DNA from: Mesorhizobium sp. ORS 3359
GTDB lineage: Bacteria > Pseudomonadota > Alphaproteobacteria > Rhizobiales > Rhizobiaceae
Direction: 5' to 3'
NCBI GenBank assembly: GCA_000824845.1
Contig: CCNC01000179.1
Span: 62,001 to 126,000 of the forward strand
Length of the DNA stretch: 64,000 nucleotides
The notes under the pieces were generated by a model. It saw nothing but the letters and a program-made list of their open reading frames with translations. It searched no databases and was not told the DNA's origin. Below, in pieces: positions 1 to 64,000 of this stretch. The position numbers were made by a program, and so were the translations under genes. Positions within the stretch are counted from its first letter, which is position 1. Each line of letters opens with the position of its first letter.

Positions 1-964
1 GCTTCGGGTTCAGCATGAGTATCGTCTCCGTTCCACCACTTCTTCGTTCTCGCGTCCCAGCCTGTCCTTGGTAGAGCTTCCGACATTTTCGTCCACCTTC
101 TGACACAAGAAGGTTCGTCGAGACGTCACGCGGAAACGCCTTGTATGTTTCCCGAGCATTAGCTGCTTGAGATGTTACAAGTTCAGCCCGATGAGATCGC
201 CGTCTTAGACGGAAGCCGTTCCTCCATGGCGGCCCCGAAAGCAGGTCTCTCTACTCAAGGTAAAAATCGCTTCCATCCCTGCTGCAAGTCAGATGGCACG
301 GCATTTGCGACGGCTCATTAGAACCATCGAACCACCAACAAAGCGACGAGTGAATCATTGGTGACTCCAGACAAGCGCTTGAGGCGACGGTGACAATTGC
401 GGATAAACATCGGGAGGTCGTCCTCTCCAGACGCCAGTGCTCGCTAGCTTTTCTGCGCAGGTGTTGTTGGAGGCCGACATCCAACAGCGCGGCATGCGCC
501 CAAATGCTGCTTGCCGGTCCTCATCAGCATGTGAATGCCGAAGCACCGCATCGAAGAGTCACCCAACCGACGTCGGCGCGCCATGGGCAACCTACAATAC
601 GCAGAAGCACTTTTGTGAAGCGAGACTCTTGCGCGACCGCAACGTTGCGGCGCCACACGCCTATTTCGACACTGACACTGTCGATTGCCACCACATTCTC
701 TTCGGGGACAGCCAGGCGGTCATTGACATCCCTTCCAGCGCCACTTGCCGCAAAGGGGTTGCTTGATCCCGCCCAAATCACTCATATTGGCCCGGCCATT
801 CGGATGACGAAGAGGGTGGGCCAAGGCCTTCCCGTACCACCGGATGGAAGAGCGATTTGGAAGCCGCGAAGGCCTTCATCTCATGTCCGGCATGCCTGCC
901 GAGTCGACGTTGCGTCGGCCAAACCGAGAAGCCATGCCAGGTTTCTTCTAAAAGGAGCTATTTG
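1..964. other. Gene-free stretch upstream of prxS
   Basis: Open frames here (for example one running from about 390 into the prxS leader) have no recognisable protein features and no good ribosome site. I searched the last 350 bases before prxS for a GG-N10-GC sigma-54 core and found none with acceptable context. I see no repeat, RNA gene or mobile element. Confidence 0.5.
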
Positions 965-1498
965 ATGACCGTCACGAAGAAGGTCCCCTTCGTTACCTTT
1001 CGCACGCGTGTTCGCGATGATTCAATCGAGGGGCCAAATCCATACCGCTGGGAAAACAAGACATCTGACGACTATTTTGGTGGGAAGCGCGTCATCCTGT
1101 TCTCGCTTCCTGGCGCCTTCACTCCGACCTGCTCGACCTACCAACTGCCGAATTTCGAAAAGCTCTATGACGAGTTCAAGAAGGAAGGAATTGACGCAAT
1201 CTACTGCATCTCCGTCAACGATGCCTTCGTCATGAATGCGTGGGGCAAGTCGTTGGGGCTGCAGAAGGTCGAGCTAATCCCGGACGGCTCAGGCGAGTTC
1301 ACGCGCAAGATGGGCATGCTGGTTGCCAAGGACAACCTTGGCTTCGGAATGCGCTCCTGGCGCTACGCCGCCCTGATCAACGACGGTGCCGTGGAGCAGT
1401 GGTTCGAGGAAGAGGGGTTCTGCGACAACTGCGAGAGCGATCCCTATGCCGTCTCATCCCCGCAGAACGTTCTTCAAACCCTGCAGGCCGCTGCATGA
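965..1498 (+). CDS. prxS: Peroxiredoxin (Prx5/PrxS type)
   Basis: A 177-aa thiol peroxidase that should reduce H2O2 and organic peroxides in the cytoplasm. The peroxidatic cysteine is Cys56 in GAFTPTCS. A C-terminal GFCDNC pair could supply a resolving cysteine. The ATG at 965 is chosen because AAAAGGAGC lies just upstream; the open frame extends back to 857 without a ribosome site. It lies 70 bases upstream of rpoN in the same direction. In Rhizobium etli a prxS gene precedes the symbiotic rpoN2 and is linked to nitrogen-fixing conditions, so the arrangement supports the name. I could not find its own -24/-12 promoter. Confidence 0.9.
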   Translation: MTVTKKVPFVTFRTRVRDDSIEGPNPYRWENKTSDDYFGGKRVILFSLPGAFTPTCSTYQLPNFEKLYDEFKKEGIDAIYCISVNDAFVMNAWGKSLGLQKVELIPDGSGEFTRKMGMLVAKDNLGFGMRSWRYAALINDGAVEQWFEEEGFCDNCESDPYAVSSPQNVLQTLQAAA

Positions 1499-1568
1499 TC
1501 AAGTGAGCGTCTGGCAATCCCATTAACGCACGGCCAAGAGCCTCCTCGATCGGAGTTTCGCGCTCAAC

Positions 1569-3017
1569 ATGCTGTCCTCGGCAAGGCTGCTTCAACGCCA
1601 GAAGCAATCTATGGTGGCATCGCCTCAGCTCATTGAGTCGATTCGCCTGTTGCAACTTGCGCGCGCCGAACTGCATCAATTCGTGGAGCAGGAACTCGAG
1701 AAAAATCCGCTTTTGGAGCCAGCTTCAAACGACAGTGAGGCTCTTGGCGACGTGCCGATTTCGGCAGACCAGTCCACCAGCGCACGCGAAAAAGACATGG
1801 ATAGGCCGACGAGCGCGGCGGCCGCAGAGCGACCGGGGGAATGGAAATCGCTACGCAATACGACGAACACCCCTGCGGATAGTCGCCCTGCCCTGGACGA
1901 GTTCGCCGCCTGCACCGAAACATTGCACGACCACGTCGCTGGTCAGATCGCGCTCACTGCATTCACACTACAGGAGCGGCTGATTGCCGGCGAGCTCGCA
2001 GCCCATCTGGACGATACGGGCTATCTTCGGGTGGACCTTGTGGAACTGGCCGGCAAACTGAACGCCCGCGAGACGGATGTGGAACGGGTTCTCGCAACCT
2101 TGCAGCAGTTTGATCCACCGGGAATTTTTGCTCGCACTCTCAGCGAATGTCTCGAGATCCAGTTGCGTCAGCGAGACCGGTTCGACCCGGCAATGGCCGC
2201 CTTGGTTGCCAACCTTGAGATGGTTGCCAGACGCGATTTCCAGGCGTTGAAGCAGCACTGCTGCGTCGATGAAGAAGACCTTCTCGAGATGTTGCATGAA
2301 ATCCGTGCGCTCGATCCTAAGCCTGGCAACCGATTCCAATCCGGAGCGCCGGAATCCATCATACCCGACGTCTGGGTCACGCCCTCGCCCGGAGGTGGAT
2401 GGCAGATCGAACTAGATCCGGACGCATTGCCCAAGGTTTTGATCAACCAAACCTATTTCGCCGAAATCTCGCGACACGCCGTCCAGAATCCGAAAGATCA
2501 AGCGTTTCTGAACGAATGCCTGCAAAACGCGAATTGGTTAATCCGCAGCCTGGATCAGCGTGCCAAGACGATTCTTAAAGTTGCGACTGAAATCGTGCGC
2601 CAACAGGATGCCTTTTTCGAACATGGCGTGGCCCATCTGCGGCCTCTCAATCTCAGGACTGTCGCTGAGGCGATCAACGTGCATGAATCGACGGTGAGCC
2701 GGGTGACCTCGAACAAGTATATGCTTACCCCACGCGGGGTGTTCGAACTGAAGTATTTTTTCACCGTCGCGATTGCCTCCTGCCAAGGCGGTGACGCGCA
2801 CTCCGCCGAAGCTGTCCGGCATCGGATCAAAGCGATAATTGCTCAAGAATCGCCCGGTGACGTGCTTTCCGACGACGACATCGCCGTCCGGCTGAAGGAA
2901 ACCGGCATCAATGTAGCGCGCCGCACCGTCACAAAATATCGCGAGGCGATGAACATCCCCTCCTCCGTGGGACGGCGCCGGGAAAAGCGGCTATGGCTCA
3001 TTGGCGATCAAGATTGA
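1569..3017 (+). CDS. rpoN: RNA polymerase sigma-54 factor (symbiotic copy RpoN2)
   Basis: A 482-aa sigma-54 factor that directs RNA polymerase to -24/-12 promoters and needs activators such as NifA or DctD. The N-terminal activator-interaction region is glutamine- and leucine-rich (RLLQRQKQSM, ending in EKNPLLEP). A variable acidic linker follows (about residues 55-105), then the core-binding region, the helix-turn-helix (about 345-385) and the RpoN box ARRTVTKYRE near the C-terminus. All regions are present, so it should be functional. It sits downstream of prxS, probably in one transcript. A short copy of its 3' end lies at about 14528-14601. Confidence 0.95.
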   Translation: MLSSARLLQRQKQSMVASPQLIESIRLLQLARAELHQFVEQELEKNPLLEPASNDSEALGDVPISADQSTSAREKDMDRPTSAAAAERPGEWKSLRNTTNTPADSRPALDEFAACTETLHDHVAGQIALTAFTLQERLIAGELAAHLDDTGYLRVDLVELAGKLNARETDVERVLATLQQFDPPGIFARTLSECLEIQLRQRDRFDPAMAALVANLEMVARRDFQALKQHCCVDEEDLLEMLHEIRALDPKPGNRFQSGAPESIIPDVWVTPSPGGGWQIELDPDALPKVLINQTYFAEISRHAVQNPKDQAFLNECLQNANWLIRSLDQRAKTILKVATEIVRQQDAFFEHGVAHLRPLNLRTVAEAINVHESTVSRVTSNKYMLTPRGVFELKYFFTVAIASCQGGDAHSAEAVRHRIKAIIAQESPGDVLSDDDIAVRLKETGINVARRTVTKYREAMNIPSSVGRRREKRLWLIGDQD

Positions 3018-3072
3018 AGCAGGCGTCTGGCCTCTTCCTGGCGTCTATTAGCCGCCCTCTCGGATTATGCGG

Positions 3073-4155
3073 TCACGGCGCCGGCCGGGGTGTCGTCGCG
3101 ACGCTCGGCGGCAAGGTTGGATAGGTTACGTTCGGCTGGTCCCCGGTGAGCGCCTGTAGGAAAACGGTGATCTTGTCGACTTCCTCAGGGCTCAGCTGCG
3201 TACCAAGCTGGGTCGTCCCCATCACCGCCACGGCTTGCTCTAGATCCCATGCATGGCCGCTGTGAAAGTAGGGGGCGGTGAGTGCGACGTTCCTTAAAGT
3301 AGGGACCTTGAAGACATAGTCATCATCGACCTTCCGTGTCACCTCAACGCGTCCCTTGTCGTCAGGCGGCAGGAACTCCCAGCCGGGCTTTTCGACCACC
3401 CCAAAAGGAGCGTACATGCTCCCACCGATGTTGATGCCGTTGTGGCAAGACGAGCATCCTTTGTCGACGAAAAGCCTGAGCCCCTCCTTCTGTTCAGTGG
3501 TGAGTGCGTTTTCGTTACCCTCGAGATACTTGTCGAAGGGTGCGTTGGGCGTGATCAGCGTCGCCTCGAACACGGCGATGGCTCTCGCGATGTTGTCATA
3601 TCTGAGGGGGTCGATTTCATCAGGGAAGGCTTTGCCGAACGCCTCAACGTACCCAGGAATGCCCTTGAGCTCTTCGACGGCGTGCCCGGGAGTGGTCCCC
3701 ATCTCCGTCGGATTGGAGATCGGGCCGCCGGCCTGCTCCATCAGATCCGCTGCCCGTCCGTCCCAAAACTGAGCGATGTTGAACACCGCGTTGAATACAG
3801 TTGGCGCATTGCGGCCGCCGCGCTGCCAGTTATGGCCAATAGAGGTGGAGCGGCCATCGCCGCCAGCACGGCCGATTTGATGACAGGTGTTGCAGCTGAT
3901 GTTGTGAGCTTGCGAGAGCCGCGGTTCGAAATAGAGCATCTTGCCCAACTCGAGCTTCTCTAAGGTCGCCGGATTGCCGTCCAGGTCTGCAGCACGCTTG
4001 GGAATAGGGCTAAACAGCGATCTCGCAACGTCCAGCAGGTTGTCCTGCCCCATGGCTGTGGAGGCAAGCAGGCAGCCTGTGAGTGCAGCAAATGAAAAGG
4101 CCGATCCCGCCGCCAAGCGGAAGAAGGAGACAATAAATGTCTTCACGAAGCCCAT
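3073..4155 (-). CDS. Di-haem cytochrome c peroxidase (CcpA/MauG family)
   Basis: A 360-aa periplasmic di-haem peroxidase that reduces H2O2 with electrons from cytochrome c. An N-terminal hydrophobic signal (about residues 5-36, ending ASTAMGQ) is followed by two c-haem sites, CNTCH at about 88-92 and CSSCH at about 234-238. The first ends a low-potential domain and the second begins the electron-transfer domain. Length is usual for the family. It converges on rpoN with 55 bases between the stops and reads away from the decayed nifQ behind it. A role in peroxide defence during symbiosis is inferred only. The ribosome site is weak. Confidence 0.88.
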   Translation of the reverse strand: MGFVKTFIVSFFRLAAGSAFSFAALTGCLLASTAMGQDNLLDVARSLFSPIPKRAADLDGNPATLEKLELGKMLYFEPRLSQAHNISCNTCHQIGRAGGDGRSTSIGHNWQRGGRNAPTVFNAVFNIAQFWDGRAADLMEQAGGPISNPTEMGTTPGHAVEELKGIPGYVEAFGKAFPDEIDPLRYDNIARAIAVFEATLITPNAPFDKYLEGNENALTTEQKEGLRLFVDKGCSSCHNGINIGGSMYAPFGVVEKPGWEFLPPDDKGRVEVTRKVDDDYVFKVPTLRNVALTAPYFHSGHAWDLEQAVAVMGTTQLGTQLSPEEVDKITVFLQALTGDQPNVTYPTLPPSVATTPRPAP

Positions 4156-4260
4156 CGACGTAAGTGTCCACTATTGCTTTGATGAAACTTTCTAGGAATT
4201 CAAACGAACTACCGCAGCGCCCGGACCGCGTCTTCGCAACTATTGGAAGTCATTCCTGAA

Positions 4261-4605
4261 TTACATGAATGCCCAAGACGTCGAGCGATTTAGCAAGCGC
4301 GGCCTGGCTCTAACGAGACTGCTATCATCCCAGCCGTTCACAACACGCGCGGAGTGGATATCACCCTCTTCCGGGCGGAAGTAAGCATCGAAGTCCCTAA
4401 AGTCTTGACAGGCGTGCGCCGGAAGATGGGTTGCGAGCAAGCGGCTGATCTCGTGACGATCGAAAAGGCCGAGGTCTTGCCGGAGACAGTCTGTGTGCAT
4501 GGCGCGGTGCGCAATGGTTTTGGCGAACGAAGTGCTGAGGGGTGGCCCGGCCGGGGCTGACCAAAGATTGAGTCTCTTTCCGGTCGTATCATCCTTTTCC
4601 TCCAT
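4261..4605 (-). pseudogene. nifQ: Decayed nifQ copy with the cysteine motif deleted
   Basis: The reading frame matches the intact NifQ at 14631-15254 over its second half: QDLGLFDRHEISRLLATH against QDLGLFNRAELSRLLATH, and FRPEEGD against FGPEEGE. About 30 residues between these blocks are missing, including most of the C-X4-C-X2-C-X5-C cluster motif. Only the CQDFRDFD remnant remains, and its last cysteine has changed. The N-terminal half does not align and the C-terminus runs into unrelated sequence. It cannot bind the NifQ iron-sulfur cluster and is most simply a dead duplicate. Confidence 0.75.
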
Positions 4606-4794
4606 TTGGGTTTTGCGAGCGGTCGCGTTTCTTGCCTGCGGTGATCACATCGAATGGAAGACAACAAGGATCATGCCATTTCAGGCCAACCGAGATTTTT
4701 CTCAAATTTGCAGCGGTTACGCTCGAAGAGCCTGTCTCGGTCGAGCTACAGTTGTCGCCAATCTGACAGAATCGACAGCGGAAAAGTCGGGAGT

Positions 4795-5290
4795 TTGTGC
4801 GGCCACCGGCGCTCCTGATCACGGCGGGCGCGGGTGTCTATTCATCAGCCACGTCGAACGCCAAGTCTGCTGGCTGGGGCTGCGGAGTTGTCGATTGCAG
4901 CGGAGGACGGGAGCGCTGCCGCAATACCGCCTCGGCTTCGTCTTCAAAGCCCTCCCGGGCAATTTTATCTGGACTTCGGCTGCGAAATCGAAGCGGTCTT
5001 CGAGACTGCGCAGACCTTCCAAGAAACCCCTGCGATAGAGTTCGCGCTCAGTCGAGCCTAGCGTCTGGTCGCGCAGCTCAAGCAGCCAGGCAGCCGCTGT
5101 GACGCGATCGGCCGCGATTGCACAGGACCAGCCGGCGATCACTTTAGCCGTAGCAGGACTTGCTACGAAAGGATTGCCGGCGTCCTTGTCGCCTCCGAGT
5201 TAGCTTCGGCTGTGCGCAGAGCTATGTCGGATTTGAAGGCCTTACAGGTTTGGCCGGTCAATTCCACCCTATGGCGCATCGACCTTTGCA
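4795..5290 (+). pseudogene. Decayed LacI-family regulator
   Basis: Pieces in several frames align in order with the intact LacI-type protein at 55803-56834. These are RPPALLITAGAGVYSSAT (helix-turn-helix start), LPQYRLGFVF against LPEYRLGFIL, FYLDFGCEIEAVFETAQTF against FYQDFAREIKAAVSAAQSF, GSRCDAIG against GERCHAIA, and ELASAVRRAMSDLKA against DFAAGVREGYLGLNN. Several frameshifts and stops separate the pieces, so no functional protein is made. The alignment stops before the MucR gene. Confidence 0.65.
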
Positions 5291-5294
5291 CCCA

Positions 5295-5750
5295 CTACCT
5301 GGATTTGCGTGCCGCCCTCGCCGACTTCCTTTCGGAATTGCTGGCAGCCTTGTGGCCGAGACCGCTCGACTTCGCCAGCGCCGACCGTTGTGCCGCATAG
5401 TTCGGCGCCACCATGGGGTAGTCGGGCTTCAATCCCCATTTCTCGCGATATTCGTTGGGCGTCAGGCCGTAGTGGACGTTGAGATGCCGCTTAAGCGATT
5501 TGAATTTCTTGCCGTCCTCCAGGCAGATGATGTAGTCGGGAAACACCGACCGCTTCGGATTAACCGCAGGCGCTTGGGCTGGCTTCTCTGGCTCGACCGC
5601 TTGCCCAAGATTCGACAATGACGAATTCACGCTTGCGATAAGCTCTGGCAGTGACGCGGGGGGAACTGCGTTTTTGCTGACATAGGCAGATACAATATCT
5701 GCCGTAAGTTCAATCAACAGGCCTTGGCTATTTGCGGTGCCCTCGGGCAT
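5295..5750 (-). CDS. mucR: MucR/Ros family zinc-finger-type transcriptional regulator
   Basis: A 151-aa protein of the Ros/MucR family, DNA-binding regulators of exopolysaccharide, motility and symbiosis genes in rhizobia. The conserved core runs from SVFPDYIICLEDGKKFKSL through RHLNVHYGLTPNEYREKWG to YPMVAPNYAA (about residues 68-120). In Ros the zinc ligands are C-X2-C...H-X4-H. Here the second cysteine position is aspartate (CLED), as in some Mesorhizobium relatives. The start is supported by GGAG seven bases upstream. It stands alone between a decayed lacI and a cold-shock gene, and its targets cannot be inferred. Confidence 0.9.
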   Translation of the reverse strand: MPEGTANSQGLLIELTADIVSAYVSKNAVPPASLPELIASVNSSLSNLGQAVEPEKPAQAPAVNPKRSVFPDYIICLEDGKKFKSLKRHLNVHYGLTPNEYREKWGLKPDYPMVAPNYAAQRSALAKSSGLGHKAASNSERKSARAARKSR

Positions 5751-6219
5751 TCAATTACTCCTATTGCGTGACAACACGGGAACTCTTTTACCGGCTTTGT
5801 CGAGGAAGGCCAGCATGATTTGCTTATATCGGCGTTAGTCGACCATTCTCGCTATCGCAGCAGAAGAGTCATAGGATGCTTAAATGATCCGATAAACCTG
5901 CATTGTGCAGCAGCCGACCAGTTTGGCAATTCCTGCTGGGCCGAGGCCGTCTGCAAGCAGTGCCATGATAATCTCTGTCAAGCCGCTGTTTGCCACCTTA
6001 TAGGTGCTGTTACGTTGTTCGATTCCGTTGCGCCCGCGTTCCATGATGAACCGCAGCCTCAATTTGAACGACCATGCCAAGGATGGTGAGCACGATGTGA
6101 ACCATATCGGCCCTCGTTAAAAGAGAGGATCGAGCACCGCGACAAACGCGCCTTTCTGATATGCTTATGCGCAGTGAATGGCTCACCGCCGTGCGTTCAA
6201 CAAAAAGGGCTGGGCCGTC
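5751..6219. other. Intergenic stretch between mucR and the cold-shock gene
   Basis: There is no supported gene. A short minus-strand frame at 5880-6080 has no ribosome site and no recognisable domain, although part of it (GLGPAGIAKLVG) could be a relic of a helix-turn-helix protein. The mucR leader with its ribosome site occupies the first bases. Confidence 0.4.
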
Positions 6220-6783
6220 TCAAGCAGCTACACGAATGCTTTGGACCTCCAGACCTTTCTTGCCCTGCGCGCACTCGACAAAAACCTTTTGTCCGTCCAC
6301 GAGATCGCTGACGCCACAGCGGGCCAATGTTGAGGCGTGGACGAATACGTCCTTTCCGCCAGCTTCAGGGGCAATGAAGCCAAAGCCTTTCTCGGCGTTA
6401 TACCATTTGACGGTGCCGGCGCTTTCCGACGCGGATGTCGAAGTGTTGGCCGTCTCCTGTGCGATCTCCAGGACTTGCGCGACCTGATGGCCTTTTCGCG
6501 TCTCTTCCAAGGTGACCTTAAGCCGCGCTCCCTCTGGGACACTGCTTCTTCCAACCGCTTCCAATGCCCGAATATGGAGGTAGGCGTCCCTTCCGTCCGA
6601 GATTCTGACGAAGCCAAAACCTTTGCTTGCATTGAACCACTTGACCTCTGCGTCTACCGGCTTGGTCGTCGCAGGTGACATTTGATGAAAGAAGCTTGGG
6701 ACGGCTTCCTCTTCTGGAAAAGGAAACGGGCCGTCGTCATCTCGACGCCGACGGGGCTTGCGGTAATCCTTATATCTGCTCAT
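6220..6783 (-). CDS. Protein with two cold-shock domains
   Basis: A 187-aa protein with an arginine-rich N-terminal tail (SRYKDYRKPRRRRDD) and two cold-shock domains. The first is at about residues 46-105 (VKWFNASKGFGFVRI) and the second at about 122-187 (VKWYNAEKGFGFIAP, then DVFVHASTL). Both carry the RNP1-like KGFGF motif, and the second also has FVHAS. Such tandem proteins bind single-stranded nucleic acid and act as RNA chaperones in many alphaproteobacteria. It is monocistronic, and nothing in the neighbourhood links it to cold or to symbiosis. Confidence 0.9.
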   Translation of the reverse strand: MSRYKDYRKPRRRRDDDGPFPFPEEEAVPSFFHQMSPATTKPVDAEVKWFNASKGFGFVRISDGRDAYLHIRALEAVGRSSVPEGARLKVTLEETRKGHQVAQVLEIAQETANTSTSASESAGTVKWYNAEKGFGFIAPEAGGKDVFVHASTLARCGVSDLVDGQKVFVECAQGKKGLEVQSIRVAA

Positions 6784-7309
6784 GTCATCTCAGGGGAAAC
6801 AAATGGTGCTGGCCACCAAAAAGGTTGGCAAGATGGGCGGTCTTTGAGTCTTCGGTACGTGTCAGCTCTTCAAAAGGGCCATCCATCTTTGATTAGCGAC
6901 AAGCCAGAATTGTCAGCCGGGCAGCAGGGCGCGGTCCTCTCATCCAGGCTCTGCAGAACGCTCTCACTTGCTTTAGGCCTGGCTTTCTAACCACTGGATA
7001 TCCTTCTTTGCAATATCGTCGCGAATGCGTCGCCACGTCGCTTCTATTCCGGGACCGATCCGCCGTGGTTGAGACGCGTTCCGCTCGGTTATTGGGAGTG
7101 CCGCTCTTCGCCCGACCGCATCATTGCTACAGTCCTCCGTCACCCGGTCAACCCCTGTTTGAGGTCTGATCTCGCCCTGATCGAGCGTAGGCATTTTTCG
7201 GGATGTCCGCGCCCCCCTAGCTCGTCTATGGACTTCGGGTGAGAAAACATAGGTCTCGTGAGGAGGGCCAACCGGCCGCGGAGCATGTGTTTTCAACATT
7301 AACGTATGC
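6784..7309. other. Stretch without a supported gene
   Basis: A minus-strand frame at 6973-7299 (108 aa, arginine- and proline-rich, ending IRDDIAKKDIQWLESQA) is the only candidate. It has no recognised domain, so I do not call it. No promoter, repeat or mobile element was recognised. Confidence 0.35.
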
Positions 7310-7936
7310 TCACGAAATGATGGTATTGCCGGCGCGCAGGCCGAAAGCTCGGATCTCGAGCAACAGGTCCGCGTCGAAGCCGACCTCGATGCTGTCGTGA
7401 ACCTCGAAATCTCCTTCGCCCTCGAACAGTGTTACGCATCGATCTGGGTCGCACTGTCGAGATGTCCAAAGCAGGCCGTCAACGTCCGCTCTGGCGCCGT
7501 GAATCGCTTGAGCCCAAAGAATAGTCTGACCGTAGGTTGATTTCGGCGTTTCGATGAGATCGCCGCGGCTTATGCCCCACGCCTTGAGATCCGGCGCGAA
7601 CAGGCCGGCAACGAGCAGATCGCGCTTCGGTGCTATGCGGCTTACTCTGCGCGACGTCGAGGCGGGCTTTCTTGAAGACGGCGTGGTCTTGATGTCGTGA
7701 AAAATCGACTCGAAAGCCGCTGCCTCCCGCGATGTCGCCGCGTAGAGCGTCGGGACGCATGTGCCTGCGGAATCTTGAAAAGGAGCAAACCGCGTCGGCT
7801 GGCCAATGCATGGGTTGAACTGTGCCGGCCGGAAACTGGAGCCGTGCGTCCGATGTAGGACGCTACCTTTCGTGAGCTTTTGGGTGTTGATGCTCGGAAA
7901 GGGAAAGGGCGGCGGGCGCACGCTTGACACGCTCAC
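7310..7936 (-). CDS. RES-domain toxin
   Basis: A 208-aa RES-domain protein. RES toxins deplete NAD+ and are neutralised by an Xre/MbcA/ParS-type antitoxin encoded just upstream. The family residues are visible: an arginine in LHRTHGSSFRPAQFN (about residues 29-40), a glutamate in LYAATSREAAAFES (about 67-80) and a serine in DGLLWTSRQCDP (about 153-165). The start codon overlaps the stop of the upstream partner by four bases, as expected for translational coupling. That partner seems frameshifted, so the state of the module is uncertain. Confidence 0.8.
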   Translation of the reverse strand: MSVSSVRPPPFPFPSINTQKLTKGSVLHRTHGSSFRPAQFNPCIGQPTRFAPFQDSAGTCVPTLYAATSREAAAFESIFHDIKTTPSSRKPASTSRRVSRIAPKRDLLVAGLFAPDLKAWGISRGDLIETPKSTYGQTILWAQAIHGARADVDGLLWTSRQCDPDRCVTLFEGEGDFEVHDSIEVGFDADLLLEIRAFGLRAGNTIIS

Positions 7937-8490
7937 CCAACCACCTCTTCGCCCTCTCGTTCAGCGGCTGCGATGATGGACTGCGGATCGTCGAGCATAT
8001 CGGCGGGTGCCTTGTCGGCCAGCCAGCCGTTCGTCGACATGAACCAGAAGGCACGTTGCCACGCAGACAGCCGGGGAGGAAGTGCCCCGAGCGCCTTCTT
8101 GATCGTGGGGTGCGGCCGCCCCTCGCGGAACTGGAAAGCCGGGAAATACTCCTTGCCGCGGTGCTGGACCGAGAAGATGTTGCCGGCCTTTTTCCAGCGC
8201 GCTGCGGTCGCATAGGGGTTCTTGGTCTTCAGGCCCGCCTGTGCTCCGATCTCGGCGCTCGTGAGCTGGGGGACCTCCGAGACGAATCGATCACGCAGCT
8301 CGAGGTTGTCCAAGGCCAGTGCTCCACGCGCGTCGGCGAGTTCATCGGGCAGGAGGACCTCCGCGAGCTTGCCGATCGTCGACTCGAGGCGTGTTTCGTC
8401 AAGCGTGGCACTCACGCGGACAACTATTTCAAGGAAGGAGCGCACCGCGCTTCGGCGTCCTTCGTCTAAGTCGGGCTTGAGTTGAAGCAC
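7933..8490 (-). CDS. Antitoxin-like partner of the RES toxin, probably missing its natural N-terminus
   Basis: The frame encodes 185 aa from a GTG. The C-terminal part ([18 protein letters not shown] through [16 protein letters not shown]) has the look of the toxin-binding domain of Xre/MbcA/ParS-type antitoxins. The middle ([22 protein letters not shown]) looks like a helix-turn-helix. Its first residues have no ribosome site. An overlapping frame upstream (8466-8744) ends [15 protein letters not shown] and reads naturally into this frame if one base is gained or lost near 8490. I infer a frameshift within one longer antitoxin gene; the shorter product could still be made from the GTG. Confidence 0.6.
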
Positions 8491-8744
8491 GACGGAATGC
8501 CGATGTCAGCGGCCGCGGCAGCGAGATCCACGAATCCTGTCGAGGTCGCAGTTGCTGGCGCCGCCACGGCCGGCGCTGTCTCTTGAAGCGCGCGACGGAT
8601 CGCCCCGACAAGAAGCTCGCGATCGTCGGAGACGGAGCGGCTGGGGCGCTCCTGCGCCCTAGCGCCGCCCGACGTGCGCCGTCCGGCGATCGGCGCAGGC
8701 GGCCGGTCAAACATGAGGAAAGATGAGAAGAGAGCGTCGGACAT
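8466..8744 (-). pseudogene. Likely N-terminal part of the frameshifted antitoxin
   Basis: This frame begins [15 protein letters not shown] and contains [18 protein letters not shown], then [15 protein letters not shown]. It runs out of frame a few codons after the start of the downstream antitoxin frame. The order and overlap suggest it is the N-terminal end of that protein. An IS3-family fragment ends just upstream, so its native promoter may also have been lost. Confidence 0.45.
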
Positions 8745-8789
8745 AACATCACGTGAGATTGAGGGGCCGAATCTAGCCAGTGACGGTAA

Positions 8790-9060
8790 TAACTCGCGCG
8801 GCTGACGCCAGCGAGCCAGCACATTCGATCGATGTTGAATTCGCCTTGCGACAGGCCGGCCGTCATCTTTTCGATGACTTTGAAGATCCCGTCTCGCCAG
8901 GAGCGCTGCTCCGGCGCTGATCTTCCTCGAAGTGCCGCAAGGCTTCGCGAAAAAAAATCGAGATCGAGCTGCTGTTGCCCGACTTTCTGCTCTAATTCCC
9001 TGATCCGGCGCCCGGCCGTGGTCGGAGCCTTTTCCTGAGACGCCGGCGGATCGACTGCGC
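8790..9060 (-). mobile_element. Fragment of an IS3-family element (orfA end and orfB start)
   Basis: The translation contains [20 protein letters not shown], the leucine-zipper end of an IS3-type OrfA. It is followed by [20 protein letters not shown], typical of the beginning of OrfB, then YRHW. It stops there, so most of the transposase is absent. It is joined directly to a second degraded IS3-family element and shares one accidental long frame with it. The edges are approximate. Confidence 0.65.
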
Positions 9061-10134
9061 TCTGCAATGGCAAGTCCCCGTCAACTCCTCCCGCCACTCT
9101 CGCCGGCCGGCCGCGCCGACGTGACTTCAGGTTACCACGAAGCCTGAGGCGCCCGTTGAAGCTCTCGACGAAGGCATTCTGCATGGGCTTACCCGGCGCG
9201 ATATAGTGCCATTCGACGCCGGTCTGCTGGCACCAGCGCAGGACCGCCATGGGGGTCAGCTCTGTGCCGTTGTCCGAAACGATCATGGCGGGCCGCCCGC
9301 GCCAGCGCATGATGGTGTCGAGCTCGCGCACAACGCGCAGGCCCGACAGCGAGGTGTCGGCGATCAGCGCCAGACACTCCCGCGTATAGTCGTCGACCAC
9401 GGCGAGCACCCGGAAGCGACGGCCGTCGGTGAAGGTGTCGGAGACGAAGTCCAGGCTCCAGCGGGAGTTGGCGCAATCCGGAACGAGCATCGGTCTGCGT
9501 GTGCCCAGCGCTCCCTTGCGGCCGCCACGCTTGCGGACCTGGAGCTTCTCCTCCCGGTAAAGCCGCCGCAGCTTCTTCTGGGTCATCACGATGCCCTGCC
9601 GGTCCAGCATGACGTGGATCCCCTGCGGTAACCGAACCGCCGGCGCTCTGCCGCCACAGCCTTCATCGCCTCGCGCAACGTAGCGTCGCCCGGACGGATG
9701 GCGGTGTAGCGCACGGTCGAACGATCGATCCTCAGGGCCTGGCACGCCCGACGCTGGCTCACCCCATACGCCTTGCAGGCATGAGCCACCGCCTTCCGGT
9801 TCGCATCGGGCGTCACCATTTTTTTGCGGCAACATCCTTCAGGATCGCGTTGTCGAGCATCTCCTCGGCCAGGAGCTTCTTCAGCCGGGCGTTCTCATCT
9901 TCCAGAGCCTTCAGGCGACGGGCGTCGGACACCTCCATCCCGCCGCCTTGAACTTGTAGAAGGTCGCTGCCGAGATGCCATGCTTGCGGCAGACATCAGC
10001 CGTCTTCGCGCCCGCCTCCTGCTCCTTCAGCATCCCGATGATCTACTCTTCCGTGAACCGTGATGGTCGCATCGTCCGTCTCCGTGATCGACGGACTCTA
10101 CCCAAATCTGGAGGAAGTTCAGGGTCTCAGGTCA
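9060..10134 (-). mobile_element. Degenerate IS3-family insertion sequence (IS407-like)
   Basis: Read on the minus strand, OrfA (MRPSRFTEE, stop, IIGMLKEQEAGAKTADVCRK) has an in-frame TAG near its start and a frameshift after FYKFKA. OrfB starts with [20 protein letters not shown] and shifts frame after RRFGYR. It continues as [20 protein letters not shown] and includes the DDE-region motifs [19 protein letters not shown] and VSDNGTELT with [10 protein letters not shown]. The C-terminus is replaced by the neighbouring IS fragment. A right end starting TGACCTGAGACCCTGAAC is visible at 10134. It cannot encode an intact transposase. Confidence 0.75.
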
Positions 10135-10282
10135 CACCCCATCCTCAGAACGGACACTGCGGCTCATCGGACCGAGGCAGTTACGCGGTCGGTGAACTCG
10201 GAGGTCTGTCTGTCCGCATAGAGACGCGCCCACTTACAACCTGAATCTCGAAACATACATGCAGCGGATGGTGGGGCATTTC

Positions 10283-10780
10283 TCAGCAGAAACCAAGAGC
10301 ATCCTGGCCGGAGAGACGCTTTTCGTAGAAGATCACGGCGTATCCGTGCAACTTCCCCTCCCCGCGACGAATATAGCCGGCCGTCTCATAAAGTCTTTGA
10401 GCGCCTACTTGGATCGTTGTCGTCTCGAGCACTATGCATTTGAATCCGAGAGCAACGGCTCGCGATTCCAACTCGCTAACAATCCTTCTTCCAAGCCCCC
10501 GTCGTTGAAAGGCGGGATCGACCCGTATACGCTTGAGTTCTGCGATTTCATCGCCGACAGGTTGCAATCCGCCCATAGCTGCGAACTGGGGACCAATATG
10601 CGCAACTACGAAGTCTCCGCCAGATTCGATATATGCTTCTCCGATATTGCGTAAATCATCCTCCCACGTCCCTTCCGGACCATACACACCAACAGCCTCA
10701 GATGCACTCCTATGCAGGTGCCATACATTATCGACATCCTCACGTTCAAACCTACGAAAGATCACGTCGTCTTGAAACAT
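10283..10780 (-). CDS. GNAT family N-acetyltransferase
   Basis: A 165-aa GCN5-related acetyltransferase, which moves an acetyl group from acetyl-CoA to an amine. Motif A is clear: ELKRIRVDPAFQRRGLGRRI (about residues 85-105), with the R/Q-x-x-G-x-G/A CoA-binding loop QRRGLG. The C-terminal AQRLYETAGY matches motif B. The ATG at 10780 is preferred over a GTG at 10789 because TAGGTGAGG lies just upstream. The substrate is unknown and the gene is not coupled to either neighbour. Confidence 0.82.
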   Translation of the reverse strand: MFQDDVIFRRFEREDVDNVWHLHRSASEAVGVYGPEGTWEDDLRNIGEAYIESGGDFVVAHIGPQFAAMGGLQPVGDEIAELKRIRVDPAFQRRGLGRRIVSELESRAVALGFKCIVLETTTIQVGAQRLYETAGYIRRGEGKLHGYAVIFYEKRLSGQDALGFC

Positions 10781-10841
10781 CGACCTCACCTATTGGACGC
10801 CTGCGAGGCTGGCATCGCGCTCACCCAGACGATTGTGCCTG

Positions 10842-12032
10842 TTAGCTTTGATCCGCCGCCGTTAACAGCCGCTGTGAAAGCACAGCGTCCATGCTTTCCC
10901 ACGCCTCAACTCCGGCGATGGGGCGACCGGGTTCAATCGTATATTTCAAAGCCGACTTTCGGTGCATCCGGGTGAACCGGTCCAGCGCATCGACACAGGA
11001 CGCGTACAGCTCTCGGATTTGAGTGCTTTTCCGCTCTATCACGGGCGAGACGGTTGCTATTTTAGGAAAGGCCGCTTTCCCTCTAAGCCAGCCTGGCTGG
11101 GCGCCCGTGCTGCTCTTATCTGAAGACAACCAGCCAAAGACCGCACCAATACATCCTCGCGGGTAGTATTCCGACAGCCGATAAACATCCCTATAGAATT
11201 GCGGTTTTTTGCGGAAGATTTCTTCACCGATGAGTAGTACAGAAACCGCGACAACGCGGGCCGAGAATCGGCCACTTGGCGCCAGCCTATTCTTGTAAGG
11301 GTTTTTTCCGTAGAACTCGCGAAATTCGCCAAATAGATCGGGCGACATATGATCATGAAAGCGCGTCAGAATGTAATTCGCCGACTCCAGGCGCTCTAGG
11401 CACAGTGTAAGACACCAGCGCGCATCCGCCCCGCCCTGGTCACGCAACTCAAGCAGGGTGTCCACTGCGAATTGCAAATCTCTCTCAATGAGTTGATGAC
11501 CCAGGCAAAAATCTCGCTCCTCGACGCCAGCTGAGTCGAGGCAATATACGCGCGGATCGCTCTCCACCGGATTGGTAAGGATCATATCTTCATAGGAAAG
11601 AACATCTATGCTAGGCTCCCGCTCGCAACTTAAGGCGGCAATGCGCCTCAGCCGCTCTCCCACCGTTAACTCGGCATCGTAATGGTTAAGTCCCGCAAAT
11701 GCAGACATCTGGTAAACAATATTGAGGAGATATTGGATATCTGTCTTGGCTACCCCAAACTCCGACTGTGTCAGATTCAGCAGGTGCGCCTCATGGTCCC
11801 CTGCCGCTAGCATGGCGTTGATGCTACGCCCAAGCGCCTTGACAGCTTCAGCTCGCTGTTCACTATTTTTGATCTCCGCGATACGGTGCGGGAGTTGGTC
11901 GGCGACAAAATCGCTAATAATCCCAAGCGGGCGTATTCGCAGGCGGCGATCGATGCGATCCGCTAGGTGAGAAAATATCCCGCGCACGGCCCGCTGATCT
12001 GGCGAGGCCGCGGAATAACTTGGCACGTTCAT
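10842..12032 (-). CDS. Unrecognised 396-aa protein
   Basis: I do not recognise the family. The protein appears soluble and mostly alpha-helical, with no signal peptide or membrane span. Notable features are the paired segments DFCLGHQLIERDLQFAVDTL and WCLTLCLERLESANYILTRF, then HDHMSPDLFGEFREFYG (about residues 225-245) and YPRGCIGAVFGWLSS (about 295-310). The histidines and tryptophans made me think of the indoleamine-dioxygenase/PrnB haem superfamily, but I see no decisive motif. AAGGAG lies 13 bases before the ATG. It is probably a real gene because the frame is long and well composed; it lies alone, with a GNAT gene downstream. Confidence 0.65.
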   Translation of the reverse strand: MNVPSYSAASPDQRAVRGIFSHLADRIDRRLRIRPLGIISDFVADQLPHRIAEIKNSEQRAEAVKALGRSINAMLAAGDHEAHLLNLTQSEFGVAKTDIQYLLNIVYQMSAFAGLNHYDAELTVGERLRRIAALSCEREPSIDVLSYEDMILTNPVESDPRVYCLDSAGVEERDFCLGHQLIERDLQFAVDTLLELRDQGGADARWCLTLCLERLESANYILTRFHDHMSPDLFGEFREFYGKNPYKNRLAPSGRFSARVVAVSVLLIGEEIFRKKPQFYRDVYRLSEYYPRGCIGAVFGWLSSDKSSTGAQPGWLRGKAAFPKIATVSPVIERKSTQIRELYASCVDALDRFTRMHRKSALKYTIEPGRPIAGVEAWESMDAVLSQRLLTAADQS

Positions 12033-12406
12033 TTCTTCAGGGCTCCTTTGGTGTTTCCTGGGAAGTCAAGCGCGACGGAGTTGCACTCGCGCTACATCGC
12101 TGTCAGCTTGGAAGTTTCATTTGAACTCTGGCGTAGGGACCGCGAGGACCGTGCGGGTCCTTTTCGGTTTGCAACCGGTATGCCAACACAGGTTTTTTGC
12201 GGACCTTGCTTGAAAGACAGGAAAACATGGGCAGGCGTGGCCCCCACCGGCGGAAATACTCGCAGCCTGAGCGTCGGCTTTCGAACAACCGCGTCTGCGA
12301 CCGCACGCGGCTGAACTGTAAAACATTCGTCGAATACGTGGGAATGGACGCAATCGTCTGCTCTACAGATCACGCCTAAGGCGAATGGGGATCGGGGAGG
12401 CGCCGC
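12033..12406. other. Gene-free stretch before the tniB remnant
   Basis: No gene is supported. Overlapping minus-strand frames between 12092 and 12373 have no ribosome site or known domain. A GTCAGCTTGGAAG stretch at about 12104 resembles half of a tts box but lacks the rest. Confidence 0.35.
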
Positions 12407-13026
12407 ATGGCGAGATCGACGGCCGTTAGGAAGATTGAACAGAAGGCTGGTCAGAGGGGGGGCACGCGCATGCCTTCCGTCGCAATCTATGGGGACAGCG
12501 GCATGGGCAAGACACGATCATGAAGCGCTTCCGGGACGAGCACCCGCCGAGCTTTAGCCCCATAACCGGCACGCTGAGGACTCCGGTCCTCGCGATGGAA
12601 ATGACCAGCCGAGCCGGTGAGCGCCGGTTCTACGCTGAACTCCTCACCCTTCTCGGCGCGCCACAGCGCCCACGCGCCGACGTCGCCCAAATGGAACAGG
12701 CCGCTTTGCGGATCATGGAGGCCATTGGCGTACAGGTGCTGGTCATCGACGAGGTGCGCAACATCCTCGCCTGAACCTATCGCGAGCAGCGCATCGTTCT
12801 GAACACGCTACGCTTCCTCAGCAACCGCCTGCAGGTCTCGCTGGTCTGCTTCGGTGTCAACGAGGCGCGGGAGGCCATCAGCGGCGACGTCCAGCTTGCG
12901 CGCCGGTTCGAGCAGTTCACTCTGAGCCGATGGGCTGCCAACGAACAGTTCGAAACCCTTGTGGCGTCGATCTTGCGCAACACGCCGCTGCGCAAGCACT
13001 CGGTGCTCACGCCGAAATCGCTGTGA
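12407..13026 (+). pseudogene. tniB-type transposition ATPase remnant
   Basis: The sequence encodes a TniB-like AAA ATPase of Tn7/Tn5053-type transposons. The Walker A block is MPSVAIYGDSGMGKT and the Walker B block is VQVLVIDEVRNIL. These are followed by LNTLRFLSNRLQVSLVCFGV (sensor 1) and a conserved FTLSRWAANEQFE tail. It is broken by a frameshift just after the Walker A lysine-threonine (about 12520) and by an in-frame TGA at 12772-12774. No tniA, tniQ or terminal repeat was seen, so this is an isolated relic of a larger transposon. Confidence 0.75.
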
Positions 13027-13195
13027 CGGAAAGCGGTGCCGAATCGCACTACATCACGCCGGGTACTGACGACAGATAATTCCGGACGGCACACGCCCTG
13101 TGGTGGAGTGCACCCCCAGACTGAGACAAGGAAAATCGCGGACACCGTCCCATGTTCAGCTATGCCGCCATTTCCACTCGTCGTCTACCTGAATG

Positions 13196-13235
13196 CATCG
13201 ACTCAAAAGATCAGATATATGCAAACAATGTTGCG
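13196..13235 (+). promoter_or_regulatory. Degenerate nod-box-like sequence
   Basis: ATCGAC, then GATC, then GCAAACAATG occur with the exact spacing of the nod-box consensus (ATCCAY-N6-GATG-N6-ATCN-AAACAATC). The 3' RATTTT block is not kept and GATG is GATC. No plus-strand gene follows, so it is at most a relic. Confidence 0.25.
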
Positions 13236-13276
13236 CGGCTAGCCGCCCCGCGACTGCCATGGACGCGTCGAGCGTG

Positions 13277-13838
13277 TTAGCCTTTTTTCGTTGTAGTTTG
13301 ACCCGCGAAACGGCCTTCATACCCACGAACTGGTGTGCCCAGAGTCTGCTCAAAAATCAGCTGGCAAATTTTCATCCCGATCCGCAGTCTGACCGGTACT
13401 TTATTGTGATTGACCATTTCGAGTCGGATTTGGCCGGCGAAGCCTGCATGGATGGTCGGGGCGGTTAGATGAATTCCGATCCCTAATCTGGCAAGAGAGC
13501 TTTTCCCCTCAACGCGAGCAGCAATCCGAGACTGGAACTTCAGTTCCACGAACTCGCGCGTCCAAGCCAGGATCATGTGGTGGGGCGGGAATTCAAACCC
13601 GTGCTCTTCATCGATATCGACGGGCGTAGTGTTTTTCGCCATTACCTCTTCGTGATTGTATCCCTTCTGCGAAGGATCAATGGAGAGGTTAATGCCTGTC
13701 TTCTGGTCTTTGAAAAGGGTCAGGCGTCGATCAAGAGTGAGATCGAGGCTGGTCGAGCTGTAGAAGGAGATGTCAGGGGCGGGATCCACTATGATCGCCT
13801 CGTTTTGCGATTTGAATTTCCCTGTCGGCTAGTATCAT
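13277..13838 (-). pseudogene. dCTP deaminase-like gene with an N-terminal frameshift
   Basis: The main frame matches the dCTP deaminase/dUTPase fold: SSTSLDLTLDRR, RVEGKSSLARLGIGIHLTAP, then IHAGFAGQIRLEMVNH, whose glutamate is the catalytic position, and a final LRIGMKICQLIFEQ. The family start is encoded out of frame: ATG at 13838 behind GAGGGGCGGG gives MILADREIQIA. Removing one A from the AAAA run near 13815 then gives NEAIIVDPAPD and joins the main frame. A GTG at 13789 could make a shortened 170-aa protein but has no ribosome site. I call it frameshifted, pending a check of the A-run. Confidence 0.65.
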
Positions 13839-13853
13839 CCCGCCCCTCCATGG

Positions 13854-14090
13854 CTATTCTACTGAGGCCTGTGGCACCCAAACTCTCCACGATCCATTGA
13901 TGGTTTCGCGAGGAAGCTCAACAAGCAGGTTCGAATCGAGACTATTTATTGGATAGCCAATCTCTAGTTTATTGTCCTTAAGTGAGCGTTGATTCACAAC
14001 CAAATGTTCGGCGCCGGTAGTGGTGTCCACAGAAACCACTACCTCGCTAGGGTGCGTCGCTGGCCCTATGTGCCTGACCCGAACCTTCAT
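13854..14090 (-). CDS. Small conserved-looking hypothetical protein upstream of the dcd-like gene
   Basis: A 78-aa protein beginning MKVRVRHIGPATHPSEVVVS and ending WRVWVPQASVE, predicted to be mostly beta-strand. I do not recognise a family. It is well supported as a gene by GGAGG seven bases before the ATG. It also has a 15-base gap to the natural start of the dCTP-deaminase-like gene, so the two were probably one operon. A strong inverted repeat lies about 190 bases upstream. Confidence 0.6.
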   Translation of the reverse strand: MKVRVRHIGPATHPSEVVVSVDTTTGAEHLVVNQRSLKDNKLEIGYPINSLDSNLLVELPRETINGSWRVWVPQASVE

Positions 14091-14279
14091 TAGTTGACCT
14101 CCTCAGCTAGGCTGTTTGATTTTGAGCCCAAGTTGAGCTAGCGCGGCTGATTTGCCTATCCATCGCACTTGTTTTCAACAGTTTCCTTGCTCCAGCTTGC
14201 ATCGGAACAAAGCACGAACAGGGTGCCAGTTTTTGACCGGCTGGTCGAATCACGTTTTGTTCCAAGTGTCAAAGGCCGG

Positions 14280-14300
14280 GGGTTAACAGCCCGTTAACCC
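14280..14300. promoter_or_regulatory. Perfect inverted repeat GGGTTAAC-N5-GTTAACCC
   Basis: Two perfect 8-base arms are separated by AGCCC. There is no following T-run, so an operator is more likely than a terminator. It lies about 190 bases upstream of the 78-aa minus-strand gene. Confidence 0.45.
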
Positions 14301-14527
14301 AATGCGAAACGGCCTACCTTGTGGAGGGCAGGCAGTTCTTGGGTTCTACGTTTTCAGCGTGTTTTCTGTGGGGTTGCCTAATCTCTCTAAGAGACTACAC
14401 GTGACCCGAATTGGTGCCAGGGACAAGCCCAATGCCCGCTCGCTGGGTTTACCAAACATATAGTCGACCCGACCTCCGAAACAAGAGGTCTCCACTCGAG
14501 CCAAGTCGACCCCCGCGCACCTCGATC

Positions 14528-14601
14528 AGACGATGAACATCCCCTCCTCCCGTGTACGTCGTCGGGAAAAGCGTCTACGGCTCGATGGCGATCAAGATTG
14601 G
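14528..14601 (+). pseudogene. rpoN: 3'-end fragment of a second rpoN
   Basis: About 70 bases from GATGAACATCCCCTCCTCC to GATCAAGATTG closely match the last codons of rpoN at about 2946-3016. The match covers the IPSS, RRREKR and GDQD residues at the C-terminus, with scattered substitutions. The natural stop is altered (ATTGG instead of ATTGA). Upstream similarity fades at once, and the RpoN box is not readable. It ends 30 bases before the stop of intact nifQ. Confidence 0.75.
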
Positions 14602-14630
14602 CCGCGTTCTCCCACTGACGAAAGCGGCTC

Positions 14631-15254
14631 TTAATCCAATGCGATTTCATTTTTGATTCGTGCGAGGCGATTTTCGCCTTCCTCCGGACCGAAGCAGCTT
14701 GCGAAATCATTGCATTCCCGGCAACTGGGCGCGGTGCATAGCGAAAACCCTTCGGCCTCACAAAGCTTGCGGTAAAGGTACTTCTTCCATTTCATGTTTT
14801 GGGTGTTACCGGCCGCCAGGGTCGGAAAATGCGTGGCAAGCAGGCGACTGAGCTCGGCGCGATTGAAAAGTCCAAGGTCCTGCCAGAGATGGTCATTGCG
14901 CATGGCGCGCCGGGCGATGATCTTGGCAAACCGGACGCTTGCCGGGTCGCCCGGCAAGGCATGGGCCAGGAGCAGCTCGCGCAAAAGTTCTTCCTCCGGG
15001 TCCGGCTCGGGCTCGCCCACCTCTTCCAGGGCGAAGGCCTTGAAGGGGAAAGTGGGGAAGCTGCGGGCCAGGACATCGCGCAGCTCGGCGCGCGAAAGAC
15101 CGGTTGCCTCCGTCGCCGTCGCCTCGCCGGCCTCGACTTCCTCGAGCGCACACGAAAGCACGCAGGCAAGCACATGCTGATCAAACTCCAGCTTCAACCG
15201 CGGCGATTGGCGAGCGCAAAGGCGGCCACAGTGGTGGGCGAGCATGGGTTTCAT
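14631..15254 (-). CDS. nifQ: NifQ, molybdenum donor for FeMo-cofactor synthesis
   Basis: A 207-aa NifQ. The protein carries a molybdenum-containing iron-sulfur cluster and supplies Mo for FeMo-co assembly on NifEN. The signature C-X4-C-X2-C-X5-C is intact near the C-terminus (CTAPSC, REC, NDFASC). The conserved LWQDLGLFNRAELSRLLATH lies before it (about residues 122-143). The ATG at 15254 has CAGGAGA directly upstream. It starts 18 bases after the stop of the luciferase-like monooxygenase gene, so it is the last gene of the P450 operon, whose promoter looks NifA-dependent. A broken copy lies at 4261-4605. Confidence 0.93.
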   Translation of the reverse strand: MKPMLAHHCGRLCARQSPRLKLEFDQHVLACVLSCALEEVEAGEATATEATGLSRAELRDVLARSFPTFPFKAFALEEVGEPEPDPEEELLRELLLAHALPGDPASVRFAKIIARRAMRNDHLWQDLGLFNRAELSRLLATHFPTLAAGNTQNMKWKKYLYRKLCEAEGFSLCTAPSCRECNDFASCFGPEEGENRLARIKNEIALD

Positions 15255-15272
15255 TCTCCTGGTTTTGTCCCA

Positions 15273-16325
15273 TCAACCTCCCTTATGAGCGAGCGACTTG
15301 TTGACTGCCGGGATGATCTTGTCTCCCCAGAGCTCGATCTGGCGCAGCATCGTCTTTTGGTCGAAATCCCCCAACTGGGTCTGAATTGCGATCTGGTTGG
15401 GTTTTAAGACATCGATCTCTTCCAGTAGGCGATCGATCACGCGATTCACGCTGCCGATCGGCAGGTTTCGGCGCATCGTGGCGAATGACATATCTTGCTG
15501 CGTTGGCGTTTCTTTTAGCAGATAGCCATCCAGGCTCTGCTGGCGGCGCTGATGCAATGCTTCAGACAGCCGGCGCTGGAAGCGGGCGTTGTCGAGATAG
15601 CTATTGATCTCTGCCTCGTCCTCGCTGGCATAGCAGCAACGTAGCAAAGATATCTTGGCGTCCGTGACATTCTTGCCTTCGACAGCCGCCGCCTTCTCGA
15701 TGGCTTCGCGCAGCGTGCTCAAAGCCTCCAAGCCGTTGTGGAATGCCGTCACAAAAAGATTGTGTCCCTCGCGATAGGATCGGCCCATGCGGGCCGTCCC
15801 ACAGGCGATCCAGATCGGCGGGGTCGGCTTCTGGACAGTGCGCAGCGAAATCGCCGTCGGGGGAATGTTCTCATACTGGCCGTCGTGCTCGAAGATGTTC
15901 TGGTTGAGGCCCTTCAGAAGGATGTCCAAATATTCCGAAAAGACCGCCGGCGCCTCATCGATATTGACGCCGAAGCGCTCGAACTCGAATTGCTGGTATC
16001 CCGAGCCGATGCCAAGCTCGAGGCGGCCGTTCGCAACAATGTCCGCGAACCCGATCTCGGAAAGCAGGCGCTGCGGTTGATAGAGCGGCAGCACGCACAC
16101 GGCAGTGCCAAGGCGAATGGTACTCGTCACGCCGGCGCAGTGCGCCACCATCATCAAGGGCGAGGGAACAAGGCTATAATTGTTGAAGTGGTGCTCCGCG
16201 AACCACGCCGTATCGAAGCCGGCCTGTTCCGAAACGACCACCTGTTCGATGGAGTTGCGGATCACGCTCTCGCAAGACTGATGATAACCACGCTGGGCCG
16301 CCAGGATGAAGGATGCGAATTCCAT
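15273..16325 (-). CDS. Luciferase-like flavin-dependent monooxygenase
   Basis: A 350-aa LLM-class oxidoreductase using reduced flavin and O2. It starts MEFASFILAAQRGYH, with AAGGAA just upstream of the ATG at 16325. The fold signatures are FDTAWFAEHHFNNYSLVPSP (about residues 40-58), TIRLGTAVCVLPLYQPQRLL (about 71-90), and ELGIGSGYQQFEFERFG. It is the fifth gene of the P450 operon and lies directly before nifQ. NGR234 is known to carry a comparable symbiotic-plasmid cluster (y4v genes around CYP127A1) with a luciferase-family member. The substrate is unknown. Confidence 0.85.
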   Translation of the reverse strand: MEFASFILAAQRGYHQSCESVIRNSIEQVVVSEQAGFDTAWFAEHHFNNYSLVPSPLMMVAHCAGVTSTIRLGTAVCVLPLYQPQRLLSEIGFADIVANGRLELGIGSGYQQFEFERFGVNIDEAPAVFSEYLDILLKGLNQNIFEHDGQYENIPPTAISLRTVQKPTPPIWIACGTARMGRSYREGHNLFVTAFHNGLEALSTLREAIEKAAAVEGKNVTDAKISLLRCCYASEDEAEINSYLDNARFQRRLSEALHQRRQQSLDGYLLKETPTQQDMSFATMRRNLPIGSVNRVIDRLLEEIDVLKPNQIAIQTQLGDFDQKTMLRQIELWGDKIIPAVNKSLAHKGG

Positions 16326-16631
16326 GGTGTTTCCTTGTCTGTGGAGGGAGTGGGCACGGTCGGGAGTTGCGCTAAGTACCCACCCAAGGCTTGGCCGCGG
16401 CCTCGATCTTGCCCTTGGCGGCGGCGTGGTCATGCGGCAAGGCTTTCGGCGGTTGCAGGCGCACCGAGCGGTTGGAACTGCTTCGACAGCGATGAGGACC
16501 GACGTTTCGTCTCGCCGAGGACGACATCTTCGGTCACAGCGGCGCGAGCGCGGCGCCCAAGCGGACCCAGAAGCCTTGGTCGAACTCGGCTTCGATGAGC
16601 CGCGGCCGGTCGCCTGGCGAATAGTCGAGAC
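16326..16631. other. Spacer within the P450 operon
   Basis: About 300 bases between the double SDR gene and the monooxygenase gene. Minus-strand frames here are arginine-rich and have no domain. I see no promoter, terminator or inverted repeat. Confidence 0.35.
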
Positions 16632-18230
16632 TCAACATGCGGCCTCCGCAAAATACTCGTTATCGAGTTCGCAGGCGTTTCCTGCATCACCGAACGAGGT
16701 CCAGCCGCCGTCCACGTAAAGGATGGAGCCGTTGACGTATGAGGCGGCGGACGAAGCCAGGAAGAACGCTGCGTCAGCGACGTCTTTCGGCTGTCCCAGC
16801 CTGCCCATCGGGATGCGTCGTGCGATCGTTTTCATGTCGATGCGGCCGACCTTCGCCAACTGAGCAATGCCCGGCGTGCAAATGAAGCCAGGAGCGACTG
16901 TGGCCGTCCGTATGCCGACCGGCCCGAGTTCGGCCGCCAGGCATCGGGTCAGAATGTCAAGCCCCGCCTGGGAGGCACCGTAGGCATGGCGCGGCGCGAA
17001 AGGCAGAAAGCTGTTGATCGATCCGATGTTGAGGATCACGCCGCCAGCGCGCATCGCCTTGATCGCTTCGCGAGCACAGGTGAAGGCCCCGGTAAGATTG
17101 ACATCCAAGACGTGTTGGATGTGTTCCGGTATTTGTTCGATTCCCAACACCAAAGTGTCGGCGGCAGCAGCACCGTTGACGAGCACATCGATGCGCCCGA
17201 AGCGCGCCCGCAGCTCCTCGAATAGCGCTACCACCTCGCTCTCGACGGCCACATCCACGCCTTTGGCCGGGTTGTTGCCGCGGAGCCATGCAGCGAGTTC
17301 TGCCGCTGCAGCGCCATCTCTGTCAGCAATCACAACGGTATCGCCGTTTGCTGCAAAGCGGCGAACGACGGCCGCGCCTATGCCGTTCGCGCCGCCGGTG
17401 ACGAGCACGATTCGCGCGTCGGTGCGTTCGGCCGGACAGCAGAGTTCGGCTTGGGGTATCCCATTCACCTGCGGGTGCGCATCCCCCGGCTGGTTGAATG
17501 ACATCCAGCCTCCGTCGACCGCCAGCACTGAACCGGTGATGTAGCGTGCCTGCGAGCTGGTCAGAAAACGCACGGCGAGGGCGATCTCGTCCGGGCGCGC
17601 CAAACGCCCCAGCGGCACGCGGCGGCGCACGGCCGCTAGGTCCACTTTGCCCGCGCGTTCCAGCTCCGCCACCATCGGCGTGCGCACGTAGCCGGGCGCT
17701 ACCGCCGTCACGCGAATGCCGCGAGAAGCCCACTCACATGCAAGCGACTTCGTCAACGAGATCAGGCCCGCCTTCGAGGCCGCGTAGGCATTGCGCTTGG
17801 GATTGCCTACGACACCCGCCATCGAAGCGACGTTGACGATGGCGCCGCCCCGCCTCATGCGCCTCGCCGCTTCGCGGGCCATGACGAACGGTCCAATCAA
17901 GTTTACCGCCAGGGCGAGGCGGAAGGCGTCGACACCAGTCTCGACGCTCGCAGCCATCGTGGGTCCCATCGCGGCGTTGTTGATGAGGACGCTGATCTGG
18001 GCGAACTGTGCTTCGATCCGACCGTAAAGCGCGAGCACATCCTCCTCCCGCGAGACGTCGCACACGAGGCCGAGATGCGGGTGGCCGAGACGGAGGGCCA
18101 GTTCAACGACACCGCTGCCAGGAAGGTCTACCGCAACGACAGTGTCTCCATCCCTGGCAAAAATTTCGACCAGGGCACGCCCGATCCCACCCGCGGCGCC
18201 CGTAATGATGACAATACGTCCTGTCTGCAT
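16632..18230 (-). CDS. Tandem (double-domain) short-chain dehydrogenase/reductase
   Basis: A 532-aa fusion of two SDR units, each of which would use NAD(P)H to interconvert a carbonyl and an alcohol. Unit 1 (about residues 1-245) has ITGAAGGIGRA, NNAAM and the catalytic YAASK. Unit 2 (about 275-525) has VTGGANGIGAA, the NxxxA-like NGAAA and a serine before HAYGASQAG. There the catalytic lysine of YxxxK is glutamine, so unit 2 may not act as a normal SDR. GGAG lies upstream of the ATG at 18230. NGR234 y4vI is a double SDR of similar size. The enzyme sits third from the end of the P450 operon. Confidence 0.85.
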   Translation of the reverse strand: MQTGRIVIITGAAGGIGRALVEIFARDGDTVVAVDLPGSGVVELALRLGHPHLGLVCDVSREEDVLALYGRIEAQFAQISVLINNAAMGPTMAASVETGVDAFRLALAVNLIGPFVMAREAARRMRRGGAIVNVASMAGVVGNPKRNAYAASKAGLISLTKSLACEWASRGIRVTAVAPGYVRTPMVAELERAGKVDLAAVRRRVPLGRLARPDEIALAVRFLTSSQARYITGSVLAVDGGWMSFNQPGDAHPQVNGIPQAELCCPAERTDARIVLVTGGANGIGAAVVRRFAANGDTVVIADRDGAAAAELAAWLRGNNPAKGVDVAVESEVVALFEELRARFGRIDVLVNGAAAADTLVLGIEQIPEHIQHVLDVNLTGAFTCAREAIKAMRAGGVILNIGSINSFLPFAPRHAYGASQAGLDILTRCLAAELGPVGIRTATVAPGFICTPGIAQLAKVGRIDMKTIARRIPMGRLGQPKDVADAAFFLASSAASYVNGSILYVDGGWTSFGDAGNACELDNEYFAEAAC

Positions 18231-18551
18231 GTTGAGGACTTCTCCCGCGCTCCCTTGAGCGATTTCAGCCAATCAATTTTGAGCGGCAAAAGATGCGTCG
18301 CGCTAATGCAGCGCGTCCTGGCGAAGGCCAGTTGCGGACCCGGAAAGACCACGCAGCGATCCGGCAGCTGTCCAACTTCCGAATAAGTCGCCGAGGCTGC
18401 TGCGGGACCGGCGAAGGACAGGAGCTTGCCTCGATGGTCGGCGCTGCCAGGTCCCGCAAATTTGTGGACACCGTGTCGTCGGCGGGCTCGTGGGAGAGAT
18501 CCGATCGCTCACGGCGTCGCGGGCAGAAAGGCAATGCAATTTGGCGCCCCT
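18231..18551. other. Spacer between the NTF2-like and double SDR genes
   Basis: About 320 bases without a supported gene. The ribosome site of the SDR gene lies at its downstream end. No clear hairpin or promoter was seen. Confidence 0.35.
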
Positions 18552-19193
18552 TCACCGGGCCGTCTTTCGCCGGGATCGCTGTAGCATCGCAAAGTTGTCA
18601 GGGCCTTCAGTCTCCTCGGCGGATGCGGCTGTATCGTTCGACGCCTCCGAAGGGTCATGGCGAGAAGGAATGCGACGCTTTCCGAACCTGTAGACCGGAT
18701 CGTCCGGATGCGGTGCTCCGATCGGCCGGCGCGGGCCGAACCGTTCTGCCTCAACGCCCGCTGGTGGGAGCTGCTCCTCTATCCAATCGTAGACCACCGT
18801 CCGTTCGGCAATCCGCCACTCAGCTTCCCTCTTGTGAAACAGATCGCAGTAACGGCCGCACAGGAGCGTCTGGCGCACGTCTCCGTCTTGATCTGGTGCG
18901 CGTTGTAGCGCGGTGAAATAGCTCTCGACCGCAGCCTCTGACGAACTGATGAATTCGATCAGGATGTTGGTGATCTGGTGGATGTTGCGGGGTCCGGCCT
19001 TGAAGACGCCGAGTGCAAACTCGATGAACCCCTCTGCAGGACCGCAATAGGCCCCGTGATTGTCATGCGCATCGGGCCAGTACGCGCTGCGTAGCGCCGC
19101 TTCATCGGCGCGGTCGATCCCGCGGCAGTATCGATAGAGGCAGTCGCGGATCGCCTCACGGTCGATTAGTTGGGCAATTTTCGTCTGTTCCAT
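18552..19193 (-). CDS. NTF2/SnoaL-like protein
   Basis: A 213-aa protein whose first 165 residues have the SnoaL-like/NTF2 cone fold seen in dehydratases, isomerases and ring-hydroxylating dioxygenase small subunits. The start is typical: [20 protein letters not shown], then [20 protein letters not shown] (about residues 27-46), which holds the tyrosine/tryptophan-aspartate-histidine patch. The C-terminal 45 residues are polar and may be disordered. The frame stays open upstream to 19409 without good support, so the ATG at 19193 is a judgement. In the operon it lies between ferredoxin and the double SDR, suggesting a step on a P450 product. Confidence 0.75.
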
Positions 19194-19405
19194 CGGCTCT
19201 GCCACGGATTCTGTGATCGGAAGAGGTGTTTTGCGAACCGCACCTTGGCGTTTGCGCATTCTGCGGGGCATCTCGATGCCGCAGATGCCCCTGCGCAGTT
19301 GGACGAGGACGGTGGTAGAACGGAAGGCGCCTGGCTCGGGTCCCGTTTGGGCCGCTTGGGCGATCCCTTTCATGCCCGCCGGACTCTTGGTGGAATGAGT
19401 CAGGT

Positions 19406-19615
19406 TCAACTCGTGCTGCAGGGTTCCCGGTCGAGTTTAAGTGCACGTTCGGGACAGGATCGCGCGCCCCGCGATGCAGTCAGTTCCTCCCCTTCCGCAA
19501 CTTCGATGTTACCGGGCAGGATGTAACCGGCGTCATCGAGCTTGAAGATGTGTGGCGCGTGCGCCGCGCATCGCGCGTGACCCTGGCATTTGGCATTTTG
19601 GACGATGATGCGCAT
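19406..19615 (-). CDS. Small [3Fe-4S]/[4Fe-4S]-type ferredoxin
   Basis: A 69-aa ferredoxin of the kind that feeds electrons to bacterial P450s. Cysteines occur in CQGHARC (residues 9 and 15) and in RSCPERAL (about 54). This leaves three usable ligands in the CxxHxxC...C...CP pattern, as in 3Fe-4S partners of P450s. GGAGG lies ahead of the ATG at 19615. It follows the P450 gene by 47 bases, so the P450 is its likely partner. Confidence 0.87.
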
Positions 19616-19662
19616 GGCGCTGCCTCCATTGTCTTTGTACCTCGGCTCGGGGCGGGGCTTGG

Positions 19663-20877
19663 TCAGGACCAGTCTAGAATCAGATTTTCGATTCCGAACA
19701 CATGGCCGCCAGAGGTGATGGGCGCCGTACCGTTCTTGATCCGGAAGGCGGGGATGCGCGCCAGCCACTCCTCCAGCCCAACGACGATCTCGCGTCGGGC
19801 AAGATGTGAGCCAAGGCAACGGTGGGGACCATAGCCAAAGGTGGCATGGCGGTTGTCCTCTCGTGCCAGATCGACCGTGTTGGGGCATTCGAATTCCGCC
19901 GGGTCGCGGTTGGCGATCATCGTGGCGCAGGAAACATAATCTCCCTTGCGGATCGGCGCGCCTTCGAAGTCGATATCTTTCGTTGCCACGCGGATCAACT
20001 GAACGGTCGGATAGGCGCGCAGCAATTCTTCAGCCGCGGCCACGATCCGGCCTGGTTCGCTGCGCAGCAATTCCTGATCCTTGAGGTTGCGCGCAAGATA
20101 GGCCAGGTCAAAGCCTATGGCTGCTGCAACAGTGTCGAGCCCGGCAACAAAGACAAGCACGCCGACGCCGCGTACTTCCTGTTTCGTCAGGCGGCGGCCC
20201 TCAACCTGTGCCTGCACGACGAACGTCATGAAATCATCAAGCAGGTCATTGCGGCGGGCGGCTGCAAGTTCATCAATGAAGGATACGATCGTCCGGGCCG
20301 CGGCCGGCCGTTTCACATCGTCGCCGTGGAGCAGATCTCTCCCCCATCCGACAAATGTGTCGATTCGGTCATCCGGGAGCCCTAGGAGATGAAGGAAGAT
20401 GTTTACCGTGAACGGAAATGCGAAATCCTTCATGACATCGCAGCTTGTGCCCGATGCGGCGATCCCGTCGATGAGCCTGATTGCCCGCTCACGGACAGCC
20501 GGCTCCAATGCCGCCACCCGTTTTGGCGAAAACAGCGGATTGAGCAATGAGCGAAAGGCGCCATGGGCCGGGGGATCGAGTTCAAGCGGGATCATCGGCC
20601 AGTTTTCACCCAGGGCGGAGGCAAAGATGCTGCGATGGCTGGAAAAAGTTTCGGTGTCCTGCAGCACCCGGCGCTGGTCGCTGGCGCGGGTGATCACCCA
20701 GGTGCCCCTGCCGTCGCGCGTGTTGAGGGGTGAATAAAAGATAGGCGGGCCGGAATGGACGCAAGCGACTGCCGCGTGGGGATCCCCGTTGGGAGTCGGT
20801 GACATGCCCGGCGAAGTGAACAGGCTAAAGTCCCTCACCATTTCGGGCGGGACATGATCTGGAACCGGATTTTCCAT
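19663..20877 (-). CDS. Cytochrome P450 (CYP127-like)
   Basis: A 404-aa soluble bacterial P450. The I-helix oxygen-activation motif is VFVAGLDTVAA (about residues 231-241). The K-helix ExxR is EELLR. The haem loop FGYGPHRCLGSHLAR holds the axial cysteine. The ATG at 20877 is supported by AGGAG. It is the first gene of a minus-strand operon with ferredoxin, NTF2-like, double SDR, luciferase-like monooxygenase and nifQ. The gene order recalls the NGR234 symbiotic plasmid cluster containing CYP127A1. A sigma-54 promoter and a NifA site lie 290-445 bases upstream. The substrate is unknown; a terpenoid or other hydrophobic metabolite is a guess. Confidence 0.92.
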   Translation of the reverse strand: MENPVPDHVPPEMVRDFSLFTSPGMSPTPNGDPHAAVACVHSGPPIFYSPLNTRDGRGTWVITRASDQRRVLQDTETFSSHRSIFASALGENWPMIPLELDPPAHGAFRSLLNPLFSPKRVAALEPAVRERAIRLIDGIAASGTSCDVMKDFAFPFTVNIFLHLLGLPDDRIDTFVGWGRDLLHGDDVKRPAAARTIVSFIDELAAARRNDLLDDFMTFVVQAQVEGRRLTKQEVRGVGVLVFVAGLDTVAAAIGFDLAYLARNLKDQELLRSEPGRIVAAAEELLRAYPTVQLIRVATKDIDFEGAPIRKGDYVSCATMIANRDPAEFECPNTVDLAREDNRHATFGYGPHRCLGSHLARREIVVGLEEWLARIPAFRIKNGTAPITSGGHVFGIENLILDWS

Positions 20878-21170
20878 TTGGCCTCTTCTCCTGAACGCTG
20901 GGCGTTCATGCGCTAGATTGAGATTGCAGCCCGATCTCAAGGTCGATTGGCCAGCACCCGGTAAGTCCCAGCTCTAGCGTGTCGTTGCGCGATGCAACCA
21001 AACTGCGCACCAGCGCAAGAGATCGGTTGCGCATTCAAGCAGCAAAGGCTCCCTGCTTGGTGCCGCGGTTCTAAAGCGTAACCCACTGGTTATCCCCTTG
21101 AAGTTGAGAGACTGGTCAATCGTCGCTGAGCTCCGTGACGCATTGCTGCTTGCGCCCCGAAATCATCTAA

Positions 21171-21185
21171 GCAAGTTGCGTGCCG
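21171..21185 (-). promoter_or_regulatory. Sigma-54 (-24/-12) promoter of the P450-nifQ operon
   Basis: On the minus strand the sequence is CGGCACGCAACTTGC, matching GGCACG-N4-TTGC with correct GG-GC spacing. Only the base before GG differs from TGGCAC. It points towards the P450 gene, with a leader of about 280 bases, and a NifA site lies about 120 bases upstream. Confidence 0.75.
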
Positions 21186-21306
21186 GCTCGGCCGTATCGA
21201 TGGTGCTGCACCGGTCTATGGCTCAGCCACCACTGGAACCGCCGCTCATAGGATGACCACATGTCTCCCGGCAAAACGTCCGACAACCGACACCTGCTGT
21301 CAGCTT

Positions 21307-21322
21307 TGTCGAATACCCGACA
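21307..21322. promoter_or_regulatory. NifA upstream activator sequence (TGT-N10-ACA)
   Basis: TGTCGAATACCCGACA, with a near-palindromic TGTCG...CGACA. It lies about 122 bases upstream of the minus-strand sigma-54 promoter, within the usual range for NifA looping. Confidence 0.75.
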
Positions 21323-21509
21323 CGGGGACTGCAGCACACTCTTTCTGGGGCTCTTCTGCCGATTTGTCATAATGTTGAGACTCTTTGGTCGCCGACGCGC
21401 CAGCATTGCGGTCGTCGCCGAGTACCGCAGCCATTCGGCTTTCTCACCTCGCAAACGACGGGAGGCCGGAGGCCTTGATTGATTGGCCGATCGAGGACGA
21501 TTGGCCGTA

Positions 21510-22130
21510 GGTGTGGATATATGCGATCTGTCTGAAGGTGCGCCGCGGCGGCCGCATCGTCTCGGTTGCGGTGATTATCGCCGTCGGCGTCGCCACCGAC
21601 CGCCAGGTGCTTGGCATGAGGTCGGCACCAGTGGCCAAGCCGACCTGGACCGAGCTCCTGCGCAAACTGACGAGCCGCGGCTTCCAAGACGTCAAGCTTG
21701 TCGTCCTCGACGTCCCTGGGAGCGTCTGCCGGCGGTCTCGAAGGTGCTCCAGCTACTTGGTAGCGCTGGCGGGCGGCGGGTACATTTCATGAAAGACTTA
21801 CTGGCGCATCGGCAAGAGCGGCCGTCGCATGGTCTCGGCCTTCATCGCCACCAGCCCAGGAGACCGATCGTTGCCGTCCAGATCCGGCCAAAAATCCTCA
21901 AGCTCGTCATCATCGAGGAACGAGACTGAACATGACGTGCTTGCCGGCATGAGCTTCGTCAAAGAGCACCGCATCGAGATATCGGTCGAGCCGCTCAACG
22001 GCGAAATTGAATGGAGCACCGAGGTCGTCGGCATCTTCCCCAATGAGGCCATCATGCGCCTCGTCGGCGCCGCTGCTGCTTGAGCAGAACGATGGGCCAT
22101 GCAAGGGCAAGATAGTAAACCTTGCCACTT
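21510..22130 (+). mobile_element. IS256-family transposase remnant
   Basis: Three pieces in different frames follow the order of an IS256/mutator-type transposase. They are LKVRRGGRIVSVAVIIAVGV with LRKLTSRGFQDVKLVV, then RRVHFMKD, and GRRMVSAFIATS with MSFVKEHRIEISVEPLNGEI and EVVGIFPNEAIMRLVGA. Frameshifts and deletions separate them, so it is inactive. It lies between the NifA site of the P450 operon and the nodO-like gene. Confidence 0.75.
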
Positions 22131-22317
22131 AAGCCCTTTCGGCACATCAGTCTGCAGGCAGTGGCACGCTGATCTTCCGGCCTTTTCAAGGGCAAGCGCG
22201 ATAGCCGCGCCGTCAACTAGCCACAGAGGCGATCCGCGCGAAGCAAAGAGGCGGTTTATCTATTTATCTACGCGGTAGCGCATCGCGTCCTATCCGATCC
22301 AAAACGGTTCCCGCGGA

Positions 22318-23115
22318 TCAGACGAAGTTAAAGTCCCATGCGCTCAACCCAAGCCCGGCCAGATTCGCGACGCTTTGGACATTACTAAGATGAGCAAAAT
22401 CGTCGGCATGGTTATCGGAGGTGACGTAGGCCAGATTCCCTGAATTGGTTAACGGATTATAGTAAACGATAATGTCGCCGGTATGCTCATTGGAGATCGC
22501 ATCCGCAGCTTGGGAGCCGTTGCTGAACGAGTTGGTGAGCACGACGACATGCTCGCCGTTCGCGCCCGCAGCGTCGCCGCTGTAGAAGGTGTCAACTGGA
22601 TGGCCAGGCCGTGAGCTGGCGTGGTTGACGAAGTTTGCGCCAAAACCGTCGCTACCGAGGCCGACCGCATCGAAGGCCAAAGTGTCGTCCGCCGGATTGA
22701 AATCCAAGATCGAGGTATTGTCGGGGTCCGGCCCGAAACGCGGGTCATATCCAGGGATCGGGTTGTGGAATTGGAACACGAACGTGTCGCTGCCTGTGCC
22801 CCCGGTCAGAAAATCCCTGCCGTCACCAACAAAGAGGGTGTCGTTACCCGGACCCCCGTAGAGCTTGTCATTATCCTCAGCAGTGATGTGCGGTCCGTCT
22901 CGCCCGTTGTCGCCGTAGAGGTAGTCATTGCCCTCCTCGCCAAACACATGATCATTGCCTGTGCCACCGAAGACTCGGTCATTGCCAGGCCCCGCCGAAA
23001 TGGAATCGTTACCCCCAAGAGCGTCAATCCAGTCATTGCCGTCGGGATCTGTGATCACATCGTCACCATTGGTGCCGAAGAGGGCATTGTCGCGCGGACT
23101 ACCATGGATAGCCAT
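22318..23115 (-). CDS. nodO: NodO-like secreted calcium-binding RTX protein
   Basis: A 265-aa RTX protein. The N-terminal half carries nonapeptide-type GGxGxDxx calcium repeats (for example [20 protein letters not shown] and [19 protein letters not shown], about residues 35-112). The C-terminus ends WDFNFV, like an uncleaved type I secretion signal, and there is no N-terminal signal peptide. NodO of Rhizobium leguminosarum is a secreted RTX protein of similar size that supports nodulation. The call rests on the fold plus a nod box about 65 bases before the start. AAGGAG precedes the ATG at 23115. No type I exporter is in the window. Confidence 0.78.
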
Positions 23116-23177
23116 CAGAGACACTCCTTAATCATGCGTCCCCACGCCACCTGAACCTTTTCATATCTCTATTCAGG

Positions 23178-23227
23178 TTATGGGCAAAATTGATTGTTCC
23201 GATCCTACATATTTACCCGATGGATGT
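23178..23227 (-). promoter_or_regulatory. nod box upstream of the nodO-like gene
   Basis: On the minus strand, CATCCAT, then ATCGGAACAATCAATTTT and GCCCAT occur with the spacing of the NodD-binding consensus (ATCCAY...ATCNAAACAATCRATTTTRCCAAT). The GATG block reads AATA; the rest is well conserved. It ends about 65 bases before the nodO-like ATG. Confidence 0.72.
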
Positions 23228-24025
23228 GTCATCCTCGGGTGCGCCATGCACCAGGTCGCGCGCGCAATGACGCGAGGCGGGTGCCAGTGGATGCCGGAAA
23301 ACACCCGCGGCCCGAGGGCGTCCTGCTCTCCCGCTCGCTAGTGGAGGCCTCCGCCTTGGTATCGGTGAAACGTGATTGGAAAATTGTTTTCCAGGACATG
23401 TGGTCATTGAGCAGGACCTTATCGAAGCCGGCGCCTTCCGCGGTGGAAGCAGGGGCAGAATGATCGTTGGTCCTTGCAGCGGTTTGACGCAACGTGGTGG
23501 AATGGCCGAGCAAAGCGATCCGGCGCGGCACTCCACAGTGCGCGGCAAGCGGCCGGGGCATTTCGATCCGCGGCAGAGATCACTCCATCTGCCCACCGGC
23601 TGCTGTCGCCAGATTTAAGAGTTGTTCCCGCCTGCGCATCAGATCACAAGCAAGCAATGGCCTAACCAAGGACCTTGGTGCTTTGAGGACGGCTACTTGA
23701 ACGATGCATGGACCTCGTTTTGGAGCACGGCCGCAATGTTGGACGGACTGACCGACAAAACAACCTTCGCCGACAGCTGACGCACGTGGCCGACATCGGT
23801 CAACCTTCAGCGGAATTCGGGTAGTACCTCGTCGAATTTCGAGCGGCGAGATGTCTTTCCCCGCCAAGCGCGCAGACGATTGCGACGATCGAACGATCTG
23901 TGACAGCACGGGAAGCAATAGCTACGCGCTCACTCGCTCCGCAGGCAAAGCGATGGCCAGCAGAATGCCGAGCTCCGGCGCGAGCGCCGAGCGAAAACGG
24001 AAAACAACATGCAATGGGTCTTGCC
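23228..24025. other. Gene-free stretch between the nod box and hmuS
   Basis: About 800 bases. Open frames on both strands are short, arginine-rich and lack ribosome sites. No repeat, promoter or transposase fragment was recognised. Confidence 0.4.
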
Positions 24026-25087
24026 TCATGCAGCGGTCGGACCGGGAATGCGTGGCAGGGTCTCGGCCAGAAACCGCCAGTCCTCGCGCTCGCCTTCGCC
24101 TTCGCGGCGCTTGCCAAAGAACTGGACGATCATCTTGCCATCGGCGTCGTAGGCTTCGAGCGAGGTGACGTGACCGTCCTTGGTCGGCTTGCGAACGGCC
24201 CAGATCTCGCGGACGTGATGGGTCCCGAGATGCAGGTGGAAGGTCTCGTCGAGCACATTGATCCACGGCCCGATTGTTTTGACCCACTTGATTGGACCGG
24301 AATGGATCTGGATGCAGCCACGATTGCCTACAAAGCACATGATCGGCATTTCATCTTCGGCCGCCTGTTGAAACATGGCGCCGATAGCGTCCTTTTCGAG
24401 CGCCCAAGCGTAGACCTCGCCGACCATACGCACCGCCTCGCGGCGGCTGAGCTTGAGTCTCTTCAACATGTCGAAGAACTGATGCACGTCCGTCAGCTGG
24501 CTCCAGCACTCGCGTAGATCCTCCACCGTGGCGGCTCGGTCAGGAACCTCTGCGTCATCGCTGGCTCCGCTCGCCTTGAATACTACGATCGGCTCCTGGT
24601 TCGAGGATTCCAGCTCAGCCACCAGCTTCTGATAAGCATCGAGATTTGAGGCGGGCCCGAGTTGCACCTTGTGCATCGCCTTGCCGGCGGCATCAAAGAA
24701 TTGCAGGCTACGGCTAATGTCCTTGCCATTGCGCTTCTCGACGGCAAAGCCATGCGCCCAAACTTTCGGGAAGATGCGCAAGTCGATGTCGTCGCCAAGT
24801 ACCAGAGCATGCTTGTTGCCGGTGACCACCTTCTCATAGACGCCGATCTTTTCGTGCACGGCACTTTCGTTGCGGGTATGCGCCACCACCTCGCCGACCG
24901 CTTCGAGGCCGGTCAGCAGATCATTGACGCGCGGCTCGACACGAATCGCGCCCAGACCGCAATGCGCGGCGACCAATTCCGCTTCCGATATACCCAGTCG
25001 GGCGGCGAGATCGTGCTCACGGATCTTTGGATTGTCTTGCTGCGCCCGCCGGATTTCGTGCGGCGATAGTCTCTCACGCTGGTCCAT
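24026..25087 (-). CDS. hmuS: Haem-degrading/utilisation protein HmuS (HemS/ChuS family)
   Basis: A 353-aa cytoplasmic protein of the HemS/HmuS family, which takes haem from the HmuTUV importer and opens or stores it. The two repeated halves are visible: the first around GDDIDLRIFPKVWAHGFAVE (about residues 98-117), the second around RGCIQIHSGPIKWVKTIGPW and VLDETFHLHLGTHHVREIWA. The second half contains the conserved histidine-rich strand. Length is as usual. No hmuR or hmuTUV gene is nearby, so the importer must be elsewhere. Upstream it faces the iscN promoter region; a damaged sigma-54-like site lies on its side. Confidence 0.9.
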   Translation of the reverse strand: MDQRERLSPHEIRRAQQDNPKIREHDLAARLGISEAELVAAHCGLGAIRVEPRVNDLLTGLEAVGEVVAHTRNESAVHEKIGVYEKVVTGNKHALVLGDDIDLRIFPKVWAHGFAVEKRNGKDISRSLQFFDAAGKAMHKVQLGPASNLDAYQKLVAELESSNQEPIVVFKASGASDDAEVPDRAATVEDLRECWSQLTDVHQFFDMLKRLKLSRREAVRMVGEVYAWALEKDAIGAMFQQAAEDEMPIMCFVGNRGCIQIHSGPIKWVKTIGPWINVLDETFHLHLGTHHVREIWAVRKPTKDGHVTSLEAYDADGKMIVQFFGKRREGEGEREDWRFLAETLPRIPGPTAA

Positions 25088-25285
25088 GTGTTAACGACCT
25101 TCATCTGCTTGTTGAGGATCAGCTGCCCCGCCGGTGGTCCGGTCGACTGAGCGCAGCGTGGTGCTTGATGCCGACCTCCTGCTCGTCCGCAGGGCGCTGC
25201 TGGCGAGAGAGCGTGATCGCCATCGAAACCGGGCGTGTCGTCTAAAGCGGCGGGGAACGGTTCCACCCGCGCAGAGCGGTTCTGA

Positions 25286-25318
25286 CCCAGCCCTGACATG
25301 TTGCCCCAGCCCTGACAT
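25286..25318. repeat. Short direct repeat, two 14-base copies
   Basis: CCCAGCCCTGACAT occurs twice (25286-25299 and 25305-25318) with five bases between. It lies in the hmuS leader region. No function is evident. Confidence 0.6.
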
Positions 25319-25404
25319 TTGGCTTGCTCCGTTCGATCGATCGCGAGGGCACTCGCAGCATGATTTTTGTCTCGGCGGTTTTTGCCGCAACCGCCAATAA
25401 GCGC

Positions 25405-25420
25405 CTCAAAAGTCGTGCCA
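25405..25420 (-). promoter_or_regulatory. Damaged sigma-54-like site on the hmuS side
   Basis: On the minus strand, TTGGCACGACTTTTGAG matches TGGCACG-N4-TTGC except that the -12 GC is GA. It is about 90 bases from the NifA site at 25507-25522 and about 320 bases from hmuS. It is probably weak or dead. Confidence 0.35.
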
Positions 25421-25506
25421 ATTCGCCTGAACAAGCGCAAAAAAGTTCCGCACGCTCATCAATGATTTATGTGAGAGTTCAGTGGGAACCGAGGCCGGAC
25501 ACTTTG

Positions 25507-25522
25507 TGTGACGTACTCGACA
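25507..25522. promoter_or_regulatory. NifA upstream activator sequence of the iscN-nifSVW operon
   Basis: TGTGACGTACTCGACA fits TGT-N10-ACA. It lies about 100 bases upstream of the sigma-54 promoter. A near-match, TGTCGGTTGTCCGACC, follows at 25537-25552. Confidence 0.8.
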
Positions 25523-25622
25523 AACCCGACAGTGCGTGTCGGTTGTCCGACCTCTTTTCAGCCAACAAGATTGATAGCGCCTCTAGAGGGATCGCGGCGT
25601 GTTGAAACGGATTTTTCCTCTT

Positions 25623-25638
25623 TGGCACGGTCCCTGCA
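25623..25638 (+). promoter_or_regulatory. Sigma-54 promoter of iscN-nifSVW
   Basis: TGGCACGGTCCCTGCA matches TGGCACG-N4-TTGCW with one difference and correct spacing. It lies 44 bases upstream of the iscN ATG. Confidence 0.9.
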
Positions 25639-25681
25639 GCGTGATCCGCAAAGACGTCACGGATTGAGGAGATATCTTGCT

Positions 25682-26002
25682 ATGATCACGCTCACCGACA
25701 ATGCTGTTGCCGCCGTCAAGACCGCTCTTTCCCGCGCCAGCGAGCAAGCGGAGGGCTTTCGCATTATGGTCCAGACCGGCGGCTGCGCCGGGTTCAAATA
25801 CATAGTGGGCCTGGAGAGCGTCTCGCGCCAGGGCGATGTGATCACGGAGACAGATGGGATCAAGCTGTTTGTGGACGCAGACTCCCAACCCTATGTCGCC
25901 GGTATGACCGTCGACTTCGTCACCGGGCTCAACTCTTCCGGCTTTGTCTTCGACAACCCCAACGCGCGGGACAAGTGCGGCTGTGGCAAGTCCTTCAGTT
26001 AA
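25682..26002 (+). CDS. iscN: IscA/HesB-type iron-sulfur carrier IscN
   Basis: A 106-aa A-type carrier that passes iron-sulfur clusters to nif proteins. The three cluster cysteines are present: GGCAGFKY (about residue 37) and the C-terminal DKCGCGKS (about 101 and 103). The ATG at 25682 follows GGAG by 11 bases. The gene stands directly behind a NifA/sigma-54 promoter and 16 bases before nifS. The name follows the iscN of Rhizobium etli in the same setting, but here nifU is absent between iscN and nifS. Confidence 0.92.
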   Translation: MITLTDNAVAAVKTALSRASEQAEGFRIMVQTGGCAGFKYIVGLESVSRQGDVITETDGIKLFVDADSQPYVAGMTVDFVTGLNSSGFVFDNPNARDKCGCGKSFS

Positions 26003-26018
26003 CTGGGGACTGTTCGGT

Positions 26019-27236
26019 ATGAAGCCTGTCTACCTCGACAACAACGCAACGACACGGGTCGATCCTGACGTTGTGCAAGCGATGTTGCCGTACTTCACGG
26101 ATCAATTCGGCAATCCTTCGTCGACGCACGCGTTTGGCTCCTCAGTCGGTGCGGCCATAAAAAAGGCGCGGCGGCAGTTGCAGGCGCTGATCGGCGCGCA
26201 GTTCGACGATGAGATCACCTTCACCTCGGGTGGAACAGAAAGCGACAATGCAGCGATCCTTTCGGCGCTCGAGGTCACGCCCGACCGAACCGAGATCGTG
26301 ACGTCCGCAGTCGAGCATCCCGCCGTATTGGCGCTGTGCGCGCATCTTGAGCAGACTCGCCGCGTCAAGGTCCACACGGTCCCCGTGGATCGTCGTGGCC
26401 GGCTTGACCTCGACGCCTACAAGGCAGCCCTCTCGCCCCGTGTGGCAATCGTCTCGGTCATGTGGGCGAACAACGAGACCGGCACGATCTTTCCCGTGGC
26501 CGAGCTCGCTGAGTTGGCCAAGGAAACTGGCGCCCTTTTCCATACCGATGCAGTGCAGGCGGTCGGCAAGCTTCCGATGGACCTGAAATCGACCGCTATC
26601 GACATGCTGTCGCTCTCCGGCCACAAGCTTCATGGCCCCAAAGGGATCGGTGCACTTTGGATAAAGCGTGGCGTGCACTTCCGCTCGCTGATCAAGGGCG
26701 GAAACCAACAGCACGGCCGGCGTGCCGGTACCGAGAACACACCCGGTATAATCGGGCTCGGCATGGCAGCCGAACTCGCTTTGAAATTCATGGACGACGC
26801 GACCACACGGGTAAAGTCGCTGCGCGACCGCCTGGAGGATGAGATCCTCCAGCGCATCCCAAGCAGCTATGTCACTGGCGATCTGATGGAACGGTTGCCA
26901 AATACCGCAAACATCACCTTTGAACATGCCGCAAGCGATGGAATCCCACATCTGCTGAGCCGCGTGGGCATCGCCTGTTCCTCCGGCTCCGCCTGCACCT
27001 CCGGCTCAATGGAACCCAGCCATGTCCTGAGCGCGATGCAGATACCACACGCGGCAGTCCGCTTCTCGTTTGCGCGCGACAACGGCGAAGAAGACGTCGA
27101 GCGGGTGCTTGAGGTCATGCCGGCAATCGTGGAGAAGCTGCGTGACTCTCCTGGTTCTGGGTCGCGTGGGCGAAGTCCCGAAGACGTTCGATCCTGTATG
27201 TACCTGACCGGCAGCAGAACAGGCTGCCATTCATGA
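26019..27236 (+). CDS. nifS: Cysteine desulfurase NifS
   Basis: A 405-aa PLP enzyme that removes sulfur from cysteine for nitrogenase cluster assembly. The PLP lysine is Lys203 in SLSGHKLHGPKG. The active cysteine is Cys326 in SSGSACTSGSMEPSHV. The start MKPVYLDNNATTRVD is typical. The ATG at 26019 lies 16 bases after iscN; earlier starts would overlap iscN. The last codons overlap nifV by four bases. Its tail after residue 380 (GSGSRGRSPEDVRSCMYLTG) looks unrelated to the family and may be a frameshifted extension. Confidence 0.95.
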   Translation: MKPVYLDNNATTRVDPDVVQAMLPYFTDQFGNPSSTHAFGSSVGAAIKKARRQLQALIGAQFDDEITFTSGGTESDNAAILSALEVTPDRTEIVTSAVEHPAVLALCAHLEQTRRVKVHTVPVDRRGRLDLDAYKAALSPRVAIVSVMWANNETGTIFPVAELAELAKETGALFHTDAVQAVGKLPMDLKSTAIDMLSLSGHKLHGPKGIGALWIKRGVHFRSLIKGGNQQHGRRAGTENTPGIIGLGMAAELALKFMDDATTRVKSLRDRLEDEILQRIPSSYVTGDLMERLPNTANITFEHAASDGIPHLLSRVGIACSSGSACTSGSMEPSHVLSAMQIPHAAVRFSFARDNGEEDVERVLEVMPAIVEKLRDSPGSGSRGRSPEDVRSCMYLTGSRTGCHS

Positions 27237-28453
27237 GCCGTGATGTCTTCCTCAACGACACGACCTTGCGCGACGGCGAGCAGGCGCCCGGTGTCGCCTT
27301 TACGACGGCGGAAAAGCTGGAGCTCGCCGAGTCTCTTGTGGCAGCCGGCGTCCCGGAGATCGAGATCGGCACGCCTATCATGGGCGCCGACGAGATCGAA
27401 GCAATTCGCGCCGCGGTCGCGCGGCGTCTCCCGGTTCGGCTGATGGCCTGGTGCCGGATGAAGGCGCGGGATCTCGATGCAGCGATCGAGAGCGGCGTCG
27501 GCGCCGTCAATCTGTCGCTGCCTGCATCGGACATCCAACTTGCCGCCAAGCTCGGCCTCGATCAGGCGGGAGCGCTCCAGCTCATCGAGGATATGGTGAG
27601 GCGCGCAGCCGCCAGTGGCTTCTTCGTCGCTGTGGGCTGCGAGGATGCCTCGCGGGCTGATGGCGGTTATCTTGCCCGCGTCATCGAAACGGCTGCGCGC
27701 GCCGGCGCAAGCCGTGTCAGGCTTGCCGACACGGTCGGCATTCTCGACCCGTTCTCGACTTTCGAACTCGTCGCCCAGCTCAAGGCAAAGTCTGAAATCG
27801 ACCTCGAATTTCATGCGCACAACGATCTCGGCCTTGCGGCCGCCAACACGCTGGCCGCGATCCGCGCAGGTGCGCGCCATGCGTCCGTCACCGTCCTCGG
27901 GCTCGGCGAGCGTGCGGGTAATGCCGCGCTGGAAGAAGTGGCAGCCGCGATGGCTGTCATCGACGGCGCCGATACCGGGATCGAGCTGACCGCATTGCCC
28001 GACCTCGCCGCCCAGGTGGCTTGCGCCGCCCGCCGGCAGACGGCGGCTATTAAGCCGGTCGTCGGCGCCGATGTTTTCACCCACGAGTCCGGCACTCATG
28101 TCGCAGGGCTGCTGAATGACGCGCGCGCCTATCAGGGGCTCGACCCGGCACTCGTGGGCCGCTGCCGGCGTATCGTCATCGGCAAGCATTCCGGCGCCAC
28201 CGCGATTGCCCGCGTGCTGAGCGAAAGCGGTCGCGATCTCGACCCGGATTTGGCAGCCGCAATCGTGGCTCGCGTCCGCCGCAAGGCGGCCGAGACGAAA
28301 TCGATCGTGACAGCAACTCAACTGGTCGAGCTCTACGATGGGATGTGCAGCGAGGCACGCCTCGCGCATATCGCAGTTCCAGGCCAGCTGGGAGACGTAC
28401 GCAGCGCACCACAGTTGTCCGATCGGGGAGAGTGCGATGAATTGTTCCGCTGA
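27233..28453 (+). CDS. nifV: Homocitrate synthase NifV
   Basis: A 406-aa homocitrate synthase (acetyl-CoA + 2-oxoglutarate), which makes the organic ligand of FeMo-co. The DRE-TIM barrel motifs are clear: LNDTTLRDGEQAPGVAF (about residues 7-23), FHAHNDLGLAAANT (about 193-206) and GLGERAGNA. The C-terminal region carries FTHESGTHVAGLL and IGKHSGATA. It is translationally coupled to nifS (ATGA overlap) and overlaps nifW by 17 bases. Many rhizobia lack nifV and receive homocitrate from the plant, so an intact nifV here is notable. Confidence 0.93.
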   Translation: MSRDVFLNDTTLRDGEQAPGVAFTTAEKLELAESLVAAGVPEIEIGTPIMGADEIEAIRAAVARRLPVRLMAWCRMKARDLDAAIESGVGAVNLSLPASDIQLAAKLGLDQAGALQLIEDMVRRAAASGFFVAVGCEDASRADGGYLARVIETAARAGASRVRLADTVGILDPFSTFELVAQLKAKSEIDLEFHAHNDLGLAAANTLAAIRAGARHASVTVLGLGERAGNAALEEVAAAMAVIDGADTGIELTALPDLAAQVACAARRQTAAIKPVVGADVFTHESGTHVAGLLNDARAYQGLDPALVGRCRRIVIGKHSGATAIARVLSESGRDLDPDLAAAIVARVRRKAAETKSIVTATQLVELYDGMCSEARLAHIAVPGQLGDVRSAPQLSDRGECDELFR

Positions 28454-28817
28454 CGGCCACCCCATCGATGTTACCGACATCCTCGCGCGACTGAAGGGCC
28501 TGTCGGCCGCGGAGGAGTTCTTCGCGCTCCTTGGGATCTCTTATGATCCAAAGGTGCTGAATGTCTCACGGCTTCATATCATGAAGCGCGTGGGCCAATA
28601 TCTTGCCGAAGAAGATCTATCCGATCTGCCCGACCAGGTAGTCGCGGCGCGGGTGCGCGCCACGTTGCAACGCGCCTATGAGGACTTCGCGACTTCCTCT
28701 CCACTGACGCACCGGGTCTTCAAGGTGCTCAAAGACCGCGATCCGAACAAGCCCGCCAGGCCGGGACGCACCTTCGTCCCGTTCGAGTCCGTACTGAAGC
28801 GGTTCCCAAAAGAATGA
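28437..28817 (+). CDS. nifW: Nitrogenase-stabilising/protective protein NifW
   Basis: A 126-aa NifW, which associates with the MoFe protein and helps protect it from oxygen. The family blocks are ILARLKGLSAAEEFFALLGI (about residues 14-33), YDPKVLNVSRLHIMKRVGQY (about 35-54) and HRVFKVLKDRDP. The ATG at 28437 has GGGGAGAG just upstream and lies inside the end of nifV. It is the last gene of the iscN operon; a NifA site for fixA follows 26 bases after its stop. Confidence 0.93.
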   Translation: MNCSADGHPIDVTDILARLKGLSAAEEFFALLGISYDPKVLNVSRLHIMKRVGQYLAEEDLSDLPDQVVAARVRATLQRAYEDFATSSPLTHRVFKVLKDRDPNKPARPGRTFVPFESVLKRFPKE

Positions 28818-28842
28818 GAGTGACATGGTTGCGACGCGACAA

Positions 28843-28858
28843 TGTCGAGAACCCGACA
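28843..28858. promoter_or_regulatory. NifA upstream activator sequence of fixABCX
   Basis: TGTCGAGAACCCGACA fits TGT-N10-ACA with a CGA/CCGACA dyad. It lies about 75 bases upstream of the fixA sigma-54 promoter. Confidence 0.82.
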
Positions 28859-28931
28859 CATCCGGTCGTCGTGAACACGCCCCTGAGAGAAATCAACAGA
28901 GCCTCCAGCAATAGGAGGACGCAAAACGATT

Positions 28932-28947
28932 TGGCACGAATAGTGCT
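28932..28947 (+). promoter_or_regulatory. Sigma-54 promoter of fixABCX
   Basis: TGGCACGAATAGTGCT keeps the GG and GC elements with correct spacing (TGGCACG-N4-GTGC). It lies 50 bases upstream of the fixA ATG. Confidence 0.88.
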
Positions 28948-28996
28948 GCCAACCAGATCAGACCCGCACCCGGTTAAAAGCCCAAAGGGACCGCCA

Positions 28997-29848
28997 ATGC
29001 ACATCCTAGTCTGCATCAAGCAAGTGCCGGACTCGGCGCAAATACGCGTCCATCCCGTCACGAACACGATCATGCGCCAGGGTGTGCCTACCATCATCAA
29101 TCCTTACGACCTGTTCGCCCTCGAAGAAGCGCTCAGACTGCGCGACAACTACGGCGGCGAGGTCACCGTCCTCACTATGGGTCCGCCCATGGCAGAGGAC
29201 GCCTTGCGTAAGGCCCTCGGTTACGGCGCCGACCGGGCAGTGCTGTTGACCGACCGCTACTTTGCCGGCTCCGACACGCTGGCGACCTCGTACGCTCTTT
29301 CCCAGGCAATCGCGAAGGTTGGCGAGACGTTCGGCACTCCAGACATCGTCTTCACCGGCAAGCAGACGATCGATGGAGACACCGCCCAGGTCGGACCCGG
29401 CATCGCCAAGCGCCTCGATCTCATTCAACTCACCTACGTCGCGAAAATCCCCTCCGTTGACCTTGATGCCCGCGAGATCAAGGTCGAGCGCCGCTGTGAA
29501 GGCGGCGCGCAGATGCTCAAGAGCAGGCTACCTTGTCTCATCACGATGCTGGAAGGCACAAACGAAATCCGTCGGGGCTCGCTCGAGGACGCCCTGTACG
29601 CCGCGCGCAGCCAGGTCCTGAGATGGAGTGCTGCCGACGCCGGCATTGATGACCTCACCAGATGCGGCCTGCGCGGCTCTCCGACGGTCGTCAAGCGCGT
29701 TTTCGCCCCTACAGCGCGGGCGGAAAAGGCGGCACTTATCGAAACCCCCGAGAGGAATTTGCGTGATCTTGCTGACGAACTTATCGCCGCAATCTTAACC
29801 CGCGGGCCAGCGCTGGAACAGGAACTCGCCTTCAACGGCGGCGAATGA
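28997..29848 (+). CDS. fixA: FixA, electron-transfer flavoprotein beta subunit
   Basis: A 283-aa ETF-beta-type subunit. FixAB with FixC and FixX forms a bifurcating complex that passes low-potential electrons to nitrogenase and high-potential electrons to quinone. The start MHILVCIKQVPDSAQIRVHP is typical; the ATG at 28997 is used because the frame further upstream contains the promoter. The ETF signature region VFTGKQTIDGDTAQVGPGIA lies at about residues 118-137. It is the first gene of fixABCX, followed by fixB after 15 bases. Confidence 0.95.
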   Translation: MHILVCIKQVPDSAQIRVHPVTNTIMRQGVPTIINPYDLFALEEALRLRDNYGGEVTVLTMGPPMAEDALRKALGYGADRAVLLTDRYFAGSDTLATSYALSQAIAKVGETFGTPDIVFTGKQTIDGDTAQVGPGIAKRLDLIQLTYVAKIPSVDLDAREIKVERRCEGGAQMLKSRLPCLITMLEGTNEIRRGSLEDALYAARSQVLRWSAADAGIDDLTRCGLRGSPTVVKRVFAPTARAEKAALIETPERNLRDLADELIAAILTRGPALEQELAFNGGE

Positions 29849-29863
29849 CGGCAAGGAGAGACG

Positions 29864-30973
29864 ATGTCGAGCGCGAATCGAGAAGCCCCTCGCCCTGCCT
29901 CCGGCCGTGCCGGCACAAAGAAGGAGCTGCCCGACCATTTCAAAGACTATCGCCACGTTTGGGTCTTTATCGAGCTCGAGCGCGGTCAGGTCCACCCGGT
30001 ATCGTTCGAACTGCTCGGTGAAGGCCGCAAGCTCGCCGACAAGCTTGGCGTCGAGCTTGCGGGGATCGTGCTCGGACCGCCAGGAGAGACCACCCAGTCT
30101 GCGGTAGCCGAGGCCTTCGCTTATGGCGCCGATCTTGTCTACAACGTCGAGGCGCCGCTGCTTGCCGACTATCGCAACGAGCCTTTCACCAAGGCGATGA
30201 CGGATCTGGTCGATGCCCATAAACCCGAGATCCTGCTTCTCGGGGCGACCACACTCGGCAGGGACCTTGCTGGTTCGGTCGCAACAACCTTGAAGACAGG
30301 GCTCACGGCCGACTGCACCGAACTCGACGTCGATACGGACGGTTCGCTCGCTGCGACCCGTCCAACGTTCGGCGGTTCCTTATTGTGCACGATCTACACG
30401 CTCAATTACCGGCCGCAGATGGCAACAGTGCGACCGAGGGTCATGCCCATGCCGCAGCGGATGGATAAGCCGGTCGGCCGTGTCATCCGGCACAAGCTAT
30501 CGGTAGCCGAGGATGACATCGTCACCAAAATCCTCGGTTTCCTGCCGGATAGCCAGTCTGGAAAGGCCAATCTTGCCTATGCCGACGTTGTGGTTGCAGG
30601 AGGCCTCGGTCTAGGCGCGGCGGAGAACTTGCAGCTTATGAAGGATCTCGCGCGAGCAATCGGCGCCGAGCATGGCTGTTCGCGCCCGTTGGTCCAAAAG
30701 GGCTGGCTGTCGGCTGATCGGCAGATCGGCCAAACAGGCAAGACCATCCGGCCGAAGCTTTACATAGCGGCTGGAATTTCCGGCGCCATCCAGCACCGGG
30801 TTGGCGTCGAAGGGGCGGATCTCATCGTGGCTATCAACACCGACCCGAACGCGCCGATTTTCGATTTCGCCCACCTTGGGATCATCACCGACGCGATCCG
30901 CTTCCTTCCCGCACTGACGGAGGCCTTCACCCGGCGGCTGTCGCCCCACAGTCGCGATAAGCTTGCGAACTAG
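29864..30973 (+). CDS. fixB: FixB, electron-transfer flavoprotein alpha subunit
   Basis: A 369-aa ETF-alpha-type subunit that binds FAD. The C-terminal FAD domain shows [20 protein letters not shown] (about residues 302-321) and [27 protein letters not shown] lies before the ATG. It sits between fixA (15 bases) and fixC (10 bases) in one operon. Confidence 0.95.
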
Positions 30974-30983
30974 GGAGCTGGAC

Positions 30984-32291
30984 ATGATCAAGGAAAAATT
31001 CGACGCCATCGTTGTTGGGGCCGGCATGTCCGGAAACGCTGCTGCTTACACCATGGCAAGCCACGGCCTGAACGTGTTGCAGTTGGAGCGAGGTGAATAT
31101 CCGGGCTCCAAGAATGTTCAGGGTGCAATCATGTACGCGAACATGCTGGAGGAGATCATCCCGGATTTCCGGGATGATGCGCCTCTCGAGCGGCATTTGG
31201 TCGAACAGCGGCTTTGGGTGATGGACGATACATCCCACACCGGGATTCACTATCGGTCGGACGACTTCAATGAGGCCAAGCCCAACCGCTATACGATCAT
31301 TCGGGCCCAGTTCGACAAATGGTTTTCGCGTAAGGTGCGCGAGGCCGGTGCGACGGTTCTGTGCGAGACGACCGTGACGGAACTCGTGCGCGATGCCAAG
31401 GACAAGGTGGTCGGCGTCCGCACCGACCGGACCGGCGGAGAGATTTTCGCGGACGTTGTCGTTCTCGCAGAAGGTGTCTGCGGACTGCTCGGCACGCGCG
31501 CCGGGCTTCGCGAGATGCCGAGGCCGAAATCCGTGGCGCTCGCCGTCAAGGAAATGCATTTCCTGCCTGAAGAGGTCATCGAGCAGCGGTTCGGCCTCAA
31601 GGCCGGTGAAGGGTGCGTGATCGAGGCCGTGGGTACGATCTCCCGCAGCATGGCCGGGCTCGGCTTCCTTTACACCAACAGAGAGTCGATCTCACTGGGC
31701 ATCGGCTGCCTTGTTTCCGATTTCGCTGCGAGCATGGAGAGCCCATACGTCGTACTCGACACGTTAAAAAATCATCCTTCGATCCGGCCGCTAATCGCGG
31801 GCTCAGAGGTGAAAGAATATGCCGCGCATCTCATTCCCGAAGGTGGCTACAAGGCGATTCCGCAGCTTTTTGGCGACGGTTGGGTGGTGGTCGGCGATGC
31901 CGCGCAATTGAATAACGCCGTCCATCGCGAGGGTTCGAACCTCGCCATGACCTCTGGCCGCATCGCGGCTGAGGCAATCGTGCAGGTCAAGAGCCGCAAG
32001 CGTCCCATGACCAAACAGAACCTTGCTCTCTACAAGACCATGTTAAACAAGTCTTTCGTGATCAAAGACCTGAAGAAATACAAAGACATGCCGGACCTGC
32101 TCCACACAAATTCACGAAATTTCTTTACCACCTACCCGCAGCTGATGTCGCAGGCGGCCCAGAACTTCATGCGGGTCGACGGCACCCCGAAACTCGACAA
32201 GGAAAAAGCGACCACTACTGCCTTCATCAAGGCGCGTTCGCGCTGGGGGCTGCTGAGCGATATGGTCCGCCTGACATTTGCCTGGCGCTAG
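30984..32291 (+). CDS. fixC: FixC, flavoprotein (ETF-quinone oxidoreductase-like)
   Basis: A 435-aa FAD protein of the ETF:quinone oxidoreductase type, which passes electrons from FixAB to quinone. The N-terminal dinucleotide fold is [40 protein letters not shown] (about residues 302-321) is the second FAD motif. GGAGCTGG lies before the ATG at 30984. The start overlaps nothing and the stop is 10 bases before fixX. Confidence 0.95.
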
Positions 32292-32301
32292 GAGAGACGA
32301 G

Positions 32302-32595
32302 ATGACAATCGCAGCGTCACGCATCGAGGAGAAGCTCTACCAGAATCGCTACCTGGTCGATTCGGGGCGTCCGCATATCAAAGTGCGACGACACCAGAAG
32401 CCCAGCGCCAACCTGCTCGCGTTGACCCGCGTCTGCCCGGCCCAATGCTATGAATTGACCGACGAGGGCCAAGTGGAGATCACCGCCGACGGTTGCATGG
32501 AGTGCGGCACCTGTCGGATACTGTGCGAGGCCAGTGGTGAGATCGAGTGGAATTATCCGCGGGGCGGCTTCGGTGTCCTTTTCAAGTTCGGATGA
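32302..32595 (+). CDS. fixX: FixX, ferredoxin-like protein
   Basis: A 97-aa ferredoxin-like partner of FixC. Cysteines are in [10 protein letters not shown] and [15 protein letters not shown], which suit one or two iron-sulfur clusters. The ending [15 protein letters not shown] is typical of FixX. GGAGAGACG precedes the ATG. It is the last gene of the fix operon, with nifA 154 bases further on. Confidence 0.95.
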
Positions 32596-32749
32596 CCCAT
32601 GCACGCCCGCGCCATTGCCAGAGCCGATACCTGGACGCGATAGCAGCATGACAATTTGCAATTGAACAGGGGCTCGTGAATACTAGGATATCGCGAGTCG
32701 AAAGAAAGGCGCTTTGGGAGGGGCACCTTACAACCCCTGAGGTGTTTCC

Positions 32750-34510
32750 ATGGGTCAAGTAATGCGGGATCGGGAGCACAAGGTAGGGCTTCGCGACGCA
32801 CGGGCACCTATCAAAGCCATGCACGAGCCGAACATCCCGATCAGGGGAATCTACGAGATATCCGAGATCCTGACCGCTCCCACGCGGCTGGAGATCACGC
32901 TTGCCAATGTCGTCAACGCACTCTCCTCGTTTGTGCAAATGCGTCATGGAGCAATGGTCCTCCTGGACGCGGAAGGAGAGCTGGAGATTGCCGCAACCGC
33001 CGGCAACAACCACGAACGTCAATCAGAGTGGCGCAGCGTCATACCGCAGGCCGTGGTAGACCGGATCGTCGCTACGGGGACGCCGCTCGTCGTACACGAT
33101 GTCAGCAGGTCCGAACTGTTTCAGGCTGATCTTCCAACGGCTTCGAGTCGCGCCACCATGGCGGTTACCTTTATCGGAGTGCCAATAGAGGCCGAGGATG
33201 AAATCCTCGGTACACTGTCGATCGACCGTGTCCGGGACGGCGCCGCCAGCGTGCGTTGCGACGAAGACGTACGCTTCCTGACGATGGTCGCCAACCTTGT
33301 CGGCCGCACCATCCGCCTCCATCGCAGCCTGAGCACAGATGGTCAGCGGCTTGTCGAGGAGCAACGGAGACCGGAGAAATCGGTCGACGAGAAAGAGACC
33401 CGCCCTGCCCGGCATTCGCATGTCAAAATCGACGGGATCATCGGGGAAAGTCCCGCACTCAAGCAGGTGCTTGAAACCGTCGCGGTCGTGGCAAGGACCA
33501 ATTCTACCGTGCTGTTGCGGGGTGAAAGCGGCACCGGCAAGGAATTTTTTGCGCAGGCCATCCATAAGCTTTCGGCTCGCAGCAAGAAGGCTTTCGTCAA
33601 ATTGAACTGCGCCGCACTGCCTGAAAGCGTTCTGGAATCGGAGTTGTTCGGGCATGAAAAGGGCGCCTTCACCGGGGCTGTCGCGCAGCGCGCAGGCCGT
33701 TTCGAATTAGCGAATGGCGGAACCCTGTTGCTCGACGAAATCGGCGAGATTTCGCCTGCCTTCCAGGCAAAGCTGTTGCGCGTCTTGCAGGAAGGCGAGT
33801 TGGAGCGCGTCGGCGGTACCAGGACGCTAACGGTCGACGTCCGGCTCATATGCGCCACCAACAAGGACCTCGAGACGGCTGTCGTGAACGGAGAGTTCAG
33901 GGCCGATCTTTACTACCGCATCAATGTGGTGCCAATCATGCTGCCACCGCTCAGAGAGCGACCTGGCGATATTCCACGCCTTGCGAAGGCCTTCCTCGAT
34001 CGATTCAATAGCGAGAACCATTGCGAGCTCGCCTTCGCGCCGCCGGCGCTTGACCTGATCTCGCAATGCTACTTCCCTGGCAACGTCCGTGAGCTGGAAA
34101 ACTGCGTTCGAAGGACGGCCACTCTTGCGCGTTCAAGTACGATCGCCACTTCAGATTTTGCCTGCCAGAATAGCCAATGCCTGTCTTCCCTCCTCTGGAA
34201 AGGAGCCGACCGTGCAAACAACGGCTATGCCAGCGATGAATTCGGCCGCAACAGGATGCCGGTTGAAATGCCGCTGGGAGATAGGCGCTTCGGCGCCCCC
34301 GAGGGCGCAGCGGTGCCCGTCAACGGCCGCGGTCCGAACGATCCTGTCTCAGGTGCACCAGGCATGCGTGTGACCGATTACGACCGGCTGATCGACGCGA
34401 TGCAGAAGGCCGGCTGGGTTCAGGCCAAGGCTGGGCGTATCCTCGGCCTCACGCCACGGCAAGTCGGCTATGCCCTGCGTCGGCATGGTATCGAGGTGAA
34501 GAAGTTCTAG
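32750..34510 (+). CDS. nifA: NifA, sigma-54-dependent activator of nitrogen fixation genes
   Basis: A 586-aa enhancer-binding protein. An N-terminal GAF domain spans about residues 40-195 and the AAA+ domain about 227-465. The AAA+ domain has Walker A GESGTGKE (258-265), the sigma-54 contact GAFTGA (305-310) and LLLDEIG. A C-terminal helix-turn-helix lies at about 555-580 ([20 protein letters not shown]). Cysteines at 440, 452, 472 and 477 form C-X11-C-X19-C-X4-C, the oxygen-sensing pattern of rhizobial NifA, so activity should be limited to microaerobic cells. GAGGTG precedes the ATG. No separate sigma-54 promoter was found in the 154-base gap after fixX; readthrough from fixA is likely. A small AGGGG/CCCCT hairpin lies in the gap. 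Confidence 0.97.
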
Positions 34511-34686
34511 AAGCCTGCGACGTCGAACGGTCAGGCCTCCTCGCGCCGTGTGCGAGTGGTGCCTTTGAGACGCCACTCGACGCGACGCATGTTGAAGCGC
34601 GGGAGCTACGTCATCGGTTTCTCTTTCCCGGGGCTGCCCAGGCCCGCATCCGCACTCAGATGTCGGCGGATCCAAGGAAGAAAAGA

Positions 34687-35721
34687 ATGTCCAACATGAT
34701 GAAGGCGCTGGTGAAGGCCAAGGCTGAGCCGGGCATCTGGATGGAAGAGGTGCCGGTGCCGGAGATCGGCCCCAACGACGTGCTGATCAAGGTCAGGAAG
34801 ACCGCGATCTGCGGCACCGACGTCCACATTTATAACTGGGACCAGTGGGCGCAGAAGACGGTGCCGGTGCCGATGGTGACTGGTCATGAATTCGTCGGCA
34901 CCGTCGCCGATTTCGGCGCGGCGGTCACCGAGTACAAGGTCGGCCAGCGCGTCTCGGGCGAAGGGCATATCGTCTGCGGTCACTGCCGCAACTGCCGCGC
35001 CGGACGAGGGCATCTATGCCGCAACACGCTGGGCGTCGGCGTCAATCGGCCCGGCGCCTTCGGCGAATACATGGCGATCCCGCAGCACAACGTCGTGCCG
35101 ATCCCCGATGACGTGCCGGACGAGATCGCGGCAATCTTCGATCCACTGGGCAATGCGGTGCACACCGCACTGTCCTTCGACCTGGTCGGTGAAGACGTGC
35201 TGGTCACCGGCGCCGGTCCGATCGGCATCATGGGCGCGCTGGTGGCGCAGTGCGTCGGCGCGCGAAAAGTCGTCATCACCGATATCAATCCGGTCCGGCT
35301 GGAACTGGCGCGCAAGCTCGGCGTGCAGCATGTCGTCGACGCCTCGAAGGAAAAGCTGCGCGACGTCATGCCTTCGATCGGCATGAGCGAAGGGTTCGAT
35401 GTCGGGCTGGAGATGTCGGGCGCCGCACCCGCCTTCCGCGACATGATCGACACCATGAACAATGGCGGCAAGATCGCCATTTTGGGCATCGCGCCCACCG
35501 GCTTCGAGATCGACTGGAACAAGGTCATCTTCAAGATGCTGCATCTGAAAGGCATCTATGGCCGCGAGATGTTCGAGACCTGGTACAAGATGATCGCGCT
35601 CGTTCAGGGGCCGCTGGACGTGTCGGGGCTGATCACGCACCGCATTGGGATCGACGATTTTCAGGTAGGGTTCGATGCGATGCGGAGCGGCAGCTCGGGC
35701 AAGGTGGTGATGGATTGGTAG
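34687..35721 (+). CDS. tdh: L-threonine 3-dehydrogenase
   Basis: A 344-aa zinc-dependent dehydrogenase that oxidises threonine to 2-amino-3-ketobutyrate. The catalytic zinc ligands are in [12 protein letters not shown] and GHEFVG. The structural zinc loop is [15 protein letters not shown] and the NAD site is [12 protein letters not shown]. Length is normal and the frame is intact. The usual partner kbl is absent. It is wedged between nifA and the nifB promoter, where a housekeeping threonine enzyme is unexpected. By eye its codons look more strongly biased to G/C third positions than those of the nif genes, suggesting a chromosomal origin. Confidence 0.93.
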
Positions 35722-36377
35722 GCGTTATGCCCCCGTCAAGCCTTGGTACTGCCAGCGCCACACCGTCAGACGTTCGTTTGGGATTGAATACTGTCGGATA
35801 GTGATGCTCGTTTAGCGTTCGACGAAGGGTCCAACCCCGCCTTCCTGATAAACTCGCACTCCGCACCGGAGATCAAATGGACGCAGAGGATTAACGTCAT
35901 CGTTGTCAATGGTCAGCGCCTCGGCAATATGCTTGTCGGCGCTTCGCTCGAAGCAGCGCGGCGGTGATACAGGTGGTGCACAGGAACCCCTCGTGGACAG
36001 CTTCAATCCGAGTAAGTTGAGCCCTGTCGATAGCGCCCGGGCCCATCTGCTCTTGTTCAGTCACAAAAATCCCCCTTGGCCAGGTTGTTGATCGATCCTG
36101 CAGGCTCAGGGCAGCCGATCGTCCCGGAGAACTCGCTGCAGCTCCCGATCGGCATCGCGCTGGCGATCCGCCTCTAGATAGACCTTAGAGAAGGCCTCCA
36201 ATGGCCAACCATGTTTTATGCAGCTTTTATGCTGGCAGTCCAATCGGCCGCGCACTATCCGCTTTGGAAGACCGCGCCCAATCTCGGCGACCATAAGCCT
36301 GCGCTCGGCCAGTATCGCTGGAACCCGGTGCCGCTGTGGAGCGAGCCGGCCTGTTCAAGTCGCAAGCCCGACAAAAA
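35722..36377. other. Gene-free stretch upstream of the nifB promoter
   Basis: No convincing gene. A 58-codon plus-strand frame from ATG at 36211 contains [20 protein letters not shown] and could be a protein relic, but it runs into the NifA site and has no ribosome site. No repeats or transposase pieces were recognised. Confidence 0.4.
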
Positions 36378-36393
36378 TGTGACGTAACGAACA
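36378..36393. promoter_or_regulatory. NifA upstream activator sequence of nifB
   Basis: TGTGACGTAACGAACA fits TGT-N10-ACA. It lies about 55 bases upstream of the nifB sigma-54 promoter. Confidence 0.8.
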
Positions 36394-36447
36394 GGCGGAA
36401 TCGTGCATGAAAGCCAACATATTGAACTGAAAACCGCGTTTTTGAGC

Positions 36448-36463
36448 TGGCACAACTTTTGCG
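36448..36463 (+). promoter_or_regulatory. Sigma-54 promoter of nifB
   Basis: TGGCACAACTTTTGCG matches TGGCAC-N5-TTGC exactly, with correct spacing. It lies 39 bases upstream of the nifB ATG. Confidence 0.92.
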
Positions 36464-36501
36464 GTTTGAACTGCGACGTCCACTCAGGAACGGAGCCGTT
36501 C

Positions 36502-37983
36502 ATGTCTCTACCGACGATTTCGCTTGAGAGTTTGGTCAGCACTAAATCCTTCGACCAGTTGCTGGCCACCGCGAAATCCGCCGGTTGCGCATCTTCATCC
36601 TGCGGCTCGTCCGCAAAGCCGGACGAGATGGACTCCGCTGTCTGGGAGAAGATCAAGGACCATCCATGCTATTCCGAAGAGGCGCACCATTATTTCGCGC
36701 GCATGCATGTGGCGGTCGCTCCAGCCTGCAACATCCAGTGCAACTACTGCAATCGCAAATATGACTGTGCCAATGAAAGCCGGCCCGGGGTCGTCTCGGA
36801 AAAGCTTACTCCAGACCAGGCACGACGCAAGGTGATCGCGGTCGCCAACGAAGTGCCCCAGTTCTCGGTGCTCGGGATCGCCGGGCCGGGCGACGCCTGT
36901 TACGACTGGAAGAAGACAAAGGCAACTTTCGAACGCGTCGCCACGGAAATCAGCGACATCAAGCTGTGCATCTCCACCAACGGTCTCGCGTTGCCGGATC
37001 GTGTTGCCGAGCTTGCTGACATGAATGTCGATCATGTGACAATCACCATCAACATGGTCGACCCCGAAATCGGCGCAAAGATCTATCCTTGGATCTTTTA
37101 CAATCATCGCCGCCACACCGGCATCGACGCTGCCAGGATCCTGCACGAGCGGCAGATGTTGGGCCTGGAGATGCTGACCGCGCGCGGCATCCTCACCAAG
37201 ATCAATTCGGTGATGATCCCCGGCGTCAACGGCGAACACCTGATCGAGGTCAATAAATGGGTAAAGGAGCGCGGCGCGTTCCTGCACAATGTCATGCCAC
37301 TGATTTCCGACCCAGCGCACGGTACGCATTTCGGCCTGACCGGGCAGCGCGGCCCAACTGCGTTGGAACTGAAGACGCTTCAGGATCGCCTTGAAGGTGG
37401 CGTCAAGCTGATGCGCCATTGCCGGCAGTGCCGGGCCGACGCTGTCGGCCTGCTTGGCGAGGATCGTGGCCAGGAGTTCACGATCGACCAGATTTCGGAC
37501 GACATCACCTACGACGCCAGCAAACGCAACGCCTATCGGGAGGTGGTCGCGCGCGAGCGCGGCGATCACGTGGCAGCCAAAAGCCAAGCGGTCGAGACGG
37601 TCAAGGCAACGGGTTCGGGCAAATCGCTCCACATCGCTGTGGCGACCAAGGGCGGCGGCCGGATCAACGAACATTTCGGCCATTCGAAGGAATTCCAGGT
37701 TTATGAGGTCTCTCACAGGGGGATCAGCTTCATCGGGCATCGCAAGGTCGAGCAGTATTGCCTCGGCGGCCGGGGCGCGGACGCCACCCTCGAAGGCGTC
37801 ATAGCTGCGCTCAAAGGCATCGATATCGTGCTGTGCGCCAAGATCGGAGATTGCCCCAAGGATCAGCTCGCGGAAGCTGGAATCCGGGCAATGGATGTTT
37901 ATGGCTACGACTACATCGAGACCGCTATCAGCGCGCTTTACGCCGCCGAGTTTGGGAGCGAACCACTGGCGGCGACGGCTTGA
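36502..37983 (+). CDS. nifB: NifB, radical SAM protein for FeMo-cofactor precursor
   Basis: A 493-aa radical-SAM enzyme that makes NifB-co, the iron-sulfur-carbide core of FeMo-co. The SAM cluster motif is C76-X3-C80-X2-C83 in APACNIQCNYCNRKYDC. The SAM domain runs to about residue 330 and a NifX-like domain follows (about 376-480, LHIAVATKGGGRINEHFGHS). The ATG at 36502 is chosen because the frame upstream contains the promoter. It opens an operon with fdxN, nifZ, fixU, a SIR2-like gene and an ABC exporter. Confidence 0.97.
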   Translation: MSLPTISLESLVSTKSFDQLLATAKSAGCASSSCGSSAKPDEMDSAVWEKIKDHPCYSEEAHHYFARMHVAVAPACNIQCNYCNRKYDCANESRPGVVSEKLTPDQARRKVIAVANEVPQFSVLGIAGPGDACYDWKKTKATFERVATEISDIKLCISTNGLALPDRVAELADMNVDHVTITINMVDPEIGAKIYPWIFYNHRRHTGIDAARILHERQMLGLEMLTARGILTKINSVMIPGVNGEHLIEVNKWVKERGAFLHNVMPLISDPAHGTHFGLTGQRGPTALELKTLQDRLEGGVKLMRHCRQCRADAVGLLGEDRGQEFTIDQISDDITYDASKRNAYREVVARERGDHVAAKSQAVETVKATGSGKSLHIAVATKGGGRINEHFGHSKEFQVYEVSHRGISFIGHRKVEQYCLGGRGADATLEGVIAALKGIDIVLCAKIGDCPKDQLAEAGIRAMDVYGYDYIETAISALYAAEFGSEPLAATA

Positions 37984-38016
37984 GCGTCTCGTCCCAACCG
38001 AATCAGGAGTTGAGAA

Positions 38017-38211
38017 ATGGCCTTCAAGATCATCGCCTCGCAATGCACGCAATGCGGTGCCTGCGAGTTCGAATGTCCATCGAGCGCGATCAAATTCAAG
38101 GGCGAGATCTATGTGATCGATCCGAAGAAGTGCACCGAGTGCAAGGAGGCCTTCGACACCCAGCAATGCGCCTCGGTATGCCCGGTGCCGGGGACCTGCA
38201 TTCCCGCCTAA
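38017..38211 (+). CDS. fdxN: FdxN, 2[4Fe-4S] ferredoxin
   Basis: A 64-aa bacterial-type ferredoxin. Cluster 1 is [11 protein letters not shown], with CP following. Cluster 2 is [17 protein letters not shown], with the longer loop usual in FdxN, then CP. FdxN is needed for nitrogen fixation in some rhizobia as an electron donor. AGGAG lies ahead of the ATG. It follows nifB by 33 bases. Confidence 0.95.
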
Positions 38212-38225
38212 CCCACTCGGGTTAG
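38208..38225 (+). terminator. Hairpin CTAACCC-ACTC-GGGTTAG at the end of fdxN
   Basis: A perfect 7-base stem with a 4-base loop; the stem includes the fdxN stop codon. No T-run follows, so it may be a partial terminator or an mRNA-stability element between fdxN and nifZ. Confidence 0.45.
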
Positions 38226-38306
38226 CGGAACGGTCGGGGTCGCTTCCGGACCACGCCATGACCTCCTTTATTAACGAACTGAAGCCGCAAGGAAGGAAGA
38301 AAGGGG

Positions 38307-38612
38307 ATGGGCCTCGGACGCGAACAGGAGGTCGAGATCCGCAAGCCTCCGCGATTTATGCCGGGCGAGCGGGTCCGTGCCACACGCCACATAAGGAATG
38401 ACGGCACCTATCCCGGTAGGGAGATAGGCGCAAACCTCGTGCGGAAGGGCGATGAAGGCTATGTGCGCGACATCGGCACCTTTCTCCAGCAGTTCTACAT
38501 CTATGCGGTCGAATGGTTCGATCGCGGCACCGTCGTTGGCATGCGCGCCCACGAACTGATCAGCCTCGACAAATCCGGGGATCCTTGTGCCGAAATCACT
38601 TGTGGTCACTAG
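38307..38612 (+). CDS. nifZ: NifZ, nitrogenase P-cluster maturation protein
   Basis: A 101-aa NifZ, which helps form the second P-cluster of the MoFe protein. The family core is PRFMPGERVRATRHIRNDGT (about residues 15-34), then GEVGYVRDIG-like DEGYVRDIGTFLQQFYIYAV. AAGGAAGGAAGAAAGG-type purines lie before the ATG. It is part of the nifB operon. Confidence 0.93.
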   Translation: MGLGREQEVEIRKPPRFMPGERVRATRHIRNDGTYPGREIGANLVRKGDEGYVRDIGTFLQQFYIYAVEWFDRGTVVGMRAHELISLDKSGDPCAEITCGH

Positions 38613-38627
38613 AAAGGGAACAGGCCG

Positions 38628-38840
38628 ATGAAGGTTATGATCCGCAAGACCGACGCCGGCCTATCGGCGTATGTGCCCAAGAAGGATCTCGAAGAGCCGA
38701 TCATCGGCGTCGAGAATGAAGAGCTATGGGGAGGGTCTATAACGCTCAGGAACGGCTGGCGGCTCGTTCTGCCCGACCTTCCGCGAGATACACCTTTGCC
38801 GATCACCGTCGAGGCAAGAAAGATCTCCGACGAGGATTGA
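38628..38840 (+). CDS. fixU: NifT/FixU family protein
   Basis: A 70-aa protein of the NifT/FixU family, whose exact role is not known. The family core is MKVMIRKTDAGLSAYVPKKD and WGGSITLRNGWRLVLPDLP. It starts 15 bases after nifZ. The next gene in the same direction is the SIR2-like gene, 41 bases on. Confidence 0.93.
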   Translation: MKVMIRKTDAGLSAYVPKKDLEEPIIGVENEELWGGSITLRNGWRLVLPDLPRDTPLPITVEARKISDED

Positions 38841-38881
38841 TGCCGCAGGTCGGCACCTGAGAGCGTCAACGGGAACCGAGC

Positions 38882-39766
38882 ATGAATAAGATCCTCGCCT
38901 TGGGCCATCTCATGATCAACCGGGACAGTCATGCCGCCAAGCAGCTTAAACTGCTGAAGAAGGCTCTCTGCGCCGATGAGATCATCCCGTATCTGGGTCC
39001 CGACCTGCTTCGGCTTAGGTACGAGGAACCACCGGTACCGCACACGCCGCAAGCCGTTGCCGCAGCATTCAACGCGCGGGCGCCCGCTCCTTCCAAGATT
39101 CGAACCAATATGTGGTCGGTCGCCCAATTCATCGAGCAGCGCCGGCATCGGCGGACGCTCCAAGCCTGGATGGCTGAGATATTCGCAGGCCCAGTGGCGC
39201 CGACCGTTTTCCATGCCTGGCTCGCGACACTTCCCCTCTCGCTGATCGTCGATAGCTGGTACGATGGCGCCATGCGCGCGGCCTTCATAGACACCGGCCG
39301 CACTGATGTCGTCGAAATTCAAGGCGTCACGCGGGCGCACGCAGTTGGCGACGTTTGGACGAAAACGTACGATTTGTCTGGAACGGAACTCCAACCAGAA
39401 TCGGCGGCAACGACAGTCCTCTATACCCCGCACGGCAGCATCAAGCCGGCGGCAAACTTCCTTATCGCAGATTCGGATTACGTCGAAGCGCTAACCGAAA
39501 TCGATATCCAGACTCCGATCCCGCGCGCCGTGAAGGAACGGCGCACCAAGCGCGGCTTCTTCTTCTTCGGCTGCCGGTTCGACGACCAAATGCTGCGCAC
39601 CTACGCCAGACAGGTCATCAAGCGCTCAAGCGGCCCGCACTTCGCGGCTATTGAGTCGGCAACGCTGACCAAAAACGAACGCCGCTTCCTTGCAGCAAAC
39701 GCAATCACGGTCATAGACATGCCGGCAGCCGAAGCCGCGGCTCAACTGGTTGGGACAGGCGTCTAG
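38882..39766 (+). CDS. SIR2-like domain protein in the nifB operon
   Basis: A 294-aa protein resembling the SIR2-like (SIR2_2) group: ADEIIPYLGPDLLRLRYEEP near the N-terminus and FHAWLATLPLSLIVDSWYDG (about residues 110-130) as the FHxxLxxL...I-x-T/S-x-WYD block. FFFFGCRFDDQMLRTYARQV (about 219-238) is the usual late motif. SIR2-like domains bind NAD+ or related nucleotides; some have NADase activity in defence systems. No partner domain or transmembrane span is visible. It lies 41 bases after fixU and 20 bases before the ABC exporter genes, so it should be co-transcribed with nifB. Its function in fixation is unknown. Confidence 0.75.
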   Translation: MNKILALGHLMINRDSHAAKQLKLLKKALCADEIIPYLGPDLLRLRYEEPPVPHTPQAVAAAFNARAPAPSKIRTNMWSVAQFIEQRRHRRTLQAWMAEIFAGPVAPTVFHAWLATLPLSLIVDSWYDGAMRAAFIDTGRTDVVEIQGVTRAHAVGDVWTKTYDLSGTELQPESAATTVLYTPHGSIKPAANFLIADSDYVEALTEIDIQTPIPRAVKERRTKRGFFFFGCRFDDQMLRTYARQVIKRSSGPHFAAIESATLTKNERRFLAANAITVIDMPAAEAAAQLVGTGV

Positions 39767-39786
39767 CAGATGATAACCAGCTTTGC

Positions 39787-41730
39787 ATGTCCTGGGCATT
39801 TGACGTGGGAATCGTGCGCCTCAAGGCCCTCCAAACCGCCCAATATCACTGGAATGCACCCCCGAACAGTAAGGCTATCGGCGGCGTGACGAAGCCCGGG
39901 AATTCGCTCGCCAATGGAGAAGCGGCCGGTCCGGTCCAGGGCTTGAGCACGATCGCCCGCATTACCCGGATGAATTTGCGGCACTCCTGGCAGGTCACCG
40001 TGGCTATTGGTTCGACACTCGTTGCGGCATCGCTCCAATTGCTGATCCCCGAGCTCCTCGGCCAGGCCATAGACCAGACCCAGACAGCCATCGGCGGGGG
40101 TGTCAGCGGAGCGGCAGCGCAAGAGGGGCTGCGGACCTCGGCGCTGCTGCTGCTCGCCATTTGCGTGCTGCGCGGCCTCTTCACGCTGGCTCAAAACTAT
40201 TTTGCCGAGGCGGTCGGACATCACGTCGCGTATGAACTGCGGGTCGCTTTTTATGAGAAGATCCAGCGGCTCAGCTTTTCTTTTCACGACCAGGCGCATT
40301 CAGCCGATCTGATCACGATCGGCATGCTCGATCTGGAAGGCGTGCGTGTGTACTTCTCTGCCGCTCTGGTTCGCGCCGTGCTGCTCGTCATGTTGATCGG
40401 GGTCGGCGCCCACATGCTGATCTCCATCAACCTGGTTCTTGGTCTCCTCGCGCTGAGCTTTGTGCCCTTCGTCGGATGGCGCTCATCAATCACACAGATC
40501 AAGCTGCGCGCCACCTGGCTTGACCTGCAGGAGAGGCTTTGCGACCTCAGCCGTGTAATGGAAGAAAATCTCACCGGCGTCCGGGTTGTCCGCGCGTTTT
40601 CAGCGCAGGCCTACGAGATGCTGAAGTTCGACCGCGCATCGAAGAGTGCGCTTGGCCTGATGCACAAACGGGCCGAGATTTACGTGCGCAATATTTCCGC
40701 GATGAATTTCTCGTTCTTTTTCGCCATGGGGTTGGTTCTGTGGATCGGCGGGAACAAAGTCATCGCAGGCGAAATCAGCGTCGGAAAACTTGCCACGTTC
40801 CTTACCTTTATGACCATCCTCCAGATGCCGGTTCGCCAGATAGGCTTGATTGTCGATGGCTTTGCCCGAGCCTCGACATGTGGTTCGCGCCTGTTCGGGT
40901 TACTTGACCTGGATATCGCGCTCAAGGACGCAGCAGACGCCAAACCGCTCGAAATCAGCGAGGGCACCTTGCGGTTCGACGATGTTTCATTCGCCTACCC
41001 GGACGAAGAGAACCGCCCAATTCTGAAGAATATCAGTTTTGAAGCCCGCAAGAGCGAAACCATTGCAATTGTCGGCCCGCCCGGCGCGGGCAAGTCGACG
41101 ATTGCTCATCTGATCCCTCGTTTTTACGACGTCGCCAGCGGCGTCATCACGCTTGACGGTCAGGATATCCGCCAGGTCACCCTGGCGACGCTTCGCAGAG
41201 CCGTCGCGGTCGTGCAGCAGGATGCATTCATCTTCACCACGACGATCGAAAACAACATCGCCTATGGTGATCCCTGGGCCAACGCGCAGCGGATCGAGCG
41301 CGCGAGCGAGTCGGCTCAGCTTCACGATTATATTCTCCGGTTGCCGGCCGGTTACAAAACGGTGGTGCGTGAGCGCGGCATATCCCTGTCGGGCGGCCAG
41401 CGTCAGCGCCTAGCGATCGCTCGCACGATGATGCTGCGCCCGTCGGTCATCATATTCGACGACTCGACTGCCGCGATCGACGCCGCCACAGAAAAGCGCA
41501 TTCGCTCCGCGATGCGGCACTTTGCCAAGGACCGCGTGACCATCATCATCGGCCACCGGCTGAGTTCGGTCATGCACGCCGACACAATCCTGTTTATCGA
41601 GAACGGCGAAATTATCGAGCGTGGCACTCATGGGGACCTTCTGGCGAAGGGCGGACGCTACAAGGCCCTCTACGATCTCCAAGCGCGCGCTTCTGATGAC
41701 ATTTTCCCCAACCAAGAGGGGGTGAGCTGA
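39787..41730 (+). CDS. ABC exporter half-transporter 1 (permease-ATPase fusion)
   Basis: A 647-aa type IV ABC exporter subunit. The membrane domain (about residues 60-370) has six hydrophobic spans. The ATPase domain (about 400-630) has Walker A GPPGAGKST, Q-loop VVQQDAF, signature LSGGQRQR and Walker B VIIFDDSTAAID. The catalytic glutamate after Walker B is aspartate, so its own ATP site should be the degenerate one. The stop overlaps the start of the next half-transporter by one base, which predicts a heterodimer. It continues the nifB operon. The ribosome site at 39787 is weak; a later start is possible. Confidence 0.9.
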   Translation: MSWAFDVGIVRLKALQTAQYHWNAPPNSKAIGGVTKPGNSLANGEAAGPVQGLSTIARITRMNLRHSWQVTVAIGSTLVAASLQLLIPELLGQAIDQTQTAIGGGVSGAAAQEGLRTSALLLLAICVLRGLFTLAQNYFAEAVGHHVAYELRVAFYEKIQRLSFSFHDQAHSADLITIGMLDLEGVRVYFSAALVRAVLLVMLIGVGAHMLISINLVLGLLALSFVPFVGWRSSITQIKLRATWLDLQERLCDLSRVMEENLTGVRVVRAFSAQAYEMLKFDRASKSALGLMHKRAEIYVRNISAMNFSFFFAMGLVLWIGGNKVIAGEISVGKLATFLTFMTILQMPVRQIGLIVDGFARASTCGSRLFGLLDLDIALKDAADAKPLEISEGTLRFDDVSFAYPDEENRPILKNISFEARKSETIAIVGPPGAGKSTIAHLIPRFYDVASGVITLDGQDIRQVTLATLRRAVAVVQQDAFIFTTTIENNIAYGDPWANAQRIERASESAQLHDYILRLPAGYKTVVRERGISLSGGQRQRLAIARTMMLRPSVIIFDDSTAAIDAATEKRIRSAMRHFAKDRVTIIIGHRLSSVMHADTILFIENGEIIERGTHGDLLAKGGRYKALYDLQARASDDIFPNQEGVS

Positions 41731-43688
41731 TGCTCCAGGGTAGCGAAGTCGAGACGGAGCGCGACGATACCCGCGACGACCGGCGTCCGCCCCATGCGGC
41801 CGTCGGTTCCCATCGCATCGAAGAGGAGATGTTCGGGCAGGCGTTTGACAAGAATATTGTCCGACGCATTTGGGCGTTCGTGCGGCCCTACCGCACCAAC
41901 TTGATAGTCTCGGTTGCCGCGATGTTGATCCTCACCGGCACGCAGCTTCTCGTCCCGCTGATCATCCGCTTTGCTATCAACCACGGCATGCAGCCGGGAA
42001 GCGGCGATCGTTCGACCCTGCTCGGAGCCGCCTGCGCCTTCCTTTTCACCATTTCGGTCAATTTCGGCGCCAGCTGCACGCAAGAGATCATGGTCTACAA
42101 AATGGCGGAGAAAGTTCTGTTCGATATTCGGCGCGCCACGTTCGGCCATCTGCAAGACGTGGCGCTTTCCTTTATGGACAAGACGGAGGTGGGACGGCTG
42201 ATGTCGCGTCTGCAGGGCGACGTCAATTCCATGCAGGAATTCCTCGAAACCTCGGTGTTTTGCCTGGGCGACATCATTCTTGTCTTTGGCATCGTCTTCG
42301 TCATGCTGTGGCTCGATGTTCGCTTGGGGATCCTTACGTTTTCGCTGGTGCCTGTTCTCCTCATTGTGCGCATCTTCTGGCTGCCGCGCGCCCGCGGCGC
42401 CTTCATGGCTGCCAACGAGGCCAATTCGGTTTCCAACGGCGCGCTGGCCGAGGCCATTCATGGCGTAAGGGCAGTGCAGTCCCTGGACCGCCAGCAGGTC
42501 AATCTAACGCTCTATGACGACAAAGCCCGCGCCAATCTCAAGACAAACCTGGCCGTCGCCAAATACGGCCAGATCATGGTGCCGATCGTCGATAGCCTGA
42601 CGGGCGTCGCCATGGCTGTCGTCATCGTTATCGGCGGCTCAATGGTGATGAGCGATCGCATCGACGTGGGTGTGATGGTCGCGTTCCTCTTCTACATCCA
42701 GCGCTTCTTCGATCCGATCCGCTCCCTCACCTTGCAATATTCGATCATGCAAAGGGCGATGGCGTCGGGAAAGCGACTGACCGACGTTCTTGACGTCAAG
42801 ATTGAGGTCCAGGACAAACCGAATGCCACGGTGCTTTCGCCCGAGATGGACGGCTCGATCGAGTTCAAGAACGTTACTTTCGGATATGATCCCAAGCATC
42901 CGGTATTGAAGAACGTGTCGTTTCGGGTCAATCCCGGCGAAACCGTCGCCCTGGTGGGGCCGACCGGTTCAGGTAAATCCAGTGCGATGGCCCTGGTCCA
43001 CCGCTTTTATGATGTTCAGGAGGGCCAGGTGCTGGTCGGCGGGTATGATGTGCGCGATCTCACCCAGAAATCACTTGGCGGTCAGATCGCCATGGTGCTC
43101 CAGGAGCCGTTCCTTTTTACCGGCACGGTTTTCGACAACATCCGCTACCACAAGGCTGAAGCCACGCGGGAAGAGGTTATCGAGGCCGCTATGGCGGTCG
43201 GTGCGCACAGCTTCATTGTGCGCCTTCCTGGTGGATACGATGCCGATCTGTGTGAAGGCGGCGGCAATCTCTCGCTGGGCCAGCGCCAGCTTATCAGCTT
43301 TGCCCGTGCGCTTGTCGCAAACACCAAGATTCTGGTACTCGACGAAGCAACCGCCAATATCGATAGCTATACGGAAATGCTGATTCAGGAGGCTATGGTC
43401 AGGCTCCTCGAAGGCCGCACTGGCCTCGTCATCGCCCATCGCCTTGCCACAGTCCGAGGCGCTGACCGCCTTATTGTTCTTCAGAATGGCAAAGTCGCCG
43501 AATCCGGAAAGCACGACCAGTTGATCGAAATGGGGGGTCTCTATTCCAAACTCTACAGGCTCAACCACGCCTCGTTCGACGACACGCCCGATGAGCAACT
43601 CGACACCTGCGAAGCAGCGGACTACAGATCTGAGGCGCGAAGTTCTGAGGAGCCAGCGCATTGGTGCAAGCGCTTTGCCGAACGGTGA
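41730..43688 (+). CDS. ABC exporter half-transporter 2 (permease-ATPase fusion)
   Basis: A 652-aa partner of the preceding half-transporter. The membrane domain covers about residues 50-360. The ATPase has Walker A GPTGSGKSS, Q-loop VLQEPF, signature LSLGQRQL (degenerate) and Walker B ILVLDEATANID with the catalytic glutamate. With partner 1 the consensus ATP site would pair this Walker B with the partner's LSGGQ, and the other site would be degenerate, as in TM287/288-type heterodimers. The substrate is unknown. A polar C-terminal tail of about 30 residues follows the ATPase. Confidence 0.9.
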   Translation: MLQGSEVETERDDTRDDRRPPHAAVGSHRIEEEMFGQAFDKNIVRRIWAFVRPYRTNLIVSVAAMLILTGTQLLVPLIIRFAINHGMQPGSGDRSTLLGAACAFLFTISVNFGASCTQEIMVYKMAEKVLFDIRRATFGHLQDVALSFMDKTEVGRLMSRLQGDVNSMQEFLETSVFCLGDIILVFGIVFVMLWLDVRLGILTFSLVPVLLIVRIFWLPRARGAFMAANEANSVSNGALAEAIHGVRAVQSLDRQQVNLTLYDDKARANLKTNLAVAKYGQIMVPIVDSLTGVAMAVVIVIGGSMVMSDRIDVGVMVAFLFYIQRFFDPIRSLTLQYSIMQRAMASGKRLTDVLDVKIEVQDKPNATVLSPEMDGSIEFKNVTFGYDPKHPVLKNVSFRVNPGETVALVGPTGSGKSSAMALVHRFYDVQEGQVLVGGYDVRDLTQKSLGGQIAMVLQEPFLFTGTVFDNIRYHKAEATREEVIEAAMAVGAHSFIVRLPGGYDADLCEGGGNLSLGQRQLISFARALVANTKILVLDEATANIDSYTEMLIQEAMVRLLEGRTGLVIAHRLATVRGADRLIVLQNGKVAESGKHDQLIEMGGLYSKLYRLNHASFDDTPDEQLDTCEAADYRSEARSSEEPAHWCKRFAER

Positions 43689-44056
43689 TACCCGACGCAT
43701 TGCCGGCCTTGCACAAGCAGATCGAGCGCCTGTGCGATGTCGAGATCGCCCACCACACATGACGGGCGTTTGATTTTCACGAAAAAGGCTCGCGATAGAT
43801 CCCGTGACTTTTGTCCAAGCCTCGCGGCGTCTCAGAAAAGCACGCGTCATGGACTTGCTGAAGCCCGACGAGGATCGCTTATCCATTGGTGTAGCATAGA
43901 TCGCCGAAATCTGACGTGGCGTTAGCCTCATGGACGAAGACGAGAAACGCTGCGCGCTTGGCGCATAGCTGGCCCAAGATCTGCTCCATCGTTTTGAGCA
44001 AACGGGGCTTCCGGCGCCGCCTTATCTTGAGGCAAGTTATTGGTTTGCGGTTTCCC
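43689..44056. other. Convergent intergenic stretch
   Basis: About 370 bases between the ABC exporter and the MFS gene, which converge here. No gene, obvious terminator hairpin with T-run, or repeat was recognised. Confidence 0.4.
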
Positions 44057-45685
44057 TCAAGTCCTGTCGAAATGGGGCCGGAGCGGCATATCGTCATGTA
44101 CGCTCACGGTTTGCCGTTCGATCTTGTGGTGAATTCTGGGCGGGCAGTCGCCACAGTGCAGGGCTTCAAGGCGCGCAACGATTTCGGCGTCATCTTGGGT
44201 CTGCCTGTTGTTGTGGCGAACATATTCGACCCAAGTTGGCACATGATAACATTCGGTCCACAGTTCGGGCTTTTCCAGGTCACGCAGCAGCGCCCATTGC
44301 CTGGCGCCATCTCGCAGTCGGGCTTTTCGCCATGATGCCATCACATTGAGAAATTCTGGAACGTCTTTCTGGTGAATGCGATAATCGACCATTATCATGA
44401 TCGGACCGCTTCGTGGTCGAAGGTCAAGCTGCAGTGTTGGTTCGCAGAAGGTGTTGGTCGGATCCAGTTTGAGCGTTTCAAGATCCGGAAGACGCAAAAT
44501 AACGCCGAGCAGTCCGCCAAATACAAGAACCAGGCTTGCGACGACCAAGGCTCCCGAAACGCCTTGCAGATCCGCTAACTGGCCCCAGAGCCAGCTTCCC
44601 GCTGCCATGCCGCCATATGCGGCCGTCTGATAGAGAGAGAGGGCTCGTCCCACCACCCACCGAGGCGCCGAAAGCTGAACGGTGACGTTAAACAGCGAGA
44701 ATGACTGGATCCATGCCGCACCGGCTGGCATGACGAGGAGGCAGCTCAGCCAAACGTGCTCGCTCCACGACAGAAGCAAGCAGCTGATCGCCAGTGTAAA
44801 GAACGCACCGCGAACGACCCATTCGTTGGAGAGAACTTCGCGGGCTCGTCCGATGAGGAGCGCGCCAAAGATCGCTCCCAGACCGAAAAAGCCAAGCATG
44901 ACTCCGTAGGTGACCGCAGTGCCCTTAACCTGTTCGCGAACAACCAACGGCAGGAGAGCCAGAATGACGACTGCGGTGAGTCCGAAAATGAAACTCCGGC
45001 ACATCAGTTTGAGAAGGTTTGGCGACATAAGCACATAGCGGAATCCTGCCGCCATCGCGCTTCCGAAAGCCTCCCGCGGCAGCGCTCGTCGCGCCGGTAT
45101 AGTTTTCCAGCCTAAGAGGGCGGCGATCAGCGCGACATAGCAAAATACATTGAAGAGAAACGCGAAGGCTGCCCCGGCGGTCGCCACGATTATGCCGCCA
45201 ATCGCCGGTCCGATGCTGCGCATGAGGTTGTAGCTCATGCCGTTGAGCGCAACTGCGCTTGGGAGGTCTTCGCGAGGCAGGATATCTCCCATCGAGGCTT
45301 GCCACGACGGATCGTGCAATGCCCAACCACAGCCGATCAGGAAGGTGAGACCCAGAAGTGTCCAGGGTGTGATTTCCCCGGCGTAGGTCAAGAGCGCCAG
45401 GGACGCTGATACGCAAACCATCAGCAGTTGCGCCATTAGCATGATCCGGCGACGGTCAAAGTTATCGGCGAGCGCTCCGGCTGCGAGCGAGAAGATCATG
45501 TAGGGCAAGGTGGTCGATGCTTGTACAAGCGCCACCATTCCATGGGAGCTGGCAATACTCGTCATCAGCCACGCAGCCGCCACACCTTCAACTAGCGTCC
45601 CAAGATTCGAAACAAGGGCGGCCGACCACAGAGAACGGAATGTCTTGTGCTGAAAGGGTACGAGTGGAGATGTTCTCTTCGCCAT
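44057..45685 (-). CDS. MFS exporter (EntS/MFS_3 type) with C-terminal extension
   Basis: A 542-aa protein. The first 400 residues form an MFS transporter of the EntS-like MFS_3 group, with an N-terminal PFQHKTFRSLWSAALVSNLG start. The MFS loop GALADNFDRRRIML is at about residues 70-83. About 12 hydrophobic spans are visible. After residue 410 a soluble tail follows (MVDYRIHQKDVPEFLNVMAS, WTECYHVPTWVEYVRHNNRQ), which looks like an antibiotic-biosynthesis-monooxygenase (dimeric alpha-beta barrel) domain. The ATG at 45685 is preferred; its ribosome site is weak. Substrate unknown. Confidence 0.82.
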   Translation of the reverse strand: MAKRTSPLVPFQHKTFRSLWSAALVSNLGTLVEGVAAAWLMTSIASSHGMVALVQASTTLPYMIFSLAAGALADNFDRRRIMLMAQLLMVCVSASLALLTYAGEITPWTLLGLTFLIGCGWALHDPSWQASMGDILPREDLPSAVALNGMSYNLMRSIGPAIGGIIVATAGAAFAFLFNVFCYVALIAALLGWKTIPARRALPREAFGSAMAAGFRYVLMSPNLLKLMCRSFIFGLTAVVILALLPLVVREQVKGTAVTYGVMLGFFGLGAIFGALLIGRAREVLSNEWVVRGAFFTLAISCLLLSWSEHVWLSCLLVMPAGAAWIQSFSLFNVTVQLSAPRWVVGRALSLYQTAAYGGMAAGSWLWGQLADLQGVSGALVVASLVLVFGGLLGVILRLPDLETLKLDPTNTFCEPTLQLDLRPRSGPIMIMVDYRIHQKDVPEFLNVMASWRKARLRDGARQWALLRDLEKPELWTECYHVPTWVEYVRHNNRQTQDDAEIVARLEALHCGDCPPRIHHKIERQTVSVHDDMPLRPHFDRT

Positions 45686-46167
45686 TGTGGAAAGCTTCGG
45701 AATCGGCCGCGAGGCTGGATCTCTGCAGCTCATTCAATCACGGCCTCGCGGCTCAAGCCAAGCTGCCACGGTGAGTGCGCTGCTAACCCAGGCAGATAGT
45801 TGTGGGCAGAAGCTAAACCGCTGGCGAGGTCCAGCGTAATCATCTGCTGGCGAGTTCTTCATGCGCACTGAACGCGATCGAGATGCAGCCGTTTTTCAAT
45901 TTCAAGAAGAGTTCCCGAGTTCCCCGACGGCAAGATGCGACATTTGATCCCATACTGCACCGCCCTGCAGCTTCGGACGCTCCCGCGTTTCCGAGCCGAA
46001 TGCCCTGGCGCGGAGGCCTGCGCTCGGCCCGCTTGCGAACACTGGCGCGACCGGTGTCACTTGCTCGTCGAGGGACTTTTGCGATAAAGCTCCGCGCGAA
46101 CTAGGAAGCGCCAGGAATTCCGACCGGCGACTTCATTCTTCTATTCGTTTCTCATCAGGAAGGAACT
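45686..46167. other. Intergenic stretch upstream of the SyrB-like gene
   Basis: About 480 bases. No supported gene, nod box or sigma-54 core was found in the plus direction. AGGAAGG lies just before the SyrB-like ATG. Confidence 0.4.
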
Positions 46168-46854
46168 ATGAGGCGGCAAACGCGACCATTCACCGTGGAA
46201 GTCAAACAGAAGCGCCGTTATCAAAAAACCGCCCGTTCCATTTGGGGCGATTTCGACATCGCCGCGGCGATGGCCGAAACTTCAGAGGGACTCCAGAAGA
46301 TTCAACCGTCAAATCGTCAGCTTGTTGACTCTACTGTCGTGGCCATTGATGCTGAACCTTTGCACAAACCGCAAATGGAGAATTTCATGGCAAATCGCCT
46401 GGAAACCGAAACAGCAGTAATTCCTGCCGAACCGGCAGCCGAAGTGGAGACGTCAAAATCGAGGGCGAGAACACCGCGGTCGAGGAAGCCAAAGGCTGAG
46501 CCGAGCGCGCCTGGCCGCAAGAACGGCGCCAAGCCAACATCCGCGACCACTGAAGCACCGCCATCGGCACTGACGGGCCGCAAGGTTTACTCCGCAAAGG
46601 AGCGCGCCCTGAAGCTCGCTCAGATCGGGACGTCGATCGGCGATGGAACCACTCTCAAGAGCGCGGTGAAGCAGGCCGGCATCTCGGAACAGACATATTA
46701 TCTTTGGAAGAAAGCGGCGACGCCTGCAACGGACAGCGACGAGCTGAAGGATCTCGTCGCGCTCGAGGAAGAAAACAAGCGGCTGAAGAGCCTGCTTGCG
46801 GATCGTCTGCGCAAGGAAAATGCGGAACTGAAGAAAAGGCTTGGGCTGGATTAA
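46168..46854 (+). CDS. SyrB-like transcriptional regulator
   Basis: A 228-aa protein. The middle is an alanine/proline/lysine-rich low-complexity stretch (about residues 85-130). The C-terminal half has KVYSAKERALKLAQIGTSIG (about 135-154), a helix-turn-helix SAVKQAGISEQTYYLWKKAA, and a leucine-rich coiled coil to the end (EEENKRLKSLLADRLRKENA). This matches the SyrB family, which in Sinorhizobium meliloti represses syrM. The N-terminal 75 residues are longer than I expect for SyrB; a start at the internal ATG at 46387 is possible. AAGGAAC precedes 46168. No syrM is in the window. Confidence 0.8.
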   Translation: MRRQTRPFTVEVKQKRRYQKTARSIWGDFDIAAAMAETSEGLQKIQPSNRQLVDSTVVAIDAEPLHKPQMENFMANRLETETAVIPAEPAAEVETSKSRARTPRSRKPKAEPSAPGRKNGAKPTSATTEAPPSALTGRKVYSAKERALKLAQIGTSIGDGTTLKSAVKQAGISEQTYYLWKKAATPATDSDELKDLVALEEENKRLKSLLADRLRKENAELKKRLGLD

Positions 46855-47170
46855 TCCAGCCCTGAGCTTGCGGCTTCCTATATCGGCGCGCTGCCAGGCG
46901 ATGTCGTGCTGTCTTTCGCTTCGTTGCGGTGAAAGACCGGTTTGGGCGACTGGATTCGCCGTTCATCGGCGGCCGCCAGAACGATCGAAATTTGTCGACG
47001 CGGCCAATTTTTGCGGCATAGACCGGTGATCGATCCAGTTCCGCCCGAGGATGAATTGCCGCCTTTTCCTCTTGAAGCGTCATCGGGCTGACAACACATT
47101 CTGCAATGGTCGGCGGGTTCGATGAGGCTCGCCTCGCAAGTCGGCTGTTCAAAGATCGGGAGGAAACGAA
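46855..47170. other. Intergenic stretch between the SyrB-like and DUF982 genes
   Basis: About 315 bases. It contains no recognised gene or regulatory element apart from the purine-rich site GGGAGGAAACG before the DUF982 ATG. Confidence 0.4.
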
Positions 47171-47473
47171 ATGAAGGCGCAGGTCTTCGGCAGTCCTATT
47201 TTCGTGAAGCGTGCCGCCTATGTCGTGCAAGAGATTGCGAACCTCGAGGACGCCATCGATTTCCTCGATGAATGGCCCGAAGATCGCAGGGACTTGATCC
47301 ACGAGACCGCCCTTAAAGCATGTTGTGACGCTTATGATGGGAACAAGCCCTTAAGCGTAGCCCGCGCTGCCTTTTACGGCTTTGCGAAGCGGGCCGCCAT
47401 ATTGGAAGATCCAACCTCGGCGATGCAGTGGATTGCCGCATGCAAGACGAGCAGTGGCAAAAGGTCTGTGTGA
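47171..47473 (+). CDS. DUF982 family protein
   Basis: A 100-aa protein of the DUF982 family, small proteins common in rhizobia with no assigned function. The family pattern is visible: ANLEDAIDFLDEWPEDRRDL (about residues 23-42) and HETALKACCDAYDGNKPLSV, then ARAAFYGFAKRAAI. GGGAGG lies before the ATG. It stands alone in the plus direction. Confidence 0.85.
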   Translation: MKAQVFGSPIFVKRAAYVVQEIANLEDAIDFLDEWPEDRRDLIHETALKACCDAYDGNKPLSVARAAFYGFAKRAAILEDPTSAMQWIAACKTSSGKRSV

Positions 47474-47687
47474 ACAGCGACGTTGAGCGGGGGGCTGGCA
47501 GCGTGGGCAATGTGGTCCCGTGAAGTATCGCGTCCCAGAAACCAGTTCTAATCACCGTCCGGAAACGGCGTCCGACCTAGGCAGGCATAGCGGCCACGCG
47601 CTGCAAGGCTATGGTTTGTCAGCGGACTAGTTGCTGGTAGACGCCGCGGGCGACTCCTTCGAGCCGCCCCGCGCCACGGGTTCATGG

Positions 47688-48716
47688 TCAGCCAAATCGG
47701 GTCATGATTTCAGAATGGATCGTCACTGCAGTGTACAGAGACGCTTCCAATGGCAGATCCCCAAACGCGAGCTGGCAAAGAAGATAGTTGGCCCCAGCAA
47801 CTTCCAACTGACCAAGAAGAGCGTCCCGCACAAAAGCTGCCGTTCCCGCTATGCACAGTTCACTTTCAATCGCTGCTTCCAAGGTCAGCGGCAGGTTTGG
47901 TGGAGTCGGAATGCCATTGAGGTCGTAAAGAAACTTGACGCTCTTGAGCCATGTTTCATAAGCAGGTGCCGCGATCGAATAGGCATGTGTGTCAGAACGC
48001 CCAATCACGATCATGCGCACCAATCCTAGCAATGGCGACGGATTACCTTTGTCAGTGGTTTCCTCCCGCTTGGCGCGGAAGGCGTCGGTAACTTTGCGGA
48101 CGGAGGAGCTATGTCCCACGCACGCGAGGTTTGCGCCGTTCGCGGCGGCCCAACCTGCCGACTCGGGTCGATTGGTGGCGACCCATGTCGGAGGACGCGG
48201 GCGCTGACGGGGTCTCAGCGTCAAGGGAACGCTATTCAGCTCAAAGTGACGGCCTCGATAGGATAACTTCCCGCCTTTCATGGCGGCGATTACGATTTCG
48301 CTGGCTTCCAAATAACGGCCCGGCACTGCGTCCGCGCCAATCCCAAAATAACCTAATTCGGCCGCGAGTGAGCCTCGCCCTATGCCGAGCTCCACCCTGC
48401 CACCACTCAATTGGTCGAGCATACAGATCTCTTCGAACGCCCGAAGCGGATGGTAAAGGGTAAGGAGCATCACCAGCGGACCCACTCGCAGTTGGCGGGT
48501 GCGCTGTGCGACGCTCGATAAGAAGAGATTTGGCGACGCACCTCTCCCATGGGCGGTGCAGTGGTGCTCTGCAAGATGATATGCATAAAAGCCGAGGTGA
48601 TCGCAGGCCTCCGCCAGCTTGAGGCGATCGGCGTATTGTAGGCCGATGTCGCGACCGTCCTCATCCAAGTGATCGAAGATTCCGAAGGTCGGCTTCCAAG
48701 GCAAGACGTTGTTCAC
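47688..48716 (-). CDS. Luciferase-like flavin-dependent monooxygenase
   Basis: A 342-aa LLM-class oxidoreductase. Fold motifs: LGFYAYHLAEHHCTAHGRGA (about residues 41-60), QLRVGPLVMLLTLYHPLRAF (about 74-93) and LDQLSGGRVELGIGRGSL. It follows the HisC-like aminotransferase gene by about 140 bases in the same direction. It differs clearly from the other luciferase-like gene at 15273-16325. The substrate is unknown; pairing with an aminotransferase suggests an amino-acid-derived metabolite. Confidence 0.85.
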   Translation of the reverse strand: MNNVLPWKPTFGIFDHLDEDGRDIGLQYADRLKLAEACDHLGFYAYHLAEHHCTAHGRGASPNLFLSSVAQRTRQLRVGPLVMLLTLYHPLRAFEEICMLDQLSGGRVELGIGRGSLAAELGYFGIGADAVPGRYLEASEIVIAAMKGGKLSYRGRHFELNSVPLTLRPRQRPRPPTWVATNRPESAGWAAANGANLACVGHSSSVRKVTDAFRAKREETTDKGNPSPLLGLVRMIVIGRSDTHAYSIAAPAYETWLKSVKFLYDLNGIPTPPNLPLTLEAAIESELCIAGTAAFVRDALLGQLEVAGANYLLCQLAFGDLPLEASLYTAVTIHSEIMTRFG

Positions 48717-48855
48717 TCTATTGTCTCCGGCGTTTTGACGCAGAATGTCCTTGCTTCGGACCGGGCTCGAAGCGATCAGAGCAACGACATATTTCTGCGA
48801 AGCAACCGCTTTCCGCGGGATATAAAAATGTTTTTTACAGGCGACTTAATTCTAG

Positions 48856-49968
48856 TTACTGCTTCGGTCTTCCCAGAATTTCGGAAGCCTCAGACAACAG
48901 TATGTCCATTTGTTCTCTTGTGCCTATGCTTACTCTTATATGTTTTTTCAACAATGACTCTGGAAACGCGGCGACTAGTACTTTCCGCCGCTTCAACGCT
49001 TTTTGCCACCACCTACCGTCTTGTCCTGCCGGCACGCGGGCCAGCAAGAAATTTGCATGCGAAGGCGTTACGGAAAACCCCAGTGGCGAGAGCGCGACGG
49101 ATACGCGCTCCCGTTCCTGCTTGATGTGTCTGTGGTTCTCTTCATAGGCGTCGCGATGCGCAAGGATGCTGACGCCAACCGCATGGCCGATCACGTTCAT
49201 GTTGAAGATATTTTGGATGTTGCGCAACCGTCCAATGATTTCGGGATGACCAAATCCAAAGCCGATACGGATACCGGCGGCGGCGTAGCTTTTTGAAAAT
49301 GTCCGCAGGAGCAGAATATTGGGATAATGATCGATAAGGCGCAGGCCATTATCCGGAGCGAAGTCGACATAGGCCTCATCCAGAACAATCAGGCGATCCG
49401 ACTGCGCCGCGAGGCGTTCGATATCGGCCACCGAAACGAATGTTCCAGTTGGATTGTTCGGGTTAGCTAGAAGAATGAACTTGGCGCCTTCTGCGGGACC
49501 AGAGAGCAATTCTTCTACCGGCAGGACATCAGATTGACCGCATCCGAATTCAAGAATTTGAGCCCCCTGCAACATGGCGAGTTGGCGGTTGAACGAAAAG
49601 CCTGGCGATAGCATCGCCACGCTGTCGCCAGGGGCGAGGAAGGCTCTGTAGATGAGTCCCAGCAGTTCGGATGATCCGTTTCCGGCAATCACTTGATCCT
49701 TGGTGAGGTCGTAGGCATCAGCCGCGGCTTCTCTCAAGCCGATGTTGTCGTGTTCTGGATATAGATACTGCTGCTCGAGGGCGGCAATTGCACTTTGCAT
49801 TACGACTTCCGGCATCGGAAATGGATTCTCGGTCGTATGCAACCGGACGCAGCTATCGTCCAATGAACGGCGATCGGAGGGCAAAGGCTTTAGTTCCCCT
49901 GGCGCCTGCGAAAACGACGAAAGCACGCTTTTTAGTTTTGTTCCCGACATATCCTCTCCAGTTGACAT
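48856..49968 (-). CDS. HisC-like PLP aminotransferase
   Basis: A 370-aa class I/II aminotransferase of the histidinol-phosphate type. The substrate/PLP motifs are HTTENPFPMPEVV near residue 44, LANPNNPTGTFVS (about 166-178), LDEAYVDFAP (about 196-205) and the PLP lysine in RTFSKSYAAAGIRIGFG (about 221-237). No other his gene is nearby, so histidine synthesis is not implied; such enzymes often act in secondary metabolism. It is likely co-transcribed with the luciferase-like gene. The upstream region is AT-rich, with repeated TGAGGTAAT-type half-sites. Confidence 0.85.
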   Translation of the reverse strand: MSTGEDMSGTKLKSVLSSFSQAPGELKPLPSDRRSLDDSCVRLHTTENPFPMPEVVMQSAIAALEQQYLYPEHDNIGLREAAADAYDLTKDQVIAGNGSSELLGLIYRAFLAPGDSVAMLSPGFSFNRQLAMLQGAQILEFGCGQSDVLPVEELLSGPAEGAKFILLANPNNPTGTFVSVADIERLAAQSDRLIVLDEAYVDFAPDNGLRLIDHYPNILLLRTFSKSYAAAGIRIGFGFGHPEIIGRLRNIQNIFNMNVIGHAVGVSILAHRDAYEENHRHIKQERERVSVALSPLGFSVTPSHANFLLARVPAGQDGRWWQKALKRRKVLVAAFPESLLKKHIRVSIGTREQMDILLSEASEILGRPKQ

Positions 49969-50024
49969 GAGGGCTTAATCATCCGCCCTCAACTTTCTAG
50001 TGTTTTGCTCCCCGCCAATTTCGC

Positions 50025-50088
50025 TACCTCAAATTTATAAGTTGAAATGTCACATCTTATCTGAGGTAATTCAAAACCCGATTACCTC
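50025..50088. promoter_or_regulatory. Three TACCTC/GAGGTA half-sites upstream of the HisC-like gene
   Basis: TACCTCA (50025-50031), TGAGGTAAT (50062-50070) and ATTACCTC (50081-50088). The last two form a perfect inverted repeat GAGGTAAT-N10-ATTACCTC; the first two form TACCTCA-N30-TGAGGTA. In this AT-rich stretch 57-120 bases before the ATG at 49968 they look like operator sites for an unknown regulator. Confidence 0.5.
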
Positions 50089-50120
50089 GTATAAGCAAAA
50101 TTCTTTTTCTTATATTGTTA

Positions 50121-50134
50121 GCAAAATTGTGCCA
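50121..50134 (-). promoter_or_regulatory. Sigma-54-like site with spacing one base short
   Basis: On the minus strand, TGGCACAATTTTGC contains both -24 and -12 elements, but GG and GC are one base too close. Sigma-54 promoters tolerate this poorly. It points to the HisC-like gene, about 150 bases away. Confidence 0.25.
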
Positions 50135-50509
50135 TCGACTTCATCTTGATCCGCGCGATTGTTTTAAAGGTGGCACGATGATACCGTCTGTTTCTAAGGC
50201 CATGCTTCGCTTACGCATGCCTCGCCATTTGTTCATCGACAAATTGGAGGCTGGTTGCGAACCGGCGTTTAACTGCGCCAGATTGCTTTTCGACGACGGC
50301 TAATGCGGCGCCACAGTATTTCTACCGCTCGCGCCAATAGCCGGCCAGGACCTCCCGATCCTCGTACTGGATTTCCGGAGTCGACTCGTTTGAATCTCTA
50401 TGATCGACACGGTGCCGGTGAAGGGTGTTCCACGCAAAAAACTCGGCGCACATTGATGAACGTTGTTTGCTCAAGCGCGATTGGTCTGCCGTCAGCGCGT
50501 TTGTTTTCA

Positions 50510-51940
50510 TCAATCCGTGAGTCCTCGCTTGGTGTCTGCGGCTCGCCCGTGCTGTGGTGGTGAGCGATCCGGCGACGAGACGAGTCGCAACGAGGCGGCC
50601 TCACTTGGCGGCTGCGGGACGGGTGGCTGGCCGGCCAATGTCTCGGCAAGATGATGCCCTGCAAACGCGGCTTCCAACTGCGCCTGATCCAATTCGCCTT
50701 CCCAACGGGCGACCACGAGCGTTGCCACGGCATTGCCGATGATGTTCGTAAGGGCCCGGCACTCGGACATGAAGCGGTCGATGCCGAGGATCAATGCCAT
50801 GCCAGCCACCGGAACGGACGGCACCGCAGAAAGAGTAGCGGCCAGTGTGACGAATCCGGCGCCGGTAACCCCCGCCGCCCCCTTAGAGGAAAGCATAGCA
50901 ACGAGCAGCAATAGGATCTGATCGCCGATCGAGAGATCCGTATTCGTCGCCTGGGCGATAAAGAGGGCCGCGAGCGTCATATAAATGTTGGTGCCGTCCA
51001 GATTGAAGGAATATCCCGTCGGAATGACCAGACCCACGACTGAACGCTTGGCGCCAGCCTTCTCCATCTTCTCCATGAGAGTGGGCAGCGCGGCCTCCGA
51101 GGAGGACGTTCCAAGAACCAATAGGAGCTCTTCTTTGATGTACCGGATGAGAGAAACGATCGAGAAGCCATTGAAACGGCAGACGGCGCCGAGAACGACA
51201 AACACAAAGAGAAAGGCCGTGAGGTAGAACGTCCCGACAAGCATCGCGAGATTGACGACGGAGCCGATGCCGTACTTGCCGATTGTGAATGCCATGGCGC
51301 CGAACGCGCCGATCGGGGCAGCCTTCATCAGGATCCCAACGAGTGCAAAGATCGGCACGGTGAGAGCCTGGAGCAAGGAAGTGATCGGCTTGCCCATCTC
51401 TCCAACTATCGCGAGCGCAATGCCAAACAGGACCGAGAAGAAAAGGACCTGAAGGATGTCGCCATCTGCAAAGGCCGCCACAATCGTGGTCGGAATGATG
51501 TTCATCAGAAAGCCCGTCACGGACTGCTCGTGGGCCTTTGCGGCATAGGGATTGACGGCTTGGATATCGAGCGAGGCCGGATCAATGTTGAGGCCGGCGC
51601 CTGGTTGAACGACATTGGACACGATGAGGCCGACGATCAGTGCCAGCGTCGAAAAGGTGAGGAAATAGACCATCGCCTTGCTGGCTACCCGGCCGACCTT
51701 TTGAAGGCTGTGCATGCCGGCGATCCCGGTCGCGACGGTCAAAAAGATTACCGGTGCGATGATCATCTTGACGAGCTTGATGAAGGCGTCACCAAGCGGC
51801 TTCATGTTTTCGCCGATTTCGGGGTTGAAATGGCCGAGCACGACGCCCAGGCCGATGGCGGCAATCACCTGCACATAAAGCCGTGCATAGAAAGGCTTGC
51901 GAGGCGCGACATTTGCGTTGGGGCCTTTTGGAGGCAACAT
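50510..51940 (-). CDS. dctA: C4-dicarboxylate transporter DctA
   Basis: A 476-aa proton/sodium:dicarboxylate symporter of the DAACS family in the inner membrane. It imports succinate, malate and fumarate, the carbon supplied to bacteroids. Family signatures: [20 protein letters not shown] (about residues 43-62), [20 protein letters not shown] (about 276-295), [20 protein letters not shown] and [20 protein letters not shown]. The ATG at 51940 is preceded by GGGAGAG. It is divergent from dctBD and has a sigma-54 promoter. Confidence 0.96.
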
Positions 51941-52035
51941 AAATCTCTCTCCCAGACCGGATCTCGGCACTGCCTCTCCTCCCCGGGTTATTCCCGACCG
52001 CTGCGCTCCGGTCGAACGCTGCTGCGCTGTTCGTC

Positions 52036-52050
52036 GCAAGACATATGCCA
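52036..52050 (-). promoter_or_regulatory. Sigma-54 promoter of dctA
   Basis: On the minus strand, TGGCATATGTCTTGC fits TGGCAY-N5-TTGC with correct spacing. The predicted leader is about 85 bases. Confidence 0.88.
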
Positions 52051-52114
52051 AACGGATAGGCCGAGCGGATCGCGCAATTTCGGATGTTTTCAGGGAGGTT
52101 GAGCCCCATCCACA

Positions 52115-52131
52115 TGTGTGAATTTCCGCAC
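52115..52131. promoter_or_regulatory. Probable DctD-binding site
   Basis: TGTGTGAATTTCCGCAC is an imperfect dyad resembling TGTGCGG...CCGCACA DctD sites. It lies about 65-80 bases upstream of the dctA sigma-54 promoter and overlaps the first possible dctB start. Confidence 0.5.
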
Positions 52132-54046
52132 TCGGTGGTTCCATTTGGCGAAATCCAGCACTAAGGTGGCGAACGCGGTAGTAAACGACGGCATCAGCGA
52201 GGGTGGCTTGCATAAGGCCCCGTTCAACTTCCCTGGCAGACTGGGCACCGGCAGATTTCTCTGGCTTGCGGTTTTGTTTGCACTTCTTGGTGCCGGGCTC
52301 GGCTTTTTTGTTTTTGCAGCCGGCCGTATTGCCGGCACCAAAGCTGAGTCAGACCTACGCGATCGTGCTCTTGCCGCGCGCCCACTTGCAGCCGACACTT
52401 TGAAAGGAGATGTCGAGAAGCAGCGATTGATTCCGCGCGTCTTGGCTCGTGATGGTGCGGTCCAGGAGATGCTTCGCAGTCCGAGCACCGGTGGGGAAGC
52501 TGCGCTGGATGAAAAGCTTCGAGCCATCGCGCGCGACGCCGCCTCTTCAGTCATCTACGTCATCAACAGTGAGGGAACGGCGGTTGCTGCGAGCAATGCC
52601 GGCGAGCCCACAAGTTTCGTCGGCCGCGATTACCGTTTTCGTCATTACTTCGTTGAAGCCATGGCGAGCGGCATGGCCACGCAATACGCACTTGGTACCG
52701 TTAGCAAGCGCCCCGGCCTCTTCTTGTCGAGCCGGATCGATGGACCGGAGGGGCCACTCGGCGTCGTTGTGGTGAAGGTCGAGCTCGACCGTGTGGAGTC
52801 GAGCTGGCGCAAGAGCGGTTTCGTGGTCTTCACGAGCGACGAGCGCGGCGTCGTCCTTTCAACGAGTGTGCCCCAGTGGCGTTTTGGCGCTCTCTCCCCG
52901 CTTTCCAAAAAAGAGGCAAAAATCGCGCGCGATCATCTGCAGCTGCCTGGCGCGGCGTTCGAGCCAGTTCCGCTTTCGCACCGCGGCGGCAACCTGGTCA
53001 CCGCAAGTACCGTCGACAAGGAAGCCGGCTTTGTCACGGTTTCGCAGGATCTCGGCAAAGTGGTCCCAGGTTGGCGGCTGTCACTGCTCATTCCTGCCGA
53101 TGCAGAGATTTCCGCAGCGATGATGACAGCCCGCGCGACAGCACTGCTTGCCCTCATGCTCGTGGCATTTGCGGTTGCCGTTATTGTTCGACGGCGCCGG
53201 GCGATCCGACAACGACAGGACGCGCTTGCGCACATGAACGCGGAACTGGAACATCGCGTCAACTTGCGTACGGCAGAGCTCCGCCGCTCGAACGAAGCGC
53301 TCGCAGCTCAGATAGCTGAGCGCGAGAATGCCGAGGCAAGGGTGCGCCGGTTATGTGAAGAACTCTCTCAGGCGAATCGCCTCTCAATTCTTGGACAGAT
53401 CGCAGCCGGAGTTGCTCACGAGATTAACCAGCCGGTCACAGCAATTCGCACCTATGCCGAAAATGCTTCACGTCTTCTCCAAGGCGACAGGCCGAAAGAA
53501 ACCGCTAGGAATTTGAAATCGATCATCGCTATTACGGGACGTATCGGAGCGATCACCGAAACGCTGCGGTCGTTCTCACGCCGCGCAACGGGTTCCGTGG
53601 GGCCAATATCGGCGGAGGAGGCGATCGACGGGGCGCTTTCGCTCCTTTCGGGCCGCATCCGCGAATCTGGCGTGACGATCGAACGGCAACGGACAGATCC
53701 GTCTCCGACGGTGATGGCAAGTTGCGTTCGGCTCGAGCAAATCCTGGTCAATCTCTTGCAGAATTCGCTCGATGCCCTGAAGGGCCTGCCGGAGCCGCGG
53801 ATCGAGATAGCACTTGCCCAGAACAAGGAAACAGTCACCATTTCGGTTCGAGACAACGGTGCCGGCCTCGCCCCTGAAATTCGCAAGAGCCTCTTCATTC
53901 CATTTACCACAAGCAAGGAAAAGGGGCTCGGCCTTGGCCTGCTTATTTCAGAGGAAATCGCCCGCGAGCTCGGCGGCTCGTTGCGACTCGATGCCAGCGA
54001 CGAGAGGGGGACTTCCTTCACCATCGAATTGAGGCGTGTCGAATGA
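52118..54046 (+). CDS. dctB: C4-dicarboxylate sensor histidine kinase DctB
   Basis: A membrane histidine kinase of up to 642 aa that senses dicarboxylates and phosphorylates DctD. One membrane span is at about residues 47-72, then a periplasmic double-PAS-like sensor, a second span at about 345-365, a coiled coil (about 375-420), the H-box [20 protein letters not shown] and the ATPase motifs [18 protein letters not shown] and [13 protein letters not shown]. The frame opens at a GTG (52118) inside the probable DctD site, so a later GTG at 52166 or TTG at 52208 (after AGGG) may be the real start. The last four bases overlap dctD. Confidence 0.93.
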
Positions 54047-55416
54047 GTGGCGAAAAAGGGCCTGTCGTCTTCGTTGACGACGACGATGATCTGCTGCCCG
54101 CTGCAGGGCAGATGCTGGAACTTGCCGGCTTTAGCCCTATCGTCGTCAATTCCGCCGAGGCCGCACTCGCCAGAATCGACGAGAACTTCAATGGTCCCGT
54201 CGTTAGCGACATCCGCATGCCCAGAATGAATGGGCTTCAGCTCTTTGACCGGGTGAAAGCAATCGATCCGGACATCCCTTTTGTCCTTATCACTGGGCAC
54301 GGCGACGTCGAACTTGCCGTTGCCGCCATCAAGGACGGCGCTTACGATTTCATCTCCAAGCCATATGACACCGAACGGCTTTTGGTAACGCTGAATCGCG
54401 CTTCCGAAAACCGGCACCTGGTCCTGGAAAACAGGCGCCTCAGGGATGCGGTCGTCCGATCCGCGGGCGATATGCCTCTCCTGGGGAACGCGCCGAGTAT
54501 GACATGGCTGCGAGAAACGATTCGACAGATCGCCGATACGGATGTGGACGTCCTTGTGGAGGGTGAAACCGGCACGGGTAAGGAGGTGGTCGCGGATCTG
54601 CTTCACCGCTGGAGCAGACGAAGTACCAAGCCGTTCGTGGCCTTGAACTGCGGGGCGCTGCCCGAAAGTGTCATCGAAAGCGAACTTTTCGGCCACGAAG
54701 CAGGCGCGTTTACCGGTGCGCACAGGCGCAGGATCGGTCGCCTCGAATACGCGAATGGCGGCACGCTATTCCTCGACGAAATTGAGTCGATGCCGCCTGC
54801 ACTCCAGATAAAACTCCTAAGGGTACTCGAGACCCGCCAGGTCACGCCACTCGGAACCAACGAAACCCGCAGCATCGATGTTCGTGTCGTGGCTGCGACA
54901 AAGGTCGATCTGAGCGATCCGGCCGCCCGCGGCGACTTCAGGGAAGATCTCTATTTTCGTCTGAACGTCGTGACGGTCAATATTCCGCCTCTTCGCGAGC
55001 GGCGCGAGGATATCCCGATCCTCTTTGCGCATTTCCTGGAACGAGCGTGCAAACGCTTCGGCAAGCCAGTGTGGGAGATAACCGCGGCCGTGCGTAATCA
55101 TCTCATGGGCCATGATTGGCCCGGCAATGTCCGCGAACTTGCGCATTTCGCGGATCGGGTTGCATTGGGACTTGAAGGGGCGCCGAATTCGCTCCCTGGA
55201 AAAATAGGCGCTGAATTAAATCTCTCTCTTTCCGAAAAGGTTAGTCTTTATGAGGCAACCGTTATTCGCAACGCATTGCGGGAATGCGATGGCGACGTGA
55301 GGAGGACGACCGCGTTTCTGCAGGTGCCGCGCAAAACGTTCTACGACAAGCTGAAACGCTATGGAATAATTCCGGGCGCGTATCGAAGCAGCCGCGATTG
55401 TTCGAAATCTTCTTGA
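54043..55416 (+). CDS. dctD: C4-dicarboxylate response regulator DctD
   Basis: A 457-aa sigma-54 activator. The receiver domain (about residues 5-125) has an acidic pocket VDDDDD and the phosphorylation site in [12 protein letters not shown]. The AAA+ domain (about 145-380) has GETGTGKE, the sigma-54 contact GAFTGA and LFLDEIESM. The C-terminal helix-turn-helix is around [20 protein letters not shown]. Translational coupling to dctB (ATGA) fits a two-component pair. Its target should be the dctA promoter 2 kb upstream. Confidence 0.95.
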
Positions 55417-55802
55417 ACTCGCCCGTCGCCGAAAGGCTGCTATGGGCATGTGGGCGCCGGGAAAGCGAAAGCTGCTTGCGCCACTTCCCCGGTGCGGATA
55501 CGTCAGGGGCGCGCTCTGGCGGTGTGCGGATCGTCTCGTGAGAGGGGGGCGCCTGATGATCGGGCAGTTTGGGGGATCAATCCCTTTTGGCTCCGAGACC
55601 TGAAAGACCTCGTGCTGCATATCTGTTCTTTCGGTCGATGCGTGATCAGCAGTTGCGTCGAACTGCCAACGAGCATAATCGCCGAATCCGGCCAAGAAGG
55701 AGTCTACTGCGACATCGCCGGCATCAACGCAGACTGACACATTCTGTCAAATTCCGTGACCCGTCCTCTATGTTCCCCATGACTTCCTGTTAGACTCGAA
55801 TC
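55417..55802. other. Intergenic stretch with a small dyad before the LacI gene
   Basis: No gene is supported. A dyad TGACA-N5-TGTCA at 55735-55749 lies about 55 bases before the LacI-type ATG and could be an autoregulatory operator, although five-base arms can occur by chance. Confidence 0.35.
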
Positions 55803-56834
55803 ATGACCAAGCGCCCCACAATTGCAGATCTCGCCCGCGAAGCCGGGGTTAGCGTAGCGACCGTCGATCGGGTTTTGAACGGCCGTCGACTGGTGAGGGA
55901 ACAGACCGCACGACGGGTCTGCGAGGCGGCCCTCGCCATCGGCTACAACGCAGCTGGTCTGATGCAGCAGCGCGCGCAGCGGATTTTGCCGGAGTACCGA
56001 TTAGGCTTTATTCTCAGAATGCCGGCCGAGCATTTCTATCAGGATTTCGCGCGAGAGATCAAAGCTGCTGTCAGCGCGGCACAGTCCTTCCGGGGCGTTC
56101 CAGTCGTTGAATTCGCGCCGTCGCATAGGCCTGGCGACCTGGTCGAGCTGCTCGAGGACATGGGTGAACGCTGCCACGCGATCGCGATGATGGCACCGGA
56201 TCATCCAACCGTCACGGCAGCTGTCGAAGAACTCAAATCGAACGGAACCCCGGTTTTTTCGCTGCTTTCCGATTTTGCCGCCGGCGTGCGCGAGGGCTAT
56301 CTGGGCCTCAACAACCGCAAGGTTGGACGGACTGCCGCCTGGATGTTTTCCAAGGTTGCAAAAAGGCCGGGCAAGGTGGCGGTCTTGGTCGTCAGCCATC
56401 GTTTTCAGGGTCCCGAATTGCGAGAAACCGGCTTTCGGTCATACTTTCGTGAGAAAGCGCCGATGTTCGAGGTGCTGGACACGCGCTTGAACGTCGATAC
56501 GCGGCAAACCACGTACGAGGCCACTCGCGATATCATACAAAGCGAATCCGAACTTGTCGGCTTGTATGTCGCCGGCGGCGGCACGGAGGGCGCCATCGCT
56601 GCACTCCGGGAAGAGGGCGATGGTCGGGATCTCCTGGCGATCGTCAACGAGATCACGCCAGAGTCGCGAGCAGCACTCGCGGACGACATCATTACGATGG
56701 CGGTTGCCACGCCCCTGCGCCTGCTTTGCCAGGAGTTGGTGACGCTGATGGCCAGGGCAATCGAGACAGGCACTGCAGAGACGCCATGGCAGACGTTCTT
56801 GCCGTTTGAGATTTATCTGCCGGAAAACATTTGA
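55803..56834 (+). CDS. LacI-family transcriptional regulator
   Basis: A 343-aa LacI/PurR-type repressor. The helix-turn-helix is TIADLAREAGVSVATVDRVL (about residues 6-25) and the hinge helix is AGLMQQRAQ (about 52-60). The rest is a periplasmic-binding-protein-like effector domain (IIQSESELVGLYVAGGGTEG near residue 250) suited to a sugar or sugar-like ligand. No transporter or catabolic operon lies next to it. A decayed copy occurs at 4795-5290, and the intact gene may be its surviving relative. Confidence 0.92.
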   Translation: MTKRPTIADLAREAGVSVATVDRVLNGRRLVREQTARRVCEAALAIGYNAAGLMQQRAQRILPEYRLGFILRMPAEHFYQDFAREIKAAVSAAQSFRGVPVVEFAPSHRPGDLVELLEDMGERCHAIAMMAPDHPTVTAAVEELKSNGTPVFSLLSDFAAGVREGYLGLNNRKVGRTAAWMFSKVAKRPGKVAVLVVSHRFQGPELRETGFRSYFREKAPMFEVLDTRLNVDTRQTTYEATRDIIQSESELVGLYVAGGGTEGAIAALREEGDGRDLLAIVNEITPESRAALADDIITMAVATPLRLLCQELVTLMARAIETGTAETPWQTFLPFEIYLPENI

Positions 56835-57215
56835 GGCGAGATTCGCTTTCTTTGAGCGGTTCGCTCACGACAGAGCATAACAAATTCCACCATGTCTCAT
56901 CACCGGAAAACGTTCATCAGACTCAGCTCCCGTGTTCTTCTCGTACGAGTCTCGACGTGGCCTCTGGATGAAACTGGAGAGCCGCATAACTGCGCTACCA
57001 CACGCCATCATCAGGCTGATGTGAGGAGCTGACCCACAAAGCCCACGACGATAATGATTGTCTGGAAATCAGAAAGACGATCCCCAATCCGCGATTCGGC
57101 GGGTGGGTGGTCGACTGCATACAACGATAGATGATTGAATGTGCAACAGCCAAGGCAATCACTTCTGCCATGGTGAGAGAAAAAGTTGCCCTTCAATCGT
57201 GATGCAGCTACCCCT
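56835..57215. other. Gene-free stretch upstream of the nod box
   Basis: About 380 bases after the LacI gene. Short open frames have no ribosome sites. No repeats or transposase fragments were seen. Confidence 0.4.
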
Positions 57216-57264
57216 CGATCCACGGTGTGGATGATTTCCATCGAAACAATTGATTTTTCGAATT
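57216..57264 (+). promoter_or_regulatory. nod box upstream of the acyltransferase gene
   Basis: ATCCACGGTGTGGATG, then CATCGAAACAATTGATTTT and CGAATT follow the NodD-binding consensus with correct spacing throughout. The only clear core change is AAACAATT for AAACAATC. It lies 208 bases before the acyltransferase ATG, with no other gene between. Confidence 0.85.
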
Positions 57265-57472
57265 TTCTGAATTGGGGCAAATCTCGATCTGACTGGTTTC
57301 AAAGCACGTCGAGCACACGTATGCAAATGGCGCTCGTTGGCATGGAAGTGACGTCCAGACTTCGGAATTCGGTGACGCGAGGGAATCAACCGATAGGATG
57401 AAATCACGGTTGTCTTCGTCACTGCCGTGGCACTCTCATTTTAGCAAAAGTCACCTCTATATCAGGTAGTCC

Positions 57473-59410
57473 ATGCCGCGATATTTGCGAACCGATATTC
57501 AGGCCTTGCGAGGCTTGGCCGTTCTTCTGGTTGTTCTTTATCACGCCCGTCTTGGGCCGGGTGCCGCAGGTTATCTTGGCGTTGACGTTTTTTTCGTCAT
57601 TTCGGGGTTCCTGATCACGGGCCTCGTCAGGACGCATGTTGAGCAATCACGGTTCAGTTTTTGGGATTTCTACTACCGGCGTGCCAAACGCCTGTTGCCG
57701 GCGGCCTATTTCGTCATCGCGGTCACGACGATCGCTGCGCCTTTCTTCCTGTCGGAGGTGGAGCTGAAAGGGTTCCAAAACCAGGTTCTCGGGGCCCTCA
57801 CATTCACTGCCAATATCGTTCTCTGGTTTCAGTCCGACTACTTCGGTAGCGCGGCCGAAACGAAGCCCCTCCTGCATTTCTGGTCGCTGGCTATCGAGGA
57901 ACAGTTTTATTTGCTCCTCCCTGCCTTCTTGGCCTTGGCTCCGAGGAGATGGTGGCTGACCGGTGTAGGCGTGCTCCTCGTTGCCAGCTTCTCGCTATGT
58001 CTTTATTTAGCCTCCCGCGATCCATCCGCCGCATTTTTTCTTTTGCCGGCCCGATTTTGGGAAATGGCCCTGGGTTCATTCGGTGCCTTGCTTCCCATCA
58101 GCCCCAACGTGGCTGCCAAGCTTTCGAAGCTGCGCCTACCGGCGCTCACATTGCTTCTCTTTATTGCCGTTGTCCCCATTGGTTCCCCTCATCCGGCCGC
58201 GGGTGCGGCTGTGGTTTGTCTCGCAACGCTGGTCCTCCTGCTTGCACCCAGTAAAGATAATGTGGCGGTTCGAGGCATGGCGAGGATAGGAGACGTCTCG
58301 TACTCGCTCTATCTGATCCATTGGCCGGTGCTCGGCTTTGTCCGGGCCGCTTGGCTCGCAGATACACCTGCCCTTGCGATCTATGCGGCAGTTGCTTTCT
58401 CATTTGTCGCGAGCTGGGTTCTTCACCGTTTCGTGGAGGAGCCGTTCCGGCGCGGCTATGCGACGTCCCGTTTACGGCTGTCTTCGGGTCTCCTCGCTGT
58501 ATCGGTTCTGCTCGGCTTGTCGCCCTCGCTCGCCATTGCGGCGACCCAAAGCAACATTGACTTTGCCTATATCCGACGGATCAACGAGGGTTTGGGACCG
58601 GCGTGTGATTTCAGGCCCGGATCGCCTCCTCAGGAAATCCCTCGCAACTGCGAAACGACCGACAAGCCCGAGTTGCTGGTCTGGGGTGATTCATTTGCCA
58701 TGGCGGTGGTTCCCGGCTTGGCCAAGACAATCGGAGAAACGGGACTGGCTCAGCTCACGATGAGCGCGTGCCTGCCTGCTGTCGGCATAGCCGGTTTCTC
58801 AAAGCCGTCGACAGCGTCGCCCTATTCCCGCGCCTTCGGCGAGAGCTGTATTCGCTTCAATGACAGCGTTTTGCGTATCTTGAAAGCTCGGCCCGAAATA
58901 AAGACCGTTGTCATTTCAAGCCCGTTTGGCGTCGCGGCGCCGGATCAATTCATGCTGCTTAAGAGGACCAAAGGTACTTTCACCGAGGTCAATCTTTCCA
59001 TTGAAGAGGCCGTTGATGGCATCAAGGCTCTCGTCGAAGCCGTTCGCGCCCTGGGCAAGCGAGTGGTCGTTCTTGCTCCTCCACCGGTTGGGAACATCGA
59101 CATCGGTGATTGTCTTGAGAGGAAGGCACGTGGAATTGTCATTGTCGGGCGTTACAGCGACTGTAAAATATACGTCGCACAATACCGCAGAAGTCAGTCC
59201 AGCACTCTTGAGCTCTTGAATCAAGTGGCCTTGAAGGCTGGCGTAGAGGTCATTTCTTATCACGACTTTCTGTGCGACGGCACAGCATGCAAGACGGAGA
59301 TCGATGGCAAATTTCTTTACCGGGACAGCGGTCACCTTTCCTATGATGGATCAGAGATAATCGCTCGCCGGACAAGACTTGCCGAGAGGCTGGTTGCGGC
59401 TGCGCGTTAG
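57473..59410 (+). CDS. Acyltransferase-3 (OafA/YrhL-type) with C-terminal SGNH domain
   Basis: A 645-aa inner-membrane O-acyltransferase. The N-terminal 370 residues have about ten membrane spans and the family motifs YLRTDIQALRGLAVLLVVLY (catalytic-region arginine), GYLGVDVFFVISGFLITGLV and FWSLAIEEQFYLLLPAF. The periplasmic C-terminal half is an SGNH domain: WGDSFAMAVVPG (about residues 403-414) and the DxxH motif RDSGHLSYDG near the end. Such proteins acetylate extracellular polysaccharide, O-antigen or other glycans. A nod box upstream implies flavonoid-NodD control. NolL and NodX are shorter members that acetylate Nod factor, so a Nod-factor or surface-glycan target is a reasonable inference. 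Confidence 0.88.
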   Translation: MPRYLRTDIQALRGLAVLLVVLYHARLGPGAAGYLGVDVFFVISGFLITGLVRTHVEQSRFSFWDFYYRRAKRLLPAAYFVIAVTTIAAPFFLSEVELKGFQNQVLGALTFTANIVLWFQSDYFGSAAETKPLLHFWSLAIEEQFYLLLPAFLALAPRRWWLTGVGVLLVASFSLCLYLASRDPSAAFFLLPARFWEMALGSFGALLPISPNVAAKLSKLRLPALTLLLFIAVVPIGSPHPAAGAAVVCLATLVLLLAPSKDNVAVRGMARIGDVSYSLYLIHWPVLGFVRAAWLADTPALAIYAAVAFSFVASWVLHRFVEEPFRRGYATSRLRLSSGLLAVSVLLGLSPSLAIAATQSNIDFAYIRRINEGLGPACDFRPGSPPQEIPRNCETTDKPELLVWGDSFAMAVVPGLAKTIGETGLAQLTMSACLPAVGIAGFSKPSTASPYSRAFGESCIRFNDSVLRILKARPEIKTVVISSPFGVAAPDQFMLLKRTKGTFTEVNLSIEEAVDGIKALVEAVRALGKRVVVLAPPPVGNIDIGDCLERKARGIVIVGRYSDCKIYVAQYRRSQSSTLELLNQVALKAGVEVISYHDFLCDGTACKTEIDGKFLYRDSGHLSYDGSEIIARRTRLAERLVAAAR

Positions 59411-59588
59411 AGCTGATGAGATGGTTTGATGCAGCCAGATTCGTCTCGTTGTTCGAAAGCTGGAGGGTGAAGCTTGGTTAGCTTGGGCCCAATTTCGGGA
59501 CCCGATCAACTCGCTGGATCGTGCGTCCTCGCAATGGCCTTTTTTTCAATTGGAAGAGCATCAATTCGCGTTAGGAAGGGAAAGCAAT

Positions 59589-60338
59589 ATGGACCGTCGT
59601 CACCTGATCAAAGGGTTCGCTGCACAGGGCGTTTGCCTCATCTGCGCTGCGGCCGCGCGGGCGGATGGGGCCCATTGGGGATACACTGGTCAGGTGGGGC
59701 CCGAGCACTGGGCCGATCTGGACAGGAAGAATTTCGTCTGTTCGGCGGGTACGCAGCAGTCACCTATTGATATTACCGACGCCGTCAAGGCCGACATGCC
59801 GCGTATCTCAGTAGATTGGCACAAGGGCCCCTGCAAGTTGGTGAATAACGGGCATACCATTCAAATCAATACGCCGGGAGGCAGCACGCTCACCCGCGGG
59901 GATCGTACTTTCGAATTGATCCAATTCCATTTTCATACGCCAAGCGAGCATCGCATAGCTGGCAAGAGTTTCCCGATGGAAGCGCATTTCGTTCACAAGG
60001 ACACAAAGAGCGACAGCTTTGGCGTCCTGGGAGTCTTTCTGAGACCAGGCGCGACAAATGCCAGCTTTGCAAGCCTGGCAGCAGTTTTTCCTGCGCGGCC
60101 AGGCGCGTCAATGGCCGCCGATATCGATCCCAGCGGGCTTCTCCCGGCCTCGCTCAGCTACTGGACCTATGAGGGATCATTGACGACGCCGCCCTGCACC
60201 GAGAGCGTTGAATGGATGTTGGCAAAAGAACCGGTAGAGGTCGACGCTGCGGATATTGCTCGATTTGTCTCGCTCTATCCCCACAACGCACGGCCTATCC
60301 GTTCACCTAATCGGCGCTTCATCCTAGACATCAATTGA
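59589..60338 (+). CDS. Periplasmic alpha-type carbonic anhydrase
   Basis: A 249-aa alpha-carbonic anhydrase (CO2 + H2O to bicarbonate). The N-terminus DRRHLIKGFAAQGVCLICAA is an export signal with a twin-arginine-like start. The zinc histidines are in ELIQFHFHTPSEHRI and MEAHFVHKD, and the active-site threonine is in GSLTTPPCTESVEW. QQSPIDI is the typical early motif. The ATG at 59589 follows AGGAAGGG. Mesorhizobium loti is known to carry an alpha-CA gene on its symbiosis island that is expressed in nodules. It lies about 180 bases after the acyltransferase gene and may or may not share its transcript. Confidence 0.93.
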   Translation: MDRRHLIKGFAAQGVCLICAAAARADGAHWGYTGQVGPEHWADLDRKNFVCSAGTQQSPIDITDAVKADMPRISVDWHKGPCKLVNNGHTIQINTPGGSTLTRGDRTFELIQFHFHTPSEHRIAGKSFPMEAHFVHKDTKSDSFGVLGVFLRPGATNASFASLAAVFPARPGASMAADIDPSGLLPASLSYWTYEGSLTTPPCTESVEWMLAKEPVEVDAADIARFVSLYPHNARPIRSPNRRFILDIN

Positions 60339-61322
60339 GGCCTTGGAATGCGGCAATAAGGAACGTTGACCGGCAGAGGAGGCGGCCGCAGAACGCGAAG
60401 GGACCGCCTTTGTTGCCCATCCGACGAAGATGAAAGTGACCGGACCATCGCGGCCGATATAATCGCAATGCAGGCCGGCTTGCTAACGCGCCAGCGATGT
60501 GTAATCGGCACCGAGCACATTTCGTCCAGAAAAATTTTCGGACCGCAGACTTCCGGCTCCGGGCATGATCGCCTGCCCATAGGGCGAGGCTCTATTGGTT
60601 AAGGCACCGCCACGTCCGCGATGGGAGCCCCGGGCTAATATAAACCGGGTCGGCATGGACCCACTGCTACAGGTCCCCACCACCGATCCCAGATGCGGCA
60701 GCGCCCAGTCTCAGCGCCGTTGGCTTTTCGGTGGAGGCCCTCTTCGGGATCGGCCGTTGAGGCGCGCGTATCGTCCGACCGCATTTAGCCTCGAAGTTCG
60801 ATCGCTGTTGCGCCCCACCGGGATAATGCGTGGTCGCAGGCGCGTTCCGCGCGGCAGCATCGGCATCGTGTCGTACCGCATCTCGCGGCGGCCTGTCTGA
60901 GCCCCTCCCCGTCTCTCAACTCCTTATGGTAGTTGTGACTCACCGAAGCCAGGCATAGCCGCCTCAAAGGCGGCGCCCGACTTGTTCTGTCGGGTTTGTC
61001 GAGTTCACGATAGGGGCCTCTTTAGCCGATCTCTAGCTCTTCTCCAGGCTAATCGACTGAAAAGAAACCACAAAACTCCTTCTACGGCTCGATCGGTCAA
61101 ACTGGCATGAATCTTGACCATCTCTTTTGTCAGGCGGGCAGCAGGCTGACTGTCGTGGTTCATGGCACGGGCAGCCAAGATGGAGGGTTGGAGCAAAGCG
61201 ATACTTAGGGCTTGCGCACGCGTGCTCTTAGCACGGCAAGATATGCGTGCACGGAACGTCCGAATAGCCCTGCAATACAACATCGCTCTGGGCGACACAG
61301 CGCACAACTTCATGGATTCAGA
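60339..61322. other. Gene-free stretch with a strong hairpin
   Basis: Nearly 1 kb without a supported gene. The only structure I recognise is the hairpin at 60958-60974. Open frames are short and lack ribosome sites. A TGGCAC near 61161 lacks a correctly spaced GC. Confidence 0.4.
60958..60974. terminator. Hairpin GCCGCCT-CAA-AGGCGGC
   Basis: A perfect 7-base GC-rich stem with a 3-base loop. No T-run follows in either direction, so it is at best a factor-dependent or mRNA-end structure. Confidence 0.35.
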
Positions 61323-62561
61323 ATGAACCGCCACACTATTTCAACCGCCAGTACTCGCATTCTGTGGTATAGGCGTATGTTCATCGCTGAAAGATGCCTG
61401 ATTTCCTTCGCGATGGGCATCTTTGCGCTGCTTCCAGTTTACCTGTTGTCGATTGGGCGAGACGAGATCTTCTTTGGCTCGATCTCGGCAGCAGGCATGG
61501 CGACCGCTATCCTAATAGTCTTGATCAGTCCTTCGCTCACCCGGCACTTTAGCGTGCGAAGGCTTGCACCTATCGGCGGCCTTCTCTATGCAGCGGGGTG
61601 CGCGACCATCCTCCTAAACGAGTTTTCGGGGGTGCGCGCGACCCTCCCCTACTTCCTGAGCTACATGCTGCAATCGGGTGGATGGGCGCTGCACTTCACC
61701 GTGGGCTCGATCTGCATTGCCGCCCTCTCAAGCGATGCAGACCGGTCATCGAGTTTCATGGCCTACTCTGCATTCTCAACCTTAGGGGTAACCTGCGGAC
61801 CTCTGCTAAGCAGCCTGCTTGCCCGGTTCACCGGCTTGGGCACGCTGGACATGTTCATTCTGGCAATGCTTGCGGCGACGGCAGCTTCCGCATTGTCATC
61901 GTGGGCAGCGCAGCGTGCGGCGAACATCCGCGACGCCGATATTCCCAACCACGCCTCGCTTGCACGGGAGCTTTTCACTCTTCTCTTCAGCAATTCCGCA
62001 ATGTTTTTTGTACTCGTACTGCTGTCGGCAAGCATTTACACCACGTTGATAAACTTCCAAGCTCCATTTGCGAACAATTCCGGTCTTCGGTATGAAATAT
62101 TTTTTGGCTCTTGGGCGATAGCCGTAGTCGGCTCCAGGTTTGCAATTGGTCCGCGCGTGAGCCGCGGTGCGGCCGATCGGATCTTGCCGCTACTCCTGGG
62201 CGGGATGGTTATTTCGCTTCTCGGTTTCCACTACTCTCCGGGCCATCCTGTTATTTACGCGGTGGGATCGCTGGCGACCGGCATAACCTACGGGCTATCG
62301 TATCCCCTGATGCAGGCCGAAGCTGTCCGCGTGACTGCGCCGCAGTCCCGAACCTTGGTGCAGATCATCTTCAGTCTTTCCTATTTCCTTGGCTTGTATT
62401 TCTTCCCTTTCGCTGCCGGCATCGTCTCGGTTCACCTGGGGTACAATACACTGACGTTGTTAATTGCCGGCTTGGCCCTGCTGCAAACGGCTATTGCTCT
62501 TCTCGGCTATCGCACGACCCGGCGCAAGCCGGCTTCGACCGTGGCCGGCAACAAAGGCTAA
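61323..62561 (+). CDS. MFS transporter, probable metabolite/siderophore exporter
   Basis: A 412-aa MFS protein with about 12 hydrophobic spans. The first begins near residue 20 (FIAERCLISFAMGIFALLPV) and the last ends near residue 400. The loop after span 2/3 (LTRHFSVRRLAPIGGLLYAA) fits the family. The ATG at 61323 is chosen because the hydrophobic domain starts soon after it; there is no strong ribosome site. It is six bases from the saccharopine-dehydrogenase-like gene and in the same direction as the N-hydroxylase, so export of a siderophore is the best inference. Confidence 0.85.
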   Translation: MNRHTISTASTRILWYRRMFIAERCLISFAMGIFALLPVYLLSIGRDEIFFGSISAAGMATAILIVLISPSLTRHFSVRRLAPIGGLLYAAGCATILLNEFSGVRATLPYFLSYMLQSGGWALHFTVGSICIAALSSDADRSSSFMAYSAFSTLGVTCGPLLSSLLARFTGLGTLDMFILAMLAATAASALSSWAAQRAANIRDADIPNHASLARELFTLLFSNSAMFFVLVLLSASIYTTLINFQAPFANNSGLRYEIFFGSWAIAVVGSRFAIGPRVSRGAADRILPLLLGGMVISLLGFHYSPGHPVIYAVGSLATGITYGLSYPLMQAEAVRVTAPQSRTLVQIIFSLSYFLGLYFFPFAAGIVSVHLGYNTLTLLIAGLALLQTAIALLGYRTTRRKPASTVAGNKG

Positions 62562-62567
62562 ACCACG

Positions 62568-63845
62568 ATGTGCGGGACGTCCCACGTCGTCATCGGAGCC
62601 GGGCCAGTCGGCCGGGCGGTGGCCCTCCAACTTGCGGGCCAGCCGGACACGTTGGTTGTTCTGATTGACAGGAGCCATTCTGTGCTTGCTGCGGCGCAAG
62701 GGCTTCTGGGCGACCTCAAAAACGTCCGCTTCGAGGTGTCATTAGGTCCATGCGCTCTCTCAATTCAGGCACGATCGCTGATCATGGCGACGTCTTGGAA
62801 TGACTGCCGAAATCTGGTCGGCAAACTCGCGCAAGAAATGCACGAGGCAGGTCTACACACCCCTATTATTTGCGTCGGCAGGCCAGACCCCGAGGATCCT
62901 GACATCGCCCGGATGCCGCCTAACGGTCCGCCGGTAGTCTTGGGAGCGGGTCTCGAACCAGGATTGGTTGAATCGTTAATCTCACTGGCAGCAGCTGAAC
63001 TAGACGGCTTAGAGAGCATCGTAACTCATTGCGGAGGGATTCCCAAAATTCCAGAACCTCCACTGAACTATGCTCTCGCCTTTGGACGTCGGCTGCCCAT
63101 AGAGCAGAGGCCCGCGTTGGCTCGAGTCAATGGGCGAGCCGTAACACGAAATCGATTTGAAAGCGTGTCTTCGCTGTTCGTGGAGGGTGTCGGACTTCTT
63201 GAGGCATACGATGACGCAATGGTTCCGTCGACTGCCGCAAGCACTCATCTCAGCATTCCGACCCTCCGACAATTGACTGTGCGATGGCCGGGCTTTGCGG
63301 ATGGCGTTCGGATGTTGCATCGCCTCGGGCTGCTGTCCGACGAGGAGATTGAGATCGGGAGCACCCGCCTGCGGGTCAAGCACGTCACGGAAGCGCTTTT
63401 AACTCGCCGGAGCCCAAAGGAACATGGCGACCAGGTCATCGTTGATGTGGCCATTGAGGATCGCCATCGCAAACCTGGCCGCTGGACGTGCATCCTTCGC
63501 TCCGCACTTCAGGAACGAGGCTTCTCAAGCATGGCTATCGCGACCGCGGTTCCAGTGGCCGCAGCCGTGGAATGCGTCACGCGCAAACAGTTGCGGGGCG
63601 CCATACACCCCGGTGAAGCCACTCTCGCCGAAGTCGCCTCGATGGCCCTCGGAAAAATGAGGGGAAGCCGGATGGCTGTCTTAGCCGAGCGCGCAACTGG
63701 GCTGTTGGAAACAACCATGATTTTTGGAGCCGGTCATGCAAAAGCGGAAAACACTGCTCGTGGGCAGCGGACCAGCAAACCTTGCACTGCTGACGTGCCT
63801 GAAAGAATGGGGTTCCTCGGTTCTGGATTCGCTGGAAGTCCTTGA
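62568..63845 (+). CDS. Saccharopine-dehydrogenase-like oxidoreductase
   Basis: A 425-aa protein. The N-terminal Rossmann motif is VVIGAGPVGRAVALQLAGQP (about residues 7-26). The middle and C-terminal parts (VVLGAGLEPGLVESLISLAA near 122, LRVKHVTEALLTRR, DQVIVDVAIEDRH) follow the LYS9-type saccharopine/opine dehydrogenase layout. Such enzymes join or split an amino acid and an oxoacid with NAD(P)H. It overlaps the next gene by 110 bases; its last 35 residues look non-native, so the real end may have been lost by frameshift. Between an exporter and an N-hydroxylase, a role in making an opine-type siderophore is plausible but unproven. Confidence 0.7.
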   Translation: MCGTSHVVIGAGPVGRAVALQLAGQPDTLVVLIDRSHSVLAAAQGLLGDLKNVRFEVSLGPCALSIQARSLIMATSWNDCRNLVGKLAQEMHEAGLHTPIICVGRPDPEDPDIARMPPNGPPVVLGAGLEPGLVESLISLAAAELDGLESIVTHCGGIPKIPEPPLNYALAFGRRLPIEQRPALARVNGRAVTRNRFESVSSLFVEGVGLLEAYDDAMVPSTAASTHLSIPTLRQLTVRWPGFADGVRMLHRLGLLSDEEIEIGSTRLRVKHVTEALLTRRSPKEHGDQVIVDVAIEDRHRKPGRWTCILRSALQERGFSSMAIATAVPVAAAVECVTRKQLRGAIHPGEATLAEVASMALGKMRGSRMAVLAERATGLLETTMIFGAGHAKAENTARGQRTSKPCTADVPERMGFLGSGFAGSP

Positions 63846-64000
63846 GCGCCGCGGCAGTGCAGAATGGCACCCAGGCATTGCTTTCGAGGATTCAAGGCTC
63901 CAAGTCTCCTTGTTCAAGGACCTGGCGTTCATGAGGAATCCGGCAAGCCCATTCACTTTTTTATCGTTCTTGCACGACAGAGAGCTTCTCTACCACTTTA
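63736..64000 (+). CDS. L-lysine/L-ornithine N-monooxygenase, partial (runs off the window)
   Basis: The first 88 residues are present. The FAD motif TLLVGSGPANLALLTCLKEW (about residues 6-25) and the block GSAEWHPGIAFEDSRLQVSL followed by FKDLAFMRNPASPFTFLSFL (about 66-85) match the start of siderophore N-hydroxylases such as IucD/PvdA. These convert lysine or ornithine to the hydroxamate precursor. The ATG at 63736 lies inside the end of the preceding gene. The C-terminus is outside the window, so the substrate cannot be told. Confidence 0.82.
   Translation, partial: MQKRKTLLVGSGPANLALLTCLKEWGSSVLDSLEVLERRGSAEWHPGIAFEDSRLQVSLFKDLAFMRNPASPFTFLSFLHDRELLYHF

What the first reader, a model, noticed from the sequence alone, without database searches (positions are those of the whole stretch)
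14631..21322. NifA/sigma-54-linked P450 operon that ends in nifQ
Seen: on the minus strand the genes P450, ferredoxin, NTF2-like, double SDR, luciferase-like monooxygenase and nifQ run in one direction, with nifQ only 18 bases after the monooxygenase. Upstream is CGGCACGCAACTTGC (21185 to 21171) and a NifA site TGTCGAATACCCGACA (21307-21322). Known: a related cluster with CYP127A1 exists on the NGR234 symbiotic plasmid, and NifQ supplies Mo. Inference: bacteroids turn on an oxidative pathway for a small molecule together with Mo handling. The product is not known to me.
Basis: partly seen in the sequence, partly recalled or inferred. Interest (0 to 1): 0.82.

Follow-up and report, generated by a model that had tools for sequence, protein, structure and literature searches.

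The report
Patchwork nodule enzyme operon with nifQ
This is a known kind of nitrogen-fixation-regulated enzyme operon of root-nodule bacteria that appears to be a patchwork of two degradation gene clusters, with the molybdenum gene nifQ now sitting right behind it.

Summary
Six intact minus-strand genes (P450, ferredoxin, NTF2-like, double SDR, luciferase-like monooxygenase LLM, nifQ) lie behind a NifA site and a -24/-12 element at the stated bases. Only P450-ferredoxin (47 bp) and LLM-nifQ (18 bp) are tight junctions.
The operon kind is known: nifQ-dctA1-y4vGHIJ of NGR234, and the NifA-dependent P450 promoter of M. loti R7A.
What comparison adds: (1) P450 and ferredoxin match a sphingomonad-type catabolic cluster; NTF2, SDR and LLM match an island found elsewhere in Rhizobiaceae genomes, where a flavin reductase and a 97-aa gene lie between them. 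The operon's two large gaps hold relics of those genes (shown through relatives). (2) nifQ most likely reached the tail stepwise: relatives show LLM-fdxB-nifQ, then LLM-fdxB relic-nifQ, then 18 bp here. In NGR234 nifQ is at the head. (3) A NifA promoter pair precedes 59 of 74 testable rhizobial copies and 0 of 4 testable sphingomonad-type copies.
So nifQ most likely gained a NifA promoter rather than shares the chemistry. The enzymes most likely run a camphor-like oxidation of a cyclic terpenoid or steroid-like compound. That is inference; the substrate is unknown.

The parts
21307..21322 (-). NifA upstream activator site TGTCGGGTATTCGACA (TGT-N10-ACA)
   Evidence: 136 nt from its start to the start of the -24/-12 17-mer
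21170..21186 (-). sigma-54 -24/-12 element CCGGCACGCAACTTGCT
   Evidence: the same or nearly the same core in many Mesorhizobium copies
19663..20877 (-). cytochrome P450, CYP127 type, 404 aa (FGYGPHRCLG and AGLDT motifs; motif meaning recalled)
   Evidence: 76% to the NGR234 copy
19406..19615 (-). small ferredoxin, 69 aa, C-x2-H-x2-C ... C-P (3Fe-4S class recalled)
18552..19193 (-). NTF2/SnoaL_4 protein, 213 aa, distant relative of LinA and scytalone dehydratase
18231..18551 (-). gap holding the relic of a flavin reductase gene (homology shown through relatives)
16632..18230 (-). double-domain SDR, 532 aa; second domain YxxxQ instead of YxxxK
16326..16631 (-). gap holding the relic of a 97-aa gene of unknown function (homology shown through relatives)
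15273..16325 (-). luciferase-like (LLM) flavin monooxygenase, 350 aa
14631..15254 (-). nifQ, 207 aa, C-x4-C-x2-C-x5-C intact
4336..4674 (-). degenerate second nifQ copy near rpoN2 (stop inside)
1569..3017 (+). rpoN2, behind a peroxiredoxin gene (prxS) at 962-1498

Best explanation
A NifA/sigma-54-driven oxidative operon of the y4vGHIJ kind. Supported by sequence: it is a chimera. The P450-ferredoxin pair matches a sphingomonad-type catabolic cluster. The NTF2-SDR-LLM block is a reduced copy of a catabolic island found elsewhere in Rhizobiaceae genomes, with relics of its flavin reductase and 97-aa gene in the gaps. nifQ came to lie at its tail in this lineage by decay and loss of fdxB. Inferred: the P450 (fed by the ferredoxin) hydroxylates a cyclic terpenoid or steroid-like compound in nodules, the SDR's first domain oxidises the alcohol, the NTF2 protein does an elimination or isomerisation, and the LLM does a Baeyer-Villiger-type oxygenation with FMNH2 from a reductase encoded elsewhere. 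nifQ rides along and is made when NifA is active.
For: Promoter pair at 59 of 74 testable rhizobial loci; 7 more have only the -24/-12, 5 only the UAS; 0 of 4 testable sphingomonad-type loci, 0 pairs in their 81 kb. P450 tree: one symbiotic clade 100/98 with sphingomonad and environmental rows around it. LLM tree: one symbiotic clade 96/94 beside the island rows. Island with flavin reductase and 97-aa gene in the gap positions in 10 of 17 fetched regions. Relics: flavin reductase E<0.01 in 11 of 82 symbiotic loci, 97-aa gene in 10 of 82; the window's gaps match such loci at the same places, e.g. L014 4.8e-39 and 8.3e-55. fdxB series; tail NifQ clade 98/88. Median dN/dS of intact genes 0.13-0.27. 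Closest solved P450s are P450cam/CYP101. CYP127A3 listed as testosterone hydroxylase (PMC8197338, passage). An LLM with Baeyer-Villiger activity on progesterone is reported (PMC12239570, abstract and passages).
Against: No product or substrate is shown for any copy. The gaps could hold terminators or other promoters (7 terminator-like sites, 6.9 expected). The window's own gaps gave no significant protein match. 15 of 74 testable loci lack the full promoter pair, 3 of them (Microvirga) both elements; a stricter first pattern found it in only 25 of 82 loci against 176 of 3360 random 1-kb pieces. Best solved LLM relatives are bacterial luciferases and other LLMs; 3,6-diketocamphane monooxygenase matches weakly (5.3e-7). 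Trees are midpoint-rooted and use hand-picked rows. Parts of the set are broken or absent in many relatives.
Confidence: 0.6

Rival explanations
1. The six genes form one functional unit: the oxidative pathway and NifQ are needed together, for example because the pathway helps molybdenum cofactor synthesis.
For: nifQ is joined to this operon kind at the head in NGR234 and at the tail here, so the two are found together in different arrangements.
Against: In M. loti-type loci nifQ is in a separate DUF683-fdxB-nifQ unit. R. gallicum (L004) and the R. etli-group loci L052-L058 show no nifQ in the stretch held. L020, L021, L024 have nifQ but no NTF2, SDR or LLM. Mutation of nifQ is said to have no effect in NGR234, though nifQ was needed for full effectiveness in R7A (PMC3538637, passages).
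Confidence: 0.1
2. The operon is in decay: NifA still drives it but the pathway no longer works as a whole; what is still selected is the P450-ferredoxin step and nifQ.
For: Flavin reductase and 97-aa gene lost. The second SDR domain keeps Tyr and Lys in 14 of 42 symbiotic copies against 10 of 11 island copies. Of 75 loci P450 is intact in 73, Fd 64, NTF2 54, SDR 38, LLM 45. L020, L021, L024 keep only P450, Fd and nifQ.
Against: The loci were found by P450, so its intactness is biased; plasmids NZ_CP140854.1 and NZ_CP025015.1 show the reverse, a partial unannotated P450 and a nearly full LLM match. LLM dN/dS (0.13) is lower in symbiotic than in island copies (0.27), and NTF2 and SDR are not higher either. 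All five enzymes of the window are intact.
Confidence: 0.25
3. nifQ has its own promoter inside LLM and is not on the P450 transcript.
For: R7A nifQ is expressed in nodules and needs nifA2, yet lacks a NifA-type promoter (PMC3538637, passages).
Against: 18-bp junction; no -24/-12 pattern on the minus strand between 21170 and 14631; no sigma-70-like site in 14300-21500. Consensus scans are weak evidence.
Confidence: 0.15

Closest known systems
nifQ-dctA1-y4vGHIJ operon of Sinorhizobium fredii NGR234 (Fumeaux et al. 2011; I saw only the title, in reference lists; the paper is not held)
   Same: P450, NTF2, double SDR, LLM and nifQ on one strand; NifA site plus -24/-12 upstream of nifQ
   Different: There nifQ and dctA1 lead and no ferredoxin was annotated or found by tblastn. 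Here a ferredoxin is present, nifQ is last, and a dctA lies about 30 kb from the P450
msi332-msi331 unit of Mesorhizobium loti R7A (PMC3538637, passages)
   Same: P450 plus possible ferredoxin, NifA2-dependent in nodules
   Different: A nifQ fragment precedes that P450; the intact nifQ is in msi338-msi337-nifQ without a NifA promoter. The msi332 strain is a cis-merodiploid, so the P450 was not inactivated
Predicted NifA regulon of Rhizobiales (PMC4999443, passages)
   Same: Names a cytochrome P450 (cpx) under predicted NifA control in several Rhizobiales
   Different: The passages give no gene order, no link to nifQ and no origin
M. amorphae and M. huakuii plasmid copies (L002, L003)
   Same: Same gene order, nifQ last
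   Different: About 630 bp with an fdxB relic between LLM and nifQ; rpoN2 and prxS next to nifQ, convergent
Sphingomonad-type P450-ferredoxin cluster (L059, L063, L065)
   Same: P450 79-80% identical, ferredoxin beside it
   Different: In L065 flanked by acyl-CoA dehydrogenases, CoA transferase, aldehyde dehydrogenase, MFS, TonB receptor; no NifA promoter pair
Catabolic island elsewhere in Rhizobiaceae genomes (e.g. L118, L122)
   Same: NTF2, double SDR, LLM in the same order; LLM 70-83% identical over the ten regions
   Different: Flavin reductase and 97-aa gene present, no P450 found; neighbours include Liv-type transport, acyl-CoA synthetases, ACADs

Membership tests
NifA/sigma-54-regulated operon | UAS TGT-N10-ACA upstream of a GG-N10-GC element | tested here: met
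NifA/sigma-54-regulated operon | transcription lost in nifA or rpoN mutants | not testable with these tools
   reported only for the R7A P450 fusion
nifQ-dctA1-y4vGHIJ operon | P450, NTF2, double SDR, LLM in this order | tested here: met
nifQ-dctA1-y4vGHIJ operon | nifQ and dctA1 at the head | tested here: not met
   nifQ last; dctA about 30 kb from the P450
CYP127 P450s | over 40% identity to a named member (rule recalled) | tested here: met
   83% to P0281, which a source names putative P450 127A1; 76% to the NGR234 copy, whose label y4vG/CYP127A1 is recalled
NifQ | C-x4-C-x2-C-x5-C motif | tested here: met
   CTAPSCRECNDFASC; motif named in PMC4085339 (passage)
Type II (LLM) Baeyer-Villiger monooxygenase | LLM with a partner flavin reductase in the operon | tested here: not met
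   LLM present; the reductase is only a relic
Type II (LLM) Baeyer-Villiger monooxygenase | lactone or ester formation from a ketone | not testable with these tools
   no assay
LinA / scytalone dehydratase-like lyases | Asp-His dyad in an NTF2 fold (dyad of LinA recalled) | tested here: met
   D27 and H72 invariant in 22 of 22 and aligned with LinA Asp and His; the fold model is weak, pLDDT 60.2

The most novel reading that the evidence does not exclude
Rhizobia built a bacteroid-specific catabolic or hormone-modifying pathway by welding a sphingomonad-type P450-ferredoxin pair to a piece of a Baeyer-Villiger-type island of their own family, then put it under NifA so that it acts on a plant terpenoid or steroid-like compound only inside nitrogen-fixing nodules. 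Its decay in separate lineages would track which legumes offer that compound.
Probability: 0.25. Interest if true: 0.78.

Novelty: new variant of a known kind. Interest (0 to 1): 0.5.

Why it matters
The y4vGHIJ-type operon is common on symbiotic plasmids and islands and linked to NifA, yet I found no substrate for it in print. Tracing its two halves to catabolic clusters gives concrete places to find the substrate (sphingomonads with the P450 and its neighbours, Rhizobiaceae with the full island). It also suggests how a nif accessory gene can gain a NifA promoter by loss of the gene in front of it.

Tried and rejected
Estrogen (edc) cluster as the sphingomonad context: one paper search, listing and abstract starts only; no sequence comparison was made. 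Rfam scan of the window: no match at gathering scores. AlphaFold model of the NTF2 protein: mean pLDDT 60.2, too weak for a fold search. A NifQ or other relic in the leader of the window's P450: best hit E 0.024, no significant match. Own NifA-type element in the LLM-nifQ gap: none in 20 of 20 loci. Phylum sample for the LLM: 3 of 398 genomes, all of the window's genus and one its own, so no help with context outside the family. Order sample for the P450: 4 of 297 genomes at E <= 1e-150. A first, stricter promoter scan gave 25 of 82 loci against 176 of 3360 random pieces; I widened the pattern to TTGA and then to any base before GG after seeing the R7A promoters. A call for the alignment with P450cam used too strict a cut-off and returned nothing.

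Literature (open-access PMC library only): searches. From titles and abstract starts none was seen to describe the chimera, the relics or the route of nifQ to the tail; Fumeaux 2011 is not held and may contain parts of this.

Correction on re-reading: my notebook calls the island genomes non-symbiotic. That was not tested, and G064 carries both a symbiotic-type copy (L091) and the island copy (L124). The wording is changed here; the odds are not.
Full report
What is there. On the minus strand the window carries P450 (20877-19663), ferredoxin (19615-19406), an NTF2/SnoaL_4 protein (19193-18552), a double-domain SDR (18230-16632), a luciferase-like monooxygenase, LLM (16325-15273), and nifQ (15254-14631), each confirmed by Pfam. 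All six frames are open and NifQ has C-x4-C-x2-C-x5-C. The NifA site and the -24/-12 element are at the stated bases. Such a pair occurs 3 times in the window, against a mean of 0.015 in 200 resampled windows. Gaps between genes: 47, 212, 321, 306 and 18 bp. No sigma-70-like site was found in 14300-21500 (1.3 expected), and terminator-like sites were at the chance level (7 against 6.9).

Organism. The genome has 6.86 Mb in 213 contigs. The P450 is 100% identical to that of Mesorhizobium sp. ORS3324 and 97% to that of M. plurifarium.

The operon kind is known. NGR234 has nifQ-dctA-P450-NTF2-SDR-LLM. Fumeaux et al. 2011 studied that operon; I saw only the title, in reference lists. In M. loti R7A a NifA-type promoter precedes a nifQ fragment and the P450 and ferredoxin genes msi332-331. 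msi332::lacZ gives 446.6 in wild type and 14.6 in the nifA2 mutant (PMC3538637, passages). The strain's normal symbiosis says nothing about loss of the P450, because the paper marks it as a cis-merodiploid in which the gene is not inactivated. A predicted NifA regulon names a P450 (cpx) in several Rhizobiales (PMC4999443, passage). In M. huakuii 7653R, whose plasmid matches this operon, nifQ is listed with fold change 36.1 in a bacteroid study; P450 is not named in its main text (PMC3973600, passages).

Survey. A scan of GTDB genomes with the P450 gave 94 relatives, of which the best 80 were kept: 75 rhizobial, 4 sphingomonad and 1 proteobacterial MAG (L065) whose P450 groups with sphingomonads. 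These last five are called sphingomonad-type here. Of the 75, by tblastn with a span and stop criterion: P450 73 intact, 2 broken; Fd 64 intact, 6 absent, 5 unknown; NTF2 54 intact, 12 broken, 8 absent, 1 unknown; SDR 38 intact, 15 broken, 14 absent, 8 unknown; LLM 45 intact, 7 broken, 14 absent, 9 unknown. The sample was drawn by P450, so the P450 figure is biased; plasmids NZ_CP140854.1 and NZ_CP025015.1 show the reverse, a partial unannotated P450 match and a nearly full LLM match. Among intact symbiotic copies median pairwise dN/dS is P450 0.17, Fd 0.25, NTF2 0.17, SDR 0.25, LLM 0.13, NifQ 0.27; for island copies NTF2 0.22, SDR 0.27, LLM 0.27 (L002, L003, L005-L007 left out as duplicates, near-copies or fragments).

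Promoter conservation. 74 of the 75 rhizobial loci had enough upstream DNA (L036 did not). 59 have the full pair before the P450, or before nifQ where nifQ-dctA1 lead. 7 have only the -24/-12, 5 only the UAS and 3, all Microvirga, neither. Random 1.5-kb pieces of the same loci, real nif promoters included, score 174 of 2220. Of the five sphingomonad-type loci 4 were testable: 0 of 4, and no pair in their 81 kb. The pattern had been widened in two steps; the first, strict one gave 25 of 82 loci against 176 of 3360 random 1-kb pieces.

Two donors. The sphingomonad-type loci carry P450 (61-81% identical) and ferredoxin; no NTF2 or LLM above 30% and no SDR above 45% identity was kept in the stretches held. 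In L065 the neighbours are two acyl-CoA dehydrogenases, an MDR-type oxidoreductase, a CoA transferase, a FAS1-dehydratase-like protein, an aldehyde dehydrogenase, an MFS and a TonB receptor. In a tree of 37 hand-picked rows the 18 symbiotic P450s and one environmental row form one clade (100/98), with sphingomonad and environmental rows around it; the root is at the midpoint. For the second half, 27 of 297 genomes of the window's family have an LLM match at E <= 1e-100, symbiotic copies included. I fetched 17 regions. Ten (L117-L125, L127) have NTF2 - flavin reductase - double SDR - 97-aa gene - LLM in this order, and no P450, NifH or NifQ match in the stretch. L132 and L133 are symbiotic copies; L126 and L128-L131 have other arrangements. 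Whether the ten genomes are symbionts was not tested; one, G064, also carries a symbiotic-type copy. Upstream lie an ADP-forming acyl-CoA synthetase, a Liv-type binding protein, an SDR and a second LLM, and, by my own reading of the sequence only, an SMP-30-like protein, Liv permeases, ACADs, an enoyl-CoA hydratase, an acyl-CoA ligase and an ene-reductase. In a tree of 38 hand-picked rows the symbiotic LLMs form one clade (96/94) beside the island rows, midpoint root.

The gaps are relics. With protein queries the flavin reductase is found (E < 0.01) just behind NTF2 in 11 of 82 symbiotic loci (window, L001-L004, the 75, L132, L133) and the 97-aa gene between SDR and LLM in 10 of 82; most matches are partial, several with stops or frame changes, while L086 keeps the 97-aa gene nearly whole. 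The window itself gave no significant protein match there. Its gap DNA does match at the same places: gap NTF2-SDR 25 loci (L014 4.8e-39, L086 6.3e-6), gap SDR-LLM 29 loci, of which two (L119, L125) are island loci matched outside the corresponding gap (L014 8.3e-55, L086 9.5e-29) (alignment). The second SDR domain keeps Tyr and Lys in 14 of 42 symbiotic copies and 10 of 11 island copies; the window has YxxxQ. The first domain keeps both in 42 of 42 and 11 of 11.

How nifQ came to the tail. Three arrangements exist: nifQ-dctA1 at the head (10 loci plus NGR234), nifQ in a separate unit convergent with rpoN2 (M. loti type), and nifQ behind LLM with a gap under 1.2 kb (20 loci). In M. loti-type loci the unit is DUF683-fdxB-nifQ (labels by my reading and by PMC3538637, which describes msi338-msi337(fdxB)-nifQ). 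Of the 20 tail loci, 14 have a gap of 445-652 bp. In 2 of these (L014, L022) a nearly full fdxB without stops lies in the gap; in 8 (L015-L019, L027, L032, L039) it is partial or broken; in 4 (L038, L041-L043) no FdxB match was found. The other 6 (L007-L012), like the window, have no fdxB match and a gap of 20-21 bp by tblastn ends, 18 bp in the window. NifQ of the window and L007-L012 forms one clade (98/88), but the deeper forks of that tree are weak. No NifA-type element lies in any of the 20 gaps. A degenerate nifQ remains near rpoN2 in the window at 4336-4674, with an integrase gene between it and the operon. I read this as gain of a NifA promoter by loss of the gene in front. How the operon first came to lie before fdxB is not resolved; L040, L080 and L086 show LLM fragments before fdxB-nifQ.

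Likely mechanism. P450cam-type enzymes are the closest solved relatives of the P450, and CYP127A3 is listed as hydroxylating testosterone (PMC8197338, passage). The NTF2 protein resembles LinA and scytalone dehydratase, with Asp27 and His72 invariant in 22 of 22. An LLM that makes testosterone acetate from progesterone by Baeyer-Villiger oxidation is reported in PMC12239570, whose reference list also names an LLM-flavin reductase pair with that reaction. Hydroxylation, oxidation to a ketone and lactone or ester formation is a coherent reading, but it is inference. It would need FMNH2 from outside the operon, and no substrate is known.

Verdict. Real, conserved and NifA-linked, of a known kind. 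New here, as far as the searches named under Tried and rejected show, are the patchwork origin, the relics and the route of nifQ to the tail. Co-regulation of nifQ is likely; a shared function is not supported.

Noticed in passing
window 8429-9835: rve integrase-core protein between nifQ and rpoN2; mobile DNA may explain why they are no longer adjacent as in M. amorphae.
   Followed up: no
window 22318-23124: RTX calcium-binding repeat protein upstream of the operon.
   Followed up: no
window 24026-25087: HemS/ChuX haem protein with a UAS plus -24/-12 pair before it at 25421 on the same strand.
   Followed up: no
window 47688-49968: Second LLM monooxygenase next to a class I/II aminotransferase.
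   Followed up: no
window 38882-39766: SIR2-like protein downstream of what I read as nifB (label mine, no family search).
   Followed up: no
window 3073-4155: Di-haem cytochrome c peroxidase downstream of rpoN2 on the other strand.
   Followed up: no
L020, L021, L024: P450-ferredoxin-nifQ only: NTF2, SDR and LLM absent, nifQ close behind.
   Followed up: partly
L126: NTF2 (63%) and LLM (80%) on opposite strands, without the SDR.
   Followed up: no
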